In this document: positions 1-64,000 of the stretch, one piece after another | Layout: the number at the start of each line of letters is the position of its first letter | Numbering within the stretch: the first letter of the stretch is position 1 | Assembly: GCF_907165195.1 (NCBI RefSeq) | Contig: NZ_OU015584.1 | Span: 2,676,978 to 2,740,977 of the forward strand | Direction of reading: 5' to 3' | Source of the DNA: Parvicella tangerina | Lineage (GTDB): Bacteria; Bacteroidota; Bacteroidia; Flavobacteriales_D; Parvicellaceae | DNA: 64,000 nt | Notes under the pieces: model-generated | The model's input: the letters and a program-made list of their open reading frames with translations, nothing else | Told to the model about the DNA's origin: nothing | The model's database searches: none | Position numbers and translations under genes: made by a program

Positions 1-148
1 ACATGAGCACTACTATGCCAACTGATTTTATCCCAAGTTGTACAATCTCCTCCATTAGTCTATTCCAGTAAACCTTGAATTTCTCTGGCTTGGAGAACAT
101 TTGTCCAACCATAATCGTATAACGACCTATGTGATAAAAGATATTCAA
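1..148 (-). CDS. MlaE-type ABC transporter permease, N-terminal fragment (cut by window edge)
   Basis: A 49-codon open frame enters from the left edge and reads leftward from a TTG at 146-148. It encodes an amphipathic N-terminus (IFYHIGRYTIMVGQMFSKPE, then a KVYWNRLMEEI stretch and VGIVVLM) that closely resembles the start of Bacteroidota MlaE-family permeases, which move phospholipids between the two membranes as part of the Mla system. The helix before the first membrane span carries the usual FSKPEKF block. The rest of the gene, and probably its ATPase partner, lie outside the window. The TTG start is chosen because a stop lies five codons upstream in frame and a TAnnTTTG box sits just upstream. 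Family assignment is by recognition of the N-terminus only. Confidence 0.65.
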   Translation of the reverse strand, partial: MNIFYHIGRYTIMVGQMFSKPEKFKVYWNRLMEEIVQLGIKSVGIVVLM

Positions 149-166
149 ACCCGCAATTTTTCATAA

Positions 167-174
167 CAAATTTA
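167..174 (-). promoter_or_regulatory. Putative TAnnTTTG promoter box for the MlaE-type gene
   Basis: On the minus strand this reads TAAATTTG, matching the Bacteroidota -7 consensus TAnnTTTG. It ends 18 bases before the TTG start at 148, which suits a short leader. A TTG (-33 type) lies 24 bases upstream, slightly farther than usual, so the call is tentative. Confidence 0.4.
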
Positions 175-243
175 AAGAAAGATACTTGGCATATTTGTCA
201 AAAATTGCGTACTTTTAAACATTGATTTTTTAATCGGTTTCTT

Positions 244-411
244 ATGAGAAAAAAACTAGTCATATTCACGTTAACCCTAGGGTGTGCTTTAATTTTAAAT
301 AGTTGCTTTCTATTTGGAGGGGGGAAAAGCAAGTGTGGAGATTGTCCAACTTGGAGTCAAAATGATCAGGAGCTAGAACAAGAAGAGGTTGTTGAAAGAG
401 AAAGAGTCTAA
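244..411 (+). CDS. Small lipoprotein, 55 residues, unknown function
   Basis: ATG at 244 opens a 55-codon frame ending in TAA at 409-411. The protein starts MRKKL, has a hydrophobic stretch and then a clear lipobox, LNSC, with the lipidated cysteine at about residue 21. The mature part is only about 35 residues: a Gly-rich turn, a CGDC pair of cysteines and an acidic, Glu-rich tail. It is probably an envelope lipoprotein. Its end overlaps the start of the downstream SprT-like gene by 23 bases, so the two are probably co-transcribed. I do not recognise a family. Confidence 0.6.
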   Translation: MRKKLVIFTLTLGCALILNSCFLFGGGKSKCGDCPTWSQNDQELEQEEVVERERV

Positions 412-1012
412 GAATCATCTTCATCCGCTTTATGGCTACGCGCCTGACTATGCTTTGCATTATATAGACGATCTTGTCAAATTTTACAACGTTCATTTCA
501 AGGTGGTCTCTCCGAGAAAAACGAAGTTCGGAGATTGTCGGTATCCCTTAAAGAGTCGAGGGCAGATTATTATCACGGTTAATCTTGACCTTCCTAAAAT
601 TCAATTTCTTATTACAAGTCTACATGAGTTAGCCCATGCGAAAACTTTTAGAGAATATCATAATAAAGTAAGCGCTCACGGAAACGAATGGAAAAACAAT
701 TTCTCTTTGATTCTGAGAGAATTATATGAAACTGCAGACATTCCTTTTGAAGAAAAGCAAGTACTGAAGTCTATTGCTTTGAAACCTACTGCGTCAAGTT
801 ATGGGAGCGTAAGTTTGCAAAACTTAACCAAGCGTAAAGAAACTATCTTTCTAAAAGATATTGCAAACGGAAATGTGTTTACGTTCAATGATAGATCTTT
901 TCGAAAAATAAGACTCCTGCGAACTTATGTACTTTGCTCTTGTGAATCTTCAGCAAGGAAGTATAAAATCCATAGATTGGCCGAGATAAACGCCTCATCC
1001 ATCATTGAATAG
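389..1012 (+). CDS. SprT-like domain protein (putative zinc metalloprotein)
   Basis: The 207-residue product carries HELAH at about residues 79-83 and a third likely zinc ligand in AHGNEWK (His about 97), the SprT arrangement also seen in eukaryotic Spartan/SPRTN. A short Cys/Tyr-rich tail (LCSCESSARKYKIH) follows, a reduced version of the C-terminal ribbon seen in relatives. No signal peptide is visible, so it should be cytoplasmic. Bacterial SprT-like proteins are poorly characterised; protease activity on DNA-bound proteins is known only for eukaryotic relatives. The start is TTG at 389 or 392, preceded by a GAAGAGG purine run and lying inside the small lipoprotein gene. No ATG is available before conserved sequence begins. 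Confidence 0.75.
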   Translation: MLKEKESKNHLHPLYGYAPDYALHYIDDLVKFYNVHFKVVSPRKTKFGDCRYPLKSRGQIIITVNLDLPKIQFLITSLHELAHAKTFREYHNKVSAHGNEWKNNFSLILRELYETADIPFEEKQVLKSIALKPTASSYGSVSLQNLTKRKETIFLKDIANGNVFTFNDRSFRKIRLLRTYVLCSCESSARKYKIHRLAEINASSIIE

Positions 1013-1033
1013 TTTGAAATTTTCTTACATTCG
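1005..1033 (+). promoter_or_regulatory. Putative promoter for manC
   Basis: A TTG (1005-1007) is followed after 18 bases by TACATTCG (1026-1033), a TAnnTTYG variant of the Bacteroidota -7 box, 18 bases before the manC ATG. It overlaps the last codons of the SprT-like gene. Spacing fits, but the box has one deviation from consensus. Confidence 0.4.
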
Positions 1034-1051
1034 CAAACTATTTCATTAGAT

Positions 1052-2125
1052 ATGAATAACAACTTTGTAGTCATTATGGCAGGGGGAATCGGAAGTAGAT
1101 TCTGGCCCATGAGTACCTCTAAGCATCCTAAACAATTTCATGACGTACTGGGAATTGGAAAATCCCTTCTTCAAATGACCGTTGAAAGGTATCTCCCAAT
1201 TTGCGATGAAAAGAACATTTATATCGTCACTAATGAAAATTATAAAGGATTAGTTAAAGAGCAGCTTCCCAATTTTTCTGACGACCAAATCCTTTTGGAA
1301 CCGAGCAGAAAGAATACCGCACCCTGTATTGCCTATGCAGCCTACAAAATACATCAGCAAAATCCAGAAGCTAAGATGATTGTTGCTCCTAGTGATCACT
1401 TAATCATGAAAGAGCATGAGTTCCAACAAACTATTAAGGCGGCTCTTACAGCTGCAGACACGTTAGGACAACTCATTACAATTGGGATTAAACCCAACCG
1501 ACCAGACACAGGTTATGGTTATATACAATTCGAAAATGGAGAAACTAATGTTCGAAAGGTTAAGACTTTCACAGAAAAACCGTCTCTTGATATCGCTCAG
1601 CGATTTATTGATAGTGGTGACTTCTATTGGAACTCTGGAATGTTTATCTGGTCTTCAGCTACGATCATTGATGCCTTTGAGAAATACCTACCAGAAATAG
1701 GTAAACTGTTCAATGACATAAAAGATGATTTTTATTCGACAGAAGAAGAAGCGTCTATCAACCGCATCTATCCACTTTGCAAGAATATCTCAATAGACTA
1801 CGGCATCATGGAGAAAGCGGAGCACGTCAGTGTTATCTTAGCTGATTTAGGATGGAGCGACCTCGGCACGTGGGGATCACTTTACACGCATATTGAACAA
1901 GATTCCAATAAGAATGCTATTGTAGGAAAAAATGTTCTTACTTATGACGCGAACGATAACATGATCAAAGTTAGTGATGAAAAATTAGTTGTTATTCAGG
2001 GATTGAATGACTTCATCGTGGTTGAGAATGAAAAAACGCTACTGATTTGTAAAAAAAGGGATGAACAAAAGATCAAACAATTCGTTACGGATATCAAGTC
2101 CAAAAAAGGAGATCAGTTTATCTAA
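1052..2125 (+). CDS. manC: Mannose-1-phosphate guanylyltransferase
   Basis: This enzyme makes GDP-mannose from mannose-1-phosphate and GTP in the cytoplasm, feeding surface polysaccharide synthesis. The 357-residue protein has the nucleotidyltransferase signature GGIGSRFWP at residues 11-19, a PKQF block near 27, EPSRKNTAP near 83-91, PSDH near 113, TGYGYI near 153, and the EKP and NSGMF motifs in the sugar-binding half. It lacks the C-terminal phosphomannose isomerase cupin domain of the enterobacterial bifunctional enzyme, which is usual for the short form. It ends convergently with rodA, overlapping by 8 bases. The glycosyltransferase operon at 22.7-32.3 kb is a possible consumer of its product (inference). 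Confidence 0.92.
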   Translation: MNNNFVVIMAGGIGSRFWPMSTSKHPKQFHDVLGIGKSLLQMTVERYLPICDEKNIYIVTNENYKGLVKEQLPNFSDDQILLEPSRKNTAPCIAYAAYKIHQQNPEAKMIVAPSDHLIMKEHEFQQTIKAALTAADTLGQLITIGIKPNRPDTGYGYIQFENGETNVRKVKTFTEKPSLDIAQRFIDSGDFYWNSGMFIWSSATIIDAFEKYLPEIGKLFNDIKDDFYSTEEEASINRIYPLCKNISIDYGIMEKAEHVSVILADLGWSDLGTWGSLYTHIEQDSNKNAIVGKNVLTYDANDNMIKVSDEKLVVIQGLNDFIVVENEKTLLICKKRDEQKIKQFVTDIKSKKGDQFI

Positions 2126-3590
2126 GCACATCCTTTCGCTCTGCATCTAATCTTAAAAGAATAAATACAAGAGCTGAAAAACCAAGTATAGCAGAACCTC
2201 CTTTACTAAAGAAAGGTAACGGAATACCTATTACTGGAGCTAATCCGATAACCATTCCGAGGTTGATCATGAAATGGAAAAAAAGGATACTTGCTACACA
2301 ATATGCAAAGATTCTGGTGAAAATGCTTCTTTGCCTTTCCGCAATGATAATAGCCCTTAACAAAAAGAAAGTGTATACAACCACAAGCACTAAACTCCCC
2401 ACAAAGCCTCGTTCTTCTGCCCAGGAGCAAAAGATAAAGTCAGTGCTTTGTTCAGGAACGTGTTTGTACTTATTATTGCTTAATGTTCCGTCTAAATATC
2501 CCTTCCCCATAAGTTCACCTGAACCGATTGCAGAAAGTGCTTGATAGATGTTATAGCCATCTCCCAAGCGATCTTCTTTTAGCCCAAATTGAATCTGAAA
2601 ACGAGTGCGATGTCTATCCTGAAAAACATTGTCATAAGCCCAATTGATCGACAAAATAAATAGTACCGAAAATAACGTCCCCCAGATCAATGTTGGGTAG
2701 TATTTTTTTCGATATCTCGGTAATACAAATGTCCGCACTAAAATAAACCCTACTCCACTGAAAAGTAATAAAACAATGGCAAACCAATAGTTATTGGAAA
2801 AGAAGTTTGCTGGTCTTGCTACCTCAGGTATTTCTTGTGAGGAGAAAATGGTTTTGGAGTACAGTTCATCCATAGCACTGCTTCCATATTTTTCCTGCAT
2901 CTTAGCAAAGAGTTCTTCGTCTGCATGAACCACTTCGTAATAATGCTGGTTATTCACCTCAACTGTTTCGAATGAAGCTACGTAAATAGAGAGCACCCCA
3001 ATAATAAGGGCAAAAAGTCCCATGATCAAAATATTACCAGAAAGCCCCTCACGATACATCACAAAAATGAACGACAAAAATACCAAGCCAGTCCCTGGAT
3101 CAGGCTCAAGAACAATCAAGGCCATTGGAACAACAAGAAGTAGAAAAACATTTCTTTTCGTACTAAAATTTTCAATTTTCACTCCTGTTTGACTCAGATA
3201 ACGTGCAACTGCCAACGCAGCGGCAACTTTAGCAAACTCAGCTGGCTGAATGGTGAAGCTACCTATTTTAAACCACGAATGCGCACCTTTGATCTCAGGC
3301 ATAAATAGCACGGTGATCAGCATTAAGAGGACCACCCCATAAACGATGTAGGACATGTTCCGAATAAAACTTCCTTCAAGTAGAAGAATTACGAACCCCA
3401 TAAAGAAGCTAATAAGTATCCAATAGAATTGCTTACCATGATCTGTGCTCCACGAAAAGATGGATTCTGGAGCTTCTCCAATTCCAGCAGAATAAACGGT
3501 GGAGAACCCCATCACGACCAAGATCAAGTACAAAACAAGGAACCACTTGTCCATCTTTTCCCAAACGTTGATATTTCTCAGCGTACTCAC
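2118..3590 (-). CDS. rodA: Rod shape-determining protein RodA (SEDS peptidoglycan glycosyltransferase)
   Basis: This is a SEDS-family polymerase that extends glycan strands from lipid II in the elongasome, paired with PBP2 encoded immediately upstream. The 490-residue polytopic protein shows the family blocks GAHSWFKIG (about 103-110), IQPAEFAK (about 114-121), EPDPGTGL (about 162-169) and a C-terminal GIPLPFFSKGGSA. It is longer than enterobacterial RodA (about 370) because of a hydrophilic insert at about residues 206-265 between membrane segments, a size increase I associate with Bacteroidota homologues. Start is GTG at 3590, three bases after the mrdA stop. It is the last gene of the mre-mrd block. 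Confidence 0.92.
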   Translation of the reverse strand: MSTLRNINVWEKMDKWFLVLYLILVVMGFSTVYSAGIGEAPESIFSWSTDHGKQFYWILISFFMGFVILLLEGSFIRNMSYIVYGVVLLMLITVLFMPEIKGAHSWFKIGSFTIQPAEFAKVAAALAVARYLSQTGVKIENFSTKRNVFLLLVVPMALIVLEPDPGTGLVFLSFIFVMYREGLSGNILIMGLFALIIGVLSIYVASFETVEVNNQHYYEVVHADEELFAKMQEKYGSSAMDELYSKTIFSSQEIPEVARPANFFSNNYWFAIVLLLFSGVGFILVRTFVLPRYRKKYYPTLIWGTLFSVLFILSINWAYDNVFQDRHRTRFQIQFGLKEDRLGDGYNIYQALSAIGSGELMGKGYLDGTLSNNKYKHVPEQSTDFIFCSWAEERGFVGSLVLVVVYTFFLLRAIIIAERQRSIFTRIFAYCVASILFFHFMINLGMVIGLAPVIGIPLPFFSKGGSAILGFSALVFILLRLDAERKDVLR

Positions 3591-3593
3591 TTT

Positions 3594-5465
3594 CTAAAAT
3601 TTCTGATTTTTATAAAGTATTGATGTAGAAACAACACGTTGTTCTTTTTCCTTACCTTTTTCTGAGAGCTCTCCATTAAGGTATTTTTCTATCATTAAAC
3701 TAGCAATTGGCGCAGCCCAAGTACCACCCCAGGTTCCATATTCCACATAAACTGCCACAGCAATTTTTGGATCATCTTTCGGTGCAAAAGCAATGAATAC
3801 CGAATGATCGTTGATATCATCTGCTTTATTTTCAACCGTACCTGTTTTGCCACATACGGCAATTCCATCAATCTGAGCTCTTCTTGCCGTTCCATTTTCC
3901 ACCACTTGCTCCATGGCATTGATCACAGGATCAAAATGCTCTGGAGAAACGACTGTATAGTTCTTCTCCTGATAAAGCGCTCTTTTCTCTCCATTTTCTC
4001 CTATTTTTCTGACCAGATGAGGCGTGTAATAGTAGCCTCTATTCGCTATTATGGCCGCAAGATTAGCCATTTGAAGTGGTGAAACTCCTATCTCTCCCTC
4101 CCCAATACTATTAGAGTAAATCGTACTAAACGCCCAAGAATACTTTCCATAACCATACAAACCTCCTCCCCTATCAATTTCATTATCATAGAATTCAGCA
4201 TCTGGTATTCTACCCGTTTTTACTCCTGGAATATCCGTTTTTAACTTCACACCTAAACCAAAACTCCTTACTGCTTTAGCCCATTTTTCGATTCCCAACC
4301 TAGAATCTTTGAAAATACTCGGATCTTCTCCTCGTTGAATTAATCGCTTATAAACTTGATAGAAATATGGGTTACAAGAGTGTTGTATGGCCGTTCCCAC
4401 ATCGTTCGGAGTCGGGTGATTATGACACCCTATTAGTGCTTTATTACAAGTAAATCCCGTATTGTGTTGAATTACTCCGGCCTCCATACCAACCAGCGCC
4501 TGAACCAATTTAAAAATGGACCCCGGACGATAAGTATCGTTGTATATGCTTTTGTTAATCAAAGGTTTTAGTTTAAGTGAGTCCTCCTCATTGATCTTCG
4601 CATAGTTTTTACCAAAATCCCTTCCCACGAAAAGTTCAGGGTCATAAAAAGGGGCCGATACCATACTAAGTATCTCTCCCGAACCAGGTTCGATAGCTAC
4701 AATACACCCCACTTTATTTCCCATTAATTTCTCACCGTACTTCTGTAGATTGACATCCAGTGTTGTGTACAGGTTCTCACCAGCTTTTGCGTTTTGACTA
4801 TAAAGATCCTCTTTTTCATTTCCCAAGCGGTCTTTGAGATAAGACACTTTGCCTCTTTCGCCTCGTAACTCCTCCTCATAGATGAGTTCAATTCCTGATT
4901 TCCCAACATAGTCGTTCATGGTGTAATAAGGATTCTCACTTTCTCTATCCTTTTCATACTCCTCTTTTGAAATAATTCCAATATACCCCAAAACATGAGC
5001 GGCAACATGTTCTGGATAACCTCTCTGGGTGTTTCTTTCCTCGTAAAACCCATCTAATTCAGGGAGGAAATGTGAAATTTTTGCGTAATCATCTTTGTGC
5101 ATTCCCTCAATAAAAACAGAAGGCTTATAGGATGCGTAACTATTCGCTTTCTCAATTTTTTTATCAAATTCTTCTCTAGTAAGATCGAATATCTGACATA
5201 ATTTGGTTGTATCGGTCTCGCCAATCTCATCGGGTGTAACGTAAATATCATAAACCTGACTAGCTTCAACCAGTAAAACCCCGTTTCGATCATAGATTAA
5301 CCCCCGTGATGGCTTCAAACTCTTCTCAGAATGTGTAATTTCCTCGGAACGATTTGCCCATTTATCATCCAGAACCTGGAGGTATAATAACCTTACAACC
5401 ATGACGATTGCCACAGCGATGATCGAGAGAATGATCACCCATCTTCTATTTTGAAACGGATCCAT
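3594..5465 (-). CDS. mrdA: Penicillin-binding protein 2 (elongation transpeptidase)
   Basis: This is a class B PBP that crosslinks peptidoglycan during side-wall elongation, anchored in the inner membrane with a periplasmic catalytic domain. In the 623 residues I see an N-terminal membrane segment (about 9-29), a dimerisation region starting at SRGLIYDRNG, and all three transpeptidase motifs: SIFK with catalytic Ser316, SCN at 363-365 and KTG at 540-542. The start codon overlaps the mreD stop by one base and rodA follows three bases after its end, so mreD-mrdA-rodA look translationally coupled. Beta-lactams of the mecillinam type target this family. Confidence 0.94.
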   Translation of the reverse strand: MDPFQNRRWVIILSIIAVAIVMVVRLLYLQVLDDKWANRSEEITHSEKSLKPSRGLIYDRNGVLLVEASQVYDIYVTPDEIGETDTTKLCQIFDLTREEFDKKIEKANSYASYKPSVFIEGMHKDDYAKISHFLPELDGFYEERNTQRGYPEHVAAHVLGYIGIISKEEYEKDRESENPYYTMNDYVGKSGIELIYEEELRGERGKVSYLKDRLGNEKEDLYSQNAKAGENLYTTLDVNLQKYGEKLMGNKVGCIVAIEPGSGEILSMVSAPFYDPELFVGRDFGKNYAKINEEDSLKLKPLINKSIYNDTYRPGSIFKLVQALVGMEAGVIQHNTGFTCNKALIGCHNHPTPNDVGTAIQHSCNPYFYQVYKRLIQRGEDPSIFKDSRLGIEKWAKAVRSFGLGVKLKTDIPGVKTGRIPDAEFYDNEIDRGGGLYGYGKYSWAFSTIYSNSIGEGEIGVSPLQMANLAAIIANRGYYYTPHLVRKIGENGEKRALYQEKNYTVVSPEHFDPVINAMEQVVENGTARRAQIDGIAVCGKTGTVENKADDINDHSVFIAFAPKDDPKIAVAVYVEYGTWGGTWAAPIASLMIEKYLNGELSEKGKEKEQRVVSTSILYKNQKF

Positions 5466-5986
5466 TATCGTTTAGCCTCCTTCACATAAAGATATTGCAC
5501 AAGAAACATTATTGCAACGGCAACAAGACTACTTACTAACGCCTGAGAAAATCGTAAAGGGAATGAAGAGAAAGAGAACTTTTCTATCATAAAAAACCAG
5601 AGATGATATAGAAATGCCATTACAAACAAATACAGCAAATACTTGGGCCATCCCAAATTTCTGATAGTTGCGGAGGAATTCTCATCAAAACCATCTCTAG
5701 GAAGCACCATTGGGATAAAATAACTTCTTACGAATGCCATAAAAATGGCTGCTGAAGCATGCATTCCATAAGTGTCGTAAAACACATCAATGACAAAGCC
5801 CAGGAGCCCTGCTAACAGCATACTGTAAAGAGGGTTGAATTTTACTGGAAAATCAATCACCAGGTAAATAAACACGAAAGGGGTAACCCACCAATTCGCA
5901 ACACCAAGTTCCAGATTCTTTAGGACAATCACTTGCAAAAGAATAAGCAGTACTACCCGAATGACATATTTAATTATTGGATTCAT
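5465..5986 (-). CDS. mreD: Rod shape-determining protein MreD
   Basis: A 173-residue, very hydrophobic protein with about five membrane segments, sitting between mreC and mrdA, exactly where mreD belongs. MreD bridges the cytoskeletal MreB-MreC complex and the RodA-PBP2 synthase. The sequence itself is poorly conserved, so the call rests on size, topology and position. Its ATG lies 17 bases inside the end of mreC and its stop overlaps the mrdA start by one base. Confidence 0.85.
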   Translation of the reverse strand: MNPIIKYVIRVVLLILLQVIVLKNLELGVANWWVTPFVFIYLVIDFPVKFNPLYSMLLAGLLGFVIDVFYDTYGMHASAAIFMAFVRSYFIPMVLPRDGFDENSSATIRNLGWPKYLLYLFVMAFLYHLWFFMIEKFSFSSFPLRFSQALVSSLVAVAIMFLVQYLYVKEAKR

Positions 5987-6824
5987 CTCCGAATTGTTCT
6001 TTCGTTTCTTGTTCTAGTTTCAACTGCTCTTTTCCTTTGTAATTTTTAACCACGCTGACATTATATAAAGCACTAAAATCCTCAACCAAACTTAATTTGA
6101 CATTTTGATAGGTCTCTCCCTCTATAGGTATGACCTCAGTAACAGTGCCAATAGCGACTGCTTCAGGGAACATACCATCATCTCCACGGGTCTCAAAAAC
6201 GTCTCCAATATGAATGGTTACGCTAGATGGCACATCAATAACAGTGGCTGAATAATAGTTATCATCTTCCCAAACTAACTTTCCAAATTTTTTGGAACCT
6301 CTATGCCTTGCGGTCATTTGAAAGTTCTGATTGATAATGGGTTTTACAGTTGCAAATGATGAACTCACGGCTATCGTTTTTCCGACAACGCCTTGTGTTC
6401 CTATAACCGCCATATTGGGTTCTACTTTATGTTCTGAACCAATATTAATTGTGATAAAGTTCTCCATATTACTGATGGAGCTGTTGATCACTTTGGCGGG
6501 TAAGTATTCATATTGCTGGTGATAAAACGTATCATTCACCTTTATATAACTCACTCCAACCTTGATTTGATGCGCGGCTAATTGATCATTTAGTCGCTTG
6601 TTTTGAGCTACAAGTTGTTCATTCTCCTTTTCCAAATGGAAATAATCGGAAACGTCTGAGGTGATCTCGTAAATCCAACCCGTAACTTGATTGGATGAGC
6701 TGGCAAAACTCGACCTGTGAAAACTGTTTGATCCTCCAATGATAAAAAAGAAACAGATCGCCTGCAACAAGAGAAAAAGCAATACTATCCTAAACTTCTG
6801 AAGAAGGCGAATTATATTTTGCAT
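5970..6824 (-). CDS. mreC: Cell shape-determining protein MreC
   Basis: MreC is a bitopic periplasmic scaffold of the elongasome that activates PBP2. The 284-residue product has an N-terminal membrane anchor (about 12-30), a coiled coil at about 60-90 (HLEKENEQLVAQNKRLND) and then the paired beta-barrel domain with IGTQGVVGK and GDVFETRGDDGMFPEAVAIG motifs near 135-225. The tail is short and charged. It starts 27 bases after mreB and overlaps mreD. Confidence 0.92.
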   Translation of the reverse strand: MQNIIRLLQKFRIVLLFLLLQAICFFFIIGGSNSFHRSSFASSSNQVTGWIYEITSDVSDYFHLEKENEQLVAQNKRLNDQLAAHQIKVGVSYIKVNDTFYHQQYEYLPAKVINSSISNMENFITINIGSEHKVEPNMAVIGTQGVVGKTIAVSSSFATVKPIINQNFQMTARHRGSKKFGKLVWEDDNYYSATVIDVPSSVTIHIGDVFETRGDDGMFPEAVAIGTVTEVIPIEGETYQNVKLSLVEDFSALYNVSVVKNYKGKEQLKLEQETKEQFGDESNN

Positions 6825-6851
6825 TGCTACTCTTTTTCCCGGTGTCTACGA

Positions 6852-7877
6852 CTACGCTTTGATCAAAAACTGGAACTTCTCGATATTCTTCAGTGCGATT
6901 CCTGTACCTCTCGCAACAGCTCTCAACGGATCTTCCGCCACGTGAACTGGAAGTTTTGTTTTTTGAGAGATTCTTTTATCCAACCCTCTCAGCATTGAAC
7001 CACCTCCAGCAAGGTAGATTCCTGTCTTGTAAATATCTGCTGAAAGTTCAGGAGGTGTCATCTCCAAGGCACTCAAGATAGCCTCTTCTATCTTAGCAAT
7101 AGACTTATCAAGCGCATGAGCAATTTCTTGATAAGAAACGTAAATTTCCTTTGGAATTCCCGTCATTAAGTCACGACCTCTAACAGCAAAGTCTGAAGGT
7201 GGGTCATCCAGCTCAGGAAGAGCAGCTCCTACTTCAATTTTAATTTGCTCTGCTGTTCGTTCTCCAATTAAGATATTATGCTGACGTCTCATATAATCTT
7301 CAATATCAGCTGTAAAGTCATCTCCTGCTACCCGAATTGATTTGTCACAAACAATTCCTCCTAAAGCAATTACTGCAATTTCAGAGGTTCCTCCACCTAT
7401 ATCAATGATCATATTTCCCATGGGCTCTTCAACATCCACACCAATACCTATAGCAGCTGCCATAGGTTCATGAATCAGATAAACCTCCTTACCTCCTGCA
7501 TGTTCTGCGCTATCCTGAACCGCTCTTTTTTCTACTTCAGTAATACCAGAAGGAATACAAATTACCATTCTTAACGAGGGCGTAATGATCTTATTTCCTG
7601 TTTTGATCATTTTGATCATCCCTCTGATCATGTGTTCAGCAGCCTGAAAATCTGCAATCACACCATCTTTCAAAGGCCTTACTGTTTTGATATTATCGTG
7701 CACTTTACCGTGCATCTGCTGGGCTTTTCTTCCAATCCCAATAATCTTATTGGTGGATCGCTCAATAGCAACGATAGAGGGTTCATCAACAACCACTTTG
7801 TCATTGTGAATAATTAGCGTATTGGCTGTCCCTAAATCAATCGCTATCTCCTGCGTAAATACGTTAAATATGCCCAT
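6852..7877 (-). CDS. mreB: Rod shape-determining protein MreB
   Basis: Bacterial actin that forms membrane-bound filaments steering lateral wall synthesis. The 341-residue protein has the actin-fold phosphate loops: DLGTANTLI near residues 14-22, DIGGGTSEIAVI near 160-171 and an AGGGSMLRGLD adenosine motif near 290-300. Length is standard (about 335-350). It starts the mreB-mreC-mreD-mrdA-rodA run, 85 bases downstream of purH. I see no clear terminator between purH and mreB, so the purH transcript may continue into the shape genes. Confidence 0.95.
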   Translation of the reverse strand: MGIFNVFTQEIAIDLGTANTLIIHNDKVVVDEPSIVAIERSTNKIIGIGRKAQQMHGKVHDNIKTVRPLKDGVIADFQAAEHMIRGMIKMIKTGNKIITPSLRMVICIPSGITEVEKRAVQDSAEHAGGKEVYLIHEPMAAAIGIGVDVEEPMGNMIIDIGGGTSEIAVIALGGIVCDKSIRVAGDDFTADIEDYMRRQHNILIGERTAEQIKIEVGAALPELDDPPSDFAVRGRDLMTGIPKEIYVSYQEIAHALDKSIAKIEEAILSALEMTPPELSADIYKTGIYLAGGGSMLRGLDKRISQKTKLPVHVAEDPLRAVARGTGIALKNIEKFQFLIKA

Positions 7878-7962
7878 TCTTAAACTTTATTCAAATAAAA
7901 AATAAATCCTTATAAATCTACCACATTATCTATTAATTGACAAGCTCAACTGATTATTTGTA

Positions 7963-9480
7963 TCAGTGCTTAAAATGTCTCGTACCTGTCATTACCATTG
8001 CCATTCCATGCTCATCACAATAATCTATCGACAACTGATCTTTAATCGATCCTCCAGGTTGCACTACGGCCTTTATTCCTGCTTTATCTGCAATCTCTAC
8101 ACAATCTGGGAATGGAAAAAATGCATCACTTGCCATTACCGCTCCATTCAAATCAAACCCAAATGAATTTGCTTTGTGGATAGCTTGCTTCAAAGCGTCT
8201 ACTCTTGATGTTTGTCCAGTTCCACTTGCTAGTAGTTGATTGCCTTTTGCCAAAACGATGGTATTTGACTTTGTGTGCTTCACCAGCTTATTGGCAAAGA
8301 CCATATCAGCTATTTGCTCTACAGTTGGCTCAACTTTCGTACAAGTTTCAAAATCCTCAGGCGTCTCTGTTTTTAAATCCTTATCCTGAACTAAAAAACC
8401 GTTCAAAGCTGTTCTCACTTGCTTCTTGGGGAAACTTGTTTCTTTTTGAGTCAGAATAATTCTGTTTTTCTTCCCTTTAAGAATTTCCATTGCTTGATCT
8501 TCATAAGAAGGTGCAATAACTACCTCGCAAAAAAGCTCATGAATTTGTTCTGCTGTTGCAACATCTATTTGCGTATTGGAAATTAAAATCCCTCCAAAGG
8601 CAGAAACGGGGTCTCCTGCTAACGCATCTTTGTAAGCTTCTGAAATTGTATTTCTTGTAGCCAAACCACAAGCGTTATTATGTTTTAGGATTGCAAATGT
8701 TGGTTTTGCATCCTTAAATTCCTGCATCAAATTGACTGCTGCATCCACATCCAACAGATTGTTATACGAAAGCTCTTTTCCGTGATGTTTTTCAAACAAT
8801 TCATCGAGGTTTCCATAAAAGAATCCTTCTTGATGCGGGTTTTCTCCATACCTCAAGGTACTTACTTCTCCTCCGCTCACTTTAACTTTTCCTTCATCAC
8901 CCGCAAAATAAGTGTAGATTTCGCTGTCGTAATGAGAGCTCACATCAAATGCTCTTGTTGCAAAATATTTCCTATCCGCATCTGTTGTAAAGCCTTGCTT
9001 ATCTTTCAACAAGTTCAAAAACTCTCCATACTCAGTCATTGAAGGTATAATCACTACATCTTTGTAATTCTTGGCAGCTGCTCGAATCAAAGAAATTCCA
9101 CCTATATCAATCTTTTCTATAATGTCATCATGACTTGCTCCTGAAGCCACTGTTTTCTCGAATGGATAGAGATCAACAATAACCAAATCTATCTCCGGGA
9201 TCTCATAGGTTTCCAACTGCTCTACATCACCAGCCAGTTCTCTTCTACTTAGTATTCCTCCGAATACCTTTGGGTGCAACGTTTTTACTCTTCCACCCAG
9301 AATTGACGGATAACTTGTCAACTCTTCAACGGGAACTACGGAAACTCCTAAACCTTCTATAAAGGCTTGAGTTCCTCCAGTAGAGTAAATAACAACCCCC
9401 TGGGCATCCAATTCTTTTACGATCTCCTCTAACCCTGATTTGTCAAATACAGAAATTAGTGCACTCTTGATTTTTTTCAC
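7963..9480 (-). CDS. purH: Bifunctional AICAR formyltransferase / IMP cyclohydrolase
   Basis: Catalyses the last two steps of de novo purine synthesis, formylating AICAR with 10-formyl-tetrahydrofolate and then closing the ring to IMP. The 505-residue protein has the cyclohydrolase (MGS-like) half at the N-terminus with STGGTQ near 34-39 and GGRVKTLHPKVFGG near 62-75, and the formyltransferase half with the KHNNACG catalytic Lys-His motif near 268 and a SDAFFPFPD block near 450. Length is slightly shorter than the E. coli enzyme (529). The start is GTG at 9480. purH just upstream of mreB is an arrangement I know from other Bacteroidota. Confidence 0.95.
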   Translation of the reverse strand: MKKIKSALISVFDKSGLEEIVKELDAQGVVIYSTGGTQAFIEGLGVSVVPVEELTSYPSILGGRVKTLHPKVFGGILSRRELAGDVEQLETYEIPEIDLVIVDLYPFEKTVASGASHDDIIEKIDIGGISLIRAAAKNYKDVVIIPSMTEYGEFLNLLKDKQGFTTDADRKYFATRAFDVSSHYDSEIYTYFAGDEGKVKVSGGEVSTLRYGENPHQEGFFYGNLDELFEKHHGKELSYNNLLDVDAAVNLMQEFKDAKPTFAILKHNNACGLATRNTISEAYKDALAGDPVSAFGGILISNTQIDVATAEQIHELFCEVVIAPSYEDQAMEILKGKKNRIILTQKETSFPKKQVRTALNGFLVQDKDLKTETPEDFETCTKVEPTVEQIADMVFANKLVKHTKSNTIVLAKGNQLLASGTGQTSRVDALKQAIHKANSFGFDLNGAVMASDAFFPFPDCVEIADKAGIKAVVQPGGSIKDQLSIDYCDEHGMAMVMTGTRHFKH

Positions 9481-9606
9481 TTGATATACTGACTTTTTAC
9501 CTGTTAATGCGTTCTAATTGCAATTTTAACAACAAAAAACCATTCTATATCAACGGACAAAGCGGGATGTTGATAAATGAAATTATTTGTTTAAAACAAT
9601 TTAATA

Positions 9607-9629
9607 TTGGGGCTGTCGACCAGTCCCAA
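9607..9629 (-). terminator. Possible terminator after the 579-residue secreted protein gene
   Basis: On the minus strand TTGGG-A-CTG pairs with CAG-C-CCCAA (one A-C mismatch, 5-base loop), 8 bases after the stop of the gene at 9637-11376. The following bases are A/T-rich but lack a clean T run, so efficiency is uncertain. Confidence 0.45.
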
Positions 9630-9636
9630 TTCAAGA

Positions 9637-11376
9637 TTATTCCTTTGTGATCGTCTTATTCGTAATTCCTTTTGAAGAAATTATCTCCAAAAAATAAGTT
9701 CCCTCACTTAGGTTAGAGATGTCTAGTCTTGATAACTTAGTTTGCTTAACCAACTTACCTGATAGATCAAATAGCTTTACTGATTCAAGTTCAGACGAAG
9801 GTATATCGATGTTTACGATTCCAGTTGTTGGATTCGGATAAACTGATAATTCAACTTCATTTTCGTCAACAGAAAGTCCAACTTCTCCTAGGTTAAGTCT
9901 AATCATTGGAGTTCTTGGCTGGTTTGACCAAGCACCCTGATCATAATCATAGGTTAACGTTGATCCTCTAAATGAAGAATTGGTCCCATAACCTACATAC
10001 AAGGCTTCAGGACCTCCGTAGTGAACTAGTGTTACTAAATAATCTGTTCCTGCTGTCAACTCCACATCATTCACAAATCTCATAGTCACCCAATTACCTA
10101 AATCTCCACTTGTTACTGCGTAAGTATCAGTCGTTGTAATCAAGTCGTAGGTTTGTGTTCCAGCATTATACTCGTAGATATTCAACTCAAATGCAACGCC
10201 CGCATCAGAATTATCCCCGATAAAAACACTTGAAGAAGAAGCCCATTCATCTGTAACTACCTCGTAAACAGCACCAATTTCGAAAGCATTACTCGAACCA
10301 GAACCATCATCAAGATCCCACCATTGCCCACCGTAAACACCATTATCAATTGCATAGACAGTATCTGTCACTTCAAAATTAAGCAATGCCTCGTTATTAG
10401 CAGTGACATCATCAGTTTCTGATTGGTCCACATTGAGGGTTACATCGTAGAGACCTACGGCTGTTGGAGTAAAAACAGCTCCTACAGAAAGTGAATCTGA
10501 AGTACCTGGAGAAAGTAGAGGCAATGCGGAAGATGAATTAATGAACACACTTCCAGAACCATCATCAACATCAACATAAAGCTGCACTAATGTTTGATCA
10601 TTATAGCCCACATTCTCAGCAAAAGCGGAAAAACTGAGTGGTTGCACCTGTGACTCTGGAACTTTATAATAGGTCACATCCTCGCTTAGACTTGTCTTTT
10701 TAATCAAAATATCATTTGGGTCGAGTTCTTTAACAGCAAAGTCATCGATCTGCCAGCCATAATCCCAAGCTCCCTGCCACCAAAACTGAATCAATACAGA
10801 GTCAGGGTTAGAAGCAATATCCGCTGAAATATCAATATTAACGTAATCTGGATTGTCAGTTCCAGATTGTGTAACACCTTGATTAATTTCATAATCTACC
10901 CAAGTGTAACCTGAGTCAACAGAGACTCTAACTGTTGTGATATCCTGTTGCCATCTTCTGAACATTTGCTGAAACTCAATTTTAACGTTCGAGTAAGAAC
11001 TACAATCAATAAATGGAGTTGTCAGGCGCGCATCTTCTGCTCCACCCCCCGAAAAATTATCGGCATCTGAGTCTACCAAAATCCAACCATTTGAGGATGT
11101 ACTTGACAGCAGGCTTTGAGTAGGATAATCACCGGTATGTCCAACCGTGGTGTATTTCCAGTCAACTGGACCGCTAACAGTTGTATTGTCCCAGGTTCCT
11201 GGAATTCCACTTGCAAAGTCTTCACTAAATATCACTGCACCCCGAGTAGGGTTGTCGTGGTGAGTTACTGCTGGAATCACTCCGCCACGTTGAGCAATTT
11301 TATTTCCTGATTGCGCAACAGAAACTGACGATATTCCAAGCGTCAGTAAACAAAGGGTATAGTTTTTAATTTTCAT
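9637..11376 (-). CDS. Secreted protein with choice-of-anchor J/MAM-like domain and T9SS type A sorting domain
   Basis: The 579-residue product begins with a Sec signal peptide (MKIKNYTLCLLTLGISSVSVAQ). Residues about 45-215 form a jelly-roll-like region with EDFASGIPGTWDN and GWQIDDFAV, typical of choice-of-anchor J (MAM-like) domains. A middle beta-sandwich region (about 225-335) and a second lectin-like stretch follow. The last 75 residues are a T9SS type A sorting domain: SVYPNPTTGIVNI, then LFDLSGKLVKQ and EGTYFLEI. It should be exported by Sec, moved through T9SS and anchored or released outside. No catalytic motif is visible; an adhesive or binding role is inference. It is divergent from the foldase gene at 11511. 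Confidence 0.8.
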   Translation of the reverse strand: MKIKNYTLCLLTLGISSVSVAQSGNKIAQRGGVIPAVTHHDNPTRGAVIFSEDFASGIPGTWDNTTVSGPVDWKYTTVGHTGDYPTQSLLSSTSSNGWILVDSDADNFSGGGAEDARLTTPFIDCSSYSNVKIEFQQMFRRWQQDITTVRVSVDSGYTWVDYEINQGVTQSGTDNPDYVNIDISADIASNPDSVLIQFWWQGAWDYGWQIDDFAVKELDPNDILIKKTSLSEDVTYYKVPESQVQPLSFSAFAENVGYNDQTLVQLYVDVDDGSGSVFINSSSALPLLSPGTSDSLSVGAVFTPTAVGLYDVTLNVDQSETDDVTANNEALLNFEVTDTVYAIDNGVYGGQWWDLDDGSGSSNAFEIGAVYEVVTDEWASSSSVFIGDNSDAGVAFELNIYEYNAGTQTYDLITTTDTYAVTSGDLGNWVTMRFVNDVELTAGTDYLVTLVHYGGPEALYVGYGTNSSFRGSTLTYDYDQGAWSNQPRTPMIRLNLGEVGLSVDENEVELSVYPNPTTGIVNIDIPSSELESVKLFDLSGKLVKQTKLSRLDISNLSEGTYFLEIISSKGITNKTITKE

Positions 11377-11510
11377 AAGGTTTGGCTTAAGTTATTCGGT
11401 AAAAATAACAAGAACATTGAATAAAGAAATGCTCTTATTTAAATTACTCACATAGTTTTTAAAAATCAAATTGTAGTTGTATATTCGCAGCCTTAAAAAT
11501 TTTTAGTAAA

Positions 11511-13724
11511 ATGGCATTAGTCAGTAAAATTAGAGAAAAGTCGGGGTTGATTGTATTTATTGTAGGTCTTGGATTACTGTTATTCATTATTCCTTTTGAT
11601 TCGATCTATGCGTTCTTTGGAGGAAGAGGAGAACAGCCTATTGGAGAAGTTTATGGCAAGCCCATTTATCCATCTGAATGGGATGTAATGGCAGAATTCA
11701 ACCAGAACACTGGTCGGTTTAGTACCGTACCGAATGGAGGCATGTACAAAATGCATGAAGCAAAGAATCATTTTCAGAGAAAGATGTTCGATACGATCAT
11801 TAACACTGAGATCGATAAAATTGGTATAAGAGTGAGTGGATCAGAACTTAAGGATTACTTAATCTTCGGGGAAAACCCTTCTCAATATGTATTGAATACG
11901 GTTAGATCGTTCTATGGGATGGATGAAGAGGTAAGTGATGATGTTTTAAAGGACTCTATTCCTAAGATGTATAACTATTTCATTAATCAGATGAACAGTG
12001 CCACAGGAGATCAGAAGGCAAGTCTTGAAGCGCAGTGGGTTTACGGAGTAGAAAAGCCAGCTAAGCGTCAAAGGCTAATTGAAAAGTACTTTGCCATGGC
12101 GAAATATGCTGTTGTGGGTACAACTGATGAGGCAACAAAACTCCAAATTCAACAAAACAGCAAATTAGTTGTCGACTTTATTGCTAAAGAGGCAAACACG
12201 ATCATGGACACTACCGTTAGTGTTTCAGAAGATAAAATCAAATCTTATTACGAGAAGCATAAGGAAGATGAAGAATGGAGAACTGATGAGGATCTTGCAA
12301 AAATAGATTTCGTTCTTATCAACGTAGAAGCTACTGAAGAAGATAAGGCAGCTATGATGGAGAACGTAGCTAAAATGAAAAAGAATTTTGCGGAAGCAAA
12401 AAATGACACGGCATTTATCGACTTAAAATCTGACGTTGCTTTTGGTGAGAACATGCAAGACCCTTCTGTGTTTGATGTAATACCTGGAGCTGACTTTGCT
12501 GGATTGTTTAGTGAAAATATCAATAATGAAATTGAAAATGCTCCTGCGGGTAGCGTGGTTGGTCCGTTCACCTTTACTTGGCAAGCGGAAGAGATTATTG
12601 TTCTGGCTAAAGTAAGAAGTGTTGCCAGAGAAACTAAAGTTCGTCATATCCTAGTGAATGACAAAGATTTAGCCGATAGTCTTGCCTTGGCATTGAAGGC
12701 AGACACTAGTCAATTTAGTACTTTATGTGAGAAGTATACTCAAGATCCTGGTTATGCTCAAAACAATGGGTATTATGATCTTGGACCTGCATCCAGATTT
12801 GTTCCTTCCTTTAAAACTTTCTCTCTCGAAAACGAAGCTGGATCTATTGATGTAGTTCCTTCTCAGTTTGGTTTCCATGTGATTGAAATAGTAGAAAAGG
12901 GTGAGCTAAAAAGAGCTATGGCGTACATTGTCAAAGATATTGTTCCGTCTGTAGATACTCGAAATGTAGTTTATGAAGAGAAAGGGTTTGGTTTCATGGA
13001 AGCGGCTCAATCTAACTTCAGTGCTGCTTTAGACCAGTTTGGATTGCAGTCGTATGAAGCAACAATGCAAATATCCATTCCAGTAATTGATCTAACGGGA
13101 GAAGATGCCATCTACAATAGTGCTGAAAGTACGATCTACAATGAGGAGTTAACCAATTGGTTGTTTGCTGATGATCGAACAGCAGGTGATGTTTCTGTTC
13201 CTATAGAACTTAAAGATGGTAGATTTCTAGTAGCTAGAGTTAAAGGTACAAGTGGATACGGTGTTCCTACTTACGAAATTGTTAAAGACGAAATGAAAGC
13301 CAGACTTGTGAAAGATGCCAAGATGGCTAAGATCACAAAGCAACTAAAAGGTGTAGGTTCTATTGCGGAAGCAGAGAGTATACTCGGAGGTTCTGGTGCT
13401 ACTTTAGACTCAGAAATCACTTTAGACATGAATGGTTTCCCAGGCGTTGCTCAAGAGGATGTAAAGGCAATTGCTAAAACATTTCTAATTAATAACCTAA
13501 ATGAGCTTACGATCATTGAAGGTAAAGAGAGCGTCTACGTTGTTGTGGTAAAAGAGCGTAACATTACACCAGTAGCTTCAGATAAAACAGAGGCTATAGC
13601 GAAGGTTTCAAAGAATCGTCAATCTTATGTTGAAAGAACCATCAATTTAGCCCTACTAAAGATGGCTGACGTGAGGGATTGGAGAGTTAAGGCTCAAGTT
13701 CACTATGCAAATACTGAGAACTAA
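11511..13724 (+). CDS. PpiD/SurA-like membrane-anchored peptidyl-prolyl isomerase
   Basis: A 737-residue periplasmic chaperone anchored by one N-terminal membrane segment (about 13-32), followed by a SurA-N/PpiD-type helical chaperone region starting at IGEVYGKPIYPSEWD, a parvulin rotamase domain at about residues 375-465 (VRHILVNDKD, YTQDPGYAQNNGYYDLG, SQFGFHVIEI), and a long C-terminal part. PpiD-type proteins help outer-membrane and secreted proteins fold as they leave the Sec channel, which fits a genome rich in T9SS cargo. A hairpin terminator follows the stop. It is a single-gene unit, divergent from the secreted protein gene to its left. Confidence 0.88.
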   Translation: MALVSKIREKSGLIVFIVGLGLLLFIIPFDSIYAFFGGRGEQPIGEVYGKPIYPSEWDVMAEFNQNTGRFSTVPNGGMYKMHEAKNHFQRKMFDTIINTEIDKIGIRVSGSELKDYLIFGENPSQYVLNTVRSFYGMDEEVSDDVLKDSIPKMYNYFINQMNSATGDQKASLEAQWVYGVEKPAKRQRLIEKYFAMAKYAVVGTTDEATKLQIQQNSKLVVDFIAKEANTIMDTTVSVSEDKIKSYYEKHKEDEEWRTDEDLAKIDFVLINVEATEEDKAAMMENVAKMKKNFAEAKNDTAFIDLKSDVAFGENMQDPSVFDVIPGADFAGLFSENINNEIENAPAGSVVGPFTFTWQAEEIIVLAKVRSVARETKVRHILVNDKDLADSLALALKADTSQFSTLCEKYTQDPGYAQNNGYYDLGPASRFVPSFKTFSLENEAGSIDVVPSQFGFHVIEIVEKGELKRAMAYIVKDIVPSVDTRNVVYEEKGFGFMEAAQSNFSAALDQFGLQSYEATMQISIPVIDLTGEDAIYNSAESTIYNEELTNWLFADDRTAGDVSVPIELKDGRFLVARVKGTSGYGVPTYEIVKDEMKARLVKDAKMAKITKQLKGVGSIAEAESILGGSGATLDSEITLDMNGFPGVAQEDVKAIAKTFLINNLNELTIIEGKESVYVVVVKERNITPVASDKTEAIAKVSKNRQSYVERTINLALLKMADVRDWRVKAQVHYANTEN

Positions 13725-13752
13725 TCTTCCGAATAAATAGACTTAAAACAGA

Positions 13753-13784
13753 AGAGGATCTCCGCAACAGAGGTCCTCTTTTTT
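13753..13784 (+). terminator. Rho-independent terminator after the PpiD-like gene
   Basis: AGAGGATCTC (13753-13762) pairs with GAGGTCCTCT (13770-13779) through 10 pairs including one G-U, with a 7-base loop, followed by five further T residues. It sits 28 bases after the stop and also precedes the end of the convergent gene at 13786. Confidence 0.85.
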
Positions 13785-13785
13785 G

Positions 13786-14307
13786 TTACATCAATTCATT
13801 AATATTGAATGCAATAACGATCAGAATAAGTAGTAGAGATATTCCGGAGACAATAATGCTCGGTAAGTACTTTTTAAGAATAAACAATATTAATCCTGTC
13901 AGACCAATTGCAACAGCCATCATGCAAAGCAAAAAGGTTGTGGATATTCCTCTCATTTGCACACCGTACAAAAAGAAATACATGAATGTAAAACTTAGCA
14001 AAACAGCACTAATTGAAACAATCTGACTTGCTAAGTGAATACCTGTGTTTTTTTGATGGTTTTCTTTTTCCTTCGTTAGATATGCTAAATCTCTCTCAAA
14101 TTCCGTCTTTGGAGAAATGAGGTCCAGCTCTTCCATTTCTCGATCAGACCATTCTTCAGGCTCCTCAAAAACGCCAAGCCCCCGATTCGACATCTCTTCC
14201 TGAATTAGCTGGTAATCTTGAGGAGACCACTGCGTTTTATTCCTGTACATATTGGTTAACTGCTCAGCAGATTTGGTGCGTAAAATTCTTTTGAATGAAT
14301 CGGCCAT
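13786..14307 (-). CDS. Hypothetical membrane protein, 173 residues
   Basis: I do not recognise a family. The first 90 residues are hydrophilic and charged, beginning with a helical stretch (RTKSAEQLTNMYRNKTQWSPQDYQLIQEEM) that looks like a small cytoplasmic helix-turn module. A Glu/Asp-rich linker follows, and then three closely spaced membrane segments at about 92-112, 118-138 and 145-168. It is divergently transcribed from the cystathionine synthase gene and convergent with the PpiD-like gene. No catalytic residues stand out. Confidence 0.65.
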   Translation of the reverse strand: MADSFKRILRTKSAEQLTNMYRNKTQWSPQDYQLIQEEMSNRGLGVFEEPEEWSDREMEELDLISPKTEFERDLAYLTKEKENHQKNTGIHLASQIVSISAVLLSFTFMYFFLYGVQMRGISTTFLLCMMAVAIGLTGLILFILKKYLPSIIVSGISLLLILIVIAFNINELM

Positions 14308-14343
14308 GTTAACCTGTAATTACTAAAATTATTTCTAAAGTAC

Positions 14344-14351
14344 TAGATTTG
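14344..14351 (+). promoter_or_regulatory. Putative TAnnTTTG promoter box for the cystathionine synthase gene
   Basis: TAGATTTG matches the Bacteroidota -7 consensus exactly and lies 43 bases before the ATG at 14395. No convincing TTTG -33 box is seen at normal spacing. No SAM riboswitch structure is evident in the 87-base leader. Confidence 0.4.
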
Positions 14352-14394
14352 TGAAGTGTGAAGATAGAGAATTATAACCTAAAATAATAGTAAA

Positions 14395-15534
14395 ATGAAG
14401 TTTGGTACTAAAGCAATTCATGGCGGTTTAAAGCCAGACCCGTCAACCGGTGCAATAATGACTCCCATATATCAAACATCCACCTACGTTCAGGATGAAG
14501 TAGGATTTCACAAAGGATATCAATACTCACGCACGAAAAACCCAACTCGTTCAGCACTAGAAGCAAATGCGGCAACAATTGAAAACGGGAAGTTTGGCGC
14601 AGCCTTCGGCTCTGGAATCGCTGCAATAGATTGTCTTTTAAAGATGCTGCAACCCGGAGATGAAGTAATTGCCACACACGATCTCTATGGTGGTAGCTAC
14701 CGTATTTTCAAGACAATATTTGAAAAATATGGGATCGTTTTTCACTTTATCGATCTAAACCAAACTGATTTACTAAAAAAAACCATCAACGAAAAAACGA
14801 AGCTGGTTTGGGTAGAAACCCCAACTAACCCAACATTACAAATCATTAATATCAGAGAGGTTGCCAGCATTACCCAAGTTGCTGGTATTTTACTTGCCGT
14901 TGACAATACCTTTGCTACTCCTTATCTGCAAACGCCACTAGATCTAGGGGCCGACATTGTGATGCACTCGGCAACTAAATACCTTGGAGGTCACTCGGAT
15001 ACGGTTCTGGGCTTACTCATAACAAATGACCCCGCAATCGCTGAAGAAATCTACCGAATACAAAATAGTAGTGGTGCGATCTGCGGCCCTATGGATGCTT
15101 TTTTAGTCTTACGAGGCATTAAAACGCTACATGTAAGAATGAAGCAACATTGTGAAAATGCTAAGGAAATTGCTTGTTTTCTAGAAAATCATCCAAAAGT
15201 AGATAAGGTTTACTGGCCTGGACTGAAGCATCACCCAAATCATCATATTGCAAAAGATCAAATGCTCGACTTTGGTGGGATGATATCCTTTTCCTTAGTA
15301 GGAGACCATCTAGGAGATGCTCTCAAGGTTCTAAAAAAAGTCAGCGTCTTTTCTCTAGCCGAATCTCTGGGTGGAGTGGAGTCTCTGATTGGCCATCCCG
15401 TTTCTATGACACATGCTGCTATTCCAAAACAGGAACGGATGAAGGCTGGAATCGTTGACTCACTCATAAGGTTAAGCATCGGAATCGAAGATAAAGATGA
15501 TCTAATAGCTGATCTAAAAAATGCTCTTGATTAA
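14395..15534 (+). CDS. metB: Cystathionine gamma-synthase-type PLP enzyme
   Basis: A Cys/Met-metabolism PLP enzyme of the trans-sulfuration family, joining cysteine to an activated homoserine to make cystathionine, or alternatively working as a gamma-lyase. The 379-residue length is typical. Visible motifs are TRAIH-like FGTKAIHGG at the start, YSRTKNPTR near 41-49, the PLP-ring contact region GDEVIATHDLYGGSYR near 87-102, VDNTFATPYLQ near 168-178, and the Schiff-base lysine K195 in SATKYLGGHSD. The C-terminal SLGGVESL and RLSIGIED blocks are family hallmarks. MetB, MetC and lyase members cannot be told apart reliably by eye, so the symbol is provisional. Confidence 0.8.
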   Translation: MKFGTKAIHGGLKPDPSTGAIMTPIYQTSTYVQDEVGFHKGYQYSRTKNPTRSALEANAATIENGKFGAAFGSGIAAIDCLLKMLQPGDEVIATHDLYGGSYRIFKTIFEKYGIVFHFIDLNQTDLLKKTINEKTKLVWVETPTNPTLQIINIREVASITQVAGILLAVDNTFATPYLQTPLDLGADIVMHSATKYLGGHSDTVLGLLITNDPAIAEEIYRIQNSSGAICGPMDAFLVLRGIKTLHVRMKQHCENAKEIACFLENHPKVDKVYWPGLKHHPNHHIAKDQMLDFGGMISFSLVGDHLGDALKVLKKVSVFSLAESLGGVESLIGHPVSMTHAAIPKQERMKAGIVDSLIRLSIGIEDKDDLIADLKNALD

Positions 15535-15564
15535 GGCAACCTTCTCGTTTTTATAGCATTTATA

Positions 15565-15598
15565 GGTCGTTACCGCTTATGTAACGATCACTTTTTTT
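15565..15598 (+). terminator. Rho-independent terminator after the cystathionine synthase gene
   Basis: GGTCGTTAC (15565-15573) pairs with GTAACGATC (15581-15589) through 9 pairs including one G-U, with a 7-base loop, followed by AC and seven T residues. It lies 30 bases after the stop. Confidence 0.85.
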
Positions 15599-15654
15599 GT
15601 TGCATATTTGGTAGAATTTGATTTATTTTATAGTCCACCAAACCAATAAACCAT

Positions 15655-17790
15655 ATGATTAAAATTTACAAAATCACTTTAGGAGTGTTGATTTCTGGGG
15701 TTTCTATGAGCTCTTTTGCTCAGGCTCCACAAGAAAGAGTACTAGATGAAAACAACATGCGAGATGGAGAAAACATCGAGTACTGCACACAGCATAAGAA
15801 AATGCTAGAGATGCTTAAAAACCCTGCTGCTATGAAAATCTATCAGGCGGAACAGGTTATTTTCGAGCAGGAATTACAACAGATGAAAGCTAGTAGACAG
15901 CAAACAGGCTATTCGATAGATACTATTCCAATTGTTTTTCATGTTCTTCACAATGACGGAGCCGAAAAAATATCAAGAGCACAAATTTTGGATGCGCTAG
16001 ATATAATGAATCGCGACTATGCAACGTTAAACGCTGATACAGCGAATGTTGTTTCTAGTTTCCAGTCTATCATTGGAAAACCAAAAATTCACTTTGCCTT
16101 AGCAACAAAAGCTCCCAACGGTCAGTGTTTTAGCGGAATTACCTACACACAAGATGCAGCTTCTTATGAAGGTGATGACGGTCAAGGTCAGGTAACAGCG
16201 ATCATTCAAGGAAATGATGTGTATAATGGTCAGTGGCCAGGAGATGAATACCTGAATATTTTCATTTGTGGTGATATTGGTGGTGCCGCAGGATACACAA
16301 TGACGCCAAGCGGATGGATTGGTGCTTCCATGTACAATGGTATATGGGTACTACACAACTATGTTGGATCTATAGGAACCAGTTCTACTTACACAAGTCG
16401 TACGCTAACTCATGAAGCAGGTCACTGGTTGAACTTAGAGCATACCTGGGGGGGGAATAATAACCCTGGGAATTCATCAAGCTGTAGCACGGATGATGGT
16501 GTTTCTGACACTCCTAACACTATTGGCGTTACGGCATGTGTCTTGGGAGAAAACACATGTGGACCTCTTGCTAATGTAGAAAACTATATGGACTATTCTT
16601 ACTGCTCAAAAATGTTCACAGACGGACAAGTTGACAGAATGAGAACAGCCCTTGCTTCTTCAATTGGAGGAAGAAATAACCTTACAACTACAGCAAACCT
16701 TATCAATACAGGAGTTCGCGATTATTCTCTGTGTAAAGCAGATTTTGATGCGGATAATATCATTGTATGTGAAGGTCAGACTGTTGAATTTACGGACGGT
16801 TCTTACCACAGTGTAAATGACTGGAACTGGACATTCACTGGAGGATCACCTTCTTCATCTACAAGTCAAAATCCATCTGTTACATACAATACACCAGGAA
16901 CTTACTCAGTAACGTTAACAGCTTCAGATGGGTCTACATCTGACAACGAGACGAAAACTAATTACATTACTGTTCTTCCTTCAACTGGAAGATCACTAAC
17001 TGTAGAAGAAGGATTTGAAACCTTAACGCTTCCTGATTCTGAATGGTTTGTTGAGAACCCTGATGGATCAAATGGCTGGACAATAACATCTGCAGCTGCT
17101 GCCTCTGGAAGTAAATCGTTGAGACTGAATAACTCTTCAAATGATGATGGAGACGTAGATGAGTTTGTTTCAAGTACGATTGACCTGTCAAATGTAACCG
17201 ATTTTGAACTTTCTTTTAAGTATGCTTTTGCACAGAAATCTTCTAATAATACAGATTATATGAGAGTATATGTTTCTAATGACTGTGGAGCTTCATGGTC
17301 CGTAAGAAAGAATATTTCTGCATCAACTATCGCTACAGCGCCAAACACAACTTCGAACTTTGTTCCAAGTTCTGATGAGTGGGAGCAAGTTACCATTACC
17401 AACATTACTCCTTCTTACTGGACTTCGAATTTTAGGTTTAAAATTCAGTTCGTTAGCGGAGGAGGAAATAATGTTTACCTAGATGATATCAACCTTTACG
17501 ATCCGAACGCTGCAAGTGTTAAAGAAAATGATGACATTAGTCTTTTCAGGGTATTTCCGAACCCGGCAAGAGATGTAGCTAAAGTATCTTTTGATCTTTA
17601 CGAAAGTAGTGATGTTAAAGTAACGCTTACAGATATGCTTGGGCAAGAAGTACAATTAATCTCTCAAAGCAAATTGCCTTCTGGATCGCATCAGTTTGAT
17701 GTGAACACCACTGGATTGAGCAATGGCGTTTACTTCGTAAACCTTGCGGTTGATCAAAAGATTATAACTCAGAAACTTATCGTAGAATAA
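15655..17790 (+). CDS. Secreted M43-type zinc metalloprotease with PKD domain and T9SS sorting domain
   Basis: The 711-residue product has a signal peptide ending near SFAQA, a propeptide-like charged region, and a cytophagalysin/pappalysin-like catalytic domain at about 95-345. The zinc site is HEAGHWLNLEH (His253, Glu254, His257, His263) and a Met-turn lies in NYMDYSYCSKMF near 318-330. A PKD domain follows (about 360-440, with DWNWTFTGG and PGTYSVTLTASDG), then a MAM-like beta-sandwich (about 450-620) and a type A sorting domain (FPNPARDVAKVSF ... NGVYFVNL). It should be Sec-exported, T9SS-secreted and act on extracellular or surface proteins or peptides. Flanking terminators make it a single-gene unit. 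Confidence 0.88.
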   Translation: MIKIYKITLGVLISGVSMSSFAQAPQERVLDENNMRDGENIEYCTQHKKMLEMLKNPAAMKIYQAEQVIFEQELQQMKASRQQTGYSIDTIPIVFHVLHNDGAEKISRAQILDALDIMNRDYATLNADTANVVSSFQSIIGKPKIHFALATKAPNGQCFSGITYTQDAASYEGDDGQGQVTAIIQGNDVYNGQWPGDEYLNIFICGDIGGAAGYTMTPSGWIGASMYNGIWVLHNYVGSIGTSSTYTSRTLTHEAGHWLNLEHTWGGNNNPGNSSSCSTDDGVSDTPNTIGVTACVLGENTCGPLANVENYMDYSYCSKMFTDGQVDRMRTALASSIGGRNNLTTTANLINTGVRDYSLCKADFDADNIIVCEGQTVEFTDGSYHSVNDWNWTFTGGSPSSSTSQNPSVTYNTPGTYSVTLTASDGSTSDNETKTNYITVLPSTGRSLTVEEGFETLTLPDSEWFVENPDGSNGWTITSAAAASGSKSLRLNNSSNDDGDVDEFVSSTIDLSNVTDFELSFKYAFAQKSSNNTDYMRVYVSNDCGASWSVRKNISASTIATAPNTTSNFVPSSDEWEQVTITNITPSYWTSNFRFKIQFVSGGGNNVYLDDINLYDPNAASVKENDDISLFRVFPNPARDVAKVSFDLYESSDVKVTLTDMLGQEVQLISQSKLPSGSHQFDVNTTGLSNGVYFVNLAVDQKIITQKLIVE

Positions 17791-17811
17791 GTTCCATTCT
17801 ATTTTACACTT

Positions 17812-17843
17812 AAAAAGGGATTCGTTTTGAATCCCTTTTTTTT
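17812..17843. terminator. Bidirectional terminator between the metalloprotease and NamZ-like genes
   Basis: AAAAAGGGATTC pairs with GAATCCCTTTTT around a 5-base GTTTT loop, with an A run on one side and a T run on the other, so it can work on both strands. It sits between two convergent genes, touching the stop of the leftward one. Confidence 0.88.
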
Positions 17844-19044
17844 ATTCTTCATAAAGCAAGTATTTACTTCTTACTTCCTTCTTAAAGACCACAGCCTCTT
17901 CGTGAAAAGTTCTCCAAACCTCTTGCGCATTCATACCATTTTCAATCATCTGCTTAAATTTTGGATCACCAGTAAGCAGTGTAAAGAAACCATCCTTCCT
18001 GAAAAAATTATTCTTGTCGCTTTGGTCGTAAGCAGAAACTAGCCAATTCAAATAAAGTTTTCGATACGTCAGTAAATAGCCTAATCCGAACTCCTGAAGA
18101 TCTATTCCATAACAAGTCTCCCCCTCCCGCTTAGGATGTTTTGCTCCAAACATAGGTTCTGGAACAAAAGAATAATCCGAATCCAAGTAGGGCGCTCCAT
18201 ATTGCTGAAATGGCTTTGTTGTACCTCTTCCAACACTCACATCAGTTCCTTCAAATAAACACAGTGAGGGATATAAGTACACGGCTGCCATATTAGGGAG
18301 GTTGGGAGATGGGGCTACAGGAAGCTCATACAAGTCACTATGCTTATAATGCGCACACTTCACAACAGTCAGCGGACACTGAATACCATCTTTCAACCAT
18401 TTTTCTCCATTAATCATTTGTGCGTACTCACCAATTGTCATTCCATGAACAATGGGAACAGGATGCATCCCAATAAACGATTCAGAACCCTTCTTCAACA
18501 CTGGTCCATCAACATAAAAACCATTTGGGTTAGGTCGGTCAAGTATAATCAGCGGTTTATTCTGCTCAGCACAAGCCTCCATTACGTAATGCAACGTACT
18601 AATGTAGGTGTAGAAACGAGCCCCAACATCTTGCAAGTCAAAGACCAACACATCGACATCAATTAGTTTTTCAACCGAAGGCTTTCTATTCTTCTTTCCA
18701 TATAAAGACAAAATAGGCAGACCTGTCTTTTCATCTACTTCGTCATTCACCTTTTCTCCAGCATCCGCTTTACCTCTAAAGCCATGTTCTGGCGCAAAAA
18801 CTTTCACTATATCAACTTCCAAGGACAATAGCGAATCCACCAGATGAACATCTTTAATGATCCCAGTTTGATTAGTTACAATGCCCACTTTTTTATCTTT
18901 TAGTAATGGCAGATAATCTTCAACTCGCTCCGCCCCAGTAATGATCGATCTGTCAAAGTTCTGAGTAATTATACTTAATGGTAGCACACAAAGAAGCAGT
19001 ACCATCAATTCTACTCCTATCCATTTTGAATTCAAAACCTTCAT
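17842..19044 (-). CDS. DUF1343 / NamZ-type exo-beta-N-acetylmuramidase, exported
   Basis: The 400-residue protein matches the DUF1343 family, whose Bacillus subtilis member NamZ (YbbC) removes terminal MurNAc from peptidoglycan fragments. Visible blocks are KVGIVTNQTGI near 49-59, FAPEHGFRG near 81-89, a DVLVFDLQDVGARFYTY stretch near 129-145, DRPNPNG near 168-174, GMTIGEYA near 202-209 and a C-terminal SVGRGTTKPFQQYGAP near 270-285. The hydrophobic N-terminus (about 10-27) suggests export to the periplasm, fitting wall recycling. It stands alone, between a convergent protease gene and a divergent permease gene. Confidence 0.85.
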   Translation of the reverse strand: MKVLNSKWIGVELMVLLLCVLPLSIITQNFDRSIITGAERVEDYLPLLKDKKVGIVTNQTGIIKDVHLVDSLLSLEVDIVKVFAPEHGFRGKADAGEKVNDEVDEKTGLPILSLYGKKNRKPSVEKLIDVDVLVFDLQDVGARFYTYISTLHYVMEACAEQNKPLIILDRPNPNGFYVDGPVLKKGSESFIGMHPVPIVHGMTIGEYAQMINGEKWLKDGIQCPLTVVKCAHYKHSDLYELPVAPSPNLPNMAAVYLYPSLCLFEGTDVSVGRGTTKPFQQYGAPYLDSDYSFVPEPMFGAKHPKREGETCYGIDLQEFGLGYLLTYRKLYLNWLVSAYDQSDKNNFFRKDGFFTLLTGDPKFKQMIENGMNAQEVWRTFHEEAVVFKKEVRSKYLLYEE

Positions 19045-19113
19045 CTACGATTAATTTTAACCAAAGTTAATTTATATTTACTTTGCATTCATGAATCAGG
19101 CCAAAATCAACAA

Positions 19114-20778
19114 ATGGGACTAAAAACGGAGTTTTTCATAGCAAGAAGAATGTTACGTGGAGGCTACGATAAAAAAATTTCGAAACCCATCGTAAACCTG
19201 GCTTCTATAGGCATTATTCTCGGTGTAGCCGTAATGATTCTATCAGTATCTGTTGCAAATGGCTTTCAGGACGAAGTCAGAGATAAAGTACTTGGTTTCG
19301 GAGGTCATATTCAAATCACCGAGGTATTCAGTAATGAGTCTCAGGAGACCACAAAAATGCTCATTCAACAAGACTGGAAGCAAGACATAGAAGATGACCC
19401 TGATTTGAATCAAATACAAATGATTGCATACAAACCAGGGATAATCCAAAGCAAAGAAGTAACAGACACAACTATTTCAGGAAAAGATATTCGTGAGATT
19501 TCAGGGGTTATATTCAAAGGGATTAGCGAAGATTATGACTTTAACTTCATTCAAAAAACTTTAAAAGAGGGAACGATTCCGAATTATAACCTTTCAGGCG
19601 CCCCCAATGACTCTGTACTCATTTCCTTATATACTGCCAATCAATTAAAAGTAACGGTTGGAGACAAATTGAGCTGCTTCTTTGTTACGGAAAGCGGTCC
19701 CAAACAACAGAACTTTCTAGTAGGCGGTATTTATGAAACAGGATTGGAAGACTTTGATAAGCAATTTGTCTATATCGATTTATCTCAGATTCAAAAGATC
19801 AATAAGTGGGGAATAGAGACCTATATCACCATTGAAGAAACCTGCAAGAATGGTTTTGTAATCTTATCTGCTGAGACTTACGGAGGTAATGGAAGGTATT
19901 ATCACAGCTGGAACAATTCGCCCTTCTCTGAAGCTAGCCGTATTCCTCTTTGCATCGAAGAAGGAGAAATTACGGTTCAATTGATTAGTTCTGAGGTGGT
20001 CAACTCTGGTTATTTTGAAGAGGCAGACCTTCATGGAGTTCCAGATACGGCCTGGTTAAAAATAACTAAACTTACAGATTCAAGCTCTTGTGATTGTGAA
20101 ACTCCCTCAGCCTCAACTCAACTTGACTTTATTGATGACAGCACTACCCTATTTACCGCTGGAAATAGTAAGTACCAAGCTATTCTTACAACAAGTGGAG
20201 GCTCCAATAAAGCCTATTGCGGGGGGTATGAAGTTTTAGTGAATAGTTTTGAAGATTTGGATGAAGCAAAGAAAGCCGTTCAGTTTTATACCAATCAGGA
20301 ATTAAATGTTCAGAGCATTACCGATAGACATCCAGAAATATTCAATTGGTTGAATATGCTAGACCTCAACGTAGTCATCATTATTGGTTTAATGATTCTT
20401 GTGGCAATCATCAATATGACTTCCGCATTATTGGTAATTATACTCGAGCGAACGCGTATGATTGGCATCATGAAAGCCCTAGGAGGTAAAAACTGGACGA
20501 TTCGAAAAGTTTTTTTAATCAATGGAAGCTATATCATTCTAAGAGGAATTCTAATAGGTACGCTACTCGCCATTTTGATCATCTATCTGCAAAACACATT
20601 TGGGTTTCTAAAGCTATCTCAAAGCAACTACTACGTCAGCGAGGTTCCAATGCATTATGTTTGGCTCCCAATTATATTGATTAATTTGGGATCCTTCGTA
20701 ATTTGTAACCTAGCAATGTTATTGCCAAGCTATTTGGTAACCCGCATTCAACCGGTAAAAGCTATTAAGTTCGAGTAA
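19114..20778 (+). CDS. LolC/LolE-like lipoprotein-release permease (FtsX/MacB fold) with a large insert
   Basis: The 554-residue protein has a first membrane segment near residues 26-48 (ASIGIILGVAVMILSVSVANG), a periplasmic MacB-like domain, and a C-terminal FtsX domain with three membrane segments (about 425-450, 475-500, 515-540) ending in RIQPVKAIKFE. That is the layout of LolC/LolE permeases, which release lipoproteins from the inner membrane with the LolD ATPase. Relatives are usually about 400 residues; here roughly 125 residues (about 243-370) are inserted in the periplasmic domain, including a Cys-rich SSSCDCE stretch. No ATPase gene is adjacent. The ATG at 19114 is chosen because the upstream ATG is out of frame. 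rlmH follows after one base. Confidence 0.8.
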   Translation: MGLKTEFFIARRMLRGGYDKKISKPIVNLASIGIILGVAVMILSVSVANGFQDEVRDKVLGFGGHIQITEVFSNESQETTKMLIQQDWKQDIEDDPDLNQIQMIAYKPGIIQSKEVTDTTISGKDIREISGVIFKGISEDYDFNFIQKTLKEGTIPNYNLSGAPNDSVLISLYTANQLKVTVGDKLSCFFVTESGPKQQNFLVGGIYETGLEDFDKQFVYIDLSQIQKINKWGIETYITIEETCKNGFVILSAETYGGNGRYYHSWNNSPFSEASRIPLCIEEGEITVQLISSEVVNSGYFEEADLHGVPDTAWLKITKLTDSSSCDCETPSASTQLDFIDDSTTLFTAGNSKYQAILTTSGGSNKAYCGGYEVLVNSFEDLDEAKKAVQFYTNQELNVQSITDRHPEIFNWLNMLDLNVVIIIGLMILVAIINMTSALLVIILERTRMIGIMKALGGKNWTIRKVFLINGSYIILRGILIGTLLAILIIYLQNTFGFLKLSQSNYYVSEVPMHYVWLPIILINLGSFVICNLAMLLPSYLVTRIQPVKAIKFE

Positions 20779-20779
20779 T

Positions 20780-21250
20780 ATGATCAAGTTAATTGCGGTA
20801 GGCAAAACGGTAAAACAATACCTGAAAGAAGGTGAACAAGAATATGACAAAAGGCTTGATCGCTACACGAAGTTTGAAGAGGTTATACTTCCCGAACTAA
20901 AAAGGGCTTCCAGCCTATCTGTTGATGAAATCAAGCGAAAAGAAGGGAAGTTGATTCTTGAAAAAATTGACCCCACAGATTTCGTCATAGTGTTAGACGA
21001 AAAAGGGAGAACGCTGAGTTCTATTGATTTTGCCAAGTGGATTGATGAAAAACAAATTTATGGAAGGTCAAAGTTAGTGTTCATTATAGGTGGGGCTTAT
21101 GGATTCTCATCAGAAGTTTATGACCGTGCTCAATATAAACTATCTTTGTCTAAAATGACCTTTTCTCATCAGATGATCAGGATGCTTTTTAAAGAGCAAC
21201 TATACAGAGCATTCACAATCATTAAAGGAGAACCGTATCACCACTCATAG
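20780..21250 (+). CDS. rlmH: 23S rRNA (pseudouridine1915-N3)-methyltransferase RlmH
   Basis: SPOUT-family methyltransferase that methylates pseudouridine 1915 in helix 69 of 23S rRNA using SAM. The 156-residue length, the FIIGGAYGFS cofactor loop near 104-113 and the C-terminal LSKMTFSHQMIRMLFKEQLY and GEPYHH blocks are diagnostic. The ATG lies one base after the LolC/E-like stop, so the genes are probably co-transcribed, and the next gene begins two bases after its stop. Confidence 0.95.
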   Translation: MIKLIAVGKTVKQYLKEGEQEYDKRLDRYTKFEEVILPELKRASSLSVDEIKRKEGKLILEKIDPTDFVIVLDEKGRTLSSIDFAKWIDEKQIYGRSKLVFIIGGAYGFSSEVYDRAQYKLSLSKMTFSHQMIRMLFKEQLYRAFTIIKGEPYHHS

Positions 21251-21252
21251 TT

Positions 21253-22674
21253 ATGATTCAAACGTATAACGTAGGAACGATCAATTGGGAACCGTGGGAA
21301 TGGATTCTTATCCCCGGCTTGATCATAATCATATATTTCATTGGTGCTCGGTATAAGATCAAAAAAATAGGGAATAACCCTGAATACAAATACTTTTTAA
21401 CAGGTTTGATGTTCAATGTCTTTGCAGGGTTATTCTTTGGAGCGATCTATATTTTCTACTACGGTGGAGGTGATACGATAAGTTATTACTCAAGTGCTAT
21501 TCCTTTGGCTCGCTTATTTTGGGAGAGTCCAGCAGAATATGTTGATGTGATGCTCCATTCCTCAGAAATAACAGAAAATTACTCAAGAATGGAGTGGGAA
21601 GCCTTCACATTTAACGTCTTTACTAATTCAACTGGAATTCCGCTCAGTTTTATATCTCATGACCCCAAAAGCTTTATGGTTTGTAAATTAACCAGTCCTC
21701 TTCTAATACTGACAGGTAGCAGCTACTTTGCAACTACGATATTAATTTCTGCAATCACTTATATTCCAATGTGGCTATTATATAGACGTTTATTAGCACA
21801 TTTTCCTATCCTTTTGAAAGAACTGGCTTTAGCCGTTATTTTTATTCCTTCTGTTGCTTTTTGGGGAAGCGGAATAATGAAAGATTCATTTACTCTGGCA
21901 GGAACAGTGCTGGCCGTATACAGTTTTGACAATCTATTGGATAAAAAAAATATAAACATCAAGAAAGTTGGATATACCATACTTTTGCTAATGTCATTTC
22001 TTATTATTCTTTGGATTAAGCCTTATATCTTAAATATCCTTATTCCAAGTTTAGGAATTTGGATAGTTGCGTTATCCCTAAAGAACGTTAAAAACATGAT
22101 CTTTAGGTTTATTGTCATGCCAATTGTATTAGTTTCAGGAATCGGAGGAAGTATCTTTGTTCTTCAGTCCCTCGGATCAAGCATGGATAAGTTTGCACTT
22201 GATAAAGCTATTGATACTGCTCAAATAACACAAGAAGACCTTAAAAGGGAAGAACAGTATGGTGGTAATAATTTTGACATTGGAGAATTGGATGGTAGTA
22301 TCCCTAATCTTCTTTCCAAATTTCCTATTGCTACTTTTGCTGGGCTGTTCAGACCAACTTTATTGGAGGTTAGTAGCCCTGTAATGCTACTAAGTGGGCT
22401 TGAAAACTTTTTTCTTTTAGGTCTGTTAGTGTTAACATTGTACAAGATTAAATTCAAACTAATTTGGCAGTTAATCAAGAGCACCCCTGTTTTAGCTTTT
22501 TGTTTTACTTTTTCAATTTTGTTTGCCTTTATGCTGGGAATAACGACCCCAAATTTTGGAGCGCTCGTAAGGTTTAAAATTCCGCTGATGCCTTTTTTAA
22601 CCGCTGCCCTGCTGATCATCTATTCAACGGACAAAATATTGATGGCCGGTGAGGAAGAAGAGCATAATCGCTAA
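21253..22674 (+). CDS. Polytopic membrane protein, possibly polysaccharide polymerase-like
   Basis: A 473-residue inner-membrane protein with about ten hydrophobic segments. I do not recognise it with certainty. Notable blocks are GGGDTISYY near residues 74-82 after the second segment, PSVAFWGSGIMKDSF near 197-211, a soluble loop at about 315-355, and PNFGALVRFKIPLMPF near 436-451. The pattern of a Gly-Gly-Asp loop, a Trp-Gly-Ser-Gly/Lys-Asp helix pair and a terminal Arg-x-Lys/Arg-x-Pro-x-x-Pro motif recalls Wzy-type and GT-C membrane enzymes, so a role in polymerising or transferring lipid-linked sugars is an inference. It overlaps the convergent last glycosyltransferase gene by 4 bases. It appears transcribed with rlmH. 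Confidence 0.6.
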   Translation: MIQTYNVGTINWEPWEWILIPGLIIIIYFIGARYKIKKIGNNPEYKYFLTGLMFNVFAGLFFGAIYIFYYGGGDTISYYSSAIPLARLFWESPAEYVDVMLHSSEITENYSRMEWEAFTFNVFTNSTGIPLSFISHDPKSFMVCKLTSPLLILTGSSYFATTILISAITYIPMWLLYRRLLAHFPILLKELALAVIFIPSVAFWGSGIMKDSFTLAGTVLAVYSFDNLLDKKNINIKKVGYTILLLMSFLIILWIKPYILNILIPSLGIWIVALSLKNVKNMIFRFIVMPIVLVSGIGGSIFVLQSLGSSMDKFALDKAIDTAQITQEDLKREEQYGGNNFDIGELDGSIPNLLSKFPIATFAGLFRPTLLEVSSPVMLLSGLENFFLLGLLVLTLYKIKFKLIWQLIKSTPVLAFCFTFSILFAFMLGITTPNFGALVRFKIPLMPFLTAALLIIYSTDKILMAGEEEEHNR

Positions 22675-23810
22675 ACTTTTGTAAGGAACAAATTATAGCA
22701 TTCTTTTATTAGCTTTTGGCTTCTATAATGAACCGAGTAGTTCACCGAAGATCGACTCGAAAAATTTCTGTATAATTCCTCAAAAGCATCAAGTCTATCA
22801 GTGGTGACACCTATTCTCTCAGGAATTAACCTACTTGCATCATCGCCTACTCCAGGAGAACACACTACAAAAAGACCACTAGCAAAATATTCTCCCAACT
22901 TAATTGGACTTAAGTATTTGTTAGATGCAAACTGTTTATAGGTTGCGAATCCTATATCAGACGCACTCAAGTAGGATGGTACTTCATTGATCGCAACACT
23001 TAGTACAGATAAATTATCAAGCGAAAACTTAGCTGTTTTAGCATAACCAAGCACTTCTTCTGAATCTTGCGGTGTTAGCACAATCAGATGATACGAATCA
23101 AACCTTTCCAGAACATCCATGAAGTGAGTAAAAGCTTCATGAGTTTTATAAATACCTCCAAACTTCCCAACATAAATACCTACAGTTGAAGAACTGTGAA
23201 TCTTAAGCTTTTTTCTGATACCTTCTCTTTCTGTTTGATTCCTAGCAAACTGTCTGCCATCTACAGTGCAGGGTAAAACACGAACCCTATTTCGCTCTAT
23301 TCCTTGAGCTAAAAGATAGTTTCTATAATTCTCACTTACCGGAAACAAAAAGGCTGCTGTTACCATCTGTTTTCTTTCATATTTTTTTAGCAACCCATAT
23401 TTGAATCCACTCTTTTTCCATTCACCTGCATCAATCATATATTCAGCGTGTGGCTCAAAACTCTCAATGAGATAAGGAGTTCCCGTTTTTTTAAAATAAT
23501 GATACGCTGGTATCCCAGCTAGTGAGGACCTCGCTAGAACAAAGTCTGGTTTGAACTCCTTAAGCTTTAAATAAATTTTTCTTAAGGCTGAAAACTTAGA
23601 AAATCCTCTTATACGACTTTGTTCTGCCACTGGAAAATGATGTACCTTTATTATTGAACTATCTGATTTGACAAAACCATTCCTTTCTATTGTAAAAAAA
23701 ATAATCTCCTCCACCCTTGGATCCTCCGAAAGAACTCTCAAGTGAGGAAGGACTGTTGCTTGAGTCAAGCCTTGATCAATCCCCCAATATGCAATAAACG
23801 CCAGCCTCAT
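22671..23810 (-). CDS. Glycosyltransferase, GT4-like (GT-B fold)
   Basis: The 379-residue protein has a GT-B layout: an N-terminal acceptor domain starting LAFIAYWGIDQGLTQATVLP, a linker at about 190-200, and a C-terminal nucleotide-sugar domain beginning GIYVGKFGGIYKTHEAF near 208. The donor-binding helix is SPIKLGEYFASGLFVVCS near 301-318, the expected E-x7-type region with only one of the two usual glutamates obvious. It is probably retaining and cytoplasmic. It is the last gene of the nine-gene operon, its start overlapping the preceding GT2 gene by 4 bases. Donor and acceptor cannot be predicted. Confidence 0.75.
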   Translation of the reverse strand: MRLAFIAYWGIDQGLTQATVLPHLRVLSEDPRVEEIIFFTIERNGFVKSDSSIIKVHHFPVAEQSRIRGFSKFSALRKIYLKLKEFKPDFVLARSSLAGIPAYHYFKKTGTPYLIESFEPHAEYMIDAGEWKKSGFKYGLLKKYERKQMVTAAFLFPVSENYRNYLLAQGIERNRVRVLPCTVDGRQFARNQTEREGIRKKLKIHSSSTVGIYVGKFGGIYKTHEAFTHFMDVLERFDSYHLIVLTPQDSEEVLGYAKTAKFSLDNLSVLSVAINEVPSYLSASDIGFATYKQFASNKYLSPIKLGEYFASGLFVVCSPGVGDDASRLIPERIGVTTDRLDAFEELYRNFSSRSSVNYSVHYRSQKLIKECYNLFLTKV

Positions 23811-24634
23811 TTTATAACCAAACTTTTTAAAGCCTCCAAAACTAGTTTTCTTTTAAGATAGCTTTTAAATAGAATACACCTAATTTTCTGTCTCGTCTTC
23901 TTTTTATCAGATCTCGTTATAACTCCATTTAGACAGTATTTATCTAATAAACTCATGTGCTTTTTGTAATATAACTCCAAGCCTTTGACATTAGTCATTG
24001 CTGAGTTATCATGTCTATAATATGTAAGCACCTTATTTCTAACGAAAGAGTATTCTCCACCTTGAACTGCACAGTCTATCAAAAACAAAAGATCCTCTCC
24101 GTGAGTCAATTGAGGATCAAACTTTGGTAAGTTCGAAAAATCATTTCTTATCATCCAGGTCTGTCCAAGAAAGCAAGTTCCTGTAAGAAGCAAAAGTTCC
24201 TTTAAAGGGTTACCATAGTAGTCTGGCATATATTCATCTACCAACTCATTTGTTGAAAGCAATCGCTGCTCAACTGCACCGTCTACAAAACGGATGTTCT
24301 CATTTTCTAAAAAAACTCTTAACCTTGAAGATAGACTATCAATTGGAAAAACATCATCTGCATCAAGGAAACAAAAGAAACTACCCGTCATAAGCTCCAG
24401 CCCTCGATTTCTGGCTTCAGAAACACCATGATTAGACGTTAGGTTGACAAGCCTTAAACGTTCATCTGAAAAGTTGTTGACTTTATTAACTGTATCATCA
24501 GTGCTACCATCATTCACAACAATCAACTCAAAATTCCTATGTTCTTGCAGAAGAACAGATTCTATTGACTTTTCAATTGTCTTCTCACCATTATAGACAG
24601 CAATTATAACGGATATTTTAGTCTCTTCTTTCAT
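23807..24634 (-). CDS. Family 2 glycosyltransferase
   Basis: An inverting GT-A enzyme of about 275 residues using a nucleotide-activated sugar. The N-terminus has ISVIIAVYNGEKTIEKSIES and VNDGSTDDT near 40, and the metal-binding DADD near 93-96, followed by a GEDLLFLIDCAV block near 178-189 that carries the probable catalytic acid (ED). No membrane segment is seen, so it should work at the cytoplasmic face. The ATG at 24634 is preferred to the in-frame TTG one codon upstream. It overlaps the next upstream gene by about 17 bases, indicating tight operon packing. Confidence 0.85.
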   Translation of the reverse strand: MKEETKISVIIAVYNGEKTIEKSIESVLLQEHRNFELIVVNDGSTDDTVNKVNNFSDERLRLVNLTSNHGVSEARNRGLELMTGSFFCFLDADDVFPIDSLSSRLRVFLENENIRFVDGAVEQRLLSTNELVDEYMPDYYGNPLKELLLLTGTCFLGQTWMIRNDFSNLPKFDPQLTHGEDLLFLIDCAVQGGEYSFVRNKVLTYYRHDNSAMTNVKGLELYYKKHMSLLDKYCLNGVITRSDKKKTRQKIRCILFKSYLKRKLVLEALKSLVIK

Positions 24635-25730
24635 CAAACAGTTCCATAATAATTGATTCTATTCTTTCAATATGTTTACTATAGGTATTCTCCTTAGCAT
24701 ACCTCCTTCTAATCTCTATTTTTTCACTTGAATTATGAAGATCAAGGTTGTTGATGACTGAATTAAAACGCTCTGGATACTCCTCTATATGGTCAACCAT
24801 CTCTAATAAATTTCTTTTATTCTTGTATTGATCTGAATATGTCGAAACTACAACTTTTCCAGTCGATAAATACTCGAGCACCTTATGAAGGTTAGAAAGG
24901 GCTGACTTATCGTTTGATTCATAACAGATCAAAAAAGCATCAAAACAGCCTAACAAACTCGCTACTTTATTGCCTTCTATCAAACCTAGAAAAAAAGTAT
25001 TTTGCTTCTCTTCTAGTTCTGAATAATCAAAAAACTGATCAACTCCAAAGTTACTTTTACCATTGGGTCCGATAAAATAAAAATCAACATTTGTGTTCTG
25101 ATTTACAATTTTAGTAATTGTCTCCAAATGAATGTATCGATATTGTAAGTTTCCCAAATAGCAAACACTTGCTCTACCTGACCTCAGGTTCAAAGCATTA
25201 CAGTCCAAGACAGGATCTAAAAACTCTTTTCTCAAACCGTGATTAATTTGGAATTTGGGACAATCAATATGTTCATATTTGGTTAAAATCAAATCAGAAG
25301 TACACAAAATGATATCAGCTGTCTCGCCAGCCTGAATATCAAGGTCTGTAAGGTGAACGTCTACGGGGTGAAAAATGCGTACGCTTGCACCAAAACTTCC
25401 TAGGTCTTGAAAAATATAAGGATTAAAACTCCAAACCACATCGATGTCCTTTCCAATCATCTCTATTAAGCGCTTTGCCCTTAAATTCATAATAAATTTT
25501 CTAAAAACAAATGGAAGCCTGTTGAGAGCTCTCACCGTTGGAAAATCTACTATATACAAGTTTTCTACTTCTCCCTCAGAGGTGATTCTCTTTATTTTTC
25601 CAGGGGGGTTAAGAAAAAAAACATTATTTCCACGTTCCGCTAGTTCAATCGCATAGTGGTGCTTTGAGACTTTCATTACTCCCCAAGACTCCGGAGAAAT
25701 AAGTAATATATTTTTACCCGTAAGCTTCAT
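24618..25730 (-). CDS. Glycosyltransferase, GT-B fold
   Basis: The 370-residue protein starts KNILLISPESWGVMKVSKHHYAIELAERG, the first beta strand and glycine-containing loop of a GT-B enzyme. A VVWSFNPY segment near 100, a second-domain start ASVCYLGNLQYRYIHLETI near 187, and a donor-binding helix LHKVLEYLSTGKVVVST near 283-299 follow. This matches family 1/4-like transferases of surface polysaccharide loci. Ten bases separate it from the preceding gene. The specific sugar cannot be inferred. Confidence 0.75.
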   Translation of the reverse strand: MKLTGKNILLISPESWGVMKVSKHHYAIELAERGNNVFFLNPPGKIKRITSEGEVENLYIVDFPTVRALNRLPFVFRKFIMNLRAKRLIEMIGKDIDVVWSFNPYIFQDLGSFGASVRIFHPVDVHLTDLDIQAGETADIILCTSDLILTKYEHIDCPKFQINHGLRKEFLDPVLDCNALNLRSGRASVCYLGNLQYRYIHLETITKIVNQNTNVDFYFIGPNGKSNFGVDQFFDYSELEEKQNTFFLGLIEGNKVASLLGCFDAFLICYESNDKSALSNLHKVLEYLSTGKVVVSTYSDQYKNKRNLLEMVDHIEEYPERFNSVINNLDLHNSSEKIEIRRRYAKENTYSKHIERIESIIMELFDERRD

Positions 25731-25740
25731 TAGTTCATAT

Positions 25741-26817
25741 CTATTTTTCAGAGGTGAGCAGTTGGTGATAAAACTCTAAATGGCTTTCAGCAATACTATT
25801 CCAATTGTACCTACTACTCCACTCCATTGCTCCTCTAATCTCTTTTCTACTCAATACATATCCTTGCTCCAAAGCTTTTGAAAGCGATTGAAAATGTTCA
25901 GGATCAAAAGTTGGGAAATTATGCTCTCTCAACACTTCGCCAACTCCCCCTTTGTCTATCCCGATTACAACTTTGTTGAAGGATAGTCCTAAAAAAAGTA
26001 CGCCAGAGTTAAGCGTATTTACACGAGGGACCAATACGACATCGGCAGCGTTCATATAGACTTGAACATCTTCGTTCGACACAAAACCATCAGAAATTCG
26101 AAACTTTGAGTTAAATAAATCGAGGAAAAAATCTCGAAGGACAGAAATTATTCTTCTCATCGGATGAGTTTTAAACGAAGGATAAATGGCATGCTTCCAA
26201 CGCGGTGCAATAAATAAATAATCTCTTTTCAAGCTTTTTATACCCTTCAGTAAAAACTGTTTTTCTGACTCATTTCTAATCTTTCCAAACACAAGAATAA
26301 CGAACTTCTTTTCAGGTATCTTGAGCTTTTCACGAGCATCAGGTTTCGGTATATCATTCGAATAACGATATGCACCATGTGGTATTACGGTATGGATAAT
26401 TTTATCCGTTAGGTCCTCTTTTATATTTTCAAAACTATAAGTTGTAAGGTGAATAACTCCTGAGCACGAATCTAAAACTTTATTGTAAAGACTTTGCATG
26501 GAGCTATACGGGAGTTCATGGGCCTCTTCATTATGTCTCGTATATATTACTTTTGCTCTATTTTTCCAAATGTCCAATCGCTCCATGATTCGATCAAACT
26601 TTTCAGAATCAACCATTTTCCATCCAACAAAGGCCTCTGGCCAATGAATATGAATGATATCGAAATTTTCGTTAGAATCAAAAAAAGCATTAACACTGCA
26701 AGTCACTGATAGGTTATCAAAATGACTCAAAGATTCATATAGCAAGTCAATATATGGGTTAGTGGTATTCAAATCAGCCACAATTAAAACCTTTATTTCT
26801 TTTTGATGAGTGTTCAA
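25741..26817 (-). CDS. Glycosyltransferase, GT4-like
   Basis: The 358-residue product has a GT-B profile: KVLIVADLNTTNPYIDLL at the start, IIHIHWPEAF near 54-63 and TRHNEEAHE near 93-101 in the acceptor domain. A second-domain start VILVFGKIRNESEKQFLLKG is near 171, and MNAADVVLVPRVNTLNSGV near 255-273 is the donor-site region. The start is a TTG overlapping the sulfotransferase stop by 4 bases, and no ATG is available before conserved sequence. It belongs to the polysaccharide operon; linkage and sugar are unknown. Confidence 0.75.
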   Translation of the reverse strand: MNTHQKEIKVLIVADLNTTNPYIDLLYESLSHFDNLSVTCSVNAFFDSNENFDIIHIHWPEAFVGWKMVDSEKFDRIMERLDIWKNRAKVIYTRHNEEAHELPYSSMQSLYNKVLDSCSGVIHLTTYSFENIKEDLTDKIIHTVIPHGAYRYSNDIPKPDAREKLKIPEKKFVILVFGKIRNESEKQFLLKGIKSLKRDYLFIAPRWKHAIYPSFKTHPMRRIISVLRDFFLDLFNSKFRISDGFVSNEDVQVYMNAADVVLVPRVNTLNSGVLFLGLSFNKVVIGIDKGGVGEVLREHNFPTFDPEHFQSLSKALEQGYVLSRKEIRGAMEWSSRYNWNSIAESHLEFYHQLLTSEK

Positions 26818-27644
26818 AACTTAGTAAGATCAATTTTATTAACACGATTCTGGAGAATTTCCAACTCTTTTTTAGTTAGCGACCTTAATCGTTCAATATT
26901 GGTTCTTAATTTTATTTCTTTTGAGACATCACTTTTCCAGGATTCTGAGGGTAATATGTAATCTTGTTTCTCTGAAATCCGTCTCACTAAAATATCTTTT
27001 TCAAATTCTATTCTTAGAAATTTGAAAAGATGTTCGAGTGATTGAACTGGGTTAGCAACTAAATTCTCATATCGAACAAAAAAATGATTCTCTTTACCTA
27101 GTTCATTTGCAGACAACCTAATATCGAGCTCCCACCTGTTTATACAGTGTTCTAAAGATCTATTCCCTCCCCATTTGTTTAAGTCATTATTCGCAATATC
27201 ATAGACAGATGAAACTACATCAACTCCATTCCGTACAATATGAATGAACAAAGGAGTTTCAACATACCGCTCTATGTATTTAATGTAATGTAAATGAAGT
27301 GGGGTCTTCTCTACCCAAATTTGTTTATTGTTTTCACGCGTCATCCTATCTAATAGATACACAAAAGCCTTTACATGAGCGGAATAGGTGGCCCCATCTG
27401 GCAAGTAGTTAGCAAGGTCTCTCCTATCACATTCCGTTAACCACCTCTGTATAGTACTTTTGCTTGCAACGGTATTAGCTAAATGTAAAAACTTCCTTAG
27501 CCTTCCTGTATCTCCCATATTATAGAAAAAATGAGATTCTGGAAAAGTCTGAATCCAACTGTGACTGGCAACCAATGACTGAAGCAAAGTTGTACCTGAT
27601 CTTGGACTTCCTACAATAAATATTCTCCTAATTATTTCAGACAT
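26814..27644 (-). CDS. Sulfotransferase (PAPS-dependent)
   Basis: The 276-residue protein begins RRIFIVGSPRSGTTLLQSL, the 5'-phosphosulfate-binding loop of PAPS sulfotransferases, at about residues 6-24. A VEKTPLHLHYIKYIERY block near 113-129, the RNGVDVVSSVYD 3'-phosphate site near 139-150 and FVRYENLVANP near 194-204 complete the fold. It would transfer sulfate from PAPS to a sugar hydroxyl, or less likely a lipid or protein, in the cytoplasm. Inside a glycosyltransferase operon it suggests a sulfated exopolysaccharide or O-chain, common in marine bacteria. No PAPS-synthesis genes are in the window. Confidence 0.85.
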   Translation of the reverse strand: MSEIIRRIFIVGSPRSGTTLLQSLVASHSWIQTFPESHFFYNMGDTGRLRKFLHLANTVASKSTIQRWLTECDRRDLANYLPDGATYSAHVKAFVYLLDRMTRENNKQIWVEKTPLHLHYIKYIERYVETPLFIHIVRNGVDVVSSVYDIANNDLNKWGGNRSLEHCINRWELDIRLSANELGKENHFFVRYENLVANPVQSLEHLFKFLRIEFEKDILVRRISEKQDYILPSESWKSDVSKEIKLRTNIERLRSLTKKELEILQNRVNKIDLTKF

Positions 27645-28595
27645 TTATACCCTTCCTAGCTTTTTATTTAAAGAGTGTTTAAGATAATACATCTTACTTT
27701 TTGGGTAAATCCCAGTTAACTTTAGTTCTTCCTTCAAAGCAGTTTTGAGAGTAATCTCAAAATCAAAGTAATCTAAAGGGTGATGTTCTTTTCGTTCTCC
27801 ATCAAAAACTCTATGATAATGCACCGTTCTTATCTCTCTTTCTATTGTCCATTTCGATTTTGTGTTAACATTCAACGGGACGTTATAGTTCTCAGGTAAA
27901 ACAAATAATTCTTCAGCATCTAATTCTTGAGATAACAAGACTAAAGCTATCTGATCTAAAAAAGTCTTCCCACTTTCAGGAAAAAGTTGTTCATCAAACA
28001 ATTTTCTAAAAATTTCCATCCATCTTGAACACAGTTTTCTTTTTCCGTCAAAAACAACAAACCCTGCGTTAAAATAGGCCAAAATACGCTCTTTAGTTTG
28101 AGACGTAATTACAACAGGAACCTTCTTTTTATCGATATCAAAAATATTAAAAATTGAAGCCCAATACTCCCAATTAATATCCTTTTCTCCAGCGGTCCCA
28201 ACACCTTTTTTCTCAACAGGACGAACTCCCAAAGCAAATGAATGTTCAACAAGTTCTTCGAAGGGAGAAAGCACTAATTGATCACTGTCAAGAAAAATAA
28301 TCGTATCAAACTTGTTCATAGACTCCAAATGATTACAGGCATAAATCTTGTTACAAAATGCGTAATCATGATGATCAGTATTGAGGTTAAGATCAATATG
28401 GCTAACATTCAACTCCTTAAACCCCCTCAAGGTTCTGTCACTTACTTCAGTTCCAACTCTTGGCTGATAACTAAACAGTTCACTATTAGAAAATGCCCCT
28501 CCGAACTTTCTAATTGTTTTCGCTAACAGAAGTGACTCAGCTTCAAGTCTTCCTTTCTCCGTACAAAATACTATAGCCACATTTTTACTGCTCAA
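27645..28595 (-). CDS. GT8-like glycosyltransferase (GT-A fold)
   Basis: The 316-residue protein has a GT-A core with a metal-binding FLDSDQ (DxD) near residues 99-104, preceded by NKFDTIIFLD. YFNAGFVVFDG near 176-186 resembles the FNAG motif of family 8 (glycogenin/LgtC-like) retaining transferases. A C-terminal HYHRVFDGERKEHHPLDY stretch near 257 supplies further His ligands. The TTG at 28595 is the likely start (a GTG five codons on is an alternative). It is immediately followed by the sulfotransferase start and is part of the operon. The GT8 assignment is by motif only. Confidence 0.7.
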   Translation of the reverse strand: MSSKNVAIVFCTEKGRLEAESLLLAKTIRKFGGAFSNSELFSYQPRVGTEVSDRTLRGFKELNVSHIDLNLNTDHHDYAFCNKIYACNHLESMNKFDTIIFLDSDQLVLSPFEELVEHSFALGVRPVEKKGVGTAGEKDINWEYWASIFNIFDIDKKKVPVVITSQTKERILAYFNAGFVVFDGKRKLCSRWMEIFRKLFDEQLFPESGKTFLDQIALVLLSQELDAEELFVLPENYNVPLNVNTKSKWTIEREIRTVHYHRVFDGERKEHHPLDYFDFEITLKTALKEELKLTGIYPKSKMYYLKHSLNKKLGRV

Positions 28596-28609
28596 AATTC
28601 CAAGTAGTT

Positions 28610-29941
28610 CTAATTATTAATATCTAGCTCATTTTTAATCAAATCAGACATGCGTTTAGTCTGACTCTCTCTTGAGTATAAAAGCACTTCTGCATTAAGG
28701 CTTGGATGCCGCTCCGCCTCGTTGGAGTCAGTTTTCCAAGTTTCATAAACCTCCTTCAAATATAAAGCAAATTCATAGGGTTCTTCGAAGATGTGACCAG
28801 AATTTGTTCCCTCCAATAGCTCTTTTATCACCCCATGATCACTTGGAATTGCAACAATAGGGATACCACTCCCCAAATACTCAAATATTTTACCTCCGTA
28901 GGTACCTGGAGCTTTTGGAAAAGTTGGAATATACAGAAGATTTGCCATCATCATCTCTTCCATAACCTCTTCTCTTGGAATCCTTTCTGTAAACTTAACA
29001 AAACCACCCAATTTTTCCAGGCTATCGAACTCATCTCGCGATAGAAACCCATTTAAGCCTCCCCCTTGATAAGTACTCCTTATTGCTCCAAGAAACTTGA
29101 CTTCAAAATCAACAGGGCTCAACTCCTTAATAAATATTTTAAGTCCTTCGTTAAAAACCGTAAAGTCTTGATGTTTGTAAAGTGAACCTGTATGGAGAAT
29201 TCTGAACTTTCTTGATTTTTTAATTTGTCTTCCGTTAAATTCTTCATGACAAAAGCCGTTGGTAATTACATGGACATTTTTCTCTACAACTTCCTGAAGT
29301 TTGTCTGCCCATGGCCTACTAGTTATCGTTAAAACCTTCGCATGTTTAGCCCATTTTTTCCAATATTTGGATACGAAATAGTCATACATTCTCTGTTTTA
29401 AATTGGGCTGATAATTTTGATGGATTATTACATTATCCCATAAATCACGATAATCGAGCACATAAGGGATTTCCTTTTTCTTATATAGTCGAAAGGCATT
29501 TTTTAGATGAAAATGAGGAGAATAAATACCTATGACGATGTCATAATCTCCCTTTTTTACAAATTTTCTTAAATAATAGTATTCAGAGAGACCATATTCA
29601 ACAACCTTGGGACTGACATCTAAGCGACCATTGAGCCAACACCATAGAATCCATATTCTATAAATAAGATTACCTTCCTGTTTGCCCATGAACTTTAAAA
29701 ATCTTCTTTTAATTACAGGAATCCTAATCACAGTATACCTATCATTCTTTTCTTCAATGATTTTAGTGTAAAAGCTTTTTTTATCGCATTGTTGATCCAT
29801 AGGTGACTTGTTCCAATCAAATGTTAAAACAGTTGGTTCAAGACCATGGTTCTTGAGGTAGTTTGCATAACCAAGAGCCCTTTGACTTGCAATAACATTC
29901 AGGGGAGGAAAATGATAGGATAGGATCAGAACTTTCTTCAT
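28610..29941 (-). CDS. Glycosyltransferase, GT4 family
   Basis: The 443-residue product starts KKVLILSYHFPPLNVIASQR, the typical opening of WcaI/GT4-like enzymes with the Pro-Pro loop, and has VLDYRDLWDN near 160-169 and ITSRPWADKL near 205. A nucleotide-sugar domain follows with HTGSLYKHQDF near 241-251 and KIFEYLGSGIPIVAI near 364-378 (donor-binding glutamate helix). It is probably a retaining, cytoplasmic transferase acting early in assembly of the repeat unit, given its place near the start of the operon (inference). Confidence 0.82.
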   Translation of the reverse strand: MKKVLILSYHFPPLNVIASQRALGYANYLKNHGLEPTVLTFDWNKSPMDQQCDKKSFYTKIIEEKNDRYTVIRIPVIKRRFLKFMGKQEGNLIYRIWILWCWLNGRLDVSPKVVEYGLSEYYYLRKFVKKGDYDIVIGIYSPHFHLKNAFRLYKKKEIPYVLDYRDLWDNVIIHQNYQPNLKQRMYDYFVSKYWKKWAKHAKVLTITSRPWADKLQEVVEKNVHVITNGFCHEEFNGRQIKKSRKFRILHTGSLYKHQDFTVFNEGLKIFIKELSPVDFEVKFLGAIRSTYQGGGLNGFLSRDEFDSLEKLGGFVKFTERIPREEVMEEMMMANLLYIPTFPKAPGTYGGKIFEYLGSGIPIVAIPSDHGVIKELLEGTNSGHIFEEPYEFALYLKEVYETWKTDSNEAERHPSLNAEVLLYSRESQTKRMSDLIKNELDINN

Positions 29942-29965
29942 ACCTTACTATTATTCATGAGCACT

Positions 29966-30877
29966 TTATTTAAGTTTCCTAATTTGTTTTAAAACAAGAT
30001 CTGTAAATTCTATCCGAATTTGATTTTCCTCAAGATGATGCGGGTCACGAAAACAATCTGAAGAGTAATGACGTGAAAAATCAAGATGATTAAACGCTAA
30101 GTTCTTTTTTGAAAACCTCTCTTTCAATGATGTAAAGTACTCATTTGGGTCAATCTTACTAGCCGTTTTACCAAAATATTGTTTGGTCACAGGGAATGTG
30201 ATCAAAATTAGTTCAATATTTCTATCAGCACAGGTAATGGCTATCTTTTCAAGAAAATGATAGTGAAACAAATATTGACTATCCAACGTACCTTTTGGGA
30301 TTTGGAAATCTACTAACGAGTCTGGAATAACGCTGTTTGATTCCCTGATCAAACCTTCGTTACCTGCTGAAAAGTAATAATCAAATATATCATTACTTCC
30401 ATTTACATATGGGGCTATATAACCTATCACGCTATTCTTAAAAAAACTCCATTTTTCATTTGAATATGAAAGGTAAGAATTAAATTCAAGGTATCTGTTC
30501 CAATAGAATGGATAGACTGCGTTGTCCATCTTAGTCTCCTTCAGATAATCTATACCTAAAGGAAGGATCAATGTGTCAATCTTAAGTTTTTTTTCTTCAA
30601 GCGCATGCAGGAATTTATAGTAAGTGTAGTCAATTGTCTCTGCTGTTGATGCAAAAGAGAACATGTTTTCGAACATATCTTCTTGTAAAGCAAAAGTGTG
30701 AGAGTGTCCCATCACAAAAGTATTGAAATGCGTAGACTCCTCTAATTGTTGATATTTTTCATCTACCTTAAACAATGAACTGTGCTTCATTATGGAAACA
30801 TACCAAAAGCTTAATAATTGATTGATTACAACTACTAAGGTCATTACTAACAGTATTTTTCGTGTTCTCCCTGACAT
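29966..30877 (-). CDS. SGNH-like membrane-anchored protein, partner of the MBOAT acyltransferase
   Basis: The 303-residue protein has an N-terminal membrane anchor (about 9-28) and a periplasmic domain. Its first motif is VMGHSHTFALQED near 55-67, resembling SGNH block I with the serine in GHSH, and its last is RDPHHLEENQ near 280-289, resembling the DxxH block V. That pairing, directly after an MBOAT gene, is the arrangement of AlgI-AlgJ/X, DltB-DltD and related O-acetylation systems, where the SGNH partner transfers the acyl group to the polymer in the periplasm. The start overlaps the MBOAT stop by one base. The catalytic call is inference from motifs and context. Confidence 0.65.
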   Translation of the reverse strand: MSGRTRKILLVMTLVVVINQLLSFWYVSIMKHSSLFKVDEKYQQLEESTHFNTFVMGHSHTFALQEDMFENMFSFASTAETIDYTYYKFLHALEEKKLKIDTLILPLGIDYLKETKMDNAVYPFYWNRYLEFNSYLSYSNEKWSFFKNSVIGYIAPYVNGSNDIFDYYFSAGNEGLIRESNSVIPDSLVDFQIPKGTLDSQYLFHYHFLEKIAITCADRNIELILITFPVTKQYFGKTASKIDPNEYFTSLKERFSKKNLAFNHLDFSRHYSSDCFRDPHHLEENQIRIEFTDLVLKQIRKLK

Positions 30878-32268
30878 TAAAACTGGAAATAGATAAACTC
30901 TTTTACTTCTGTAATTCCGAGAGCGATAATACTAAACAATAAGACCAGTGAACCTAATAACTTCAAATAACTTTTCGTAATCACAATATTCTTAAAATTG
31001 AGCCAGTCAAGAATCATTAGGATTGTTACTCCGTACATGAGTATTAATGTATTCAACAAACTTATTCCGGTTGATTTAAAATCTTCCACTATCCCCACCT
31101 TAGTTGTCGATGAGAATATCTTGGAAACAATTACCCCAGCGTCACTTATTGTATTCGCCCTAAAAAAAACCCATGCTAAACAAACTACAGAAAAAACAAA
31201 CACAATTTTCAAAAACCTGTACAACTTAAAGTCAGGCATCTTCAAGTTGATTGTTTCCAGAACGAGCATTAGCCCATGAATACCTCCCCAGACAATAAAA
31301 GTCCAGTTTGCTCCATGCCATAACCCACTGATTAAAAAAGTAATCATTAAGTTATAATACCACCTCCATTTCACGACACGATTACCTCCGAGTGGGATGT
31401 AAACATAATCTCTAAACCATTGAGATAGAGAAATGTGCCACCTTGTCCAAAACTCCTTCAAGGACGATGAGAAGTAAGGAGTCTGAAAATTAGTCATCAA
31501 TTTAATTCCAAGCATTCTTGCGCTTCCAATAGCGATATCTGAGTAACCAGAAAAATCACAATAAATCTGAATAGCAAAAGCAATAGTAGCTAATATCAAA
31601 ACAAACCCTTCGTAATCGCCTGAATTGTTGTACACCTCATTGACAAACAGTGAAATTCTATCTGCGATCACAACTTTTTTGAATAAACCAATAAGCACTA
31701 GCTTAATTCCATTGGAAAGATTAGTTGGATTATAATGAACTTTCTTTTTTAATTGAGGCAGTAGTCTCGATGCTCGTTCGATTGGTCCTGCAACCAGTTG
31801 GGGAAAAAACGTTACATATAATGCAAAATACCCCAAGTGTCTTTCTGCCTTTATGTTTCCCTTGTAAACATCAATACTGTAGGACATTGTTTGAAAAGTA
31901 TAGAAACTAATCCCCATTGGGAGCACAAGGTTGTATAATACAAAGTTCTGGGAAAAAAAATCATTTATGGAATCTATCGAAAAATCAAGGTATTTGAATG
32001 TATATAAAATACTCAAATTAGATACTAGGCTAATCCAGAGAAACAGTTTTCTGCTTCTGTTGTCAGAGCTTTTTTCAATTCTAATTCCGCATAGATAATC
32101 GACTAAAGTTGAAAAGACAATTAATCCCAAAAACTCTACCTTCCATGCAGCATAAAAAAAATAACTTGCTACAAGCAACAACAACCAACGCCATTTGTGA
32201 TTTAATTTGTAGTACAGAAAAAGTACCAGAGTTAGAAATAGAAAATAATCTATAGAATTAAACAACAT
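30877..32268 (-). CDS. MBOAT family O-acyltransferase (AlgI/DltB-like)
   Basis: The 463-residue membrane protein carries the MBOAT core: YTFQTMSYSIDVYKG near 123-137, FFPQLVAGPIERA near 155-167, IYCDFSGYSDIAIGSARMLG near 237-256, FWTRWHISLSQWFRDYVYIPLGG, and the invariant catalytic His318 in SGLWHGANWTF. About ten membrane segments are visible. It moves acyl (probably acetyl) groups across the inner membrane for O-acylation of the polysaccharide made by the downstream genes. It is first in the nine-gene leftward operon; only 17 bases separate its start from the divergent rdgB. Confidence 0.92.
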   Translation of the reverse strand: MLFNSIDYFLFLTLVLFLYYKLNHKWRWLLLLVASYFFYAAWKVEFLGLIVFSTLVDYLCGIRIEKSSDNRSRKLFLWISLVSNLSILYTFKYLDFSIDSINDFFSQNFVLYNLVLPMGISFYTFQTMSYSIDVYKGNIKAERHLGYFALYVTFFPQLVAGPIERASRLLPQLKKKVHYNPTNLSNGIKLVLIGLFKKVVIADRISLFVNEVYNNSGDYEGFVLILATIAFAIQIYCDFSGYSDIAIGSARMLGIKLMTNFQTPYFSSSLKEFWTRWHISLSQWFRDYVYIPLGGNRVVKWRWYYNLMITFLISGLWHGANWTFIVWGGIHGLMLVLETINLKMPDFKLYRFLKIVFVFSVVCLAWVFFRANTISDAGVIVSKIFSSTTKVGIVEDFKSTGISLLNTLILMYGVTILMILDWLNFKNIVITKSYLKLLGSLVLLFSIIALGITEVKEFIYFQF

Positions 32269-32285
32269 TTTACAGCATCGATTCT

Positions 32286-32864
32286 ATGAACATAATTTTT
32301 GCTACGGGCAACGAAAACAAAGTAAAGGAAATTCAAGCGATGATTGGAGACAATTATGACATTTTATCACTTAAAGATGTTAATTGTCTGGAGGAAATAC
32401 CTGAAACAGCAAACACCTTGATTGGCAATGCCATCCAAAAAGCTGAATACATCTATAAGAAATTTGGAAAAAACTGTTTTGCAGATGATACCGGTTTGTT
32501 AGTTGAATCTCTAAATGGGGATCCAGGTGTTTACTCTGCTCGCTATGCTGGAGAACAAAAGAACAGTGAGGATAATATGAATCTTCTCTTGCAAAATTTG
32601 AGCAACAAAACCAATCGAAAAGCAAAATTTCAAACGGCTATTTGTCTGATTTGGGAAGGTGAGCAACATATCTTTACAGGAGAAGTTGAAGGAGAAATCA
32701 CCCTTGAAAAACATGGCAATGATGGCTTCGGTTATGATCCCATCTTTTTGCCGTTTGAAAGTAAACAGACTTTTGCTGAAATGTCACTTTCAGATAAGAA
32801 CCTGATCTCACACCGAAGCAGAGCGGTCAAAAAATTAGCTGATTTTTTGATTAGCCTTTCATAG
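32286..32864 (+). CDS. rdgB: Non-canonical purine NTP pyrophosphatase (RdgB/HAM1)
   Basis: House-cleaning enzyme hydrolysing dITP, XTP and ITP to monophosphates, preventing their incorporation into DNA and RNA. The 192-residue protein starts IIFATGNENKVKE, has FADDTGLLVE near 65-74, GVYSARYAG near 80-88, DGFGYDPIFLP near 145-155 and the C-terminal SHRSRAVKKL near 175-184, all family signatures. It ends convergently with ddl, overlapping it by 14 bases, and starts 17 bases from the divergent MBOAT gene. Confidence 0.95.
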   Translation: MNIIFATGNENKVKEIQAMIGDNYDILSLKDVNCLEEIPETANTLIGNAIQKAEYIYKKFGKNCFADDTGLLVESLNGDPGVYSARYAGEQKNSEDNMNLLLQNLSNKTNRKAKFQTAICLIWEGEQHIFTGEVEGEITLEKHGNDGFGYDPIFLPFESKQTFAEMSLSDKNLISHRSRAVKKLADFLISLS

Positions 32865-33831
32865 CATAAGTGATCACCTCATCAAATAATTGAGGTAAAG
32901 GGAGTTCAGCTGCCCTTGCCATCTTTGGAACGATACTCTCACCTGACATTCCCGGAACCGTATTGATTTCAATAACATGTGGTTCACTCCCTATGATGAT
33001 ATAATCAATACGGCAAATCCCAACTAGCTCAAGTTTATCATAGATCTGCTCAGTAATCCATTGTATTCGTTCCGTCATTTCTTCTGAGATTCTTGCTGGA
33101 GTAATTTCCTGCGACTGACCCTTATACTTTGCGTCAAAATCAAAAAACTCATTCTCAGATACGATTTCTGTAACTGGAAGCACCTGAATGCCTGATTGAT
33201 TCCGGTAAACCCCATTGGAGACTTCTGTTCCTTCCATGAATGACTCGATCAATGCCTGCGTTCCGTTGCCCTCTTCGGTTGCGAATCGTATTGCTTCTGC
33301 CAATTGCGACTGCTCCTTTACCTTTGTTACCCCAAAACTACTTCCTCCATCTGCCGGCTTGACGAAACAAGGAAGACCGATCTTCTGAATGATTTGATCC
33401 TCGTCAAACGCTTCGCCTCGGTTCAGCATTACCGCCTTGGCAACGGAAAAACCAAAATCAGCCAATAGTCGATTACATACAAACTTGTTAAACGTCAAAG
33501 CCGTAAGTAAATGATTACAAGTACTGTAAGGGATATGTAATAGCTCAAAATACCCCTGTAATTTTCCATCTTCACCTGGCGTACCATGAATCATGATAAA
33601 CGCAAAATCAAAATTCACTTTTTCCCCATTGATCTCTACACTGAAATCGTTCTTATCAACCGGAAACATTTTTCCATCATTACTGTAGAAAAACCAGCCG
33701 TCATTATCTATCCTTATTCTGAATACCTTATACTTTGACTTATCCAAATGCTCAAGGATTGTTTGAGCACTTTTGAGCGACACCACTTTTTCGTGACTGT
33801 AACCTCCTTCTATAACTGCAACATTGATCAT
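32851..33831 (-). CDS. ddl: D-alanine--D-alanine ligase
   Basis: ATP-grasp ligase making the D-Ala-D-Ala dipeptide for peptidoglycan precursors in the cytoplasm. The 326-residue protein has EGGYSHEKVVSLKSA near 8-22, HGTPGEDGKLQGYFELL near 83-99, the ATP-binding KPADGGSSFGVTKV near 154-167, and a C-terminal RIDYIII ... INTVPGMSGESIVPKMA block with the metal and dipeptide site. Length is normal. It is divergent from the PASTA protein gene; in Flavobacteriia I know ddl, a PASTA gene and rluD as neighbours, and here rluD is absent. Confidence 0.94.
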   Translation of the reverse strand: MINVAVIEGGYSHEKVVSLKSAQTILEHLDKSKYKVFRIRIDNDGWFFYSNDGKMFPVDKNDFSVEINGEKVNFDFAFIMIHGTPGEDGKLQGYFELLHIPYSTCNHLLTALTFNKFVCNRLLADFGFSVAKAVMLNRGEAFDEDQIIQKIGLPCFVKPADGGSSFGVTKVKEQSQLAEAIRFATEEGNGTQALIESFMEGTEVSNGVYRNQSGIQVLPVTEIVSENEFFDFDAKYKGQSQEITPARISEEMTERIQWITEQIYDKLELVGICRIDYIIIGSEPHVIEINTVPGMSGESIVPKMARAAELPLPQLFDEVITYAMKG

Positions 33832-33964
33832 AAATTAATTGTTTGAATTGCTTTTTAAACGCAATTCTCTCCCCAAATGTATCTTTTTGATAAGGCTATT
33901 TATTATGTGCTAAAAATTAGTTATTAACCGAATTTTGTTATCTGCCTGTTTACCTGAGTTTATT

Positions 33965-33972
33965 TATATCTT
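33965..33972 (+). promoter_or_regulatory. Putative TAnnTTTG promoter box for the PASTA protein gene
   Basis: TATCTTTG matches the Bacteroidota -7 consensus and lies 28 bases before the ATG at 34001, in the 169-base divergent gap between ddl and the PASTA gene. A -33 TTTG lies farther upstream than normal, so the box alone carries the call. Confidence 0.45.
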
Positions 33973-34000
33973 TGTCCAGTTACAATTTTGAGAATCGAGT

Positions 34001-34900
34001 ATGAAGTGGCTTATCATTATTGGTGTAATTGCTTTTGCAGGTGGTCTTATTTTCCTCTTCAGGAAAAATCTAGGAGCTTTTTTTCGGTTTTTAGTGAGCA
34101 AATTGTTCCTAATCAACCTTTTCCTTGCAGTTTCACTTGCCCTGCTAGTTAATTATTGTAGTATCAAATCACTAGATGACTATACAAATCATGGCGTTAA
34201 AGTTGAAGTTCCTTATTTAATCGGGATTAACGTGGATGAATTGGATAGTAAGTTTAACGGAACTGAATTGAACTTCAAGATCATCGACTCCACATATAGT
34301 GATGAGTATCCATCTGGAACGGTTATTAAACAAGATCCAGACCCAAAGCTAAACTACGACTCTGTTAAGCCAGGAAGGACTATTTACCTTTCTATTGTTA
34401 AGAAAGGTGGTGAATACAAAGTACTCCCTGACATTACTGGGAAAAAAGTAAATTCAAAAACAGAAGCGCAGTTAAAATTAGAAGCAGTTGGCTTTGTTGT
34501 TAATTTTAAGAGTAAGCCGTCAAAAGATGATTTTGTGCTCCAAATGATTCACAACGGAAAAGAAGTTAAAGGAGGAGAAAAACTTCTGAAAGGGTCAGTA
34601 ATAACTGTGGTTCATGGTTCTGGTGAAGGAGGTGCTCCAGTGGACCTTCCGAACGTTAAAGGTATTACCGTTGGTGAAGCCAATAAAATCTTAACGGCTG
34701 CTAACCTGCTGATAGAAGTAGTTTACGAACCCGAAGCGATGACGCTAGTTGATTCCTTAAACTATGTGGTAACCAAACAAAATCCCTCGCCTTATAGTGT
34801 TCCTCAGGGAATTGTAGCCTCTGGAACTACTGTTTCATTAATCGCAGGTCCTCCTCCTGAAACAATTTCAGTGAGTGATTCAACAATAAATAATCCATAG
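34001..34900 (+). CDS. PASTA domain protein, membrane anchored
   Basis: The 299-residue protein has two hydrophobic stretches near the N-terminus (about 2-20 and 33-52) and a periplasmic part with three PASTA repeats at about 65-135 (KVEVPYLIGINVDEL), 135-210 (YKVLPDITGKKVNSKTEAQL) and 212-285 (VDLPNVKGITVGEANKIL). PASTA domains bind peptidoglycan fragments or stabilise wall enzymes. Unlike Firmicutes PASTA proteins it has no kinase or transpeptidase domain, as is usual for the short Bacteroidota form. The neighbouring ddl supports a wall-related role. The next gene begins 17 bases downstream. Confidence 0.88.
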   Translation: MKWLIIIGVIAFAGGLIFLFRKNLGAFFRFLVSKLFLINLFLAVSLALLVNYCSIKSLDDYTNHGVKVEVPYLIGINVDELDSKFNGTELNFKIIDSTYSDEYPSGTVIKQDPDPKLNYDSVKPGRTIYLSIVKKGGEYKVLPDITGKKVNSKTEAQLKLEAVGFVVNFKSKPSKDDFVLQMIHNGKEVKGGEKLLKGSVITVVHGSGEGGAPVDLPNVKGITVGEANKILTAANLLIEVVYEPEAMTLVDSLNYVVTKQNPSPYSVPQGIVASGTTVSLIAGPPPETISVSDSTINNP

Positions 34901-34917
34901 ATCAGTTTAGTGAGTTA

Positions 34918-37164
34918 ATGAAATTTTTAACGCTCATTATTAGTTTATCGCTAACTTTTTCCTTGTTTGCTCAAGAAGAAGAGTTAGTTCCATTATCTGT
35001 CAATAGTAATATTTATAAACCTCAGGAAGAAAAGACAGGAAACGTTCACAATTTGTATGTCTACGAATATGACACACTTGACCTGCCTTTTCTGGACGAT
35101 TTTTCTGAAGATCATTTCCCTGATTTTGATGCTAGCCCTAATGACGCCAATGTGACTCCACAAACCTACTTTAGGATCGCAATTGGTGGCTCTCCCGTTC
35201 CCATGGGAAGTCTTTATATGGAAGATACAACCTATCACTATCAATACGACACCGTGGCAGGGTTTGGGGAAGATTCTATCGTATTAACAAGTCAAACGCC
35301 ACTTCCTGACCAAACCGCAGAGATCTTTGATATAGACAATTACCCGGTAACTTCAAGTATGGAAAGTCTTTGGCCAAACTATAATATCTATGACTCTGTT
35401 TGGACCACCAGCACGGATTTCGACACTGTATTCATTGATAGCATCAATGCGGATATCTATCAGGATTCTTCCACTATTTACTTTGTAGCTTCTACAGCCG
35501 CTGACACCAACGTTTTTTGGCAAGATATATATGCCTATCACAATTACACCTATGCTACCAATATTCAAACTCTAGGGGTTGTTTCTTTTGATGGGCTGGA
35601 CGAAAATGGCTATCCTTACGATTTTTCGTCAGTAAGCACCAAGGGGAAAGCAGATGTTCTTACCTCCAAACCTATTGACATGAGTGGGCTTACCGCTGCG
35701 GATAGTGTTTACTTGTCTTTTCTCATTGAGCCAGGAGGACATGGGGAAATGCCAGACAATTCAGACTCGCTGGTTTTAGCGTTTTGGTCTCCGCTCACTC
35801 AGGAATGGAATACGATTGAAAATATTTCAGGATACAATAGCAGTAGCTTCAAAACACACCTGGTGAAGATTACCAGCGGTATATATTTTCAGGATGGTTT
35901 CCAATTCAGGTTTACGAGTTATGGTTCGCTTGCCGGAAGTCTGGATGTATGGCACCTGGATTATGTTCATCTGGATAAGTTACGTTCTTATGAAGACACC
36001 ATCACTTCTGATTGGGCATTTTCTGAGCCTTCACCAAGCTTTATTGCTGATTACACCTCAATGCCATGGCCACATTATGAATTTGCTCCAGAAGCAAACA
36101 TGATCTCCAACTACACGGCATTAACGTATAATTCTGCTGATCAATCACCGCTGATTAACCCTTGCGAAATGAACTTGTTTTTTGATGGAAATAATCTCGA
36201 AACAGTTCCGTATGCTATCACTACACCTAACGTGCCTTCTAAGTCCTTTTTTGGAATGGACTACACGATTCCTACCTCCTTTTGGTTTGATACAATCATG
36301 GCGGATACGTGCGCTGATTTTCAAGTTGAACTGTTCATTGATAATAATGGTTTAGCTGGATCAGACATTGCAGCAAATGATACCCTAAGACATACTCAGC
36401 ACTTCTCAAATTATTACTCTTATGATGATGGAACTGCTGAAGCAGCCTATGGTTTAGTACAATCTGGAGCATTACTGGCCTATCAGTTTAATCTCAAGCC
36501 GGGACTATCTGACACGATACGAGCGATATCGATGCATTTTTCACCAAATTCTCACAACGTTTCAAGTAACACCTTTTTTCTTCAGATCTGGGATGATAAT
36601 GGAGGTGAACCAGGCAATCTTATTTATTCAACAGATGATGTTATACCTACATTGTATACACCTGAGTATAATATTGGCAATAACGGTTTTTATGAATATG
36701 TACTACCTGAGAAAGTATTGGTTTCCGGAACATACTATGTGGGGTGGAAACAATCTTCTGCGGATCGTTTAAACATTGGTTTTGACAAAAACATTAATAA
36801 TCAGGATAAAATCTTCTACAAAACTTCAAGTAATTGGAACAACACAGGTTTTGAAGGTTCTTTGATGATGCGTCCTGTTTTTGTATCTGATAAAGACCTC
36901 ATGCTATCTATCACTGAACACAAAGAATGGCTTCCAGAAATCATCGTTTATCCTAATCCATCTACAACGTCATTTAGAATTGGAGGTGACTTAGCTCATG
37001 TGGCACGTGTACAATTGATAGATCTTCAAGGCAGAATTTTATTAGAGGATTCAAATATTTACCGTGAATTTCCAACCAACTCTCTACCCAACGGCATCTA
37101 TTTACTGAAAATTTATTCTACTGACAATCAGTCTATTCAGAAGAAAATTATCGTTTCTCATTAA
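34918..37164 (+). CDS. Secreted protein with T9SS type A sorting domain, 748 residues
   Basis: An N-terminal signal peptide (MKFLTLIISLSLTFSLFAQ) is followed by a long beta-rich region without a recognised catalytic motif. It includes DDFSEDHFPDF near 60 and a lectin-like VYLSFLIEPGGHGEMPDNSD segment near 262. The middle holds YYSYDDGTAEAAYGLVQSGA near 500, similar to a beta-sandwich domain common in T9SS cargo. The final 75 residues are a type A sorting domain: IVYPNPSTTSFRIGG, QLIDLQGRILLED, NGIYLLKIY. It begins 17 bases after the PASTA gene and is probably in the same transcript. Surface location is inferred; function is unknown. Confidence 0.78.
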   Translation: MKFLTLIISLSLTFSLFAQEEELVPLSVNSNIYKPQEEKTGNVHNLYVYEYDTLDLPFLDDFSEDHFPDFDASPNDANVTPQTYFRIAIGGSPVPMGSLYMEDTTYHYQYDTVAGFGEDSIVLTSQTPLPDQTAEIFDIDNYPVTSSMESLWPNYNIYDSVWTTSTDFDTVFIDSINADIYQDSSTIYFVASTAADTNVFWQDIYAYHNYTYATNIQTLGVVSFDGLDENGYPYDFSSVSTKGKADVLTSKPIDMSGLTAADSVYLSFLIEPGGHGEMPDNSDSLVLAFWSPLTQEWNTIENISGYNSSSFKTHLVKITSGIYFQDGFQFRFTSYGSLAGSLDVWHLDYVHLDKLRSYEDTITSDWAFSEPSPSFIADYTSMPWPHYEFAPEANMISNYTALTYNSADQSPLINPCEMNLFFDGNNLETVPYAITTPNVPSKSFFGMDYTIPTSFWFDTIMADTCADFQVELFIDNNGLAGSDIAANDTLRHTQHFSNYYSYDDGTAEAAYGLVQSGALLAYQFNLKPGLSDTIRAISMHFSPNSHNVSSNTFFLQIWDDNGGEPGNLIYSTDDVIPTLYTPEYNIGNNGFYEYVLPEKVLVSGTYYVGWKQSSADRLNIGFDKNINNQDKIFYKTSSNWNNTGFEGSLMMRPVFVSDKDLMLSITEHKEWLPEIIVYPNPSTTSFRIGGDLAHVARVQLIDLQGRILLEDSNIYREFPTNSLPNGIYLLKIYSTDNQSIQKKIIVSH

Positions 37165-37224
37165 TTCTTTTATGGAATTTTAAGCATGTTCTCATCTCAG
37201 TATTGAACATTAAAACACAATACG

Positions 37225-37929
37225 ATGAAAACAATTATGACACTAGCGCTGGCCCTATTAGGCTTAGGACTATATGCGCAAACTTCCTTTGGTGAGATCA
37301 AAGGGACATTATTTGACGAAGAGACGAATGAACCCATTCCATTTGCCAACGTTTATGTCATTTCTAATGGTAATACCATTGGAGCAACAACTGATTTAGA
37401 CGGCAAGTTTACAATCAAGCCGCTTCCTGCCGGAACTTATGATGTTACCATTTCAACAGTAGAATATGGTAAAAAAATACTTTCTGGGTTAGAAGTAAAA
37501 CCTGATGAAATTGCCTGGACGGGTGACGTTACCATGGTGATGGGAAATATGATTGATCAGATTGATATTTCTGCAAATAAATTAATCAACCCTGAAGAAA
37601 CAAGCAAAGTAAATATTAGTGCAGATCAAATTAAAAACTCTCCAGTGAGAACCGATATCAACAAAATGGTTGCTGCAGGTAATTCCAATTTGACAGTTTC
37701 TGAAGATGGAAATGAGATCTACTTTCGCGGATCAAGAAATGGAGATGTTCTCTACCTTGTAGATGGTGTTAAAATGAGAGGTAAACCTTCTTTACCAAGT
37801 AGTGGAATTGGTAAAATGGCGGTATACACAGGTGGAGTTCCTGCCAAATACGGTGATACTATGGGAGGCGTTATAGTGATTGAGTCAAAAAGTTTCTTTG
37901 ATCTTTATTACGAATCAAAAAGAGATTAA
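37225..37929 (+). CDS. Carboxypeptidase-regulatory-like plus TonB-receptor plug protein without a beta-barrel
   Basis: The 234-residue product has a signal peptide (ending LGLYAQ), a CarboxypepD_reg-like domain at about 22-105 (GEIKGTLFDEETNEPIPFANVYV, split as GEIKGTLF and PIPFANVYV), and a TonB-dependent receptor plug at about 120-225 with NLTVSEDGNEIYFRGSR, YLVDGVKM and GGVPAKYGDTMGGVI. A SusC/TonB receptor would continue with about 600 residues of barrel; here the frame stops and a strong terminator follows. It thus appears to be a complete plug-only protein, not a truncated receptor. It immediately precedes an ECF sigma/anti-sigma pair, so a signalling role is possible (inference). Confidence 0.75.
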   Translation: MKTIMTLALALLGLGLYAQTSFGEIKGTLFDEETNEPIPFANVYVISNGNTIGATTDLDGKFTIKPLPAGTYDVTISTVEYGKKILSGLEVKPDEIAWTGDVTMVMGNMIDQIDISANKLINPEETSKVNISADQIKNSPVRTDINKMVAAGNSNLTVSEDGNEIYFRGSRNGDVLYLVDGVKMRGKPSLPSSGIGKMAVYTGGVPAKYGDTMGGVIVIESKSFFDLYYESKRD

Positions 37930-37960
37930 CCTTCTGATGCCTCTTCTTAACGTGTAGCAC

Positions 37961-37994
37961 AGTCCTTTTGGAATCTTTTTTCAAAAGGACTTTT
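37961..37994 (+). terminator. Rho-independent terminator after the plug-only gene
   Basis: AGTCCTTTTG (37961-37970) pairs perfectly with CAAAAGGACT (37982-37991) over 10 bases with an 11-base loop, followed by further T residues. It lies 31 bases after the stop and shows that the gene ends here. Confidence 0.82.
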
Positions 37995-38010
37995 GTAGGA
38001 TAGAAAAGTT

Positions 38011-38018
38011 TACTTTTG
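38011..38018 (+). promoter_or_regulatory. Putative TAnnTTTG promoter box for the ECF sigma factor operon
   Basis: TACTTTTG matches the Bacteroidota -7 consensus and ends 14 bases before the GTG start of the sigma factor gene. A TTTG lies 15 bases upstream inside the terminator, which is close for a -33 box. This looks like the housekeeping type rather than an autoregulatory ECF promoter. Confidence 0.45.
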
Positions 38019-38032
38019 CAACAGTTTAAGAA

Positions 38033-38626
38033 GTGATATTCCGAAAGAAAAATAGCGACTACAGTGATCAAGATCTGGTTTACAAATATCAGAAAACACA
38101 ACATGCCAAATACATTGGGATGCTATTTGACCGATATGGAGCAATGACCTACGGATTATGTTTAAAATACTTTAAAAATGAGGCTGATAGTCAAGATGCC
38201 ACAGTAAAAATCTTTGAGAAAATCTTGGAAGATCTCAAAAGAATGAAGGTGACTCATTTTAAGTCATGGCTTTATCGGGTAACGCAAAATCATTGCCTGA
38301 TGGAATTGCGTAAGAAAAAACCACAATCAACCGCTATTCATGAAATCGAATATTCTCTCGAAGAAGATGTTTCTCCAGGAAAGTACCATGAACGAGAAAT
38401 TAGACTATCTGCCTTAGACAAGGCACTACACGATCTAAAGCCCGATCAAAAAAAATGTGTTATGTTGTTTTACATCAATGAACTTAGTTATAAAGAAGTG
38501 GCGGAAAAGACAGGCTTTAGTTTGAAAGAAGTTAAAAGTCATATTCAGAATGGCAAAAGGAACCTCAGAATCTTACTGGAAAAGAATCAGGAGTTCAATT
38601 CACTTACCAATGAAAATGTGGCATAA
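38033..38626 (+). CDS. ECF-type RNA polymerase sigma factor
   Basis: The 197-residue protein has sigma region 2 at about 12-80 (QDLVYKYQKTQHAKYIGMLF, split with DRYGAMTYGLC) including the promoter-melting SWLYRVTQNHCLMELR helix near 82-97, and region 4 at about 125-185 with LDKALHDLKPDQKKCVMLFY and a helix-turn-helix YKEVAEKTGFSLKEVKSHI. Start is GTG at 38033. The stop overlaps the ATG of the next gene by one base (TAATG), a sign of translational coupling with its likely anti-sigma factor. It directs RNA polymerase to a target set that cannot be predicted here. Confidence 0.88.
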   Translation: MIFRKKNSDYSDQDLVYKYQKTQHAKYIGMLFDRYGAMTYGLCLKYFKNEADSQDATVKIFEKILEDLKRMKVTHFKSWLYRVTQNHCLMELRKKKPQSTAIHEIEYSLEEDVSPGKYHEREIRLSALDKALHDLKPDQKKCVMLFYINELSYKEVAEKTGFSLKEVKSHIQNGKRNLRILLEKNQEFNSLTNENVA

Positions 38627-39795
38627 TGGGACATCCAAAAGACATATTTAAAAATAGAGGGCCATTAACCGAACAGGAAATCAGAGATTACTTATCGGGT
38701 AAACTGAATGACGCTCAACGGAGAGATATTGAATTGAAGATGGCTCAAGATGAATTCAATCTTTCTGCTATGGCTGGTTTTGAAGAGACTCCTGAAGCCT
38801 TGGCTGGTTTTGAAAAAGTAAAAGACAGCGTTCATACAAATATTTCAAAGAGCGGAAAAAAATGGCAATTTCATCATACCATTATCTTGGCTGTTCTTCT
38901 TATGGCTGGCACAATGATATTAGGTACGTTTGTATTTCCTGATCACGGACAAACTACCCTACCATCAGAAGGTACTGACGAGTCAAATATTGAATCCATC
39001 GAAAAGACAACAACTTTAGCCAATGAAGCAGCTGAAGATATTCAAGAGCTAAGTGATGAGGAGATTGAAGCAGCAGTGACGCTTGACGAATTAAACATTG
39101 TTCATGCTAAAGAAGTTATTGTTGAATCTCCAGTAATCATTGATTCAGCACTAACATCCGATCCCATCTACGAGGACATTGCGATCAAGAAATCTATTGA
39201 AGTTAAAAAAGTCGCTTCAGCAACCAACCTTAATATTGAAGTACCAACAAAAGATGAAATCATTTACAGTAATGTACCCTTGATTTATATGAAAAACTTC
39301 CTGCTGGTAGATTATTCTAAAATCTATATAGATCCGCCTTCAATTGAAGAAACCGAGATTTTTGGAACATCACCTGCTATGGCTAATAAAGACGATGAAA
39401 TGCCTGAAGTACACCAAACTGAACTTCAAACTGTAGTGATAACATATAAAGATTATTTAAGGGAGACTCAAGAGAAATTCGAACAACACGATTTTAAAGC
39501 TGCACTAAAAAGGTATAAAAAAATACTTTCTAAATATCCGAACGATCTGAATGCCCATTTCTATAGTGGACTATGTTACTTTAATATTGGTAAAAATGAC
39601 TTGGCAATAGAACATTTTAAGATTGCAAAGAATCATCCTTACAATACTTTTCAGGTAGATGCCGAGTGGTACCTGGCAAAAACACTTTGTCAACAAGGAA
39701 AAACCTCCAACTGTGATGAAGCTCTTAACAAAATCATTAAAGAAGGAAATTATTACAGCGAGCAGGCAACAGATCTGATGAAAAAATTAGAATGA
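38626..39795 (+). CDS. Probable anti-sigma factor with membrane anchor and periplasmic TPR domain
   Basis: The 389-residue protein has a short cytoplasmic N-terminus (LTEQEIRDYLSGKLNDAQRR near 14-33, then MAQDEFNLSAMAGFEE) resembling sigma-binding segments of Bacteroidota membrane proteins downstream of ECF sigma genes. One membrane segment lies at about 87-106, and an acidic linker follows. The C-terminal TPR repeats (about 280-389: KRYKKILSKYPNDLNAHFYS, KNDLAIEHFKIAKNHP) would be in the periplasm. The coupling to the sigma gene and the topology suggest it holds the sigma factor at the membrane and releases it on an envelope signal; this is inference. It overlaps the next gene by 4 bases. 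Confidence 0.7.
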   Translation: MGHPKDIFKNRGPLTEQEIRDYLSGKLNDAQRRDIELKMAQDEFNLSAMAGFEETPEALAGFEKVKDSVHTNISKSGKKWQFHHTIILAVLLMAGTMILGTFVFPDHGQTTLPSEGTDESNIESIEKTTTLANEAAEDIQELSDEEIEAAVTLDELNIVHAKEVIVESPVIIDSALTSDPIYEDIAIKKSIEVKKVASATNLNIEVPTKDEIIYSNVPLIYMKNFLLVDYSKIYIDPPSIEETEIFGTSPAMANKDDEMPEVHQTELQTVVITYKDYLRETQEKFEQHDFKAALKRYKKILSKYPNDLNAHFYSGLCYFNIGKNDLAIEHFKIAKNHPYNTFQVDAEWYLAKTLCQQGKTSNCDEALNKIIKEGNYYSEQATDLMKKLE

Positions 39796-40193
39796 AAAAA
39801 GTATATCCTTTCATAGGGTTTGCAATTGTTCTAGCAGGAATCATCTGGTATTTACAACAAATGGTTCAAGACTACAATCGCGGAGTGGAACAGCTAGAAA
39901 CAACCGGAACCGAGGAAAATGCGCACGTAAAAGTGGCTAAAGCTTCCGCACTAGCAGAGCTAGATCATACGGCAGATGCCATTGACCTGTTATTAAAAAC
40001 GATAGAGGAAAACCCAAAAAACCTTGAACCCCAACTCAAATTGGCTCAATTATATGTCATCAATTGTAAAGAACGAGAAACCAACTGTGAAGATGCCCTG
40101 TGGCAATTGAATGTTATTCTTAAATTAGACTCTGCGAATGTATCCGCAAAACAGCTCTTACAAGAAATGAAGTCTGTTACTCATCCTAAGTAA
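39792..40193 (+). CDS. Small membrane-anchored TPR protein
   Basis: A 133-residue protein with an N-terminal membrane segment (about 4-22, YPFIGFAIVLAGIIWYL) and two or three tetratricopeptide-like helices at about 48-125 (AKASALAELDHTADAIDLLL, EPQLKLAQLYVINC). It overlaps the upstream gene by the sequence ATGA, so the three genes from the sigma factor are translationally coupled. TPR units mediate protein contacts, so it may assist the anti-sigma protein or a periplasmic complex; no function is proven. It converges on the SprF/PorP gene with a 6-base gap. Confidence 0.68.
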   Translation: MKKVYPFIGFAIVLAGIIWYLQQMVQDYNRGVEQLETTGTEENAHVKVAKASALAELDHTADAIDLLLKTIEENPKNLEPQLKLAQLYVINCKERETNCEDALWQLNVILKLDSANVSAKQLLQEMKSVTHPK

Positions 40194-40199
40194 ATCAGG

Positions 40200-41249
40200 T
40201 CAATAATCAGTACAAGGAATGAATCGGTACTTGGCTTTGTTAGCGCGCTTACCAGCCAATTTCTTAAACAATACTTTATCTCCCCATTCTAACGTTAAGG
40301 CAATCTCATGCGTTCCAAATGATGATGTTTTTAAACGAGAGACTGTAAAATCATAACTATAACCAATCTTCATTTTGGTATCCGTCTTTTCCATTTTTCG
40401 TGTAAGACCGATGTTAAATATGAATGAGTCATATTTTTGCGGACTGAATGTGAAGCTTTTATTTCTAAACCAAACTCCTGCAAACATATTCACTTTGGAG
40501 AAGTTTAGTCCAGCTTGGAATGTACTCATGATACTTTGATGCTCATAAATAAATGCTGGAGCATATAAAAATGAAGGAGAAATGATCTTCAACTCTCCAT
40601 GAACTACTAACTTTCTCGGTAAATAATCGATCCCAGCTCCAATGAAAGCATCTTTCGGCTGAGCCAGGTGATGCATAGCGACTCCCACTGTTCCCGTCAT
40701 GTTCTTTCCGTTTCGCCCTTTTCCAACTCCTGCATTAAAGCTTAATGCCCCACCTGCACCAAAATCAACATATTGCGCGATCTCGTTAGAAGGAATGATA
40801 AAACTGCTTCCATACACGTTTCCAAAAACCTCATCTAATTGATCACTGAATACTAACTGAGACCAATCCACCTGCTTTCTAACATACTGTCCGTTTACCC
40901 CAAGTTGAAAACGAATATTTCTGGATTCTAACACCCGATAAGAATAATTACCAGAGACACATGTTGTTCGCAGTTTCCCCTCTCCTTCCACATCCATTGA
41001 TGCCAAGAGACCGAGTCCCATTTTATTGACACCCGCAGCATCAAAACTTGCCGTACCAGTATTGAATTTACTGGGTATGGGAGACCACAAGTTCCGGTAA
41101 GATGTACCCACCCTAAATCCATCATTGATGCCTGTTAAAGCAGGATTGTAATAAATACTATTCAGGAAAAACTGTGAAAAGTTCGGATCCTGTGCTTTAG
41201 CATATAAGCCCAATAATAAGATTGTCGATATGATTATAAATCTTTTCAT
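40200..41249 (-). CDS. PorP/SprF family T9SS outer-membrane protein
   Basis: The 349-residue product has a signal peptide (ending GLYAKAQ), followed by DPNFSQFFLNSIYYNPALTG, the hallmark opening of the PorP/SprF family (split as FSQFFLNSIYYNPALTG and GTSYRNLWSPIP). The rest is an outer-membrane beta-barrel with alternating aromatic and charged strands, ending in LTLEWGDKVLF. SprF of Flavobacterium johnsoniae is needed to export and attach the giant adhesin SprB. Here the gene follows a giant CHU_C-domain protein with only 2 bases between, the same order as sprB-sprF. The barrel therefore probably serves that cargo (inference). Confidence 0.88.
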   Translation of the reverse strand: MKRFIIISTILLLGLYAKAQDPNFSQFFLNSIYYNPALTGINDGFRVGTSYRNLWSPIPSKFNTGTASFDAAGVNKMGLGLLASMDVEGEGKLRTTCVSGNYSYRVLESRNIRFQLGVNGQYVRKQVDWSQLVFSDQLDEVFGNVYGSSFIIPSNEIAQYVDFGAGGALSFNAGVGKGRNGKNMTGTVGVAMHHLAQPKDAFIGAGIDYLPRKLVVHGELKIISPSFLYAPAFIYEHQSIMSTFQAGLNFSKVNMFAGVWFRNKSFTFSPQKYDSFIFNIGLTRKMEKTDTKMKIGYSYDFTVSRLKTSSFGTHEIALTLEWGDKVLFKKLAGKRANKAKYRFIPCTDY

Positions 41250-41251
41250 TT

Positions 41252-44200
41252 CTATCGAATCAGTGTTACGGTTCCTGAAGCAGCATATCTGCCATTTGGA
41301 TATTCTTTACCCTGCCAGGCTGTTTGATCTGTGAAGATTGCCTCTACCTTCCAAACATAAGCATCCTGAGGCATAGGCTCTCCCTCAAAGGTTCCATCCC
41401 ATCCTTCTGTTGGTCTGCCATCTTCATCTAATTCGGTTGACTCCCAAATCTTATTACCCCAGGCATCATAAATCCAAATATGGTAAGCTTGCAATCCTAC
41501 ACCTTTTGGAATAAAGTGAGAAACCTCATAATCTGGATGTGCAGGATACAGTGCATTCGGAACATGTAACCCTTTAAAGTATTCTACCAACACTAGCTGT
41601 GTAATGGTATCAGAACAGCCGTATTCATTTGTGCTGATCAATGTAGTATTAAACTCACCAATTTGTCTAAATCGATGTATTGGATTTTCCTCTTCTGAAG
41701 TTTCTCCGTTACCAAACATCCAATCGTAAGTTACCGCTCCCTGTGAAAGGTTCGTAAACTCGACTGTTCCACTCAAAGGATCTGGGTTTTGAACATTCAC
41801 ATACGTAAAGTCAGCCGTTGGACTCGGGTTCACAACTATAGCTCCATTGACCGTTAACGTATCTCCGCATCCACCAGCACCATAAGCCATGATGGTAACT
41901 GAGTAATTACCCACAGCAGGATAATTGTAGATCACTGAATCTCCTGTTAGTACATCTCCATTACCAAAATCCCAAACTACAGAATCTGCGTAATCACCAA
42001 GACTCTCAAAAGAAAGCAATTCTCCCACACATGCCGTGTCAGTAGGCAAAGTAAAAGCCGCTTCAGGCAACGGATAAACGGTAAAATCCATTGTTGCAAC
42101 ATCTAAGCAACCATGAATACTCGTTGCGGTTAATTCAATCGTATAAGTCCCTGGATTTTGATAAACGTTTGCTGGATTATTCAAAGGACTTGTATTTCCA
42201 TCTCCAAAGTCCCAACTATACCCTACCGCTCCTGTGGTTAAGTTATTGGTAGATACCGTTACTGGCGCATAACAAGCATCGGTGTTAGTAATCTCAAAAT
42301 CAGCTACAGGTAGGGGATAAACTGTAATAGTCTGGGCAATAGAGTCTCTACAACCATTTGCATTTTCTACCAACAGTTCCACAGCATAATTTCCTGGCTG
42401 TGAGAAAGTATGCGATGGATTTGTAGCTACTGACGTATTACCATCTGCGAAATCCCAACTATTGAAGGAGTAATTTGAACTCAAGTTCGTAAAATCAACA
42501 TCTAAAGGAACACACCCACTCGTTGGAATAGCTGAGAAATCAGCCTCTGGTTGAACGCTGACCACTACTGGGTGTGATACTGTAGTAGAACATCCATTTG
42601 TCAAACCAACTCCTGTCAACGTCACTGTATAGGTTCCTGTTTGATCATAAGCGTACGATGGATTCGTGAGGAGCGAGGTTCCCATAGCATCTCCAAAATC
42701 CCAGGTAGAACTTGCTAAGCCCACGGATAAATTAGTAAAATCAAAGGGTGAATTCACACAAACGGAGTCTGGCGATGATGTGAAATCAACAAAAGGAGAA
42801 GGATGTACGGTGATGTCTACTGTTGTTGTATCGTAGCTACAACCATCATTTACAAATAGCGAGACTGTGTAGGTACCCGCTGTGGTAAAAGTGTGTGTTG
42901 GACTGTAAACTGTGGAAGTATTTCCATCACCGAAATCCCAACTAAAAAATAAATTCGATCCTTGGCTTAATTGCGTAAAATCTACTGTTAAAGGTTCGCA
43001 GCCATCCGTTATATTCGTGTTATAAAAGGCATTAACCTGATTAGGAAGTACCGTTACGGTGTGATAACCGGTATCTACCCCACATTCATTTTCCACCACC
43101 AACATCATGGTATAGGTAGTATCGGTTGTTCCTGTTGTGTAGGTATGGTTAAACAATGAGTCTGAGAAAGTCCCCGTTGTTCCATCTCCAAAGTCCCAGA
43201 AATAGGTATCTGGTAAACCGACACTATTATTTGCTATTTCAGCTGGCCATGGCGAGCAACCAATATCAAATGATGGACCGAAAACTGCCGTTGGACTTGG
43301 CATCACTTGAACAGAATCTATATCCGTTACTGTTCCGCAAAAGTTAGTGACATCTAGAGTGATGTAATACGTTGTGTCCGAAAGATAGCTCTGTTGATAA
43401 ATTACATCAGCTGGATCTTCAAGCGTTGAAGTTGATCCATCCCCAAAGTTCCATGCATAAGAAATCTGTACTCCAGTAGAGTTGTTGGTAAACGCCACTT
43501 GAAGTGGAGCACATCCAGAATCCGGAGCCAAAGAAAAGTCAGCTACAGGTGGTTGGCGTACTTCAACTTCTTGGGTTATGCTGTCCACACATCCAAAAAT
43601 TGAAGTAGCAATCAATTGAATATCATAAAAACCGGTATCTGTGTACGTATGCTGAGGATCAGCAAGTGTGCTTCCGTTTCCATCATCGAAGTTCCATTGA
43701 TACGTATCTCCAAGAGTTGTTGTATTTGTAAGACCTTCCGCAACATTGATACACATGATCGGATTATACGTGAAACCAGGTACTGGTAATGGATGAACAT
43801 CCGCATAAGCTGTATCCGTATTTACACAACTCGTAACTGGATCCGTATAGGTATAGACCAATTCGTGCAAACCAACTGTTGCTACTGCAGGGTCAAATGT
43901 ACCCAAATTCGCATCTGTAATTCCCGTACCAGACCACACTCCACCTGCTGGTAGTCCTGTGAAGTCAAATGTTGGTTCTGAAACACAGAAATTCTGATCA
44001 ACACCTGCATCCACGACTGGCAAGGCATGTACGATGAATTCCATGGTATCTTTCGTTTCGCAGTTACCCGAACCAAAACTGTAAATCAACTCAAAAGTTC
44101 CTGCGGTGATAGGGCTAAATAATCCTCCAGATGTAATGTTCGTTCCAGACCAAGTTCCTCCCCCAGGTATACCATTGAGTTGAAAATCAGGTTCATCAAT

Positions 44201-47200
44201 ACAAATTTCACGATCAATACCTGCATCTGCCTGAACGGGATCTACAACCGTAATCTCTCGATCATCAGTATCTTCACATCCTGTTCCAAGGGTATAAGTG
44301 TAAGTAATCGTATAGGTACCTACGGCTGAAGGTGTATAAATTCCAGTTCCCGTAACATCCGGTCCAGACCAAACTCCTCCAGATGGTGTTCCAGTAAATT
44401 GAACTGGGAATGGTTGGTTACACAATGTTGTATCAGCTCCAGCATCAACCACTGGCAAGGTATTAACCGTTACCTGAAGTGTATCAAAGTTATTACAATT
44501 TGTAGCAGGATCTGTATAAGTATACGTCAGCGTATGCACTCCTGCCCCAGCCGTTCCAGCTGTAAACTCTCCTGCAGGGTCCGTTATTCCATTTCCACTC
44601 CAAATCCCTCCTGTTGGTGTTCCAGAAAGTGTGGTTGCAGCCGCATCAAAACAAATATCAAAGTCTGCTCCTGCATCTACCGTTGGTAGCGGATTGACAA
44701 TGAGATCAACATCATCAGTAGTTAAACAAGAACCTGTTCCAAATGAATAGGTCATTGTAAACGTTCCATCCGTGGTTGGTGTATACAATCCTCCTGCAGT
44801 AATTCCAACCCCAGACCAGGTTCCTCCCACAGGTAACCCTGATAGTTGAACCGTACCAGCATCTACACAAAACGTTGAATCAAGTCCTGCATCTGCATCA
44901 GTGGGATCAACAACTAGTACATTCACGGTGTCTTCATTCGTACAGTTGTTTACATCGGTAAAAGTGTAGTACACTTCAAACGTTCCTACCCCAGTCGGTG
45001 TAAATTCACCACTTGGATTTGTAATATTCGGACCAGACCATGAACCTCCAGCAGGAGAGCCAACTAAGTTAGCCGCCACTGGTTGGTTACAGAAAGTGGT
45101 ATCGTTTCCTCCGTCTACAACAGGAAGATCGTTGACAGTAATTAAAAGATCATCCGAGTTTTCGCAATCTGTAATGGGATCTGTGTAGGTGTAAGTCAAT
45201 GTGAACGTTCCAGCACCAGCAGCAACCGGATCAAAGTCTCCAGAAGTATTTACTCCTGTTCCTGTCCATGAACCGCCAGCAGGAGTTCCAAGTAACGTCA
45301 ATACTCCATTATCAATGCAAATACTCTCATCACTTCCAGCATCAACCACAGGAAGTGGATCAACCGTTACCTCCAATTCATCTGTGGTTTGACACGTTCC
45401 TACTCCTAAAGCGTAAGTTAGTGTGAATGTACCCACCGTTCCAGGTGTAAAATCTCCTGTAGCCGTAACCCCCGTTCCTGTCCATGAACCTCCTCCAGGA
45501 TTACCCGAAAAAGTTACGACACCCGAGTTTATACATACTGCTGTGTCATTTCCTACTGTGACCGCTACTGGATCATTAACGGTGATCTCTACTGTATCTT
45601 CGTTTGCGCACAAGTTTCCGTCTGTGTAGGAGTAGTAGACCTCAAATATTCCAACCGCAGAGGGCGTAAAGTCACCAGATGGCGTAATTCCTCCTTGTCC
45701 TGACCATGTACCACCCGTTGGTGTTCCCACAAGTGTTTCGGTGATTGGCTGGTTACATAAGGTTAAATCACCTCCTCCATCAACAATAGGCAAAGAATTA
45801 ACAGTCACCGTTACGTCTGCAGTGCTGGAACAACTTCCTACTGCACCTTCAACGGTATATGTTTGAGTAGTTGTAGGATCGGCATTCACACTTGCTACTG
45901 AAGTTGATGAAAGACCAGTGGCTGGAGACCATGTATAAGATGTAGCTCCTGAAGCTGTTAGCACTGTTGTTTCTCCTTCGCAAATTGTTGCACTAACAGG
46001 ACTCACAGAAATAACTGGAGCTGGCACAATGTCTAATAGTACACTATCAGTTGGGCCAGGACACCCTCCACTGGAACCCGACAAATAATACCATCCTGAA
46101 TCAGCCGATGAAACCGTATTAATAACAGGATCTTCCAAAGAAGATGTAAACCCATTGGGACCTGTCCAATCATAGTTAAGTCCGCCTACTGTTGGCGCAT
46201 CAAAATAAGCTGTATCGCCTTCACATAGCGGTGAACTTACGGTTGGAGTTAAACTCGCAGGCGCCCCGTTTACCGTTACTGTTGTTAACGTATCAAATGT
46301 TCCACAAGCATTGGTTACCTCAAGAGTAATATCAAAAGTGCCAGCTGTTGGAAATACTACACTGCCAGGAATTGAATCCGAGGATGTTCCAGGCGTTCCG
46401 TTGTCGAAGTTCCAAGCATAACTTGTAATTTCTTCATAACATTCCGTGTACTGTGCCACGGGAGAAACACTTTGTCCAGCACATATCGAGCCCAATGGAT
46501 CAATAATAGCCTGAGGAGGACCTTTCACTAGCACTTCCTGATCGTAATCAAACGAACCACAGGCATTAGTCAGAGTTAAACGAACCGTGTATTCACCATA
46601 ATCTTCAAACTCAATTTCTGGTTCAGGATCAGACGGTGTTGTTCCGTTAACAAAGTTGTAAACTCCTGAAGATGGCAAACAGGCACTCCCGTTAAAAATC
46701 ACCTGCCAATCATACGTTACTTCACAGGTATTCGAAAGATCTGATAAATCCGAAACGACACCAATAAAAGGACCGCAAGCGGTATCAGGAGTGATGGTAA
46801 ACTCAGGAACTGGAGGATCTTCAACACAAACTGTGCGAACGGAATCTCCCGATGCACAACTATTACCCGCTGAAAGTGTTATATCATAAGTTCCAGGAGC
46901 CGTATACGTATGGGTAGTTGGATCTACAGAGAATTGCGTCAACGTATTACCATCTCCAAAATCCCAAGTCACTAAAGTTGTTTGAGCACAGCTGCTGTTA
47001 AACCCAGCAACCGTAGAGTGATTCATATCAATAGGACTTCCAGTACAAACCGGAATTGGACTAGGATCAAACCCCGGTTCAGGTGGAATATAAACACGAA
47101 TTGGAGAAATCGTAGCTGCCGAGCTATCACAAAGATTAATTGCTTTGATACTGAATGTATAAGAATTTCCAGCCAACCCACAAGATGATTGTGTGTACGT

Positions 47201-48283
47201 GTGACAAATTGAGGCTGGTGGTGGATGAGGTAGCGTATCTAAAGGAGAATTATCTCCAAAATCTACCACATAATAGGTAGTTGGATGATTGGAACTAAAG
47301 TTATTCAACGGAAAGCACAGATCTAACGGACCACAACCATTTGTTCCTCCCGGGTTCGCAGCACCAATCGCTGGGTTGGTAATATTAGCTATCGTGTTAA
47401 CGGAAGTATCAATGCAGCCATTATTACCAGTGACGATGAAAAGAGCATCAAAAATATCGTTGGTCGAATACGTATGCGTTATGCCCCCAGCAGGAAAAGT
47501 AGCGCTATTAAAATCTGGTGTCCCATCATCCCAGACAATTTGATAATTTGAATTGGAACTGCTAACACTATTGTTGAATAAGGTAATATCAAAGTTAGAG
47601 CCGTCACAATTTTTCATTTCATTGAAAGGATCAATGAGCACCGGACCAGGGGTTTGTGAAACAACTATATTCTGCGAGGCAAGTCCTTGACAGCCATTAT
47701 TATCGGTAACGATAAGCTGAACACCAAAATTTTCTGTTGCAGTTCCTTCGCTAATGAATTCATGAACGGGGTTGGCAATATTGCTACTGTTACTACTGCC
47801 TGATGCGGGGTTGTCAAAATTCCATTGATACGACAATCCAGTTCCAACGGACGAATTTGTAAATGAAACCGGAATATTTGCGCATGGATCTGACTGAGAG
47901 ACACTGAAAGAAGCCGTTGGCGAAGTTTGTAACGTAACTGTTACCTGATCTGTATCTGTGCAACCATTCGCATCCTCAATCGTAAGCGTGTAAGTTGTAT
48001 TTGACCCAACGGTACAAGTTGGTGTCGGACAGTTGGTACAAGACAATCCAACAGCAGGAGACCATGAGTAGTCTATTGTTCCATTGCCTGTTGAACCAGT
48101 ACCATCTAGTTGAACACTCGAACCACTGCACAATGTTACGTTGTTACTTCCTGCATCTGCGTTACACTGAGAATGACCATTGTTTGTCAAAAGTGACAAC
48201 ACGATAAGGGTAGCAACGAAATAAGTCAGTCTTATTTCCTTTAAAAAAATCAAAATCACACTTTTACCATTGCAAATATGCAA
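41252..48283 (-). CDS. Giant PKD/repeat surface protein with gliding-motility (CHU_C, T9SS type B) C-terminal domain
   Basis: A 2343-residue secreted protein. An N-terminal hydrophobic stretch (about 19-38) acts as signal peptide. About six PKD-like domains (for example TWDFGDGNTL, AWNFDNGTPG) and a couple of Ig-like units fill residues 45-825. Nine tandem repeats of about 74 residues follow (about 831-1498), each with a PVVDAG.D..C start and a GGSWSG/GGTWSG centre. About nine PKD domains (WDFGDGNTS type) come next, then the CHU_C sorting domain in the last 105 residues (YHIWIYDAWGNKIWES, WDGTFEGEPMPQDAYVWKV). It should be T9SS-secreted with the adjacent SprF/PorP partner and form a long surface filament or adhesin. 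The annotated ATG may be slightly too early, since a promoter-like box lies only a few bases upstream; an in-frame GTG (48259) or TTG (48253) could start it. Confidence 0.85.
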   Translation of the reverse strand: MHICNGKSVILIFLKEIRLTYFVATLIVLSLLTNNGHSQCNADAGSNNVTLCSGSSVQLDGTGSTGNGTIDYSWSPAVGLSCTNCPTPTCTVGSNTTYTLTIEDANGCTDTDQVTVTLQTSPTASFSVSQSDPCANIPVSFTNSSVGTGLSYQWNFDNPASGSSNSSNIANPVHEFISEGTATENFGVQLIVTDNNGCQGLASQNIVVSQTPGPVLIDPFNEMKNCDGSNFDITLFNNSVSSSNSNYQIVWDDGTPDFNSATFPAGGITHTYSTNDIFDALFIVTGNNGCIDTSVNTIANITNPAIGAANPGGTNGCGPLDLCFPLNNFSSNHPTTYYVVDFGDNSPLDTLPHPPPASICHTYTQSSCGLAGNSYTFSIKAINLCDSSAATISPIRVYIPPEPGFDPSPIPVCTGSPIDMNHSTVAGFNSSCAQTTLVTWDFGDGNTLTQFSVDPTTHTYTAPGTYDITLSAGNSCASGDSVRTVCVEDPPVPEFTITPDTACGPFIGVVSDLSDLSNTCEVTYDWQVIFNGSACLPSSGVYNFVNGTTPSDPEPEIEFEDYGEYTVRLTLTNACGSFDYDQEVLVKGPPQAIIDPLGSICAGQSVSPVAQYTECYEEITSYAWNFDNGTPGTSSDSIPGSVVFPTAGTFDITLEVTNACGTFDTLTTVTVNGAPASLTPTVSSPLCEGDTAYFDAPTVGGLNYDWTGPNGFTSSLEDPVINTVSSADSGWYYLSGSSGGCPGPTDSVLLDIVPAPVISVSPVSATICEGETTVLTASGATSYTWSPATGLSSTSVASVNADPTTTQTYTVEGAVGSCSSTADVTVTVNSLPIVDGGGDLTLCNQPITETLVGTPTGGTWSGQGGITPSGDFTPSAVGIFEVYYSYTDGNLCANEDTVEITVNDPVAVTVGNDTAVCINSGVVTFSGNPGGGSWTGTGVTATGDFTPGTVGTFTLTYALGVGTCQTTDELEVTVDPLPVVDAGSDESICIDNGVLTLLGTPAGGSWTGTGVNTSGDFDPVAAGAGTFTLTYTYTDPITDCENSDDLLITVNDLPVVDGGNDTTFCNQPVAANLVGSPAGGSWSGPNITNPSGEFTPTGVGTFEVYYTFTDVNNCTNEDTVNVLVVDPTDADAGLDSTFCVDAGTVQLSGLPVGGTWSGVGITAGGLYTPTTDGTFTMTYSFGTGSCLTTDDVDLIVNPLPTVDAGADFDICFDAAATTLSGTPTGGIWSGNGITDPAGEFTAGTAGAGVHTLTYTYTDPATNCNNFDTLQVTVNTLPVVDAGADTTLCNQPFPVQFTGTPSGGVWSGPDVTGTGIYTPSAVGTYTITYTYTLGTGCEDTDDREITVVDPVQADAGIDREICIDEPDFQLNGIPGGGTWSGTNITSGGLFSPITAGTFELIYSFGSGNCETKDTMEFIVHALPVVDAGVDQNFCVSEPTFDFTGLPAGGVWSGTGITDANLGTFDPAVATVGLHELVYTYTDPVTSCVNTDTAYADVHPLPVPGFTYNPIMCINVAEGLTNTTTLGDTYQWNFDDGNGSTLADPQHTYTDTGFYDIQLIATSIFGCVDSITQEVEVRQPPVADFSLAPDSGCAPLQVAFTNNSTGVQISYAWNFGDGSTSTLEDPADVIYQQSYLSDTTYYITLDVTNFCGTVTDIDSVQVMPSPTAVFGPSFDIGCSPWPAEIANNSVGLPDTYFWDFGDGTTGTFSDSLFNHTYTTGTTDTTYTMMLVVENECGVDTGYHTVTVLPNQVNAFYNTNITDGCEPLTVDFTQLSQGSNLFFSWDFGDGNTSTVYSPTHTFTTAGTYTVSLFVNDGCSYDTTTVDITVHPSPFVDFTSSPDSVCVNSPFDFTNLSVGLASSTWDFGDAMGTSLLTNPSYAYDQTGTYTVTLTGVGLTNGCSTTVSHPVVVSVQPEADFSAIPTSGCVPLDVDFTNLSSNYSFNSWDFADGNTSVATNPSHTFSQPGNYAVELLVENANGCRDSIAQTITVYPLPVADFEITNTDACYAPVTVSTNNLTTGAVGYSWDFGDGNTSPLNNPANVYQNPGTYTIELTATSIHGCLDVATMDFTVYPLPEAAFTLPTDTACVGELLSFESLGDYADSVVWDFGNGDVLTGDSVIYNYPAVGNYSVTIMAYGAGGCGDTLTVNGAIVVNPSPTADFTYVNVQNPDPLSGTVEFTNLSQGAVTYDWMFGNGETSEEENPIHRFRQIGEFNTTLISTNEYGCSDTITQLVLVEYFKGLHVPNALYPAHPDYEVSHFIPKGVGLQAYHIWIYDAWGNKIWESTELDEDGRPTEGWDGTFEGEPMPQDAYVWKVEAIFTDQTAWQGKEYPNGRYAASGTVTLIR
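43790..45793 (-). repeat. Nine tandem ~222-bp coding repeats inside the giant surface protein
   Basis: Translated, the region holds nine consecutive units of about 74 residues, each starting (L/D)P.V.AG.D...C and containing GGSWSG or GGTWSGTG about 30 residues later. Units alternate between a form starting LPVVDGG/AG with CNQP and forms with CID/CV. The DNA copies are diverged, so the array is old or under selection, not a recent expansion. Confidence 0.8.
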
Positions 48284-48287
48284 GGTG

Positions 48288-48295
48288 CAAATATA
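48288..48295 (-). promoter_or_regulatory. Putative TAnnTTTG promoter box for the giant surface protein gene
   Basis: On the minus strand TATATTTG matches the consensus and lies five bases before the annotated ATG at 48283. If real, transcription would start at or after that ATG, favouring a slightly downstream start codon. It shares an 87-base divergent gap with the ABC-F promoter. Confidence 0.4.
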
Positions 48296-48346
48296 AACGC
48301 AATACGTAATTTTACGTAATTGTTCGATCTTATCTTTTGATTCCTC

Positions 48347-48354
48347 TATTTTTG
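48347..48354 (+). promoter_or_regulatory. Putative TAnnTTTG promoter box for the ABC-F gene
   Basis: TATTTTTG followed by CAGC lies 16 bases before the ATG at 48371. The same TATTTTTGCAG sequence stands upstream of the initiator tRNA. A TTG lies 24 bases upstream. Confidence 0.5.
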
Positions 48355-48370
48355 CAGCAAAATTTAAAGC

Positions 48371-50257
48371 ATGATCTCAACAACTAATCTTTCTTTATTC
48401 TTTGGAGGGCAAGAACTCTACTCAAACATCAGTTTATCGATTACGAAGCAAGACAAAATTGGTTTAACGGGTAAGAATGGAGCGGGGAAATCAACCTTCC
48501 TAAAACTGATCTTGGGAATGTATAAACCTGACGAGGGTTCTTTATCTGTTGCTAAAGGGACTAAGATCTGTTACTTACCTCAGGAGATCATTAGCAGAAG
48601 TAATGAAAAAATCATTGATGAAGTTTGCAACTCCAATGAAGACTTAACCAAAATTAGTGACCGTTTGGATGAAATTAATCATCAGTTGGCGACTCGAGAA
48701 GACTATGAGAGTGATAGTTATCTGGGATTGTTGGATGAGTTAGCAGACCTGAATGATAAATTTAATGTACAAGGAGGACATGGAGTTCGGGAACAAGCAG
48801 AAGTTGTTTTAAAAGGACTTGGTTTTAGTCCAGAAGACTTAGAACGACCAATGGGAGAATTTTCTGGGGGATGGCAAATGCGTGTAGAATTGGCAAAACT
48901 ATTAGTCCAAAATCCTGATGTATTGCTGTTGGATGAGCCAACTAACCATCTGGATATTGAATCGATCGAATGGTTAGAAGACTACTTAAAAAAGTATTCT
49001 GGGGCGATCATACTTATTTCACACGACCGGTCATTTTTGGATGGTATTACTAATCGAACTATTGAGATTAACAATCGAAAATTTTATGATTACAACTGTA
49101 ACTTCTCAACCTATCAGGTGCGCAGAGAGGAAGAAATGGTTCAGCAAGTACAAGCTTACAATAATCAACAGAGAGAAATTGCTCAGGCGGAACGATTGAT
49201 CAATAAGTTCAGAGCTAAAAGTTCAAAGGCTTCTTTTGCCCAATCCCTGATCAAGAAACTGGACAAGATGAATCGCATTGAGCTGGATGAAGTAGATAGC
49301 AGTGCCGTTGCTTTCCGTTTCCCAGAACCAAATCCCAGCGGAAAGTTAGTAGCAGAACTTGAGGATGTTGGAAAAACTTACGGAGAAAAAGAAATTCTTT
49401 CAGACGTTCGGTTTAACATTGGCAAAGGCGAAAAAATCGCTTTGATTGGTAAAAACGGAATGGGTAAATCTACCTTTATCAAAATGCTTGTAGGAGATAC
49501 GGACTATGAGGGAACCATTAAACTAGGACACAATGTGAACATAGGTTACTTCGCTCAGGATGAAACGGCAAAATTAGATCCCAACATGACCGTTTTTGAA
49601 ACGATAGATGAAGTAGCCGTGGGTGAAGTCAGAAAGAATGTCAGAAATATCTTAGGTTCTTTTTTGTTCAGTGGAGATGATACAGAAAAGAAAGTCAGTG
49701 TACTTTCGGGGGGAGAAAAGACGAGGCTGGCACTTTGTAAACTCTTGTTAGAACCCTATAACTTTCTCATTCTAGATGAGCCAACCAATCACTTAGATAT
49801 TGTTTCAAAAGAGGTTTTACAGGATGCATTAAAAGAATATTCAGGAACTGTATTAGTCGTTTCTCACGACAGAACCTTCCTGGATGGCCTATCAGATAGA
49901 ATCTACTACATCAAGAATAAAAACATCAGCATCTACTTTGACACAGTGAATGATTTCTTGAAGCAACTCAAAGATGACAAGTTTAACACAAATGCAAGGG
50001 CTTCATCTGGTAAGAAGAACAAATCGAAAGCAAAAGAAAAGGTCAACCACAAAGAAAAGCGCGAACTGGAAAATCAATTGAAGAAAGTAGAACGAAAAAT
50101 TGAAAAACTAGAAGCAGAAATTGCTGATTTACAGAATAAAGTTGCTGCAGGAGATTATGAAGGCGAAGAGATCTTTTCTAACATTGAGGACCTGAATGAA
50201 AAGCTAAGTGCCAATATGCAAGAATGGGAAACGGTAACAGAAAAACTCATTGATTAG
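48371..50257 (+). CDS. ABC-F family ATPase (ribosome-associated)
   Basis: The 628-residue protein has two ATPase domains and no membrane segment. Domain one has Walker A GKNGAGKST near 34-42, signature FSGGWQMRVELAK near 166-178 and Walker B LLLDEPTNHLD near 188-198. The linker (about 240-300) is the P-site-tRNA interaction arm. Domain two has GKNGMGKST near 361, LSGGEKTRLALCK near 451 and LILDEPTNHLD near 474. The C-terminal tail (about 540-628) is a Lys/Glu-rich coiled coil, as in Uup/YheS-type members. ABC-F proteins act on stalled or initiating ribosomes; some confer antibiotic protection. The subfamily is not resolvable by eye. Confidence 0.92.
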   Translation: MISTTNLSLFFGGQELYSNISLSITKQDKIGLTGKNGAGKSTFLKLILGMYKPDEGSLSVAKGTKICYLPQEIISRSNEKIIDEVCNSNEDLTKISDRLDEINHQLATREDYESDSYLGLLDELADLNDKFNVQGGHGVREQAEVVLKGLGFSPEDLERPMGEFSGGWQMRVELAKLLVQNPDVLLLDEPTNHLDIESIEWLEDYLKKYSGAIILISHDRSFLDGITNRTIEINNRKFYDYNCNFSTYQVRREEEMVQQVQAYNNQQREIAQAERLINKFRAKSSKASFAQSLIKKLDKMNRIELDEVDSSAVAFRFPEPNPSGKLVAELEDVGKTYGEKEILSDVRFNIGKGEKIALIGKNGMGKSTFIKMLVGDTDYEGTIKLGHNVNIGYFAQDETAKLDPNMTVFETIDEVAVGEVRKNVRNILGSFLFSGDDTEKKVSVLSGGEKTRLALCKLLLEPYNFLILDEPTNHLDIVSKEVLQDALKEYSGTVLVVSHDRTFLDGLSDRIYYIKNKNISIYFDTVNDFLKQLKDDKFNTNARASSGKKNKSKAKEKVNHKEKRELENQLKKVERKIEKLEAEIADLQNKVAAGDYEGEEIFSNIEDLNEKLSANMQEWETVTEKLID

Positions 50258-50280
50258 TCATTGCTAAAGGTCAGGAAGTA

Positions 50281-50703
50281 CTAAGGGTAAATCGTACTGT
50301 CCAGATCTCCTTTGTAATAAATCGTGTGGTATTTTAACGTACCATCGGGCAAAAAGCCTTTGAGATCACCATGCTGTCTACCTTTTCTAAAGTGCCATTC
50401 GGCTTTAAGCGTCCCATCATCATAATACTCCAGATGCTCACCTTCCTGTTTTCCATTCTCAAAGTTCTTTTCAAGAATGACTACTCCCTCTTTATTATAA
50501 CTCCTACATTTCCCAGTAAAAGGTTCGGTTCTATCAGTGGTATAAAAGTGGTTATACATTGGGTCCAAAAAAATATCATTACAATTTAGACACTCCTTTT
50601 CTTCCGTTACCTGACTATCCTCCAACTCATTAGCACAAGACATCATGACTAACGATATCACAAAAAGATAATATTTTTTAAATTTTCTCGTCACAATTGT
50701 CAA
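50281..50703 (-). CDS. MORN-repeat-like (YwqK-type) lipoprotein
   Basis: The 140-residue product has a signal peptide with lipobox VMMSC (lipidated Cys near residue 23) and a C-terminal half made of MORN/YwqK-like units: FTGKCRSYNKEGVVILEKNF, NGKQEGEHLEYYDDGTLKAE, KGRQHGDLKGFLPDGTLKYH. Such YD-G-K modules occur in toxin-antitoxin-like YwqK proteins and in envelope lipoproteins of Bacteroidota. The start could be TTG at 50703 or, more neatly, GTG at 50694, since a promoter box overlaps the upstream one. It is convergent with the ABC-F gene and divergent from the tRNA. Confidence 0.7.
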   Translation of the reverse strand: MTIVTRKFKKYYLFVISLVMMSCANELEDSQVTEEKECLNCNDIFLDPMYNHFYTTDRTEPFTGKCRSYNKEGVVILEKNFENGKQEGEHLEYYDDGTLKAEWHFRKGRQHGDLKGFLPDGTLKYHTIYYKGDLDSTIYP

Positions 50704-50729
50704 ATGTATAAGATTTTTCCTTATTTTTG
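50697..50729 (+). promoter_or_regulatory. Promoter of the initiator tRNA gene
   Basis: TTG (50697-50699) and TATTTTTG (50722-50729) are separated by 22 bases, a plausible Bacteroidota -33/-7 pair. The -7 box lies 38 bases before the mature tRNA 5' end. Confidence 0.55.
50701..50708 (-). promoter_or_regulatory. Putative TAnnTTTG box for the MORN-like lipoprotein gene
   Basis: On the minus strand TACATTTG matches the consensus and overlaps the TTG at 50703. Transcription would begin near 50694, where a GTG start gives a clean lipoprotein signal peptide. It overlaps the tRNA promoter on the other strand, so the two may compete. Confidence 0.35.
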
Positions 50730-50767
50730 CAGTCCCATTTACGGTAAATAACTTATTTAAGATATAT

Positions 50768-50840
<73 letters not shown>

Positions 50841-50845
50841 CAAGG

Positions 50846-50874
50846 AAAAGCAGCTTTTTTAGGCTGCTTTTTTT
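50846..50874. terminator. Terminator between initiator tRNA and the caspase-family gene
   Basis: AAAAGCAGC pairs with GCTGCTTTT around an 8-base loop, followed by a T run on the plus strand. It ends the tRNA transcript and is symmetric enough to serve the leftward gene ending at 50898. Confidence 0.8.
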
Positions 50875-50897
50875 ATTTTGATTAGGGGAATCCCATG

Positions 50898-53800
50898 TCA
50901 CCAAATCCGATAGTCAATAATATTGTTGACAATTCTACTTGTAGGTTGTTGCTTGCCTTGTGAGAGTTCAGACACCTTGTCTTGCAGGTATTCTTGCATT
51001 TCTTTCAACCAAATCTCACCATCTTTATTGAGATCTGCTGCTCCAGATCGAATACCATCGATAAAACAATAGGTAAACAACCCATTTTTCAGGTCTCCGC
51101 GTTCCATAGCAAACTCCATTCCGCCTGCTGCTGAAATGATTGTTGCTCCGGTACCTACTCTCAGGTCATTAAACATTGATTTGGTTAGTTCTGACACATT
51201 TTGCATTCCCTTTCGTTGGGTTACTTTATGTCCCACTGCTCTGAACTGCACGTTTCCTACTTCTGTGTTGTTGGCAGCCATCAACTCTACCTCTTCTTTG
51301 TCTATCTCTCCAGAGTGACAAGCATCGAGCATAAGGGTTTTCTTAAGTGGCTTCACACCATCCAGCACAGCTTCTAGTTTGTCATAAGAAAGTCCGTTCT
51401 CGGATGGATTAGAAAAGTTCATATCATGTGTAGCGAGATAATAGTCCAGATTCTCATCTAATACACCATGACCTGCAATAAACAAGATGATCTCATCATT
51501 AATTTTGGCTGGAGCCAGAAATGACTTGATCTCCTCCATTTTGTCGACCGTAAACGCTTCGTTAACGATTACTTTTTTGTGCACTTCGCCATACCGACTT
51601 GTTTCAGTCAGTGTATTGGCAAAATCCTGTGCATCCTTTGCTGCATATTTTAAATTAAACTGTTCATCTTGATAACTGCCAGCTCCTATGGCTACAACAT
51701 ACAGTTCTTCTTTTACTTTTTCATCATCTCCATAAATCGTTACGTATTGAGGCATGCTAGGTGTACCAGATTGATCCCTGCAAAACACCTCCAATAGGTT
51801 GAATCCTTTCATGAGTTCCACAGAAAAAGTCTTATCTAGTTGTTGTATCGATTTTTTAGAAAGATCAACACGCTCCACAGGTACGTCATTCACCAGGATA
51901 GTTAAATCCTTCAAATTATCGTGCGCTGATAAAATAGACAGGTCCAGATCTACCGTTTTAGCTGAATAAGGAAGTTGCTGCTTGTTTATTATTTTCAGCT
52001 CAGGCACCTCTTCTGGAAGTTCTTCCATAATTCCTAGATCTAGCTTTTCCAGTCGTTTTTCATAGGCTTTATGCAACATTTTCACCCCTTCTTCATTATC
52101 TACCCCAAAGTAATCAGCAACGGCTTGCATCACCTTATCTGGACGATTATAGAAATGATCAAACTGCGTGTAAGGATACACTTCATCTCCTTTTTTAAAT
52201 GAAATTGCTTCAACGGCCTCTGGTTCTCCAAAGTAGTACCCTTCAGGTAAATACACTAACCAATGATCTGCAACACTCATCATTGAAAAAGCGGTATCAG
52301 CTGTGGGGACATAAACGAAATGTTGAATACTCGCATCAACCTGATTGGAATTTGATAGGTTAAGACTCTGCTTATCAATGATAATAGGAATACCGTCATT
52401 ATTGATCATACACATTCCACACCCTCCATTTACAAACTCATTCCTCGAAGCATTGCCATCAGGAAAATATTCTGTTGGCCTCGTATATTTGATGACCTCC
52501 TCTCCAGTTACCGTACTAATTACAAATGACGGTGGAAGGTTTTTCAGGTCTCCCCGATCCTCAAACCCAAAATAGTCTCCATTTTGGCTAAACGCATAAT
52601 CAAACATATACTCCCCTCTTTCTTTAATTTCCTCTCCGGGTAACTCAAGGAGTATTTTCTCTGTTCCTTTTTCAAGGTTTAAATGCCTCACAGCATAATT
52701 AGTATCCAAGTAGGCAAAATATTTCTCGTCACTAGTGAGTACACCATGATTATGTTCGTAGTTATCCATTAATTCAGAGGCCAACTCAACCTTTAACAGT
52801 GTATCTCCTGTTAGGTAATTGACTTTCATCACATGCTTACTGCTCATCAAGAAAGCATGATCTGGTTCTTTAGAGAATCGGCCGTAACTAAAGCCGGGGT
52901 AAACACGATCATGAACATAGTTAGTATCGGTGTACCTGGACAGAAAAACAAAGCTTGAACTCCCTACTTCCTGAGCGATGGAATCTTTAATGTCTCCATA
53001 ATACACAAGATCTTCTAGAAAATAATAATCATTTTCAGAAGATTGATCGATATCAAAGGCTTTGGTATTATCTGAAAAACGATAGTTTGAGACATTGCTG
53101 TAGCTATACTCTCCTTCTGAGTGACTCCCTTGTTTATACACCTGATCTGCTATAAAGCTGTAAAGCTCCACAGTCAGGCCTGGGTCCGCCTCCATTTGGG
53201 TAACAAAAAAAGCTGGGTCAGTCGCATTTTTTTCGACAATGATATCATAGACATACTGAAAACCTTTTAGTTTCTGCCTTCTGCTAAAAAAAGGAAAAAT
53301 TGATAGAATATCTGGTTGGTCTTGATCATACCAATTCCCAAATGAACCAAAATCAAATGAATTGGATGCAACGGAGAAGTTGAACGACTTCACCACCTTG
53401 CTTAAGTCCAATCGTTTGATAACTTTATCTAGTTTAGCATCATATATTTCACATTGTGTACTGTTCTTGTTCACAAGTGTAAAAACGTCCGTCAAACTGG
53501 TTCTACCATAGAGTTTGTCTATATCCGCCTTAACTAGTTTTTTATTTTCGATATCATAAATGAACGATAATGCTCCCTTCGTTTCAAAGTCATCATAACC
53601 TCCATACTCCATCACGTAGTTCTTAAACCCAATTAAATCTGAATGCGTGAGGTAACTGCCCTCATTTCTATAATTTGTATGATAGTAGTTATAACCGTAA
53701 TAACTCCTGCTTGTATAGACAAAAACTTCAACATATTTTTCGTTTAATGGAACACAAAGCAGACGGTCGTACCAACTCATATCAATACTATCTCCGTTGA

Positions 53801-54788
53801 CAACCAAAAGGGTTTCATCCTGATACAAATGGTTAGCTGTTATTCTTTCTACTGTTTCCTCTTTAAGATCCACCAACTCAATACCTTCTAAGTTTGCCAC
53901 CATAATTTTTTCAGGATTTTTATCCGAAGGGAATACCAATTCAAACTCTGAAGTATCTGGCAATTGTAATGAAAACTCCTTTTCCTGGGTTAATGACATA
54001 TCCTCATTGATTTCATACACTTTCATGGTTGAATAATCTGCCAATAATAATGCTAAACGGCTTCCTGACGGGTGAACGGCACCTGCAATTGTATTGAACT
54101 CAAAAATAGTATCTAAGTCCGTTGAATAGTATCCGCTTCCCGGACTTTGCGTATTGACTAAAGTAATTTTAGTATAATCGTCATATCGGTTAAAGTATTG
54201 TTCTCCGTTTCGGTAGGTAAACTCATTGATATAATTACCGTTTTGGACATCTATTCTGTAGACCGAATCATTCCTGATGAATTTTATGTTTTCATTGAGC
54301 GTAATTCCTGTTACTTTTTGATATCCTTTACTTCCATCCATACTATTATTTGGTGAATTAAAATTGTAAGGTCTTTCCATTCTAACCTTATTATTTTCAC
54401 TCACGTATTTAGACGTATTTACGGTATTATCTTTGAAAGAAATAGCAAGACGTGTGTCAGGATTGCTATAGTAGCTTTCATGATCTCCAGTAATGTAGAC
54501 AAAAAGTGAATCTCCTTGAGGTTCAAAACGGACAATCCCATTTTCTGGCATATACAATCCTTCTACCTCTATATGTTCTTGTGGTACCATGTTCCACATA
54601 TCCCAAATCACTACACCTGAGCTACCATAGTTAAAATTCAAACTGTAGATTTTATTATTGTTAAAATCATAGTAATTCTGTTCAGAGAACTTCACTTTGT
54701 CTGGTAACTGGACGGTAACACCGTCTTTCTGAGTCCAACCACACACACCTATCAATCCTAAGAGTAAACCTATCCAATACCTCATCAT
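50898..54788 (-). CDS. Secreted caspase-fold (peptidase C14-like) protein with long N-terminal repeat region
   Basis: The 1296-residue product begins with a signal peptide (MMRYWIGLLLGLIGVCGWTQ). Residues about 25-880 look like a beta-propeller/WD40-like region without clear repeat motifs. The C-terminal 260 residues are a caspase-fold domain: VVAIGAGSYQDEQFNLKYAA, then FIAGHGVLDE with His1107 and LMLDACHSGE with Cys1157, the catalytic dyad at the usual spacing of about 50, followed by ATIISAAGGMEFAMER and GLFTYCFIDGI. The signal peptide implies a periplasmic or exported peptidase rather than a cytoplasmic one. Start and upstream stop overlap (TAATG), so it is coupled to the 802-residue protein. 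A T9SS sorting domain is not seen. Confidence 0.82.
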   Translation of the reverse strand: MMRYWIGLLLGLIGVCGWTQKDGVTVQLPDKVKFSEQNYYDFNNNKIYSLNFNYGSSGVVIWDMWNMVPQEHIEVEGLYMPENGIVRFEPQGDSLFVYITGDHESYYSNPDTRLAISFKDNTVNTSKYVSENNKVRMERPYNFNSPNNSMDGSKGYQKVTGITLNENIKFIRNDSVYRIDVQNGNYINEFTYRNGEQYFNRYDDYTKITLVNTQSPGSGYYSTDLDTIFEFNTIAGAVHPSGSRLALLLADYSTMKVYEINEDMSLTQEKEFSLQLPDTSEFELVFPSDKNPEKIMVANLEGIELVDLKEETVERITANHLYQDETLLVVNGDSIDMSWYDRLLCVPLNEKYVEVFVYTSRSYYGYNYYHTNYRNEGSYLTHSDLIGFKNYVMEYGGYDDFETKGALSFIYDIENKKLVKADIDKLYGRTSLTDVFTLVNKNSTQCEIYDAKLDKVIKRLDLSKVVKSFNFSVASNSFDFGSFGNWYDQDQPDILSIFPFFSRRQKLKGFQYVYDIIVEKNATDPAFFVTQMEADPGLTVELYSFIADQVYKQGSHSEGEYSYSNVSNYRFSDNTKAFDIDQSSENDYYFLEDLVYYGDIKDSIAQEVGSSSFVFLSRYTDTNYVHDRVYPGFSYGRFSKEPDHAFLMSSKHVMKVNYLTGDTLLKVELASELMDNYEHNHGVLTSDEKYFAYLDTNYAVRHLNLEKGTEKILLELPGEEIKERGEYMFDYAFSQNGDYFGFEDRGDLKNLPPSFVISTVTGEEVIKYTRPTEYFPDGNASRNEFVNGGCGMCMINNDGIPIIIDKQSLNLSNSNQVDASIQHFVYVPTADTAFSMMSVADHWLVYLPEGYYFGEPEAVEAISFKKGDEVYPYTQFDHFYNRPDKVMQAVADYFGVDNEEGVKMLHKAYEKRLEKLDLGIMEELPEEVPELKIINKQQLPYSAKTVDLDLSILSAHDNLKDLTILVNDVPVERVDLSKKSIQQLDKTFSVELMKGFNLLEVFCRDQSGTPSMPQYVTIYGDDEKVKEELYVVAIGAGSYQDEQFNLKYAAKDAQDFANTLTETSRYGEVHKKVIVNEAFTVDKMEEIKSFLAPAKINDEIILFIAGHGVLDENLDYYLATHDMNFSNPSENGLSYDKLEAVLDGVKPLKKTLMLDACHSGEIDKEEVELMAANNTEVGNVQFRAVGHKVTQRKGMQNVSELTKSMFNDLRVGTGATIISAAGGMEFAMERGDLKNGLFTYCFIDGIRSGAADLNKDGEIWLKEMQEYLQDKVSELSQGKQQPTSRIVNNIIDYRIW

Positions 54789-57196
54789 TACTTCAACTTC
54801 GTTATTTCAACACTTACTTTTTGCTCTTTGGAACTTCCTTCCAAAATCGCCTTACTCACCCATTCACCGTCTATTACCTCTCCATCCGTTATGTGATAAA
54901 AATTATCTTTCAATAAACGATGACCTTCAAGGTCATATAAGTTAAACACGTTTTTGATCCCTACTTTAAAACAATTTAATACAGGAGAAGTTCCATAAAA
55001 ATGGTTGTAGTCATATATATTGTACTCCTCTAAATAATCATATTCCATTGGCACAACCCAATCTTCTCCGTTATGAATCCCATATAGTAATGCCCTTGGC
55101 GTCTCTTTTACCAAGACTTTGAATCCGTACTTATCGCTTTCATAGTCCTCTTCTAACACATAGTCCGCATCTATTTTGTTTCCATTAAGATCATAAAATT
55201 TCTTCTTCCAGTTTTTTCTGGGAGCCTCTTGATAAAACCATCCGTTCAAGCGGATGAATGTTTGGTGTTCACTTGTTATCAGTTCCATCGGAATTTCATT
55301 ACCTGAGTTGCTTCCTACGAAGCTAGAATTAGAAAGCATCTTGAAATAAGCATCTTGCTCTGTGGAATATTGATTATCATCGATTACTCGTTCTCTCTCA
55401 AAAATAACCTTGCCTCGTTGATTTTTAACGATACAAGTTGCTATCGAATCTTTACCATTCCAGTATTCAACTAACTGGTAATTGTTACCATAATCCAGAA
55501 GGAACTCATTCTTCTTTAGCTTACAAATCTTTTTACCACCCCAGTCATAAACCTTTCCTTTTGAACCTTTGTAAACAGCAATTTGACCATCCTTTAACAG
55601 CACAACTCCATCCGCCTTTATTGCCTTATTATTCATAATAAGTCGAAAGGATTGATAGTTAGATGAATACCAGTTTGCTTTCAATCCTAAATCATAGGAA
55701 CTCGGGTAATACTGGTTCTTACGAATCAGCTCTATTCTAGATATGGCCTTAAACTCCTCTACACCTCCAACTTTTTTTAAGCTATCCAACTCTCGTTGCG
55801 AAGTTGCTGAAATCCAAATGAAATAGTTTCCATTCACACTTTCCAGGTTGATTCCATGGATAGCTCTCATCTCTCTAAGTTTCTCAGCCAACAAATAAGA
55901 CTCCTGCAGTTCATGCAACAACTTTAATTGATCCGCTACTTTTTCTATTCCTGTTAGCGTGTCCGCAACACTTTGTAAGACTTCTGAGGTAAGAATGTGC
56001 ATTTCGTCATATTTCATTACTAGTCGAATACTGTCTCCCTGATACTTCGTCCAGATTTCTTCATCTCGTGCAAACTGACCCTCTTGAAGCGGTTCCTCAA
56101 ACAAGAAAAAAGGTTGTGTGTATCCTATCATTGCATAATCATAGTACTCTGGAAGCATATAACCATATCTACCGTCACGTTTAACTTCGATAACGTTTCC
56201 TTTTAATTTCACCGAATCGTACTCCATGGGCAACAGCAATTTATTGTCTACCTGATCGTAGACTCCTTGTCCCTTTCTTGATTCAAAGCGAAATAATCCT
56301 TTTTGAGCCGACATCAGCTCCATACGCAAAAGCCCAGGAAAATTTGTTTGCAGTGCTTCCATTGACGGAACGTAGACTAACTCCCATTCGTCTTCATCGA
56401 GGTAGATCTCTGAGTAGATAAAATCTAAATTTGGAGGCCATTCTCCGTTGTACATATCGATGACATCTTTAAGGTCTCCTTTTGTCGCAATGACAAAGTC
56501 ATCTTTGTACACATAGAAACTGTCTACTACAAGTTCAATAATTGTGTCAATCTTATATATCCTCTTTTCTAACGAATCGTCATATTCGGTGTTAAAATAT
56601 AACACCCCTTGTTTTCCATTTTCTTCAACAACGTACATATCATAGGCATCCCAGGCATAATCAAACTTTTCAAAACAGGTAACCATTTCATCGTAAAACC
56701 TGATCATTTCAGTCAGTTCAGAAGCAAAAAGAAAGCAAGACGGCATTCTAGAAATCTGCCCTTTGTTGTAAAGAATTAACTCCTCATCATCATTGAATTC
56801 ATAAGCTATAGAATCAGCAATCGGTTTTAAGGACACCCATTGCGACCTTGGGTTAAACAAACCTATTTTTCCTTGTTCCTTAAATATCGTGAATTCAGTA
56901 TTCCAGTATAAATCCTGCATTACATAATCCAACTCACTAATCAAAGGGATATCTTCCACCCATAGTATTTCTTCAAAATCCTGATAAACGGGAATCATTG
57001 CTTCCTGACCTGATTCATTGACTACATGAGCCAAATCTGATTCATAGTCGTAGGTCACCTTATAATCCAATTCTTCCTCTCCGTTGTAGAAAAAGTAATT
57101 CTCTCCCTCCTCATCGTCCATTACGCGATATTGGGAAATTAATGTTTGCGGAAGGAATATAAAAGAGATGATAATTGAAGTACAAAGAAATTTCAT
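54788..57196 (-). CDS. Large exported protein with degenerate WG-like repeats, coupled to the caspase-fold gene
   Basis: ATG at 57196 gives an 802-residue protein with a signal peptide (MKFLCTSIIISFIFLPQTLIS); the open frame continues 35 codons upstream but that part is unlike a signal sequence. The body is beta-rich and acidic, with degenerate WG-repeat-like units such as QGKIGLFNPRSQWV, GKQGVLYF, KGQGVYDQVDNKLLLPMEYD and DGRYGYMLPEYYDY. A predicted helical region lies at about 420-500 of the mature protein. No catalytic motif or T9SS sorting domain is visible. Its stop overlaps the caspase-fold gene start by one base, so the two products are probably made together. Function is unknown; a ligand-binding or substrate/regulator role for the caspase is speculation. 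Confidence 0.65.
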   Translation of the reverse strand: MKFLCTSIIISFIFLPQTLISQYRVMDDEEGENYFFYNGEEELDYKVTYDYESDLAHVVNESGQEAMIPVYQDFEEILWVEDIPLISELDYVMQDLYWNTEFTIFKEQGKIGLFNPRSQWVSLKPIADSIAYEFNDDEELILYNKGQISRMPSCFLFASELTEMIRFYDEMVTCFEKFDYAWDAYDMYVVEENGKQGVLYFNTEYDDSLEKRIYKIDTIIELVVDSFYVYKDDFVIATKGDLKDVIDMYNGEWPPNLDFIYSEIYLDEDEWELVYVPSMEALQTNFPGLLRMELMSAQKGLFRFESRKGQGVYDQVDNKLLLPMEYDSVKLKGNVIEVKRDGRYGYMLPEYYDYAMIGYTQPFFLFEEPLQEGQFARDEEIWTKYQGDSIRLVMKYDEMHILTSEVLQSVADTLTGIEKVADQLKLLHELQESYLLAEKLREMRAIHGINLESVNGNYFIWISATSQRELDSLKKVGGVEEFKAISRIELIRKNQYYPSSYDLGLKANWYSSNYQSFRLIMNNKAIKADGVVLLKDGQIAVYKGSKGKVYDWGGKKICKLKKNEFLLDYGNNYQLVEYWNGKDSIATCIVKNQRGKVIFERERVIDDNQYSTEQDAYFKMLSNSSFVGSNSGNEIPMELITSEHQTFIRLNGWFYQEAPRKNWKKKFYDLNGNKIDADYVLEEDYESDKYGFKVLVKETPRALLYGIHNGEDWVVPMEYDYLEEYNIYDYNHFYGTSPVLNCFKVGIKNVFNLYDLEGHRLLKDNFYHITDGEVIDGEWVSKAILEGSSKEQKVSVEITKLK

Positions 57197-57390
57197 TAGC
57201 GCTGTTTTCGAACGATAAAGGTAAGAAGAATAAAGAGGTTTTGAGTATGTTACCAGACGGGGTTTGATGGTCGCTAAAAAGCAAGGACCTCCGAAATGCA
57301 CCTTAACTTACCAACAAGAACCGAATAAGCATTTAGAAATTGTTACCAACTATTTAGCGAATGCCTTGCAATGGGATTTATCTACTTAAC

Positions 57391-58248
57391 CTACCTACAA
57401 TCCGCATAAAATTCGAGAACTCCTGTTTCCAAGAAATAAAGTTGTTTGCCAGTAGGCTTCCCATCCACTAACGTGCTAATCCAAACACGTTCGTCTACTT
57501 GAATATCAATATATTTGAATTTATCGATCGTATAATCCTTTTCTCCTACGCGCATCACTGTAGCATGTGAACAATTATTTCTCAATCTAATTTTTCCAAC
57601 CTCCTCTTTTGACGAGCTAGAGCTGGCGGCACTTCCAGAGGCACTACCTTTTGGTCCTGTTGATTCTTCCTTTTCTGTTCGTGGCTGAAGGCGATCGTTG
57701 CAAACATATTCATCCCACTTTGAGTCCCAACCATCGTAGTGTACTTTATACTCTCCATCTCCTTTAGCTTCAAGAATCGTAGCATCATACCATTTATCAT
57801 TATATAGGAGATCTACTTTCTCTCCTTTCTTGTACTTCGTAGTTTTATCTAAACATTTACTTCCCTCTTTTGCTTTAATCTTATCAGCAGTTGTCCACTC
57901 TAAATTGCCATCATCGTATTTTAAGTAAAAATTCTCCCCCTTTACTGATTTCACAATAGCAGGAAGATAAGTCCCCTCATTATTCCAGTTAGCCTCTACC
58001 CTATCCCCGACATTAAAGGCACTTTCAGGGATAACGTTTATGAACTCTGAAGTGGTCCACTCCTCATCCCCATCATCATACCTAATGAAGTATTTCTCCC
58101 CTTCAATTTGATCGATCTGCCCAGAATAATAAGTTCCTTTCCCTAACCAATTTACCTCTACCTTATCTCCCACTTTCAATTCTGATTGACTCAAAACCAC
58201 CGCATTTAAGCCAATGATTAAAGTCAGCATCCAAAACAGTTTCTTCAT
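57391..58248 (-). CDS. Exported protein with three tandem Tudor/chromo-barrel-like repeats
   Basis: ATG at 58248 gives a 285-residue protein with a signal peptide (MKKLFWMLTLIIGLNAVVLS); an ATG nine codons upstream is less likely. Three tandem units of about 50 residues follow: LKVGDKVEVNWLGKGTYYSG with YFIRYDDGDEEWT; NVGDRVEANWNNEGTYLPA with YLKYDDGNLEWT; and YKKGEKVDLLYNDKWYDATI with YKVHYDGWDSKWDEYV. The last has the Tudor-knot/chromo-barrel pattern W-Y-x-A-x-I ... Y-x-V-H-Y-x-G-W-D-x-x-W-D-E-Y known from eukaryotic chromatin readers. A Gly/Ser-rich linker and a small C-terminal beta domain (RLRNNCSHATVMRVG) complete it. Function in the periplasm or outside is unknown. Confidence 0.75.
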   Translation of the reverse strand: MKKLFWMLTLIIGLNAVVLSQSELKVGDKVEVNWLGKGTYYSGQIDQIEGEKYFIRYDDGDEEWTTSEFINVIPESAFNVGDRVEANWNNEGTYLPAIVKSVKGENFYLKYDDGNLEWTTADKIKAKEGSKCLDKTTKYKKGEKVDLLYNDKWYDATILEAKGDGEYKVHYDGWDSKWDEYVCNDRLQPRTEKEESTGPKGSASGSAASSSSSKEEVGKIRLRNNCSHATVMRVGEKDYTIDKFKYIDIQVDERVWISTLVDGKPTGKQLYFLETGVLEFYADCR

Positions 58249-58423
58249 TTTTTTTTTGAATAAAAATAAACACAAACACCTGAAAATTTAGGATAGTTAC
58301 ATTAATCATTATTTGATCTTGATAAATACACTTAAAAAGTCCATGGAGGCTTTTTTCAACCTGACCTAGAGAGAAAACCAAAGACATCAAAACAATAGTT
58401 TTCCAGTATTCCAATTTTATGAA

Positions 58424-58431
58424 CAAAGATA
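58424..58431 (-). promoter_or_regulatory. Putative TAnnTTTG promoter box for the Tudor-like gene
   Basis: The minus strand reads TATCTTTG, an exact consensus match, about 175 bases before the ATG at 58248. It lies downstream of the gldM terminator, so the Tudor-like gene could have its own promoter. No good -33 box is seen at normal spacing. Confidence 0.4.
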
Positions 58432-58461
58432 AAAGAACAACATTGGCTCCTTTACCTACAG

Positions 58462-58489
58462 CAAAAGCCGCAGAAGTCTGCGGCTTTTG
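58462..58489 (-). terminator. Terminator after the second gldM gene
   Basis: CAAAAGCCGCAG pairs with CTGCGGCTTTTG over 12 bases with a 4-base loop, 26 bases after the stop of the gldM gene ending at 58516. A T tract is present on either strand inside the stem. Confidence 0.8.
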
Positions 58490-58515
58490 TATTTTTCTAA
58501 TTTAAATTATTTGAT

Positions 58516-60261
58516 CTACTGTACGGTTAGGGTCATCCCTGCGATGGGAACACTCTTGGAGCCATTTATACTCACCATAACATTACTAAAGATCAACTTA
58601 CTGCCAGATCCCAACTTACTCTTAGCTTCTTTCATTTGCTGCGTAAACTGGTTGGAGTTGCTATGCATATCAGCAGGACCTTTTGAAGATATGGTCGTCA
58701 AGTCAAAACTTGTCACTTTGTAGCTTACATCCAAAATCTTATCTGGAAGATCTACCATCACAGCGTTAGCACCCAAATATGTTTTAGGGATATACGGATC
58801 TTCAAAAGACTTACCTGCATAGTACAACTGTGGTTTGGGTAAAGCTCTAATGACAAACTCCTTGGTAGTCAAGCTCACTGAATTACCATCTTTGTCCTTT
58901 GCACTTACGCTAATCTTCGCTTTTTTTCCAACCTTGCTAACTGTGGCTACATAACTACTTCCTTCCTTCGAAATCGTGCAGTTTTGACCTTTAACCGATA
59001 TCGTTGAAGGATCATACCCACCAGCAGAAACCTTAATACGATTTTTCCAGTTATTAGCATATAATACATTAAGGTCTGCTGCTGAAATTGTTGCATTTGG
59101 AGATCCCACACTATACTTGTACGTAAATGGTCTCCATTCTACTCCACTTTTGGTTTGAACAGCTATTTCTCCAACTACCCTATGCTCTCCAACACCTCCA
59201 CCAAGTTTCACGGAGTTGATATTAGCCGTTTTCATGTTTTCAGGGGTGCGTAGCGTATCATCTACCCAGTATCTAATTTCAGGGGTTGCTGTAGTATCAA
59301 ATGCAGCCACCATTACCGCCATATCTAAACTATCTCCGACATTGAGGTAACTGGTAGAGGCAAATGCCAAAGGCTCTACTTTGTTAATTGGAAACACAGG
59401 GGCATCATTCTGTTCATTAAAGTTATTAAGTACGATCTTCTCCGCCTGCAAAACACGTCCCTTGAGTGAGGTAAAAATTGCTGAAGCCGCCACCATCGGT
59501 GCATGATCAAATTGCCCAGCCTGCCAAGGATAATTTTCTCCATGATTATCAACAAACTGAGGCATCGTAAGCAACCTGTAAATCTCCTTAATCAATAATT
59601 TATCGGATTCTTTTACGGTTGTAAGTGCAGCGTCCAATTGTGTTAAAAAAGTGGTGTCATCTTCTGTTTTTCTTACTACTTCTATCGGTTCAAAGTAATA
59701 TTGTTCCCCTTTATCTCCTTCTTTTTGGGCTAAGAGGATGCATAAAGAGTCCCTGTAATTTTCTAAGGTAGTCACCAGACTTTTTCCTTTTTCCGTGATA
59801 TTTTGGTGGTCAGTACCTACAAATATCCGTGTTGGAATATCATAGTCATCTTTTTTGTTATACTCATGGTGTACAAGATCCTTGACTGCAAGAAAGCCGT
59901 CACCAGCATCGTATAGCCAATTACCTTCTTGACCTTCTACCAACATTTCCTGCGCATTATTCATGTAGAAGTTGGCTGTATTTCTTGCCATTCCATGTAC
60001 TTTTAATGCTTTGTTATACAATTCTTTGAGTTCTTTCTTTTCATTTTCAGCGATCTCTGGACTGTTCATTTTTCCAAATAAGGTTCCAATCATATTTCTG
60101 TTAGAATTAACCAGATCGGTATTTTGATTTTCGATGTTGTTACTTAGCGTTACAAAGGAGTTAATCACTTCCTTTGATACATTCATCGCAAGCATGGCCA
60201 TCAGTACCAGGTACATTAAGCCAATCATCTTTTGTCTCGGAGTTTCTTTTCCACCAGCCAT
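58516..60261 (-). CDS. gldM: Gliding motility/T9SS protein GldM (second copy)
   Basis: The 581-residue protein begins MAGGKETPRQKMIGLMYLVL, the exact opening of GldM/PorM, with one membrane segment at about 13-33 and a long periplasmic part of four beta domains. GldM with GldL forms the proton-driven motor of T9SS and gliding, spanning the periplasm to reach GldK/GldN. Typical length is 510-530, so it is slightly long. Domain-end motifs DIPTRIFVG near 145 and KVGKKAKISVSAKDKDGNS near 455 match the other copy at 62490. It lies downstream of a gldN copy with a 238-base gap and its own terminator. It is a diverged paralogue rather than a recent duplicate. Confidence 0.9.
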   Translation of the reverse strand: MAGGKETPRQKMIGLMYLVLMAMLAMNVSKEVINSFVTLSNNIENQNTDLVNSNRNMIGTLFGKMNSPEIAENEKKELKELYNKALKVHGMARNTANFYMNNAQEMLVEGQEGNWLYDAGDGFLAVKDLVHHEYNKKDDYDIPTRIFVGTDHQNITEKGKSLVTTLENYRDSLCILLAQKEGDKGEQYYFEPIEVVRKTEDDTTFLTQLDAALTTVKESDKLLIKEIYRLLTMPQFVDNHGENYPWQAGQFDHAPMVAASAIFTSLKGRVLQAEKIVLNNFNEQNDAPVFPINKVEPLAFASTSYLNVGDSLDMAVMVAAFDTTATPEIRYWVDDTLRTPENMKTANINSVKLGGGVGEHRVVGEIAVQTKSGVEWRPFTYKYSVGSPNATISAADLNVLYANNWKNRIKVSAGGYDPSTISVKGQNCTISKEGSSYVATVSKVGKKAKISVSAKDKDGNSVSLTTKEFVIRALPKPQLYYAGKSFEDPYIPKTYLGANAVMVDLPDKILDVSYKVTSFDLTTISSKGPADMHSNSNQFTQQMKEAKSKLGSGSKLIFSNVMVSINGSKSVPIAGMTLTVQ

Positions 60262-60499
60262 AATTTTAAGGTTTTATGAGGTTGAGTCATGGTCTTGCAT
60301 TCATCTTGAGCTCTCCCAAGTGAGATTCGAAACCAATTTCCTATTCCTCTGGTAAATAATTAGTTGCGTGAATTAATACAACCTATTTATCAGCTATCCC
60401 CGGACGATGTCTGATTTACTCTTATAATGTGACAAAATAAAAAAGGTACAAAAATGTCCTCTGACCAATATTGCCAAGAGTTTACACCAACCAGAATTT

Positions 60500-61438
60500 C
60501 TACAAATTCCAAAGGTCGTGTTCCAAAATAAACAGGTCTAGTTTGATTCGTTCTGACTCAAGCAATGCATCTACTCCTCTATGGTTAGGATCGATAGAGC
60601 GATCATATACATTGCTTTCCTTATGGATGTAACTGCTAAAATCTCTTTTCCAGAAAAGATCATCAAAACTCATACGTTGTGCATCATTGTGCGGATTGTA
60701 AACAAAAAAGTTCTGAAACAAATACCTACACTCAGGAAAATAAAGGTAGAATAAAGTCTTCGTCCCCAACACAGCATTCGTCTTCTGATCAACATAATTG
60801 ACAATGGGTGCAATACCAATAATCCTCACATCCATTACCGAACGTTGCTTATCAAAAAACCAATCTTCCTTAATCTCATACTTAATGATATCCTTTGCTG
60901 TATACAGGTTCACCACAGTATCCATCATTTCTATTCCATTCTCATCATATACCACAGCACCCGTCATTGGATCAATAACAGGAGTAAGCAATTTTTCTCC
61001 AAAGAAAGATTCCAGACGAAGGTGATACTCCTCGTTCGTTTCAGCTGATTGTCTCAGCACTGGAAATCTGAATTGGTCATCATTATAAACGCCATTTTTA
61101 TAGTCGTAAATGGTTAAGCTACCTTCTGTTAAAGCACCATACTTAATCACATCAAACAACGACATTCTGTCTTGAGAAATCGGTTCTAAAGGATAGTACA
61201 AGGCGTAGTTTTGTTTTTGACGAAGATCTATTGTACGCCAAACTCTTTTTGCCCACATCACGTCAGCATTTCTTAAGTAAGGATAATTTACAACACGTTT
61301 TGTGGGGATGTGATGTTGTATATGACTTCCTTTCATCACCCCATTATTTCCCTGATCTGGAAATCCAGGCATCTGAGCAGATAAATTAATTGATAAGAAA
61401 AGTAAGGTGCTGGCTTCAAAAAGGGTTCTTAGAGTCAT
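60500..61438 (-). CDS. gldN: Gliding motility/T9SS protein GldN (second copy)
   Basis: GldN/PorN forms the outer-membrane-associated ring with GldK that contacts GldM. The 312-residue product has a signal peptide (ending LSAQ), then HIPTKRVVNYPYLR, DVMWAKRVWRTIDLRQK, and the hallmark blocks IKEDWFFDKQRSVMDVRIIG near 190-209 and FVYNPHNDAQRMSFDDLFWK near 245-264. It is very similar to the copy at 61546, with blocks of more than 30 identical residues. It starts 107 bases after the first gldN and after a terminator, so it may belong to a separate unit with the second gldM. Confidence 0.92.
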   Translation of the reverse strand: MTLRTLFEASTLLFLSINLSAQMPGFPDQGNNGVMKGSHIQHHIPTKRVVNYPYLRNADVMWAKRVWRTIDLRQKQNYALYYPLEPISQDRMSLFDVIKYGALTEGSLTIYDYKNGVYNDDQFRFPVLRQSAETNEEYHLRLESFFGEKLLTPVIDPMTGAVVYDENGIEMMDTVVNLYTAKDIIKYEIKEDWFFDKQRSVMDVRIIGIAPIVNYVDQKTNAVLGTKTLFYLYFPECRYLFQNFFVYNPHNDAQRMSFDDLFWKRDFSSYIHKESNVYDRSIDPNHRGVDALLESERIKLDLFILEHDLWNL

Positions 61439-61486
61439 CTGTTAAGCTATTGGTTTACTACCATAACCCTAGAAGTATAAAAAGGA

Positions 61487-61523
61487 TACAAAAAAACCCT
61501 GACCTTTTTCAAGACCAGGGTTT
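61487..61523 (-). terminator. Rho-independent terminator after the first gldN gene
   Basis: On the minus strand AAACCCTG pairs with CAGGGTTT (8 pairs, 14-base loop), followed directly by a run of seven T residues. It lies 23 bases after the gldN stop at 61546 and separates the first gldM-gldN pair from the second gldN-gldM pair. Confidence 0.8.
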
Positions 61524-61545
61524 CATCAAATAATATATCTAACTT

Positions 61546-62481
61546 TTACAAGTTCCAAAGGTCATGTTCCATTCTGAACATTTCTCCTTTGATCTTTTCT
61601 GATTCAAGAAGCGCATCCACACCTAACCAGTTAGGGTTGATTGCTCTGTCATACACATTACTCTCCTTGTGAATATAGCTATTGAAATCTCTCTTCCAGA
61701 ATAAATCGTCAAAACTCATACGTTGCGCATCATTGTGCGGATTGTACACGAAGAAGTTCTGAAATAGATATCTACACTCAGGGAAATAAAGGTAAAACAG
61801 TGTTTTTGTACCGATAACCGCGTTTGTGTTAGGATCCACATAGTTTACAATTGGTGCAATACCAATAATTCTAACATCCATCACAGAACGCTGTTTATCA
61901 AAAAACCAATCTTCCTTAATCTCATACTTGATAATGTCTCTAGCAGTGTAAGGGTTAACCAAGGTATCCATTATTTCGATACCATTAGTATCGTACATAA
62001 TAGCACCTGTAACAGGGTCAAACTTAGGAGCAACCGTGATTGTTCCGAAGAAAGACTCTACTCTTTTCTTGAATTCCTCATCAGACTCTCCAGTTTGTTT
62101 AATTACCGGGAATCTGAACTGGTCATCATTATATACACCATTCTTGAAGTCATAAAGTGTAATACTACCTTCTTCAGTAGCACCATACTTAATTACATCA
62201 AACAAAGACATTCTATCTGAGATCGGCTCTATTGGGTAATAAAGCGGATGATTTTGCTTCTCACGAAGATCGATTGTTCTCCACACTCTCTTCGACCACA
62301 TTACATCAGCTTCACGAAGATGCGTGTACTGGATCACTCGTTTGGTTGGAATATGTTCTTGAACATAAACTCCATCCAAAACACCCGATCCCGAACTCAC
62401 TCCAGTTGACGGCAACTGCGCAACTGCTGAGATAGACAAAAGAAGTAAGGTGGTGGTTTCAATTAATCTTCTAATCATCAT
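61546..62481 (-). CDS. gldN: Gliding motility/T9SS protein GldN (first copy)
   Basis: A 311-residue protein with a signal peptide (ending AVAQ), HIPTKRVIQYTHLREADVMW, WRTIDLREKQN, IKEDWFFDKQRSVMDVRIIG and FVYNPHNDAQRMSFDDLFWK. It forms the T9SS periplasmic/outer-membrane ring with GldK. It starts 8 bases after gldM (62490) with no terminator between, the standard gldM-gldN order of the gldKLMN operon, and is therefore the likely housekeeping copy. gldK and gldL would lie beyond the right window edge. Confidence 0.94.
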   Translation of the reverse strand: MMIRRLIETTTLLLLSISAVAQLPSTGVSSGSGVLDGVYVQEHIPTKRVIQYTHLREADVMWSKRVWRTIDLREKQNHPLYYPIEPISDRMSLFDVIKYGATEEGSITLYDFKNGVYNDDQFRFPVIKQTGESDEEFKKRVESFFGTITVAPKFDPVTGAIMYDTNGIEIMDTLVNPYTARDIIKYEIKEDWFFDKQRSVMDVRIIGIAPIVNYVDPNTNAVIGTKTLFYLYFPECRYLFQNFFVYNPHNDAQRMSFDDLFWKRDFNSYIHKESNVYDRAINPNWLGVDALLESEKIKGEMFRMEHDLWNL

Positions 62482-62489
62482 GTTTCTTT

Positions 62490-64000
62490 TTAGTTTAATA
62501 CAAACCCTAACGCTCCAATTGGAACTTCTCCGTTAGGACCTTTTGCTCTAATATTACTAAACGTAAGTGAAGAACCTTTATTCATTGTTTTAAGAGCAGC
62601 CTTCATCTCCCCAGTCATTTGGTTAGAGTTAGACTTCAATTTACCAACTTTTCCTCCCTTCACAACGATCATTTCAAAGCTACTCACCGTATACTTGATA
62701 TCAAGTGGTGATCCACTAAGATCCGCAAAGATCGGAGGTCCTTGTCTTGCAACAACTGTAGAGATGGAACTTGACTCAATTCCTTTTCCTCCAAATTGTG
62801 GAGTTGGTTTCGGAAGTGGGTAAACCCTAAACTCTTCTTTTGTCAACTGAACAGTTGAACCGTCATCAGCAGTTGCACTTACTGTAATTGTAGCAGCTGA
62901 TCCAACGCCAACTGTTGGTTTAGCAATATAGAATTCTCCTTCTTTCTTGATAGAACATCCTGATCCAGAAACCTTAACCGCTTCTGGTGGGAAACCACCT
63001 GCAGCTACCTGAATCCTGTTGTTCCACCCTTTATACAATACTTTCAAATCGTATGCCGAAACTGCAGCGTTAGGCGAACCTACCGAATACTTAAATGGTT
63101 TGAATGATTTCCATTCCTTACCACTCTTAGTTTCTACAGCAATTTGTCCATAAACAAAGTGATCTCCAACTCCTCCAGCAAGGGTTACATCGTTCTTGCT
63201 AGACTCAATCATGTTCTCTTCAGAATAAGTAGAATCATCCACCCAATATCTGATCTCTGTTGCAGCAGTAGAATCGTATGCTGCGATCATCACTCTCATG
63301 TTAAGAGAATCTCCTTGGTTAATGTAAGCAGTGTTTGCAAAAGAAAGCGGTTCAATCTTGTTAAACTTAAACGGTGGAGCTTGAGATTGCTCACCAAAGT
63401 TTGCCAATGCAACTTTCTCTGCCTGAATCACTTTTGATTTAATGCCGGTGAAGATTGCCGCAGCTGCAGCCATTGGAGCGTGGTCAAACTGTCCAGCCTG
63501 CCAAGGATACTCTTCACCGTGATTATGCACCATTTCAGGTACTGTTAGAATTCTGTAGATCTCCTTGATTGCAGCCTGATCTTCAGGCTTTACGGATTCC
63601 AATGCTGGTTGAAGTGCTTCTAACCAAGTTGTATCTTCATTATTCTCTTTTACTAGTCCTTCTGGTGGAGTAAAAGAATAACTTCCTGTTCCATCTTCTT
63701 TTACTTTATCACCAATCAAGATACAAAGTGAGTCTCTGTAGTTTTCAAGTGTTTCCTTCAATGCTACACCTCTATCATTGATTTTTTTATGGTTATCACC
63801 AACAAATAATCGAGTAGGTACATCGTAGTCATCTTTCTTCTCATAAGGATGCTCATGGTCGTTCAAATCAATAATTGATAAGAAGCCATCTCCTCGGTCT
63901 TCAACCCATTCTCCGGGTTGTCCTTCTGCCAACATTGCATTCGCTTCATTCATGAAGAAATTAGAAGTTCTTCTACACATCGAGTGCACATCCAGTCCTC
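62490..64000 (-). CDS. gldM: Gliding motility/T9SS protein GldM (first copy), N-terminus beyond window
   Basis: The open frame runs from the stop at 62490 to the right edge, giving the C-terminal 503 residues of GldM. VHSMCRRTSNFFMNEANAML near the visible start aligns with the start of the second copy's periplasmic domain (VHGMARNTANFYMNNAQEML), so about 80-85 residues including the membrane segment are missing. Domain motifs DVPTRLFVGDNHKK, WQAGQFDHAPMAAAAAIFTG and FSNIRAKGPNGEVP are present. It pairs with the downstream gldN (8-base gap). The truncation is due to the window end, not a mutation. Confidence 0.92.
   Translation of the reverse strand, partial: GLDVHSMCRRTSNFFMNEANAMLAEGQPGEWVEDRGDGFLSIIDLNDHEHPYEKKDDYDVPTRLFVGDNHKKINDRGVALKETLENYRDSLCILIGDKVKEDGTGSYSFTPPEGLVKENNEDTTWLEALQPALESVKPEDQAAIKEIYRILTVPEMVHNHGEEYPWQAGQFDHAPMAAAAAIFTGIKSKVIQAEKVALANFGEQSQAPPFKFNKIEPLSFANTAYINQGDSLNMRVMIAAYDSTAATEIRYWVDDSTYSEENMIESSKNDVTLAGGVGDHFVYGQIAVETKSGKEWKSFKPFKYSVGSPNAAVSAYDLKVLYKGWNNRIQVAAGGFPPEAVKVSGSGCSIKKEGEFYIAKPTVGVGSAATITVSATADDGSTVQLTKEEFRVYPLPKPTPQFGGKGIESSSISTVVARQGPPIFADLSGSPLDIKYTVSSFEMIVVKGGKVGKLKSNSNQMTGEMKAALKTMNKGSSLTFSNIRAKGPNGEVPIGALGFVLN

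Follow-up and report, generated by a model that had tools for sequence, protein, structure and literature searches.

Parvicella tangerina encodes two GldM and two GldN isoforms alongside a single GldL, GldK and SprA, a set that probably originated through a two-step duplication combined with conversion of half genes. In the first step, a common ancestor of the sampled species of the genus acquired a copy of gldM and its leader behind gldN, which gave K-L-M-N-M' (M' and N' denote second copies). A tandem copy of gldN in P. tangerina then produced N1-N2-M'. Conversion between gldM and gldM' replaced the D1-D2 half of gldM in P. tangerina, and in a sister species it homogenised D3-D4.

Layout and copy number at the locus

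Read along the minus strand, the window (the whole 64,000-nucleotide stretch of DNA analysed) together with the 10 kb to its right contains porP/sprF-gldK-gldL-gldM1-gldN1-terminator-gldN2-gldM2. The features in window coordinates are:

62490-64000, continuing to 64250 beyond the window end, minus strand: gldM1, the operonic GldM (586 aa), assigned by family and domain profiles and mosaic by domain trees and AU tests
61546-62481, minus strand: gldN1, the operonic GldN (311 aa), 8 bases 3' of gldM1; the slower-evolving copy
61493-61524, minus strand: intrinsic terminator 3' of gldN1, a 14-pair stem with a T run
60500-61438, minus strand: gldN2, the second GldN (312 aa), 74% identical to gldN1 and on a longer branch
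60262-60499, minus strand: gldN2-gldM2 spacer of 238 bp, likely to hold the putative gldM2 start site
60368-60380, minus strand: 13-base leader motif TGTATTAATTCAC, 119 bases before gldM2, kept before gldM/gldM' in sister species
58516-60261, minus strand: gldM2 (gldM'), the second GldM (581 aa), 53% identical to gldM1
58461-58490, no strand assigned: strong 13-pair hairpin directly after the gldM2 stop, probably its terminator

A first-pass annotation had described a mirror order of gldM-gldN-gldN-gldM with an 8-base gap between the first two genes, and both the order and the gap were confirmed. The four copies, each full length, lie on the minus strand. The two GldMs scored 220 and 229 bits against TIGR03517 (curated cut-off 180) and contain all four GldM domains (PF12081, PF21601, PF21602 and PF12080), and the two GldNs scored 201 and 189 bits against TIGR03523 (curated cut-off 85.9). 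These Pfam and NCBIfam matches settle the predicted GldM and GldN folds, and the second gldM and gldN appear to be genuine, functional-looking genes. The gldN copies are adjacent tandem paralogs on the same strand, separated by 107 bp. The terminator described after gldN1 is present as a hairpin and T run, but at 61524-61493 rather than 61487-61523. The two genes behind it had been taken as a separate unit; gldN2 and gldM2 do both lie behind the terminator and are probably expressed separately, but with 238 bp between them they need not form one unit. In two sister species, inverted repeats followed by T runs are visible by eye in the spacers behind gldN. Matches to Bacteroidota-type promoters in the gldN1-gldN2-gldM2 spacers were no better than those in shuffled sequences, and the exact pattern was absent.

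The leader motif TGTATTAATTCAC has only two exact matches in 20 kb, one before each gldM. The second copy lies 49 bases before gldM1, at 64287-64299 in window numbering (L003:10287-10299, minus strand). The motif also precedes gldM by about 50 bases in other members of the genus and in a neighbouring genus, and the aligned spacers before gldM' of three species contain a conserved TGTATTAATTCA(C). It may serve gldM as an internal promoter or as a leader element.

Extension to the right, which had been recommended as a search for further copies of gldK and gldL, revealed one operonic set only within 10 kb. Across the genome, a single contig of 3.98 Mb, no second GldK scored over the cut-off, SprA is present once, and profile searches detected no second gldL beyond one weak, short match. 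That match is a 397-aa protein (L152:1179-2372, minus strand) with short segments resembling GldL membrane helices, which is not a GldL. Because GldL, GldK and SprA are each single in a one-contig genome, the locus does not constitute a second complete type IX secretion system (T9SS) trunk with its own gldK and gldL; duplication is confined to the shaft and one ring subunit. An assembly artefact or a recent copying error, the outcome that the first-pass annotation regarded as fatal to its reading, is refuted and has next to no probability: nothing was found in its favour, the copies are deeply diverged with saturated synonymous sites, the genome is one contig, and the arrangement recurs in independent complete genomes such as that of Fluviicola taffensis.

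Some further genes of the window, all on the minus strand, were noted. Directly 3' of gldM2, 57391-58275 encodes a 294-aa protein with repeated Tudor/Agenet-like domains, which are unusual in bacteria. At 50898-54788, a 1296-aa protein ends in a caspase-like (C14) domain near the EACC1-associated caspase model and adjoins an 837-aa protein without an assigned family. A PKD-repeat protein of 2343 aa, encoded at 40200-48283, has a weak C-terminal T9SS signal of type B and is paired with its own PorP/SprF gene.

Ages of the copies and half-gene conversion in gldM

GldN1 and GldN2 are sisters in the GldN tree (support 100/99), and the branch leading to GldN2 is about five times as long as that to GldN1 (0.34 vs 0.07). 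Among the sampled species of the genus, only P. tangerina has gldN2; the sister species G001 and G002 (the latter assembly 97% complete) each contain one full gldN. A short, weak partial GldN match is also present elsewhere in the G001 genome. The second gldM has a wider distribution. The order is K-L-M-N-M' in G001 and M-N-M' in G002, where gldM is split over two contigs and was treated as one gene by inference; in a third species, G003, the contig ends behind gldN and the state of M' could not be scored. GldM2 is 62-64% identical to the M' proteins of G001 and G002 and 53% identical to its own GldM1. These comparisons place the origin of gldM2 before the split of the sampled species, with gldN2 arising later and in this lineage only. 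The presence of the leader motif before both gldM and gldM' indicates that gldM' was copied together with its leader from the gldM of its own family. Since the tandem gldN copy landed between gldN and gldM', the mirror order by itself follows and needs no inversion.

The difference in age also explains why the two pairs differ in identity. The unequal divergence (74% for GldN vs 53% for GldM) had been noted correctly and attributed either to specialisation of the motor's partner or to gene conversion acting on gldN. The first attribution is not needed, because gldM' is common to the sister species and gldN2 is not, and the second is contradicted by the codons. The GldN copies do share runs of more than 30 identical residues, but four-fold sites within the identical blocks agree at just 27 of 72 positions and only about half of the codons match; in one block with 25/25 identical residues, 14 of the 25 codons agree. 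Recent conversion of gldN was ruled out by these saturated synonymous sites, which indicate that purifying selection maintains the identical blocks. Elsewhere in the order, further gldN copies were found behind the ABC-F gene in G010 (L012:2896-3813) and as a tandem gldN-gldN in G052 (L124:2761-4547); duplication of gldN is a repeated event there. The P. tangerina genome also encodes a 551-aa protein with a distant mid-protein GldN domain and a MORN-like repeat (L151:2797-4452; G000:C1:2567796-2569451, plus strand).

Conversion is evident instead in gldM, the gene that had been taken to diverge freely. The divergence of the GldM copies was confirmed, but the DIPTRIFVG and DVPTRLFVG segments cited for it as domain ends in different contexts lie inside D1 and in the same context in both copies. 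Identity is distributed unevenly along the pair: the first 30 residues are identical, the transmembrane segment is 95% identical, and D4 is only 32% identical. Trees built by domain conflict with one another in the manner expected of gene conversion. D1-D2 of GldM1 grouped with the M' proteins, apart from the operonic GldMs of G001, G002 and G003, and the AU test rejected its placement with the M type of the genus (delta lnL 109, p 6e-59). Placement of the D3-D4 half of GldM1 with M' was likewise rejected (delta lnL 108, p 5e-5). In G001, M and M' form sister branches for D3-D4, and grouping of the M' D3-D4 with other M' proteins was rejected (AU p 3e-10). By these trees, GldM1 is a chimera with D1-D2 of the M' type and D3-D4 of the M type, G001 has homogenised the opposite half, D3-D4, and G002 appears to keep both halves distinct, with its gldM split over two contigs. 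An identity scan located the joins in P. tangerina and G001 at residue 390 +/- 30, near the D2/D3 boundary. Conversion half by half marks this junction as a site where GldM tolerates recombination.

The gldM' of G001 (L004:5019-6802, minus strand) is broken by a one-base frameshift beside a T run, which may be a sequencing error or may reflect a gene that is dispensable in that species and decaying. Behind it, L004:247-4737 (minus strand) encodes a subtilisin-like protease of 1496 aa that contains SprB repeats and ends in a type A T9SS tail.

Similar loci in other families

Many close gldM pairs were found among 399 genomes of the order. Loci of two further families, f8 (which we take to be Crocinitomicaceae in GTDB terms) and f10, were selected for reading by the closeness of their gldM genes, so that the counts that follow do not represent frequencies. 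A contiguous K-L-M-N-N'-M' was present in 12 f8 genomes and, with an insert between N and N', in three more; five genomes of f8 and one of f10 had L-M-N-M'. Of the 150 f8 genomes that are at least 90% complete, 47 gave at least four GldM segments, which roughly indicates two genes. The complete genome of Fluviicola taffensis RW262 (G116) has the same layout, as probably does that of 'Ca. Fluviicola riflensis' (G118). F. taffensis RW262 is a gliding bacterium (PMC3236050). The f8 porP-gldK-L-M-N-N'-M' loci match that of P. tangerina in order and orientation, with GldL and GldK each present once. Trees place the origin of the f8 copies within f8. In addition, the selected f8 and f10 loci are usually followed by an ORF of about 650 aa where Parvicellaceae loci have their ABC-F gene, whereas three other genes intervene in P. 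tangerina. The GldN pairs of f8 group by lineage, and GldM swaps occur there too, with F. taffensis M and G138 M in D1-D2 as an example. The gene order in relatives, one of the checks that had been proposed, recurs in another family; the commonness of the layout there and the recombination of gldM by halves were both missed in the first-pass annotation.

The leader motif, which was absent from the f8 genes, the D1-D2 tree and the lineage-wise grouping of GldN suggest that the layouts of f8 and Parvicellaceae are separate in origin. An alternative, which we consider quite unlikely, is that K-L-M-N-N'-M' was ancestral to both families and was lost many times, with conversion keeping the copies alike within each lineage. 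The equal gene order, the ABC-F neighbour shared behind the locus in most of both families and the demonstrable conversion in gldM would fit such a history. It is opposed by the position of the genus's gldM' within the GldM clade of its own family in both D1-D2 and D3-D4, by the family leader motif before gldM', which f8 genes do not have, by the sister relationship of N1 and N2, and by the other Parvicellaceae genera with operons read, which show no M' behind gldN.

The closest known duplication is gldN/gldO of Flavobacterium johnsoniae, where two gldN-type genes likewise end the gldKLM operon, to our knowledge with no second gldM. The locus of P. tangerina differs in having a terminator between its gldN copies and a second gldM after them. 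The two gldN duplications look separate, because N2 is sister to its own N1 (F. johnsoniae itself stands outside the tree). In the open-licence literature, searches turned up neither an account of an additional gldM behind the operon nor one of GldM halves being swapped, and no paper on the N'/M' copies of f8.

Synonymous sites in the P. tangerina copies are saturated and dN/dS could not be computed for them, so two close Fluviicola-type species pairs were used instead. The dN/dS values of M' in these pairs were 0.064 and 0.025, and those of N' were 0.046 and 0.044; ratios this low indicate that the second copies are retained under strong purifying selection. The dS of second copies was 2-5 times that of the first copies (1.0 and 2.0 for M' vs 0.44 and 0.51; 1.3 for N' vs 0.25 in one pair), as would be expected if their codon bias were weaker and their expression lower. 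We regard it as unlikely that the second genes are redundant dosage copies, spares without a distinct role in the manner of gldN/gldO. Partial redundancy of gldN and gldO, as attributed to Rhodes et al. 2010 in PMC8986121, and the frameshifted gldM' of the one G001 assembly point that way. The purifying selection in Fluviicola, the presence of the layout in several lineages and the low D4 identity argue against it.

Contacts with the motor and a proposed function

In the 5:2 rotary motor GldLM/PorLM, the transmembrane helices of the GldM dimer lie within a GldL pentamer, D4 binds PorN through loops 4 and 6, with A241 as a PorN contact residue, and one D4 is modelled as engaged while the other is free (PMC12421860). 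A glutamate of GldL is the partner of GldM Arg9 (PMC12239597). Both copies here retain the corresponding parts of this motor and of the PorKN ring, namely the GldM domains, the Arg9 segment and the region of D4-GldN contact. The N-terminal transmembrane segment with Arg9, MAGGKETPRQKM..., is the same in both GldMs over the first 30 residues, and both should therefore fit the single GldL. At the other end of the shaft, D4 differs strongly. Residue numbers in the PorN paper were converted to those of the full-length chain by an offset of 23, consistent with W47, W154, D220, R223 and A241; PorN A241 then aligns with Ala280 of GldN1 and with a serine in GldN2. In an otherwise nearly identical C-terminal part, DRAINPNWLG of GldN1 stands out against DRSIDPNHRG of GldN2. 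The differing D4 tips and the change at the contact position would make alternative or mixed couplings of motor and ring possible. Positions conserved in N and changed in N' recur across lineages at a few sites in the N-terminal segment (34-45) and at E74/R90, which is suggestive of the GldK-binding helix; most of these positions are unchanged in P. tangerina GldN2.

The first-pass annotation had proposed that GldN2 and GldM2 form a second trunk dedicated to particular exported proteins. Their genes are neighbours behind the terminator, GldM2 D4 and the GldN2 contact loop both differ from the first copies, and T9SS cargo and PorP/SprF are encoded about 10-20 kb away. Against these points, GldK, GldL and SprA have no second copy and sister species carry M' without any N'. 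Dedicated pairing of N2 with M2 was also assessed by co-divergence: across 17 genomes, not corrected for kinship, the divergence of N/N' and of the D4 domains of M/M' did not rise together (Spearman -0.55), and D4 identity was equal with or without N' (p 0.40). A dedicated trunk is very unlikely on this evidence, and specialisation for cargo is speculation that the genomic data do not support.

In the two-step history that we favour, both GldMs would enter the single GldL pentamer as homo- or heterodimers and provide alternative or mixed coupling of the shaft to a GldN1/GldN2 ring on a common motor. For F. johnsoniae, two-hybrid assays show contacts of GldM with GldN as well as with GldO (PMC8986121). 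The motors described so far contain one GldM, whereas here two shaft isoforms share a single GldL and heterodimers are possible. A more far-reaching version, which we put forward only as a doubtful conjecture, is that at least two families separately evolved a mirror-ordered second shaft-ring pair, that mixed GldM1-GldM2 dimers within the GldL pentamer give the 5:2 motor two different arms, and that halves swapped at D2/D3 recombine motor-side and ring-side modules.

These loci bear on how the T9SS motor is coupled to the KN ring or track: whether pushing is done by one D4 tip of the GldM dimer with the other left free, and whether the whole ring moves together. Bacteria in which one motor is combined with two shafts and two ring subunits, among them the cultured glider F. 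taffensis, are natural test systems for this question.
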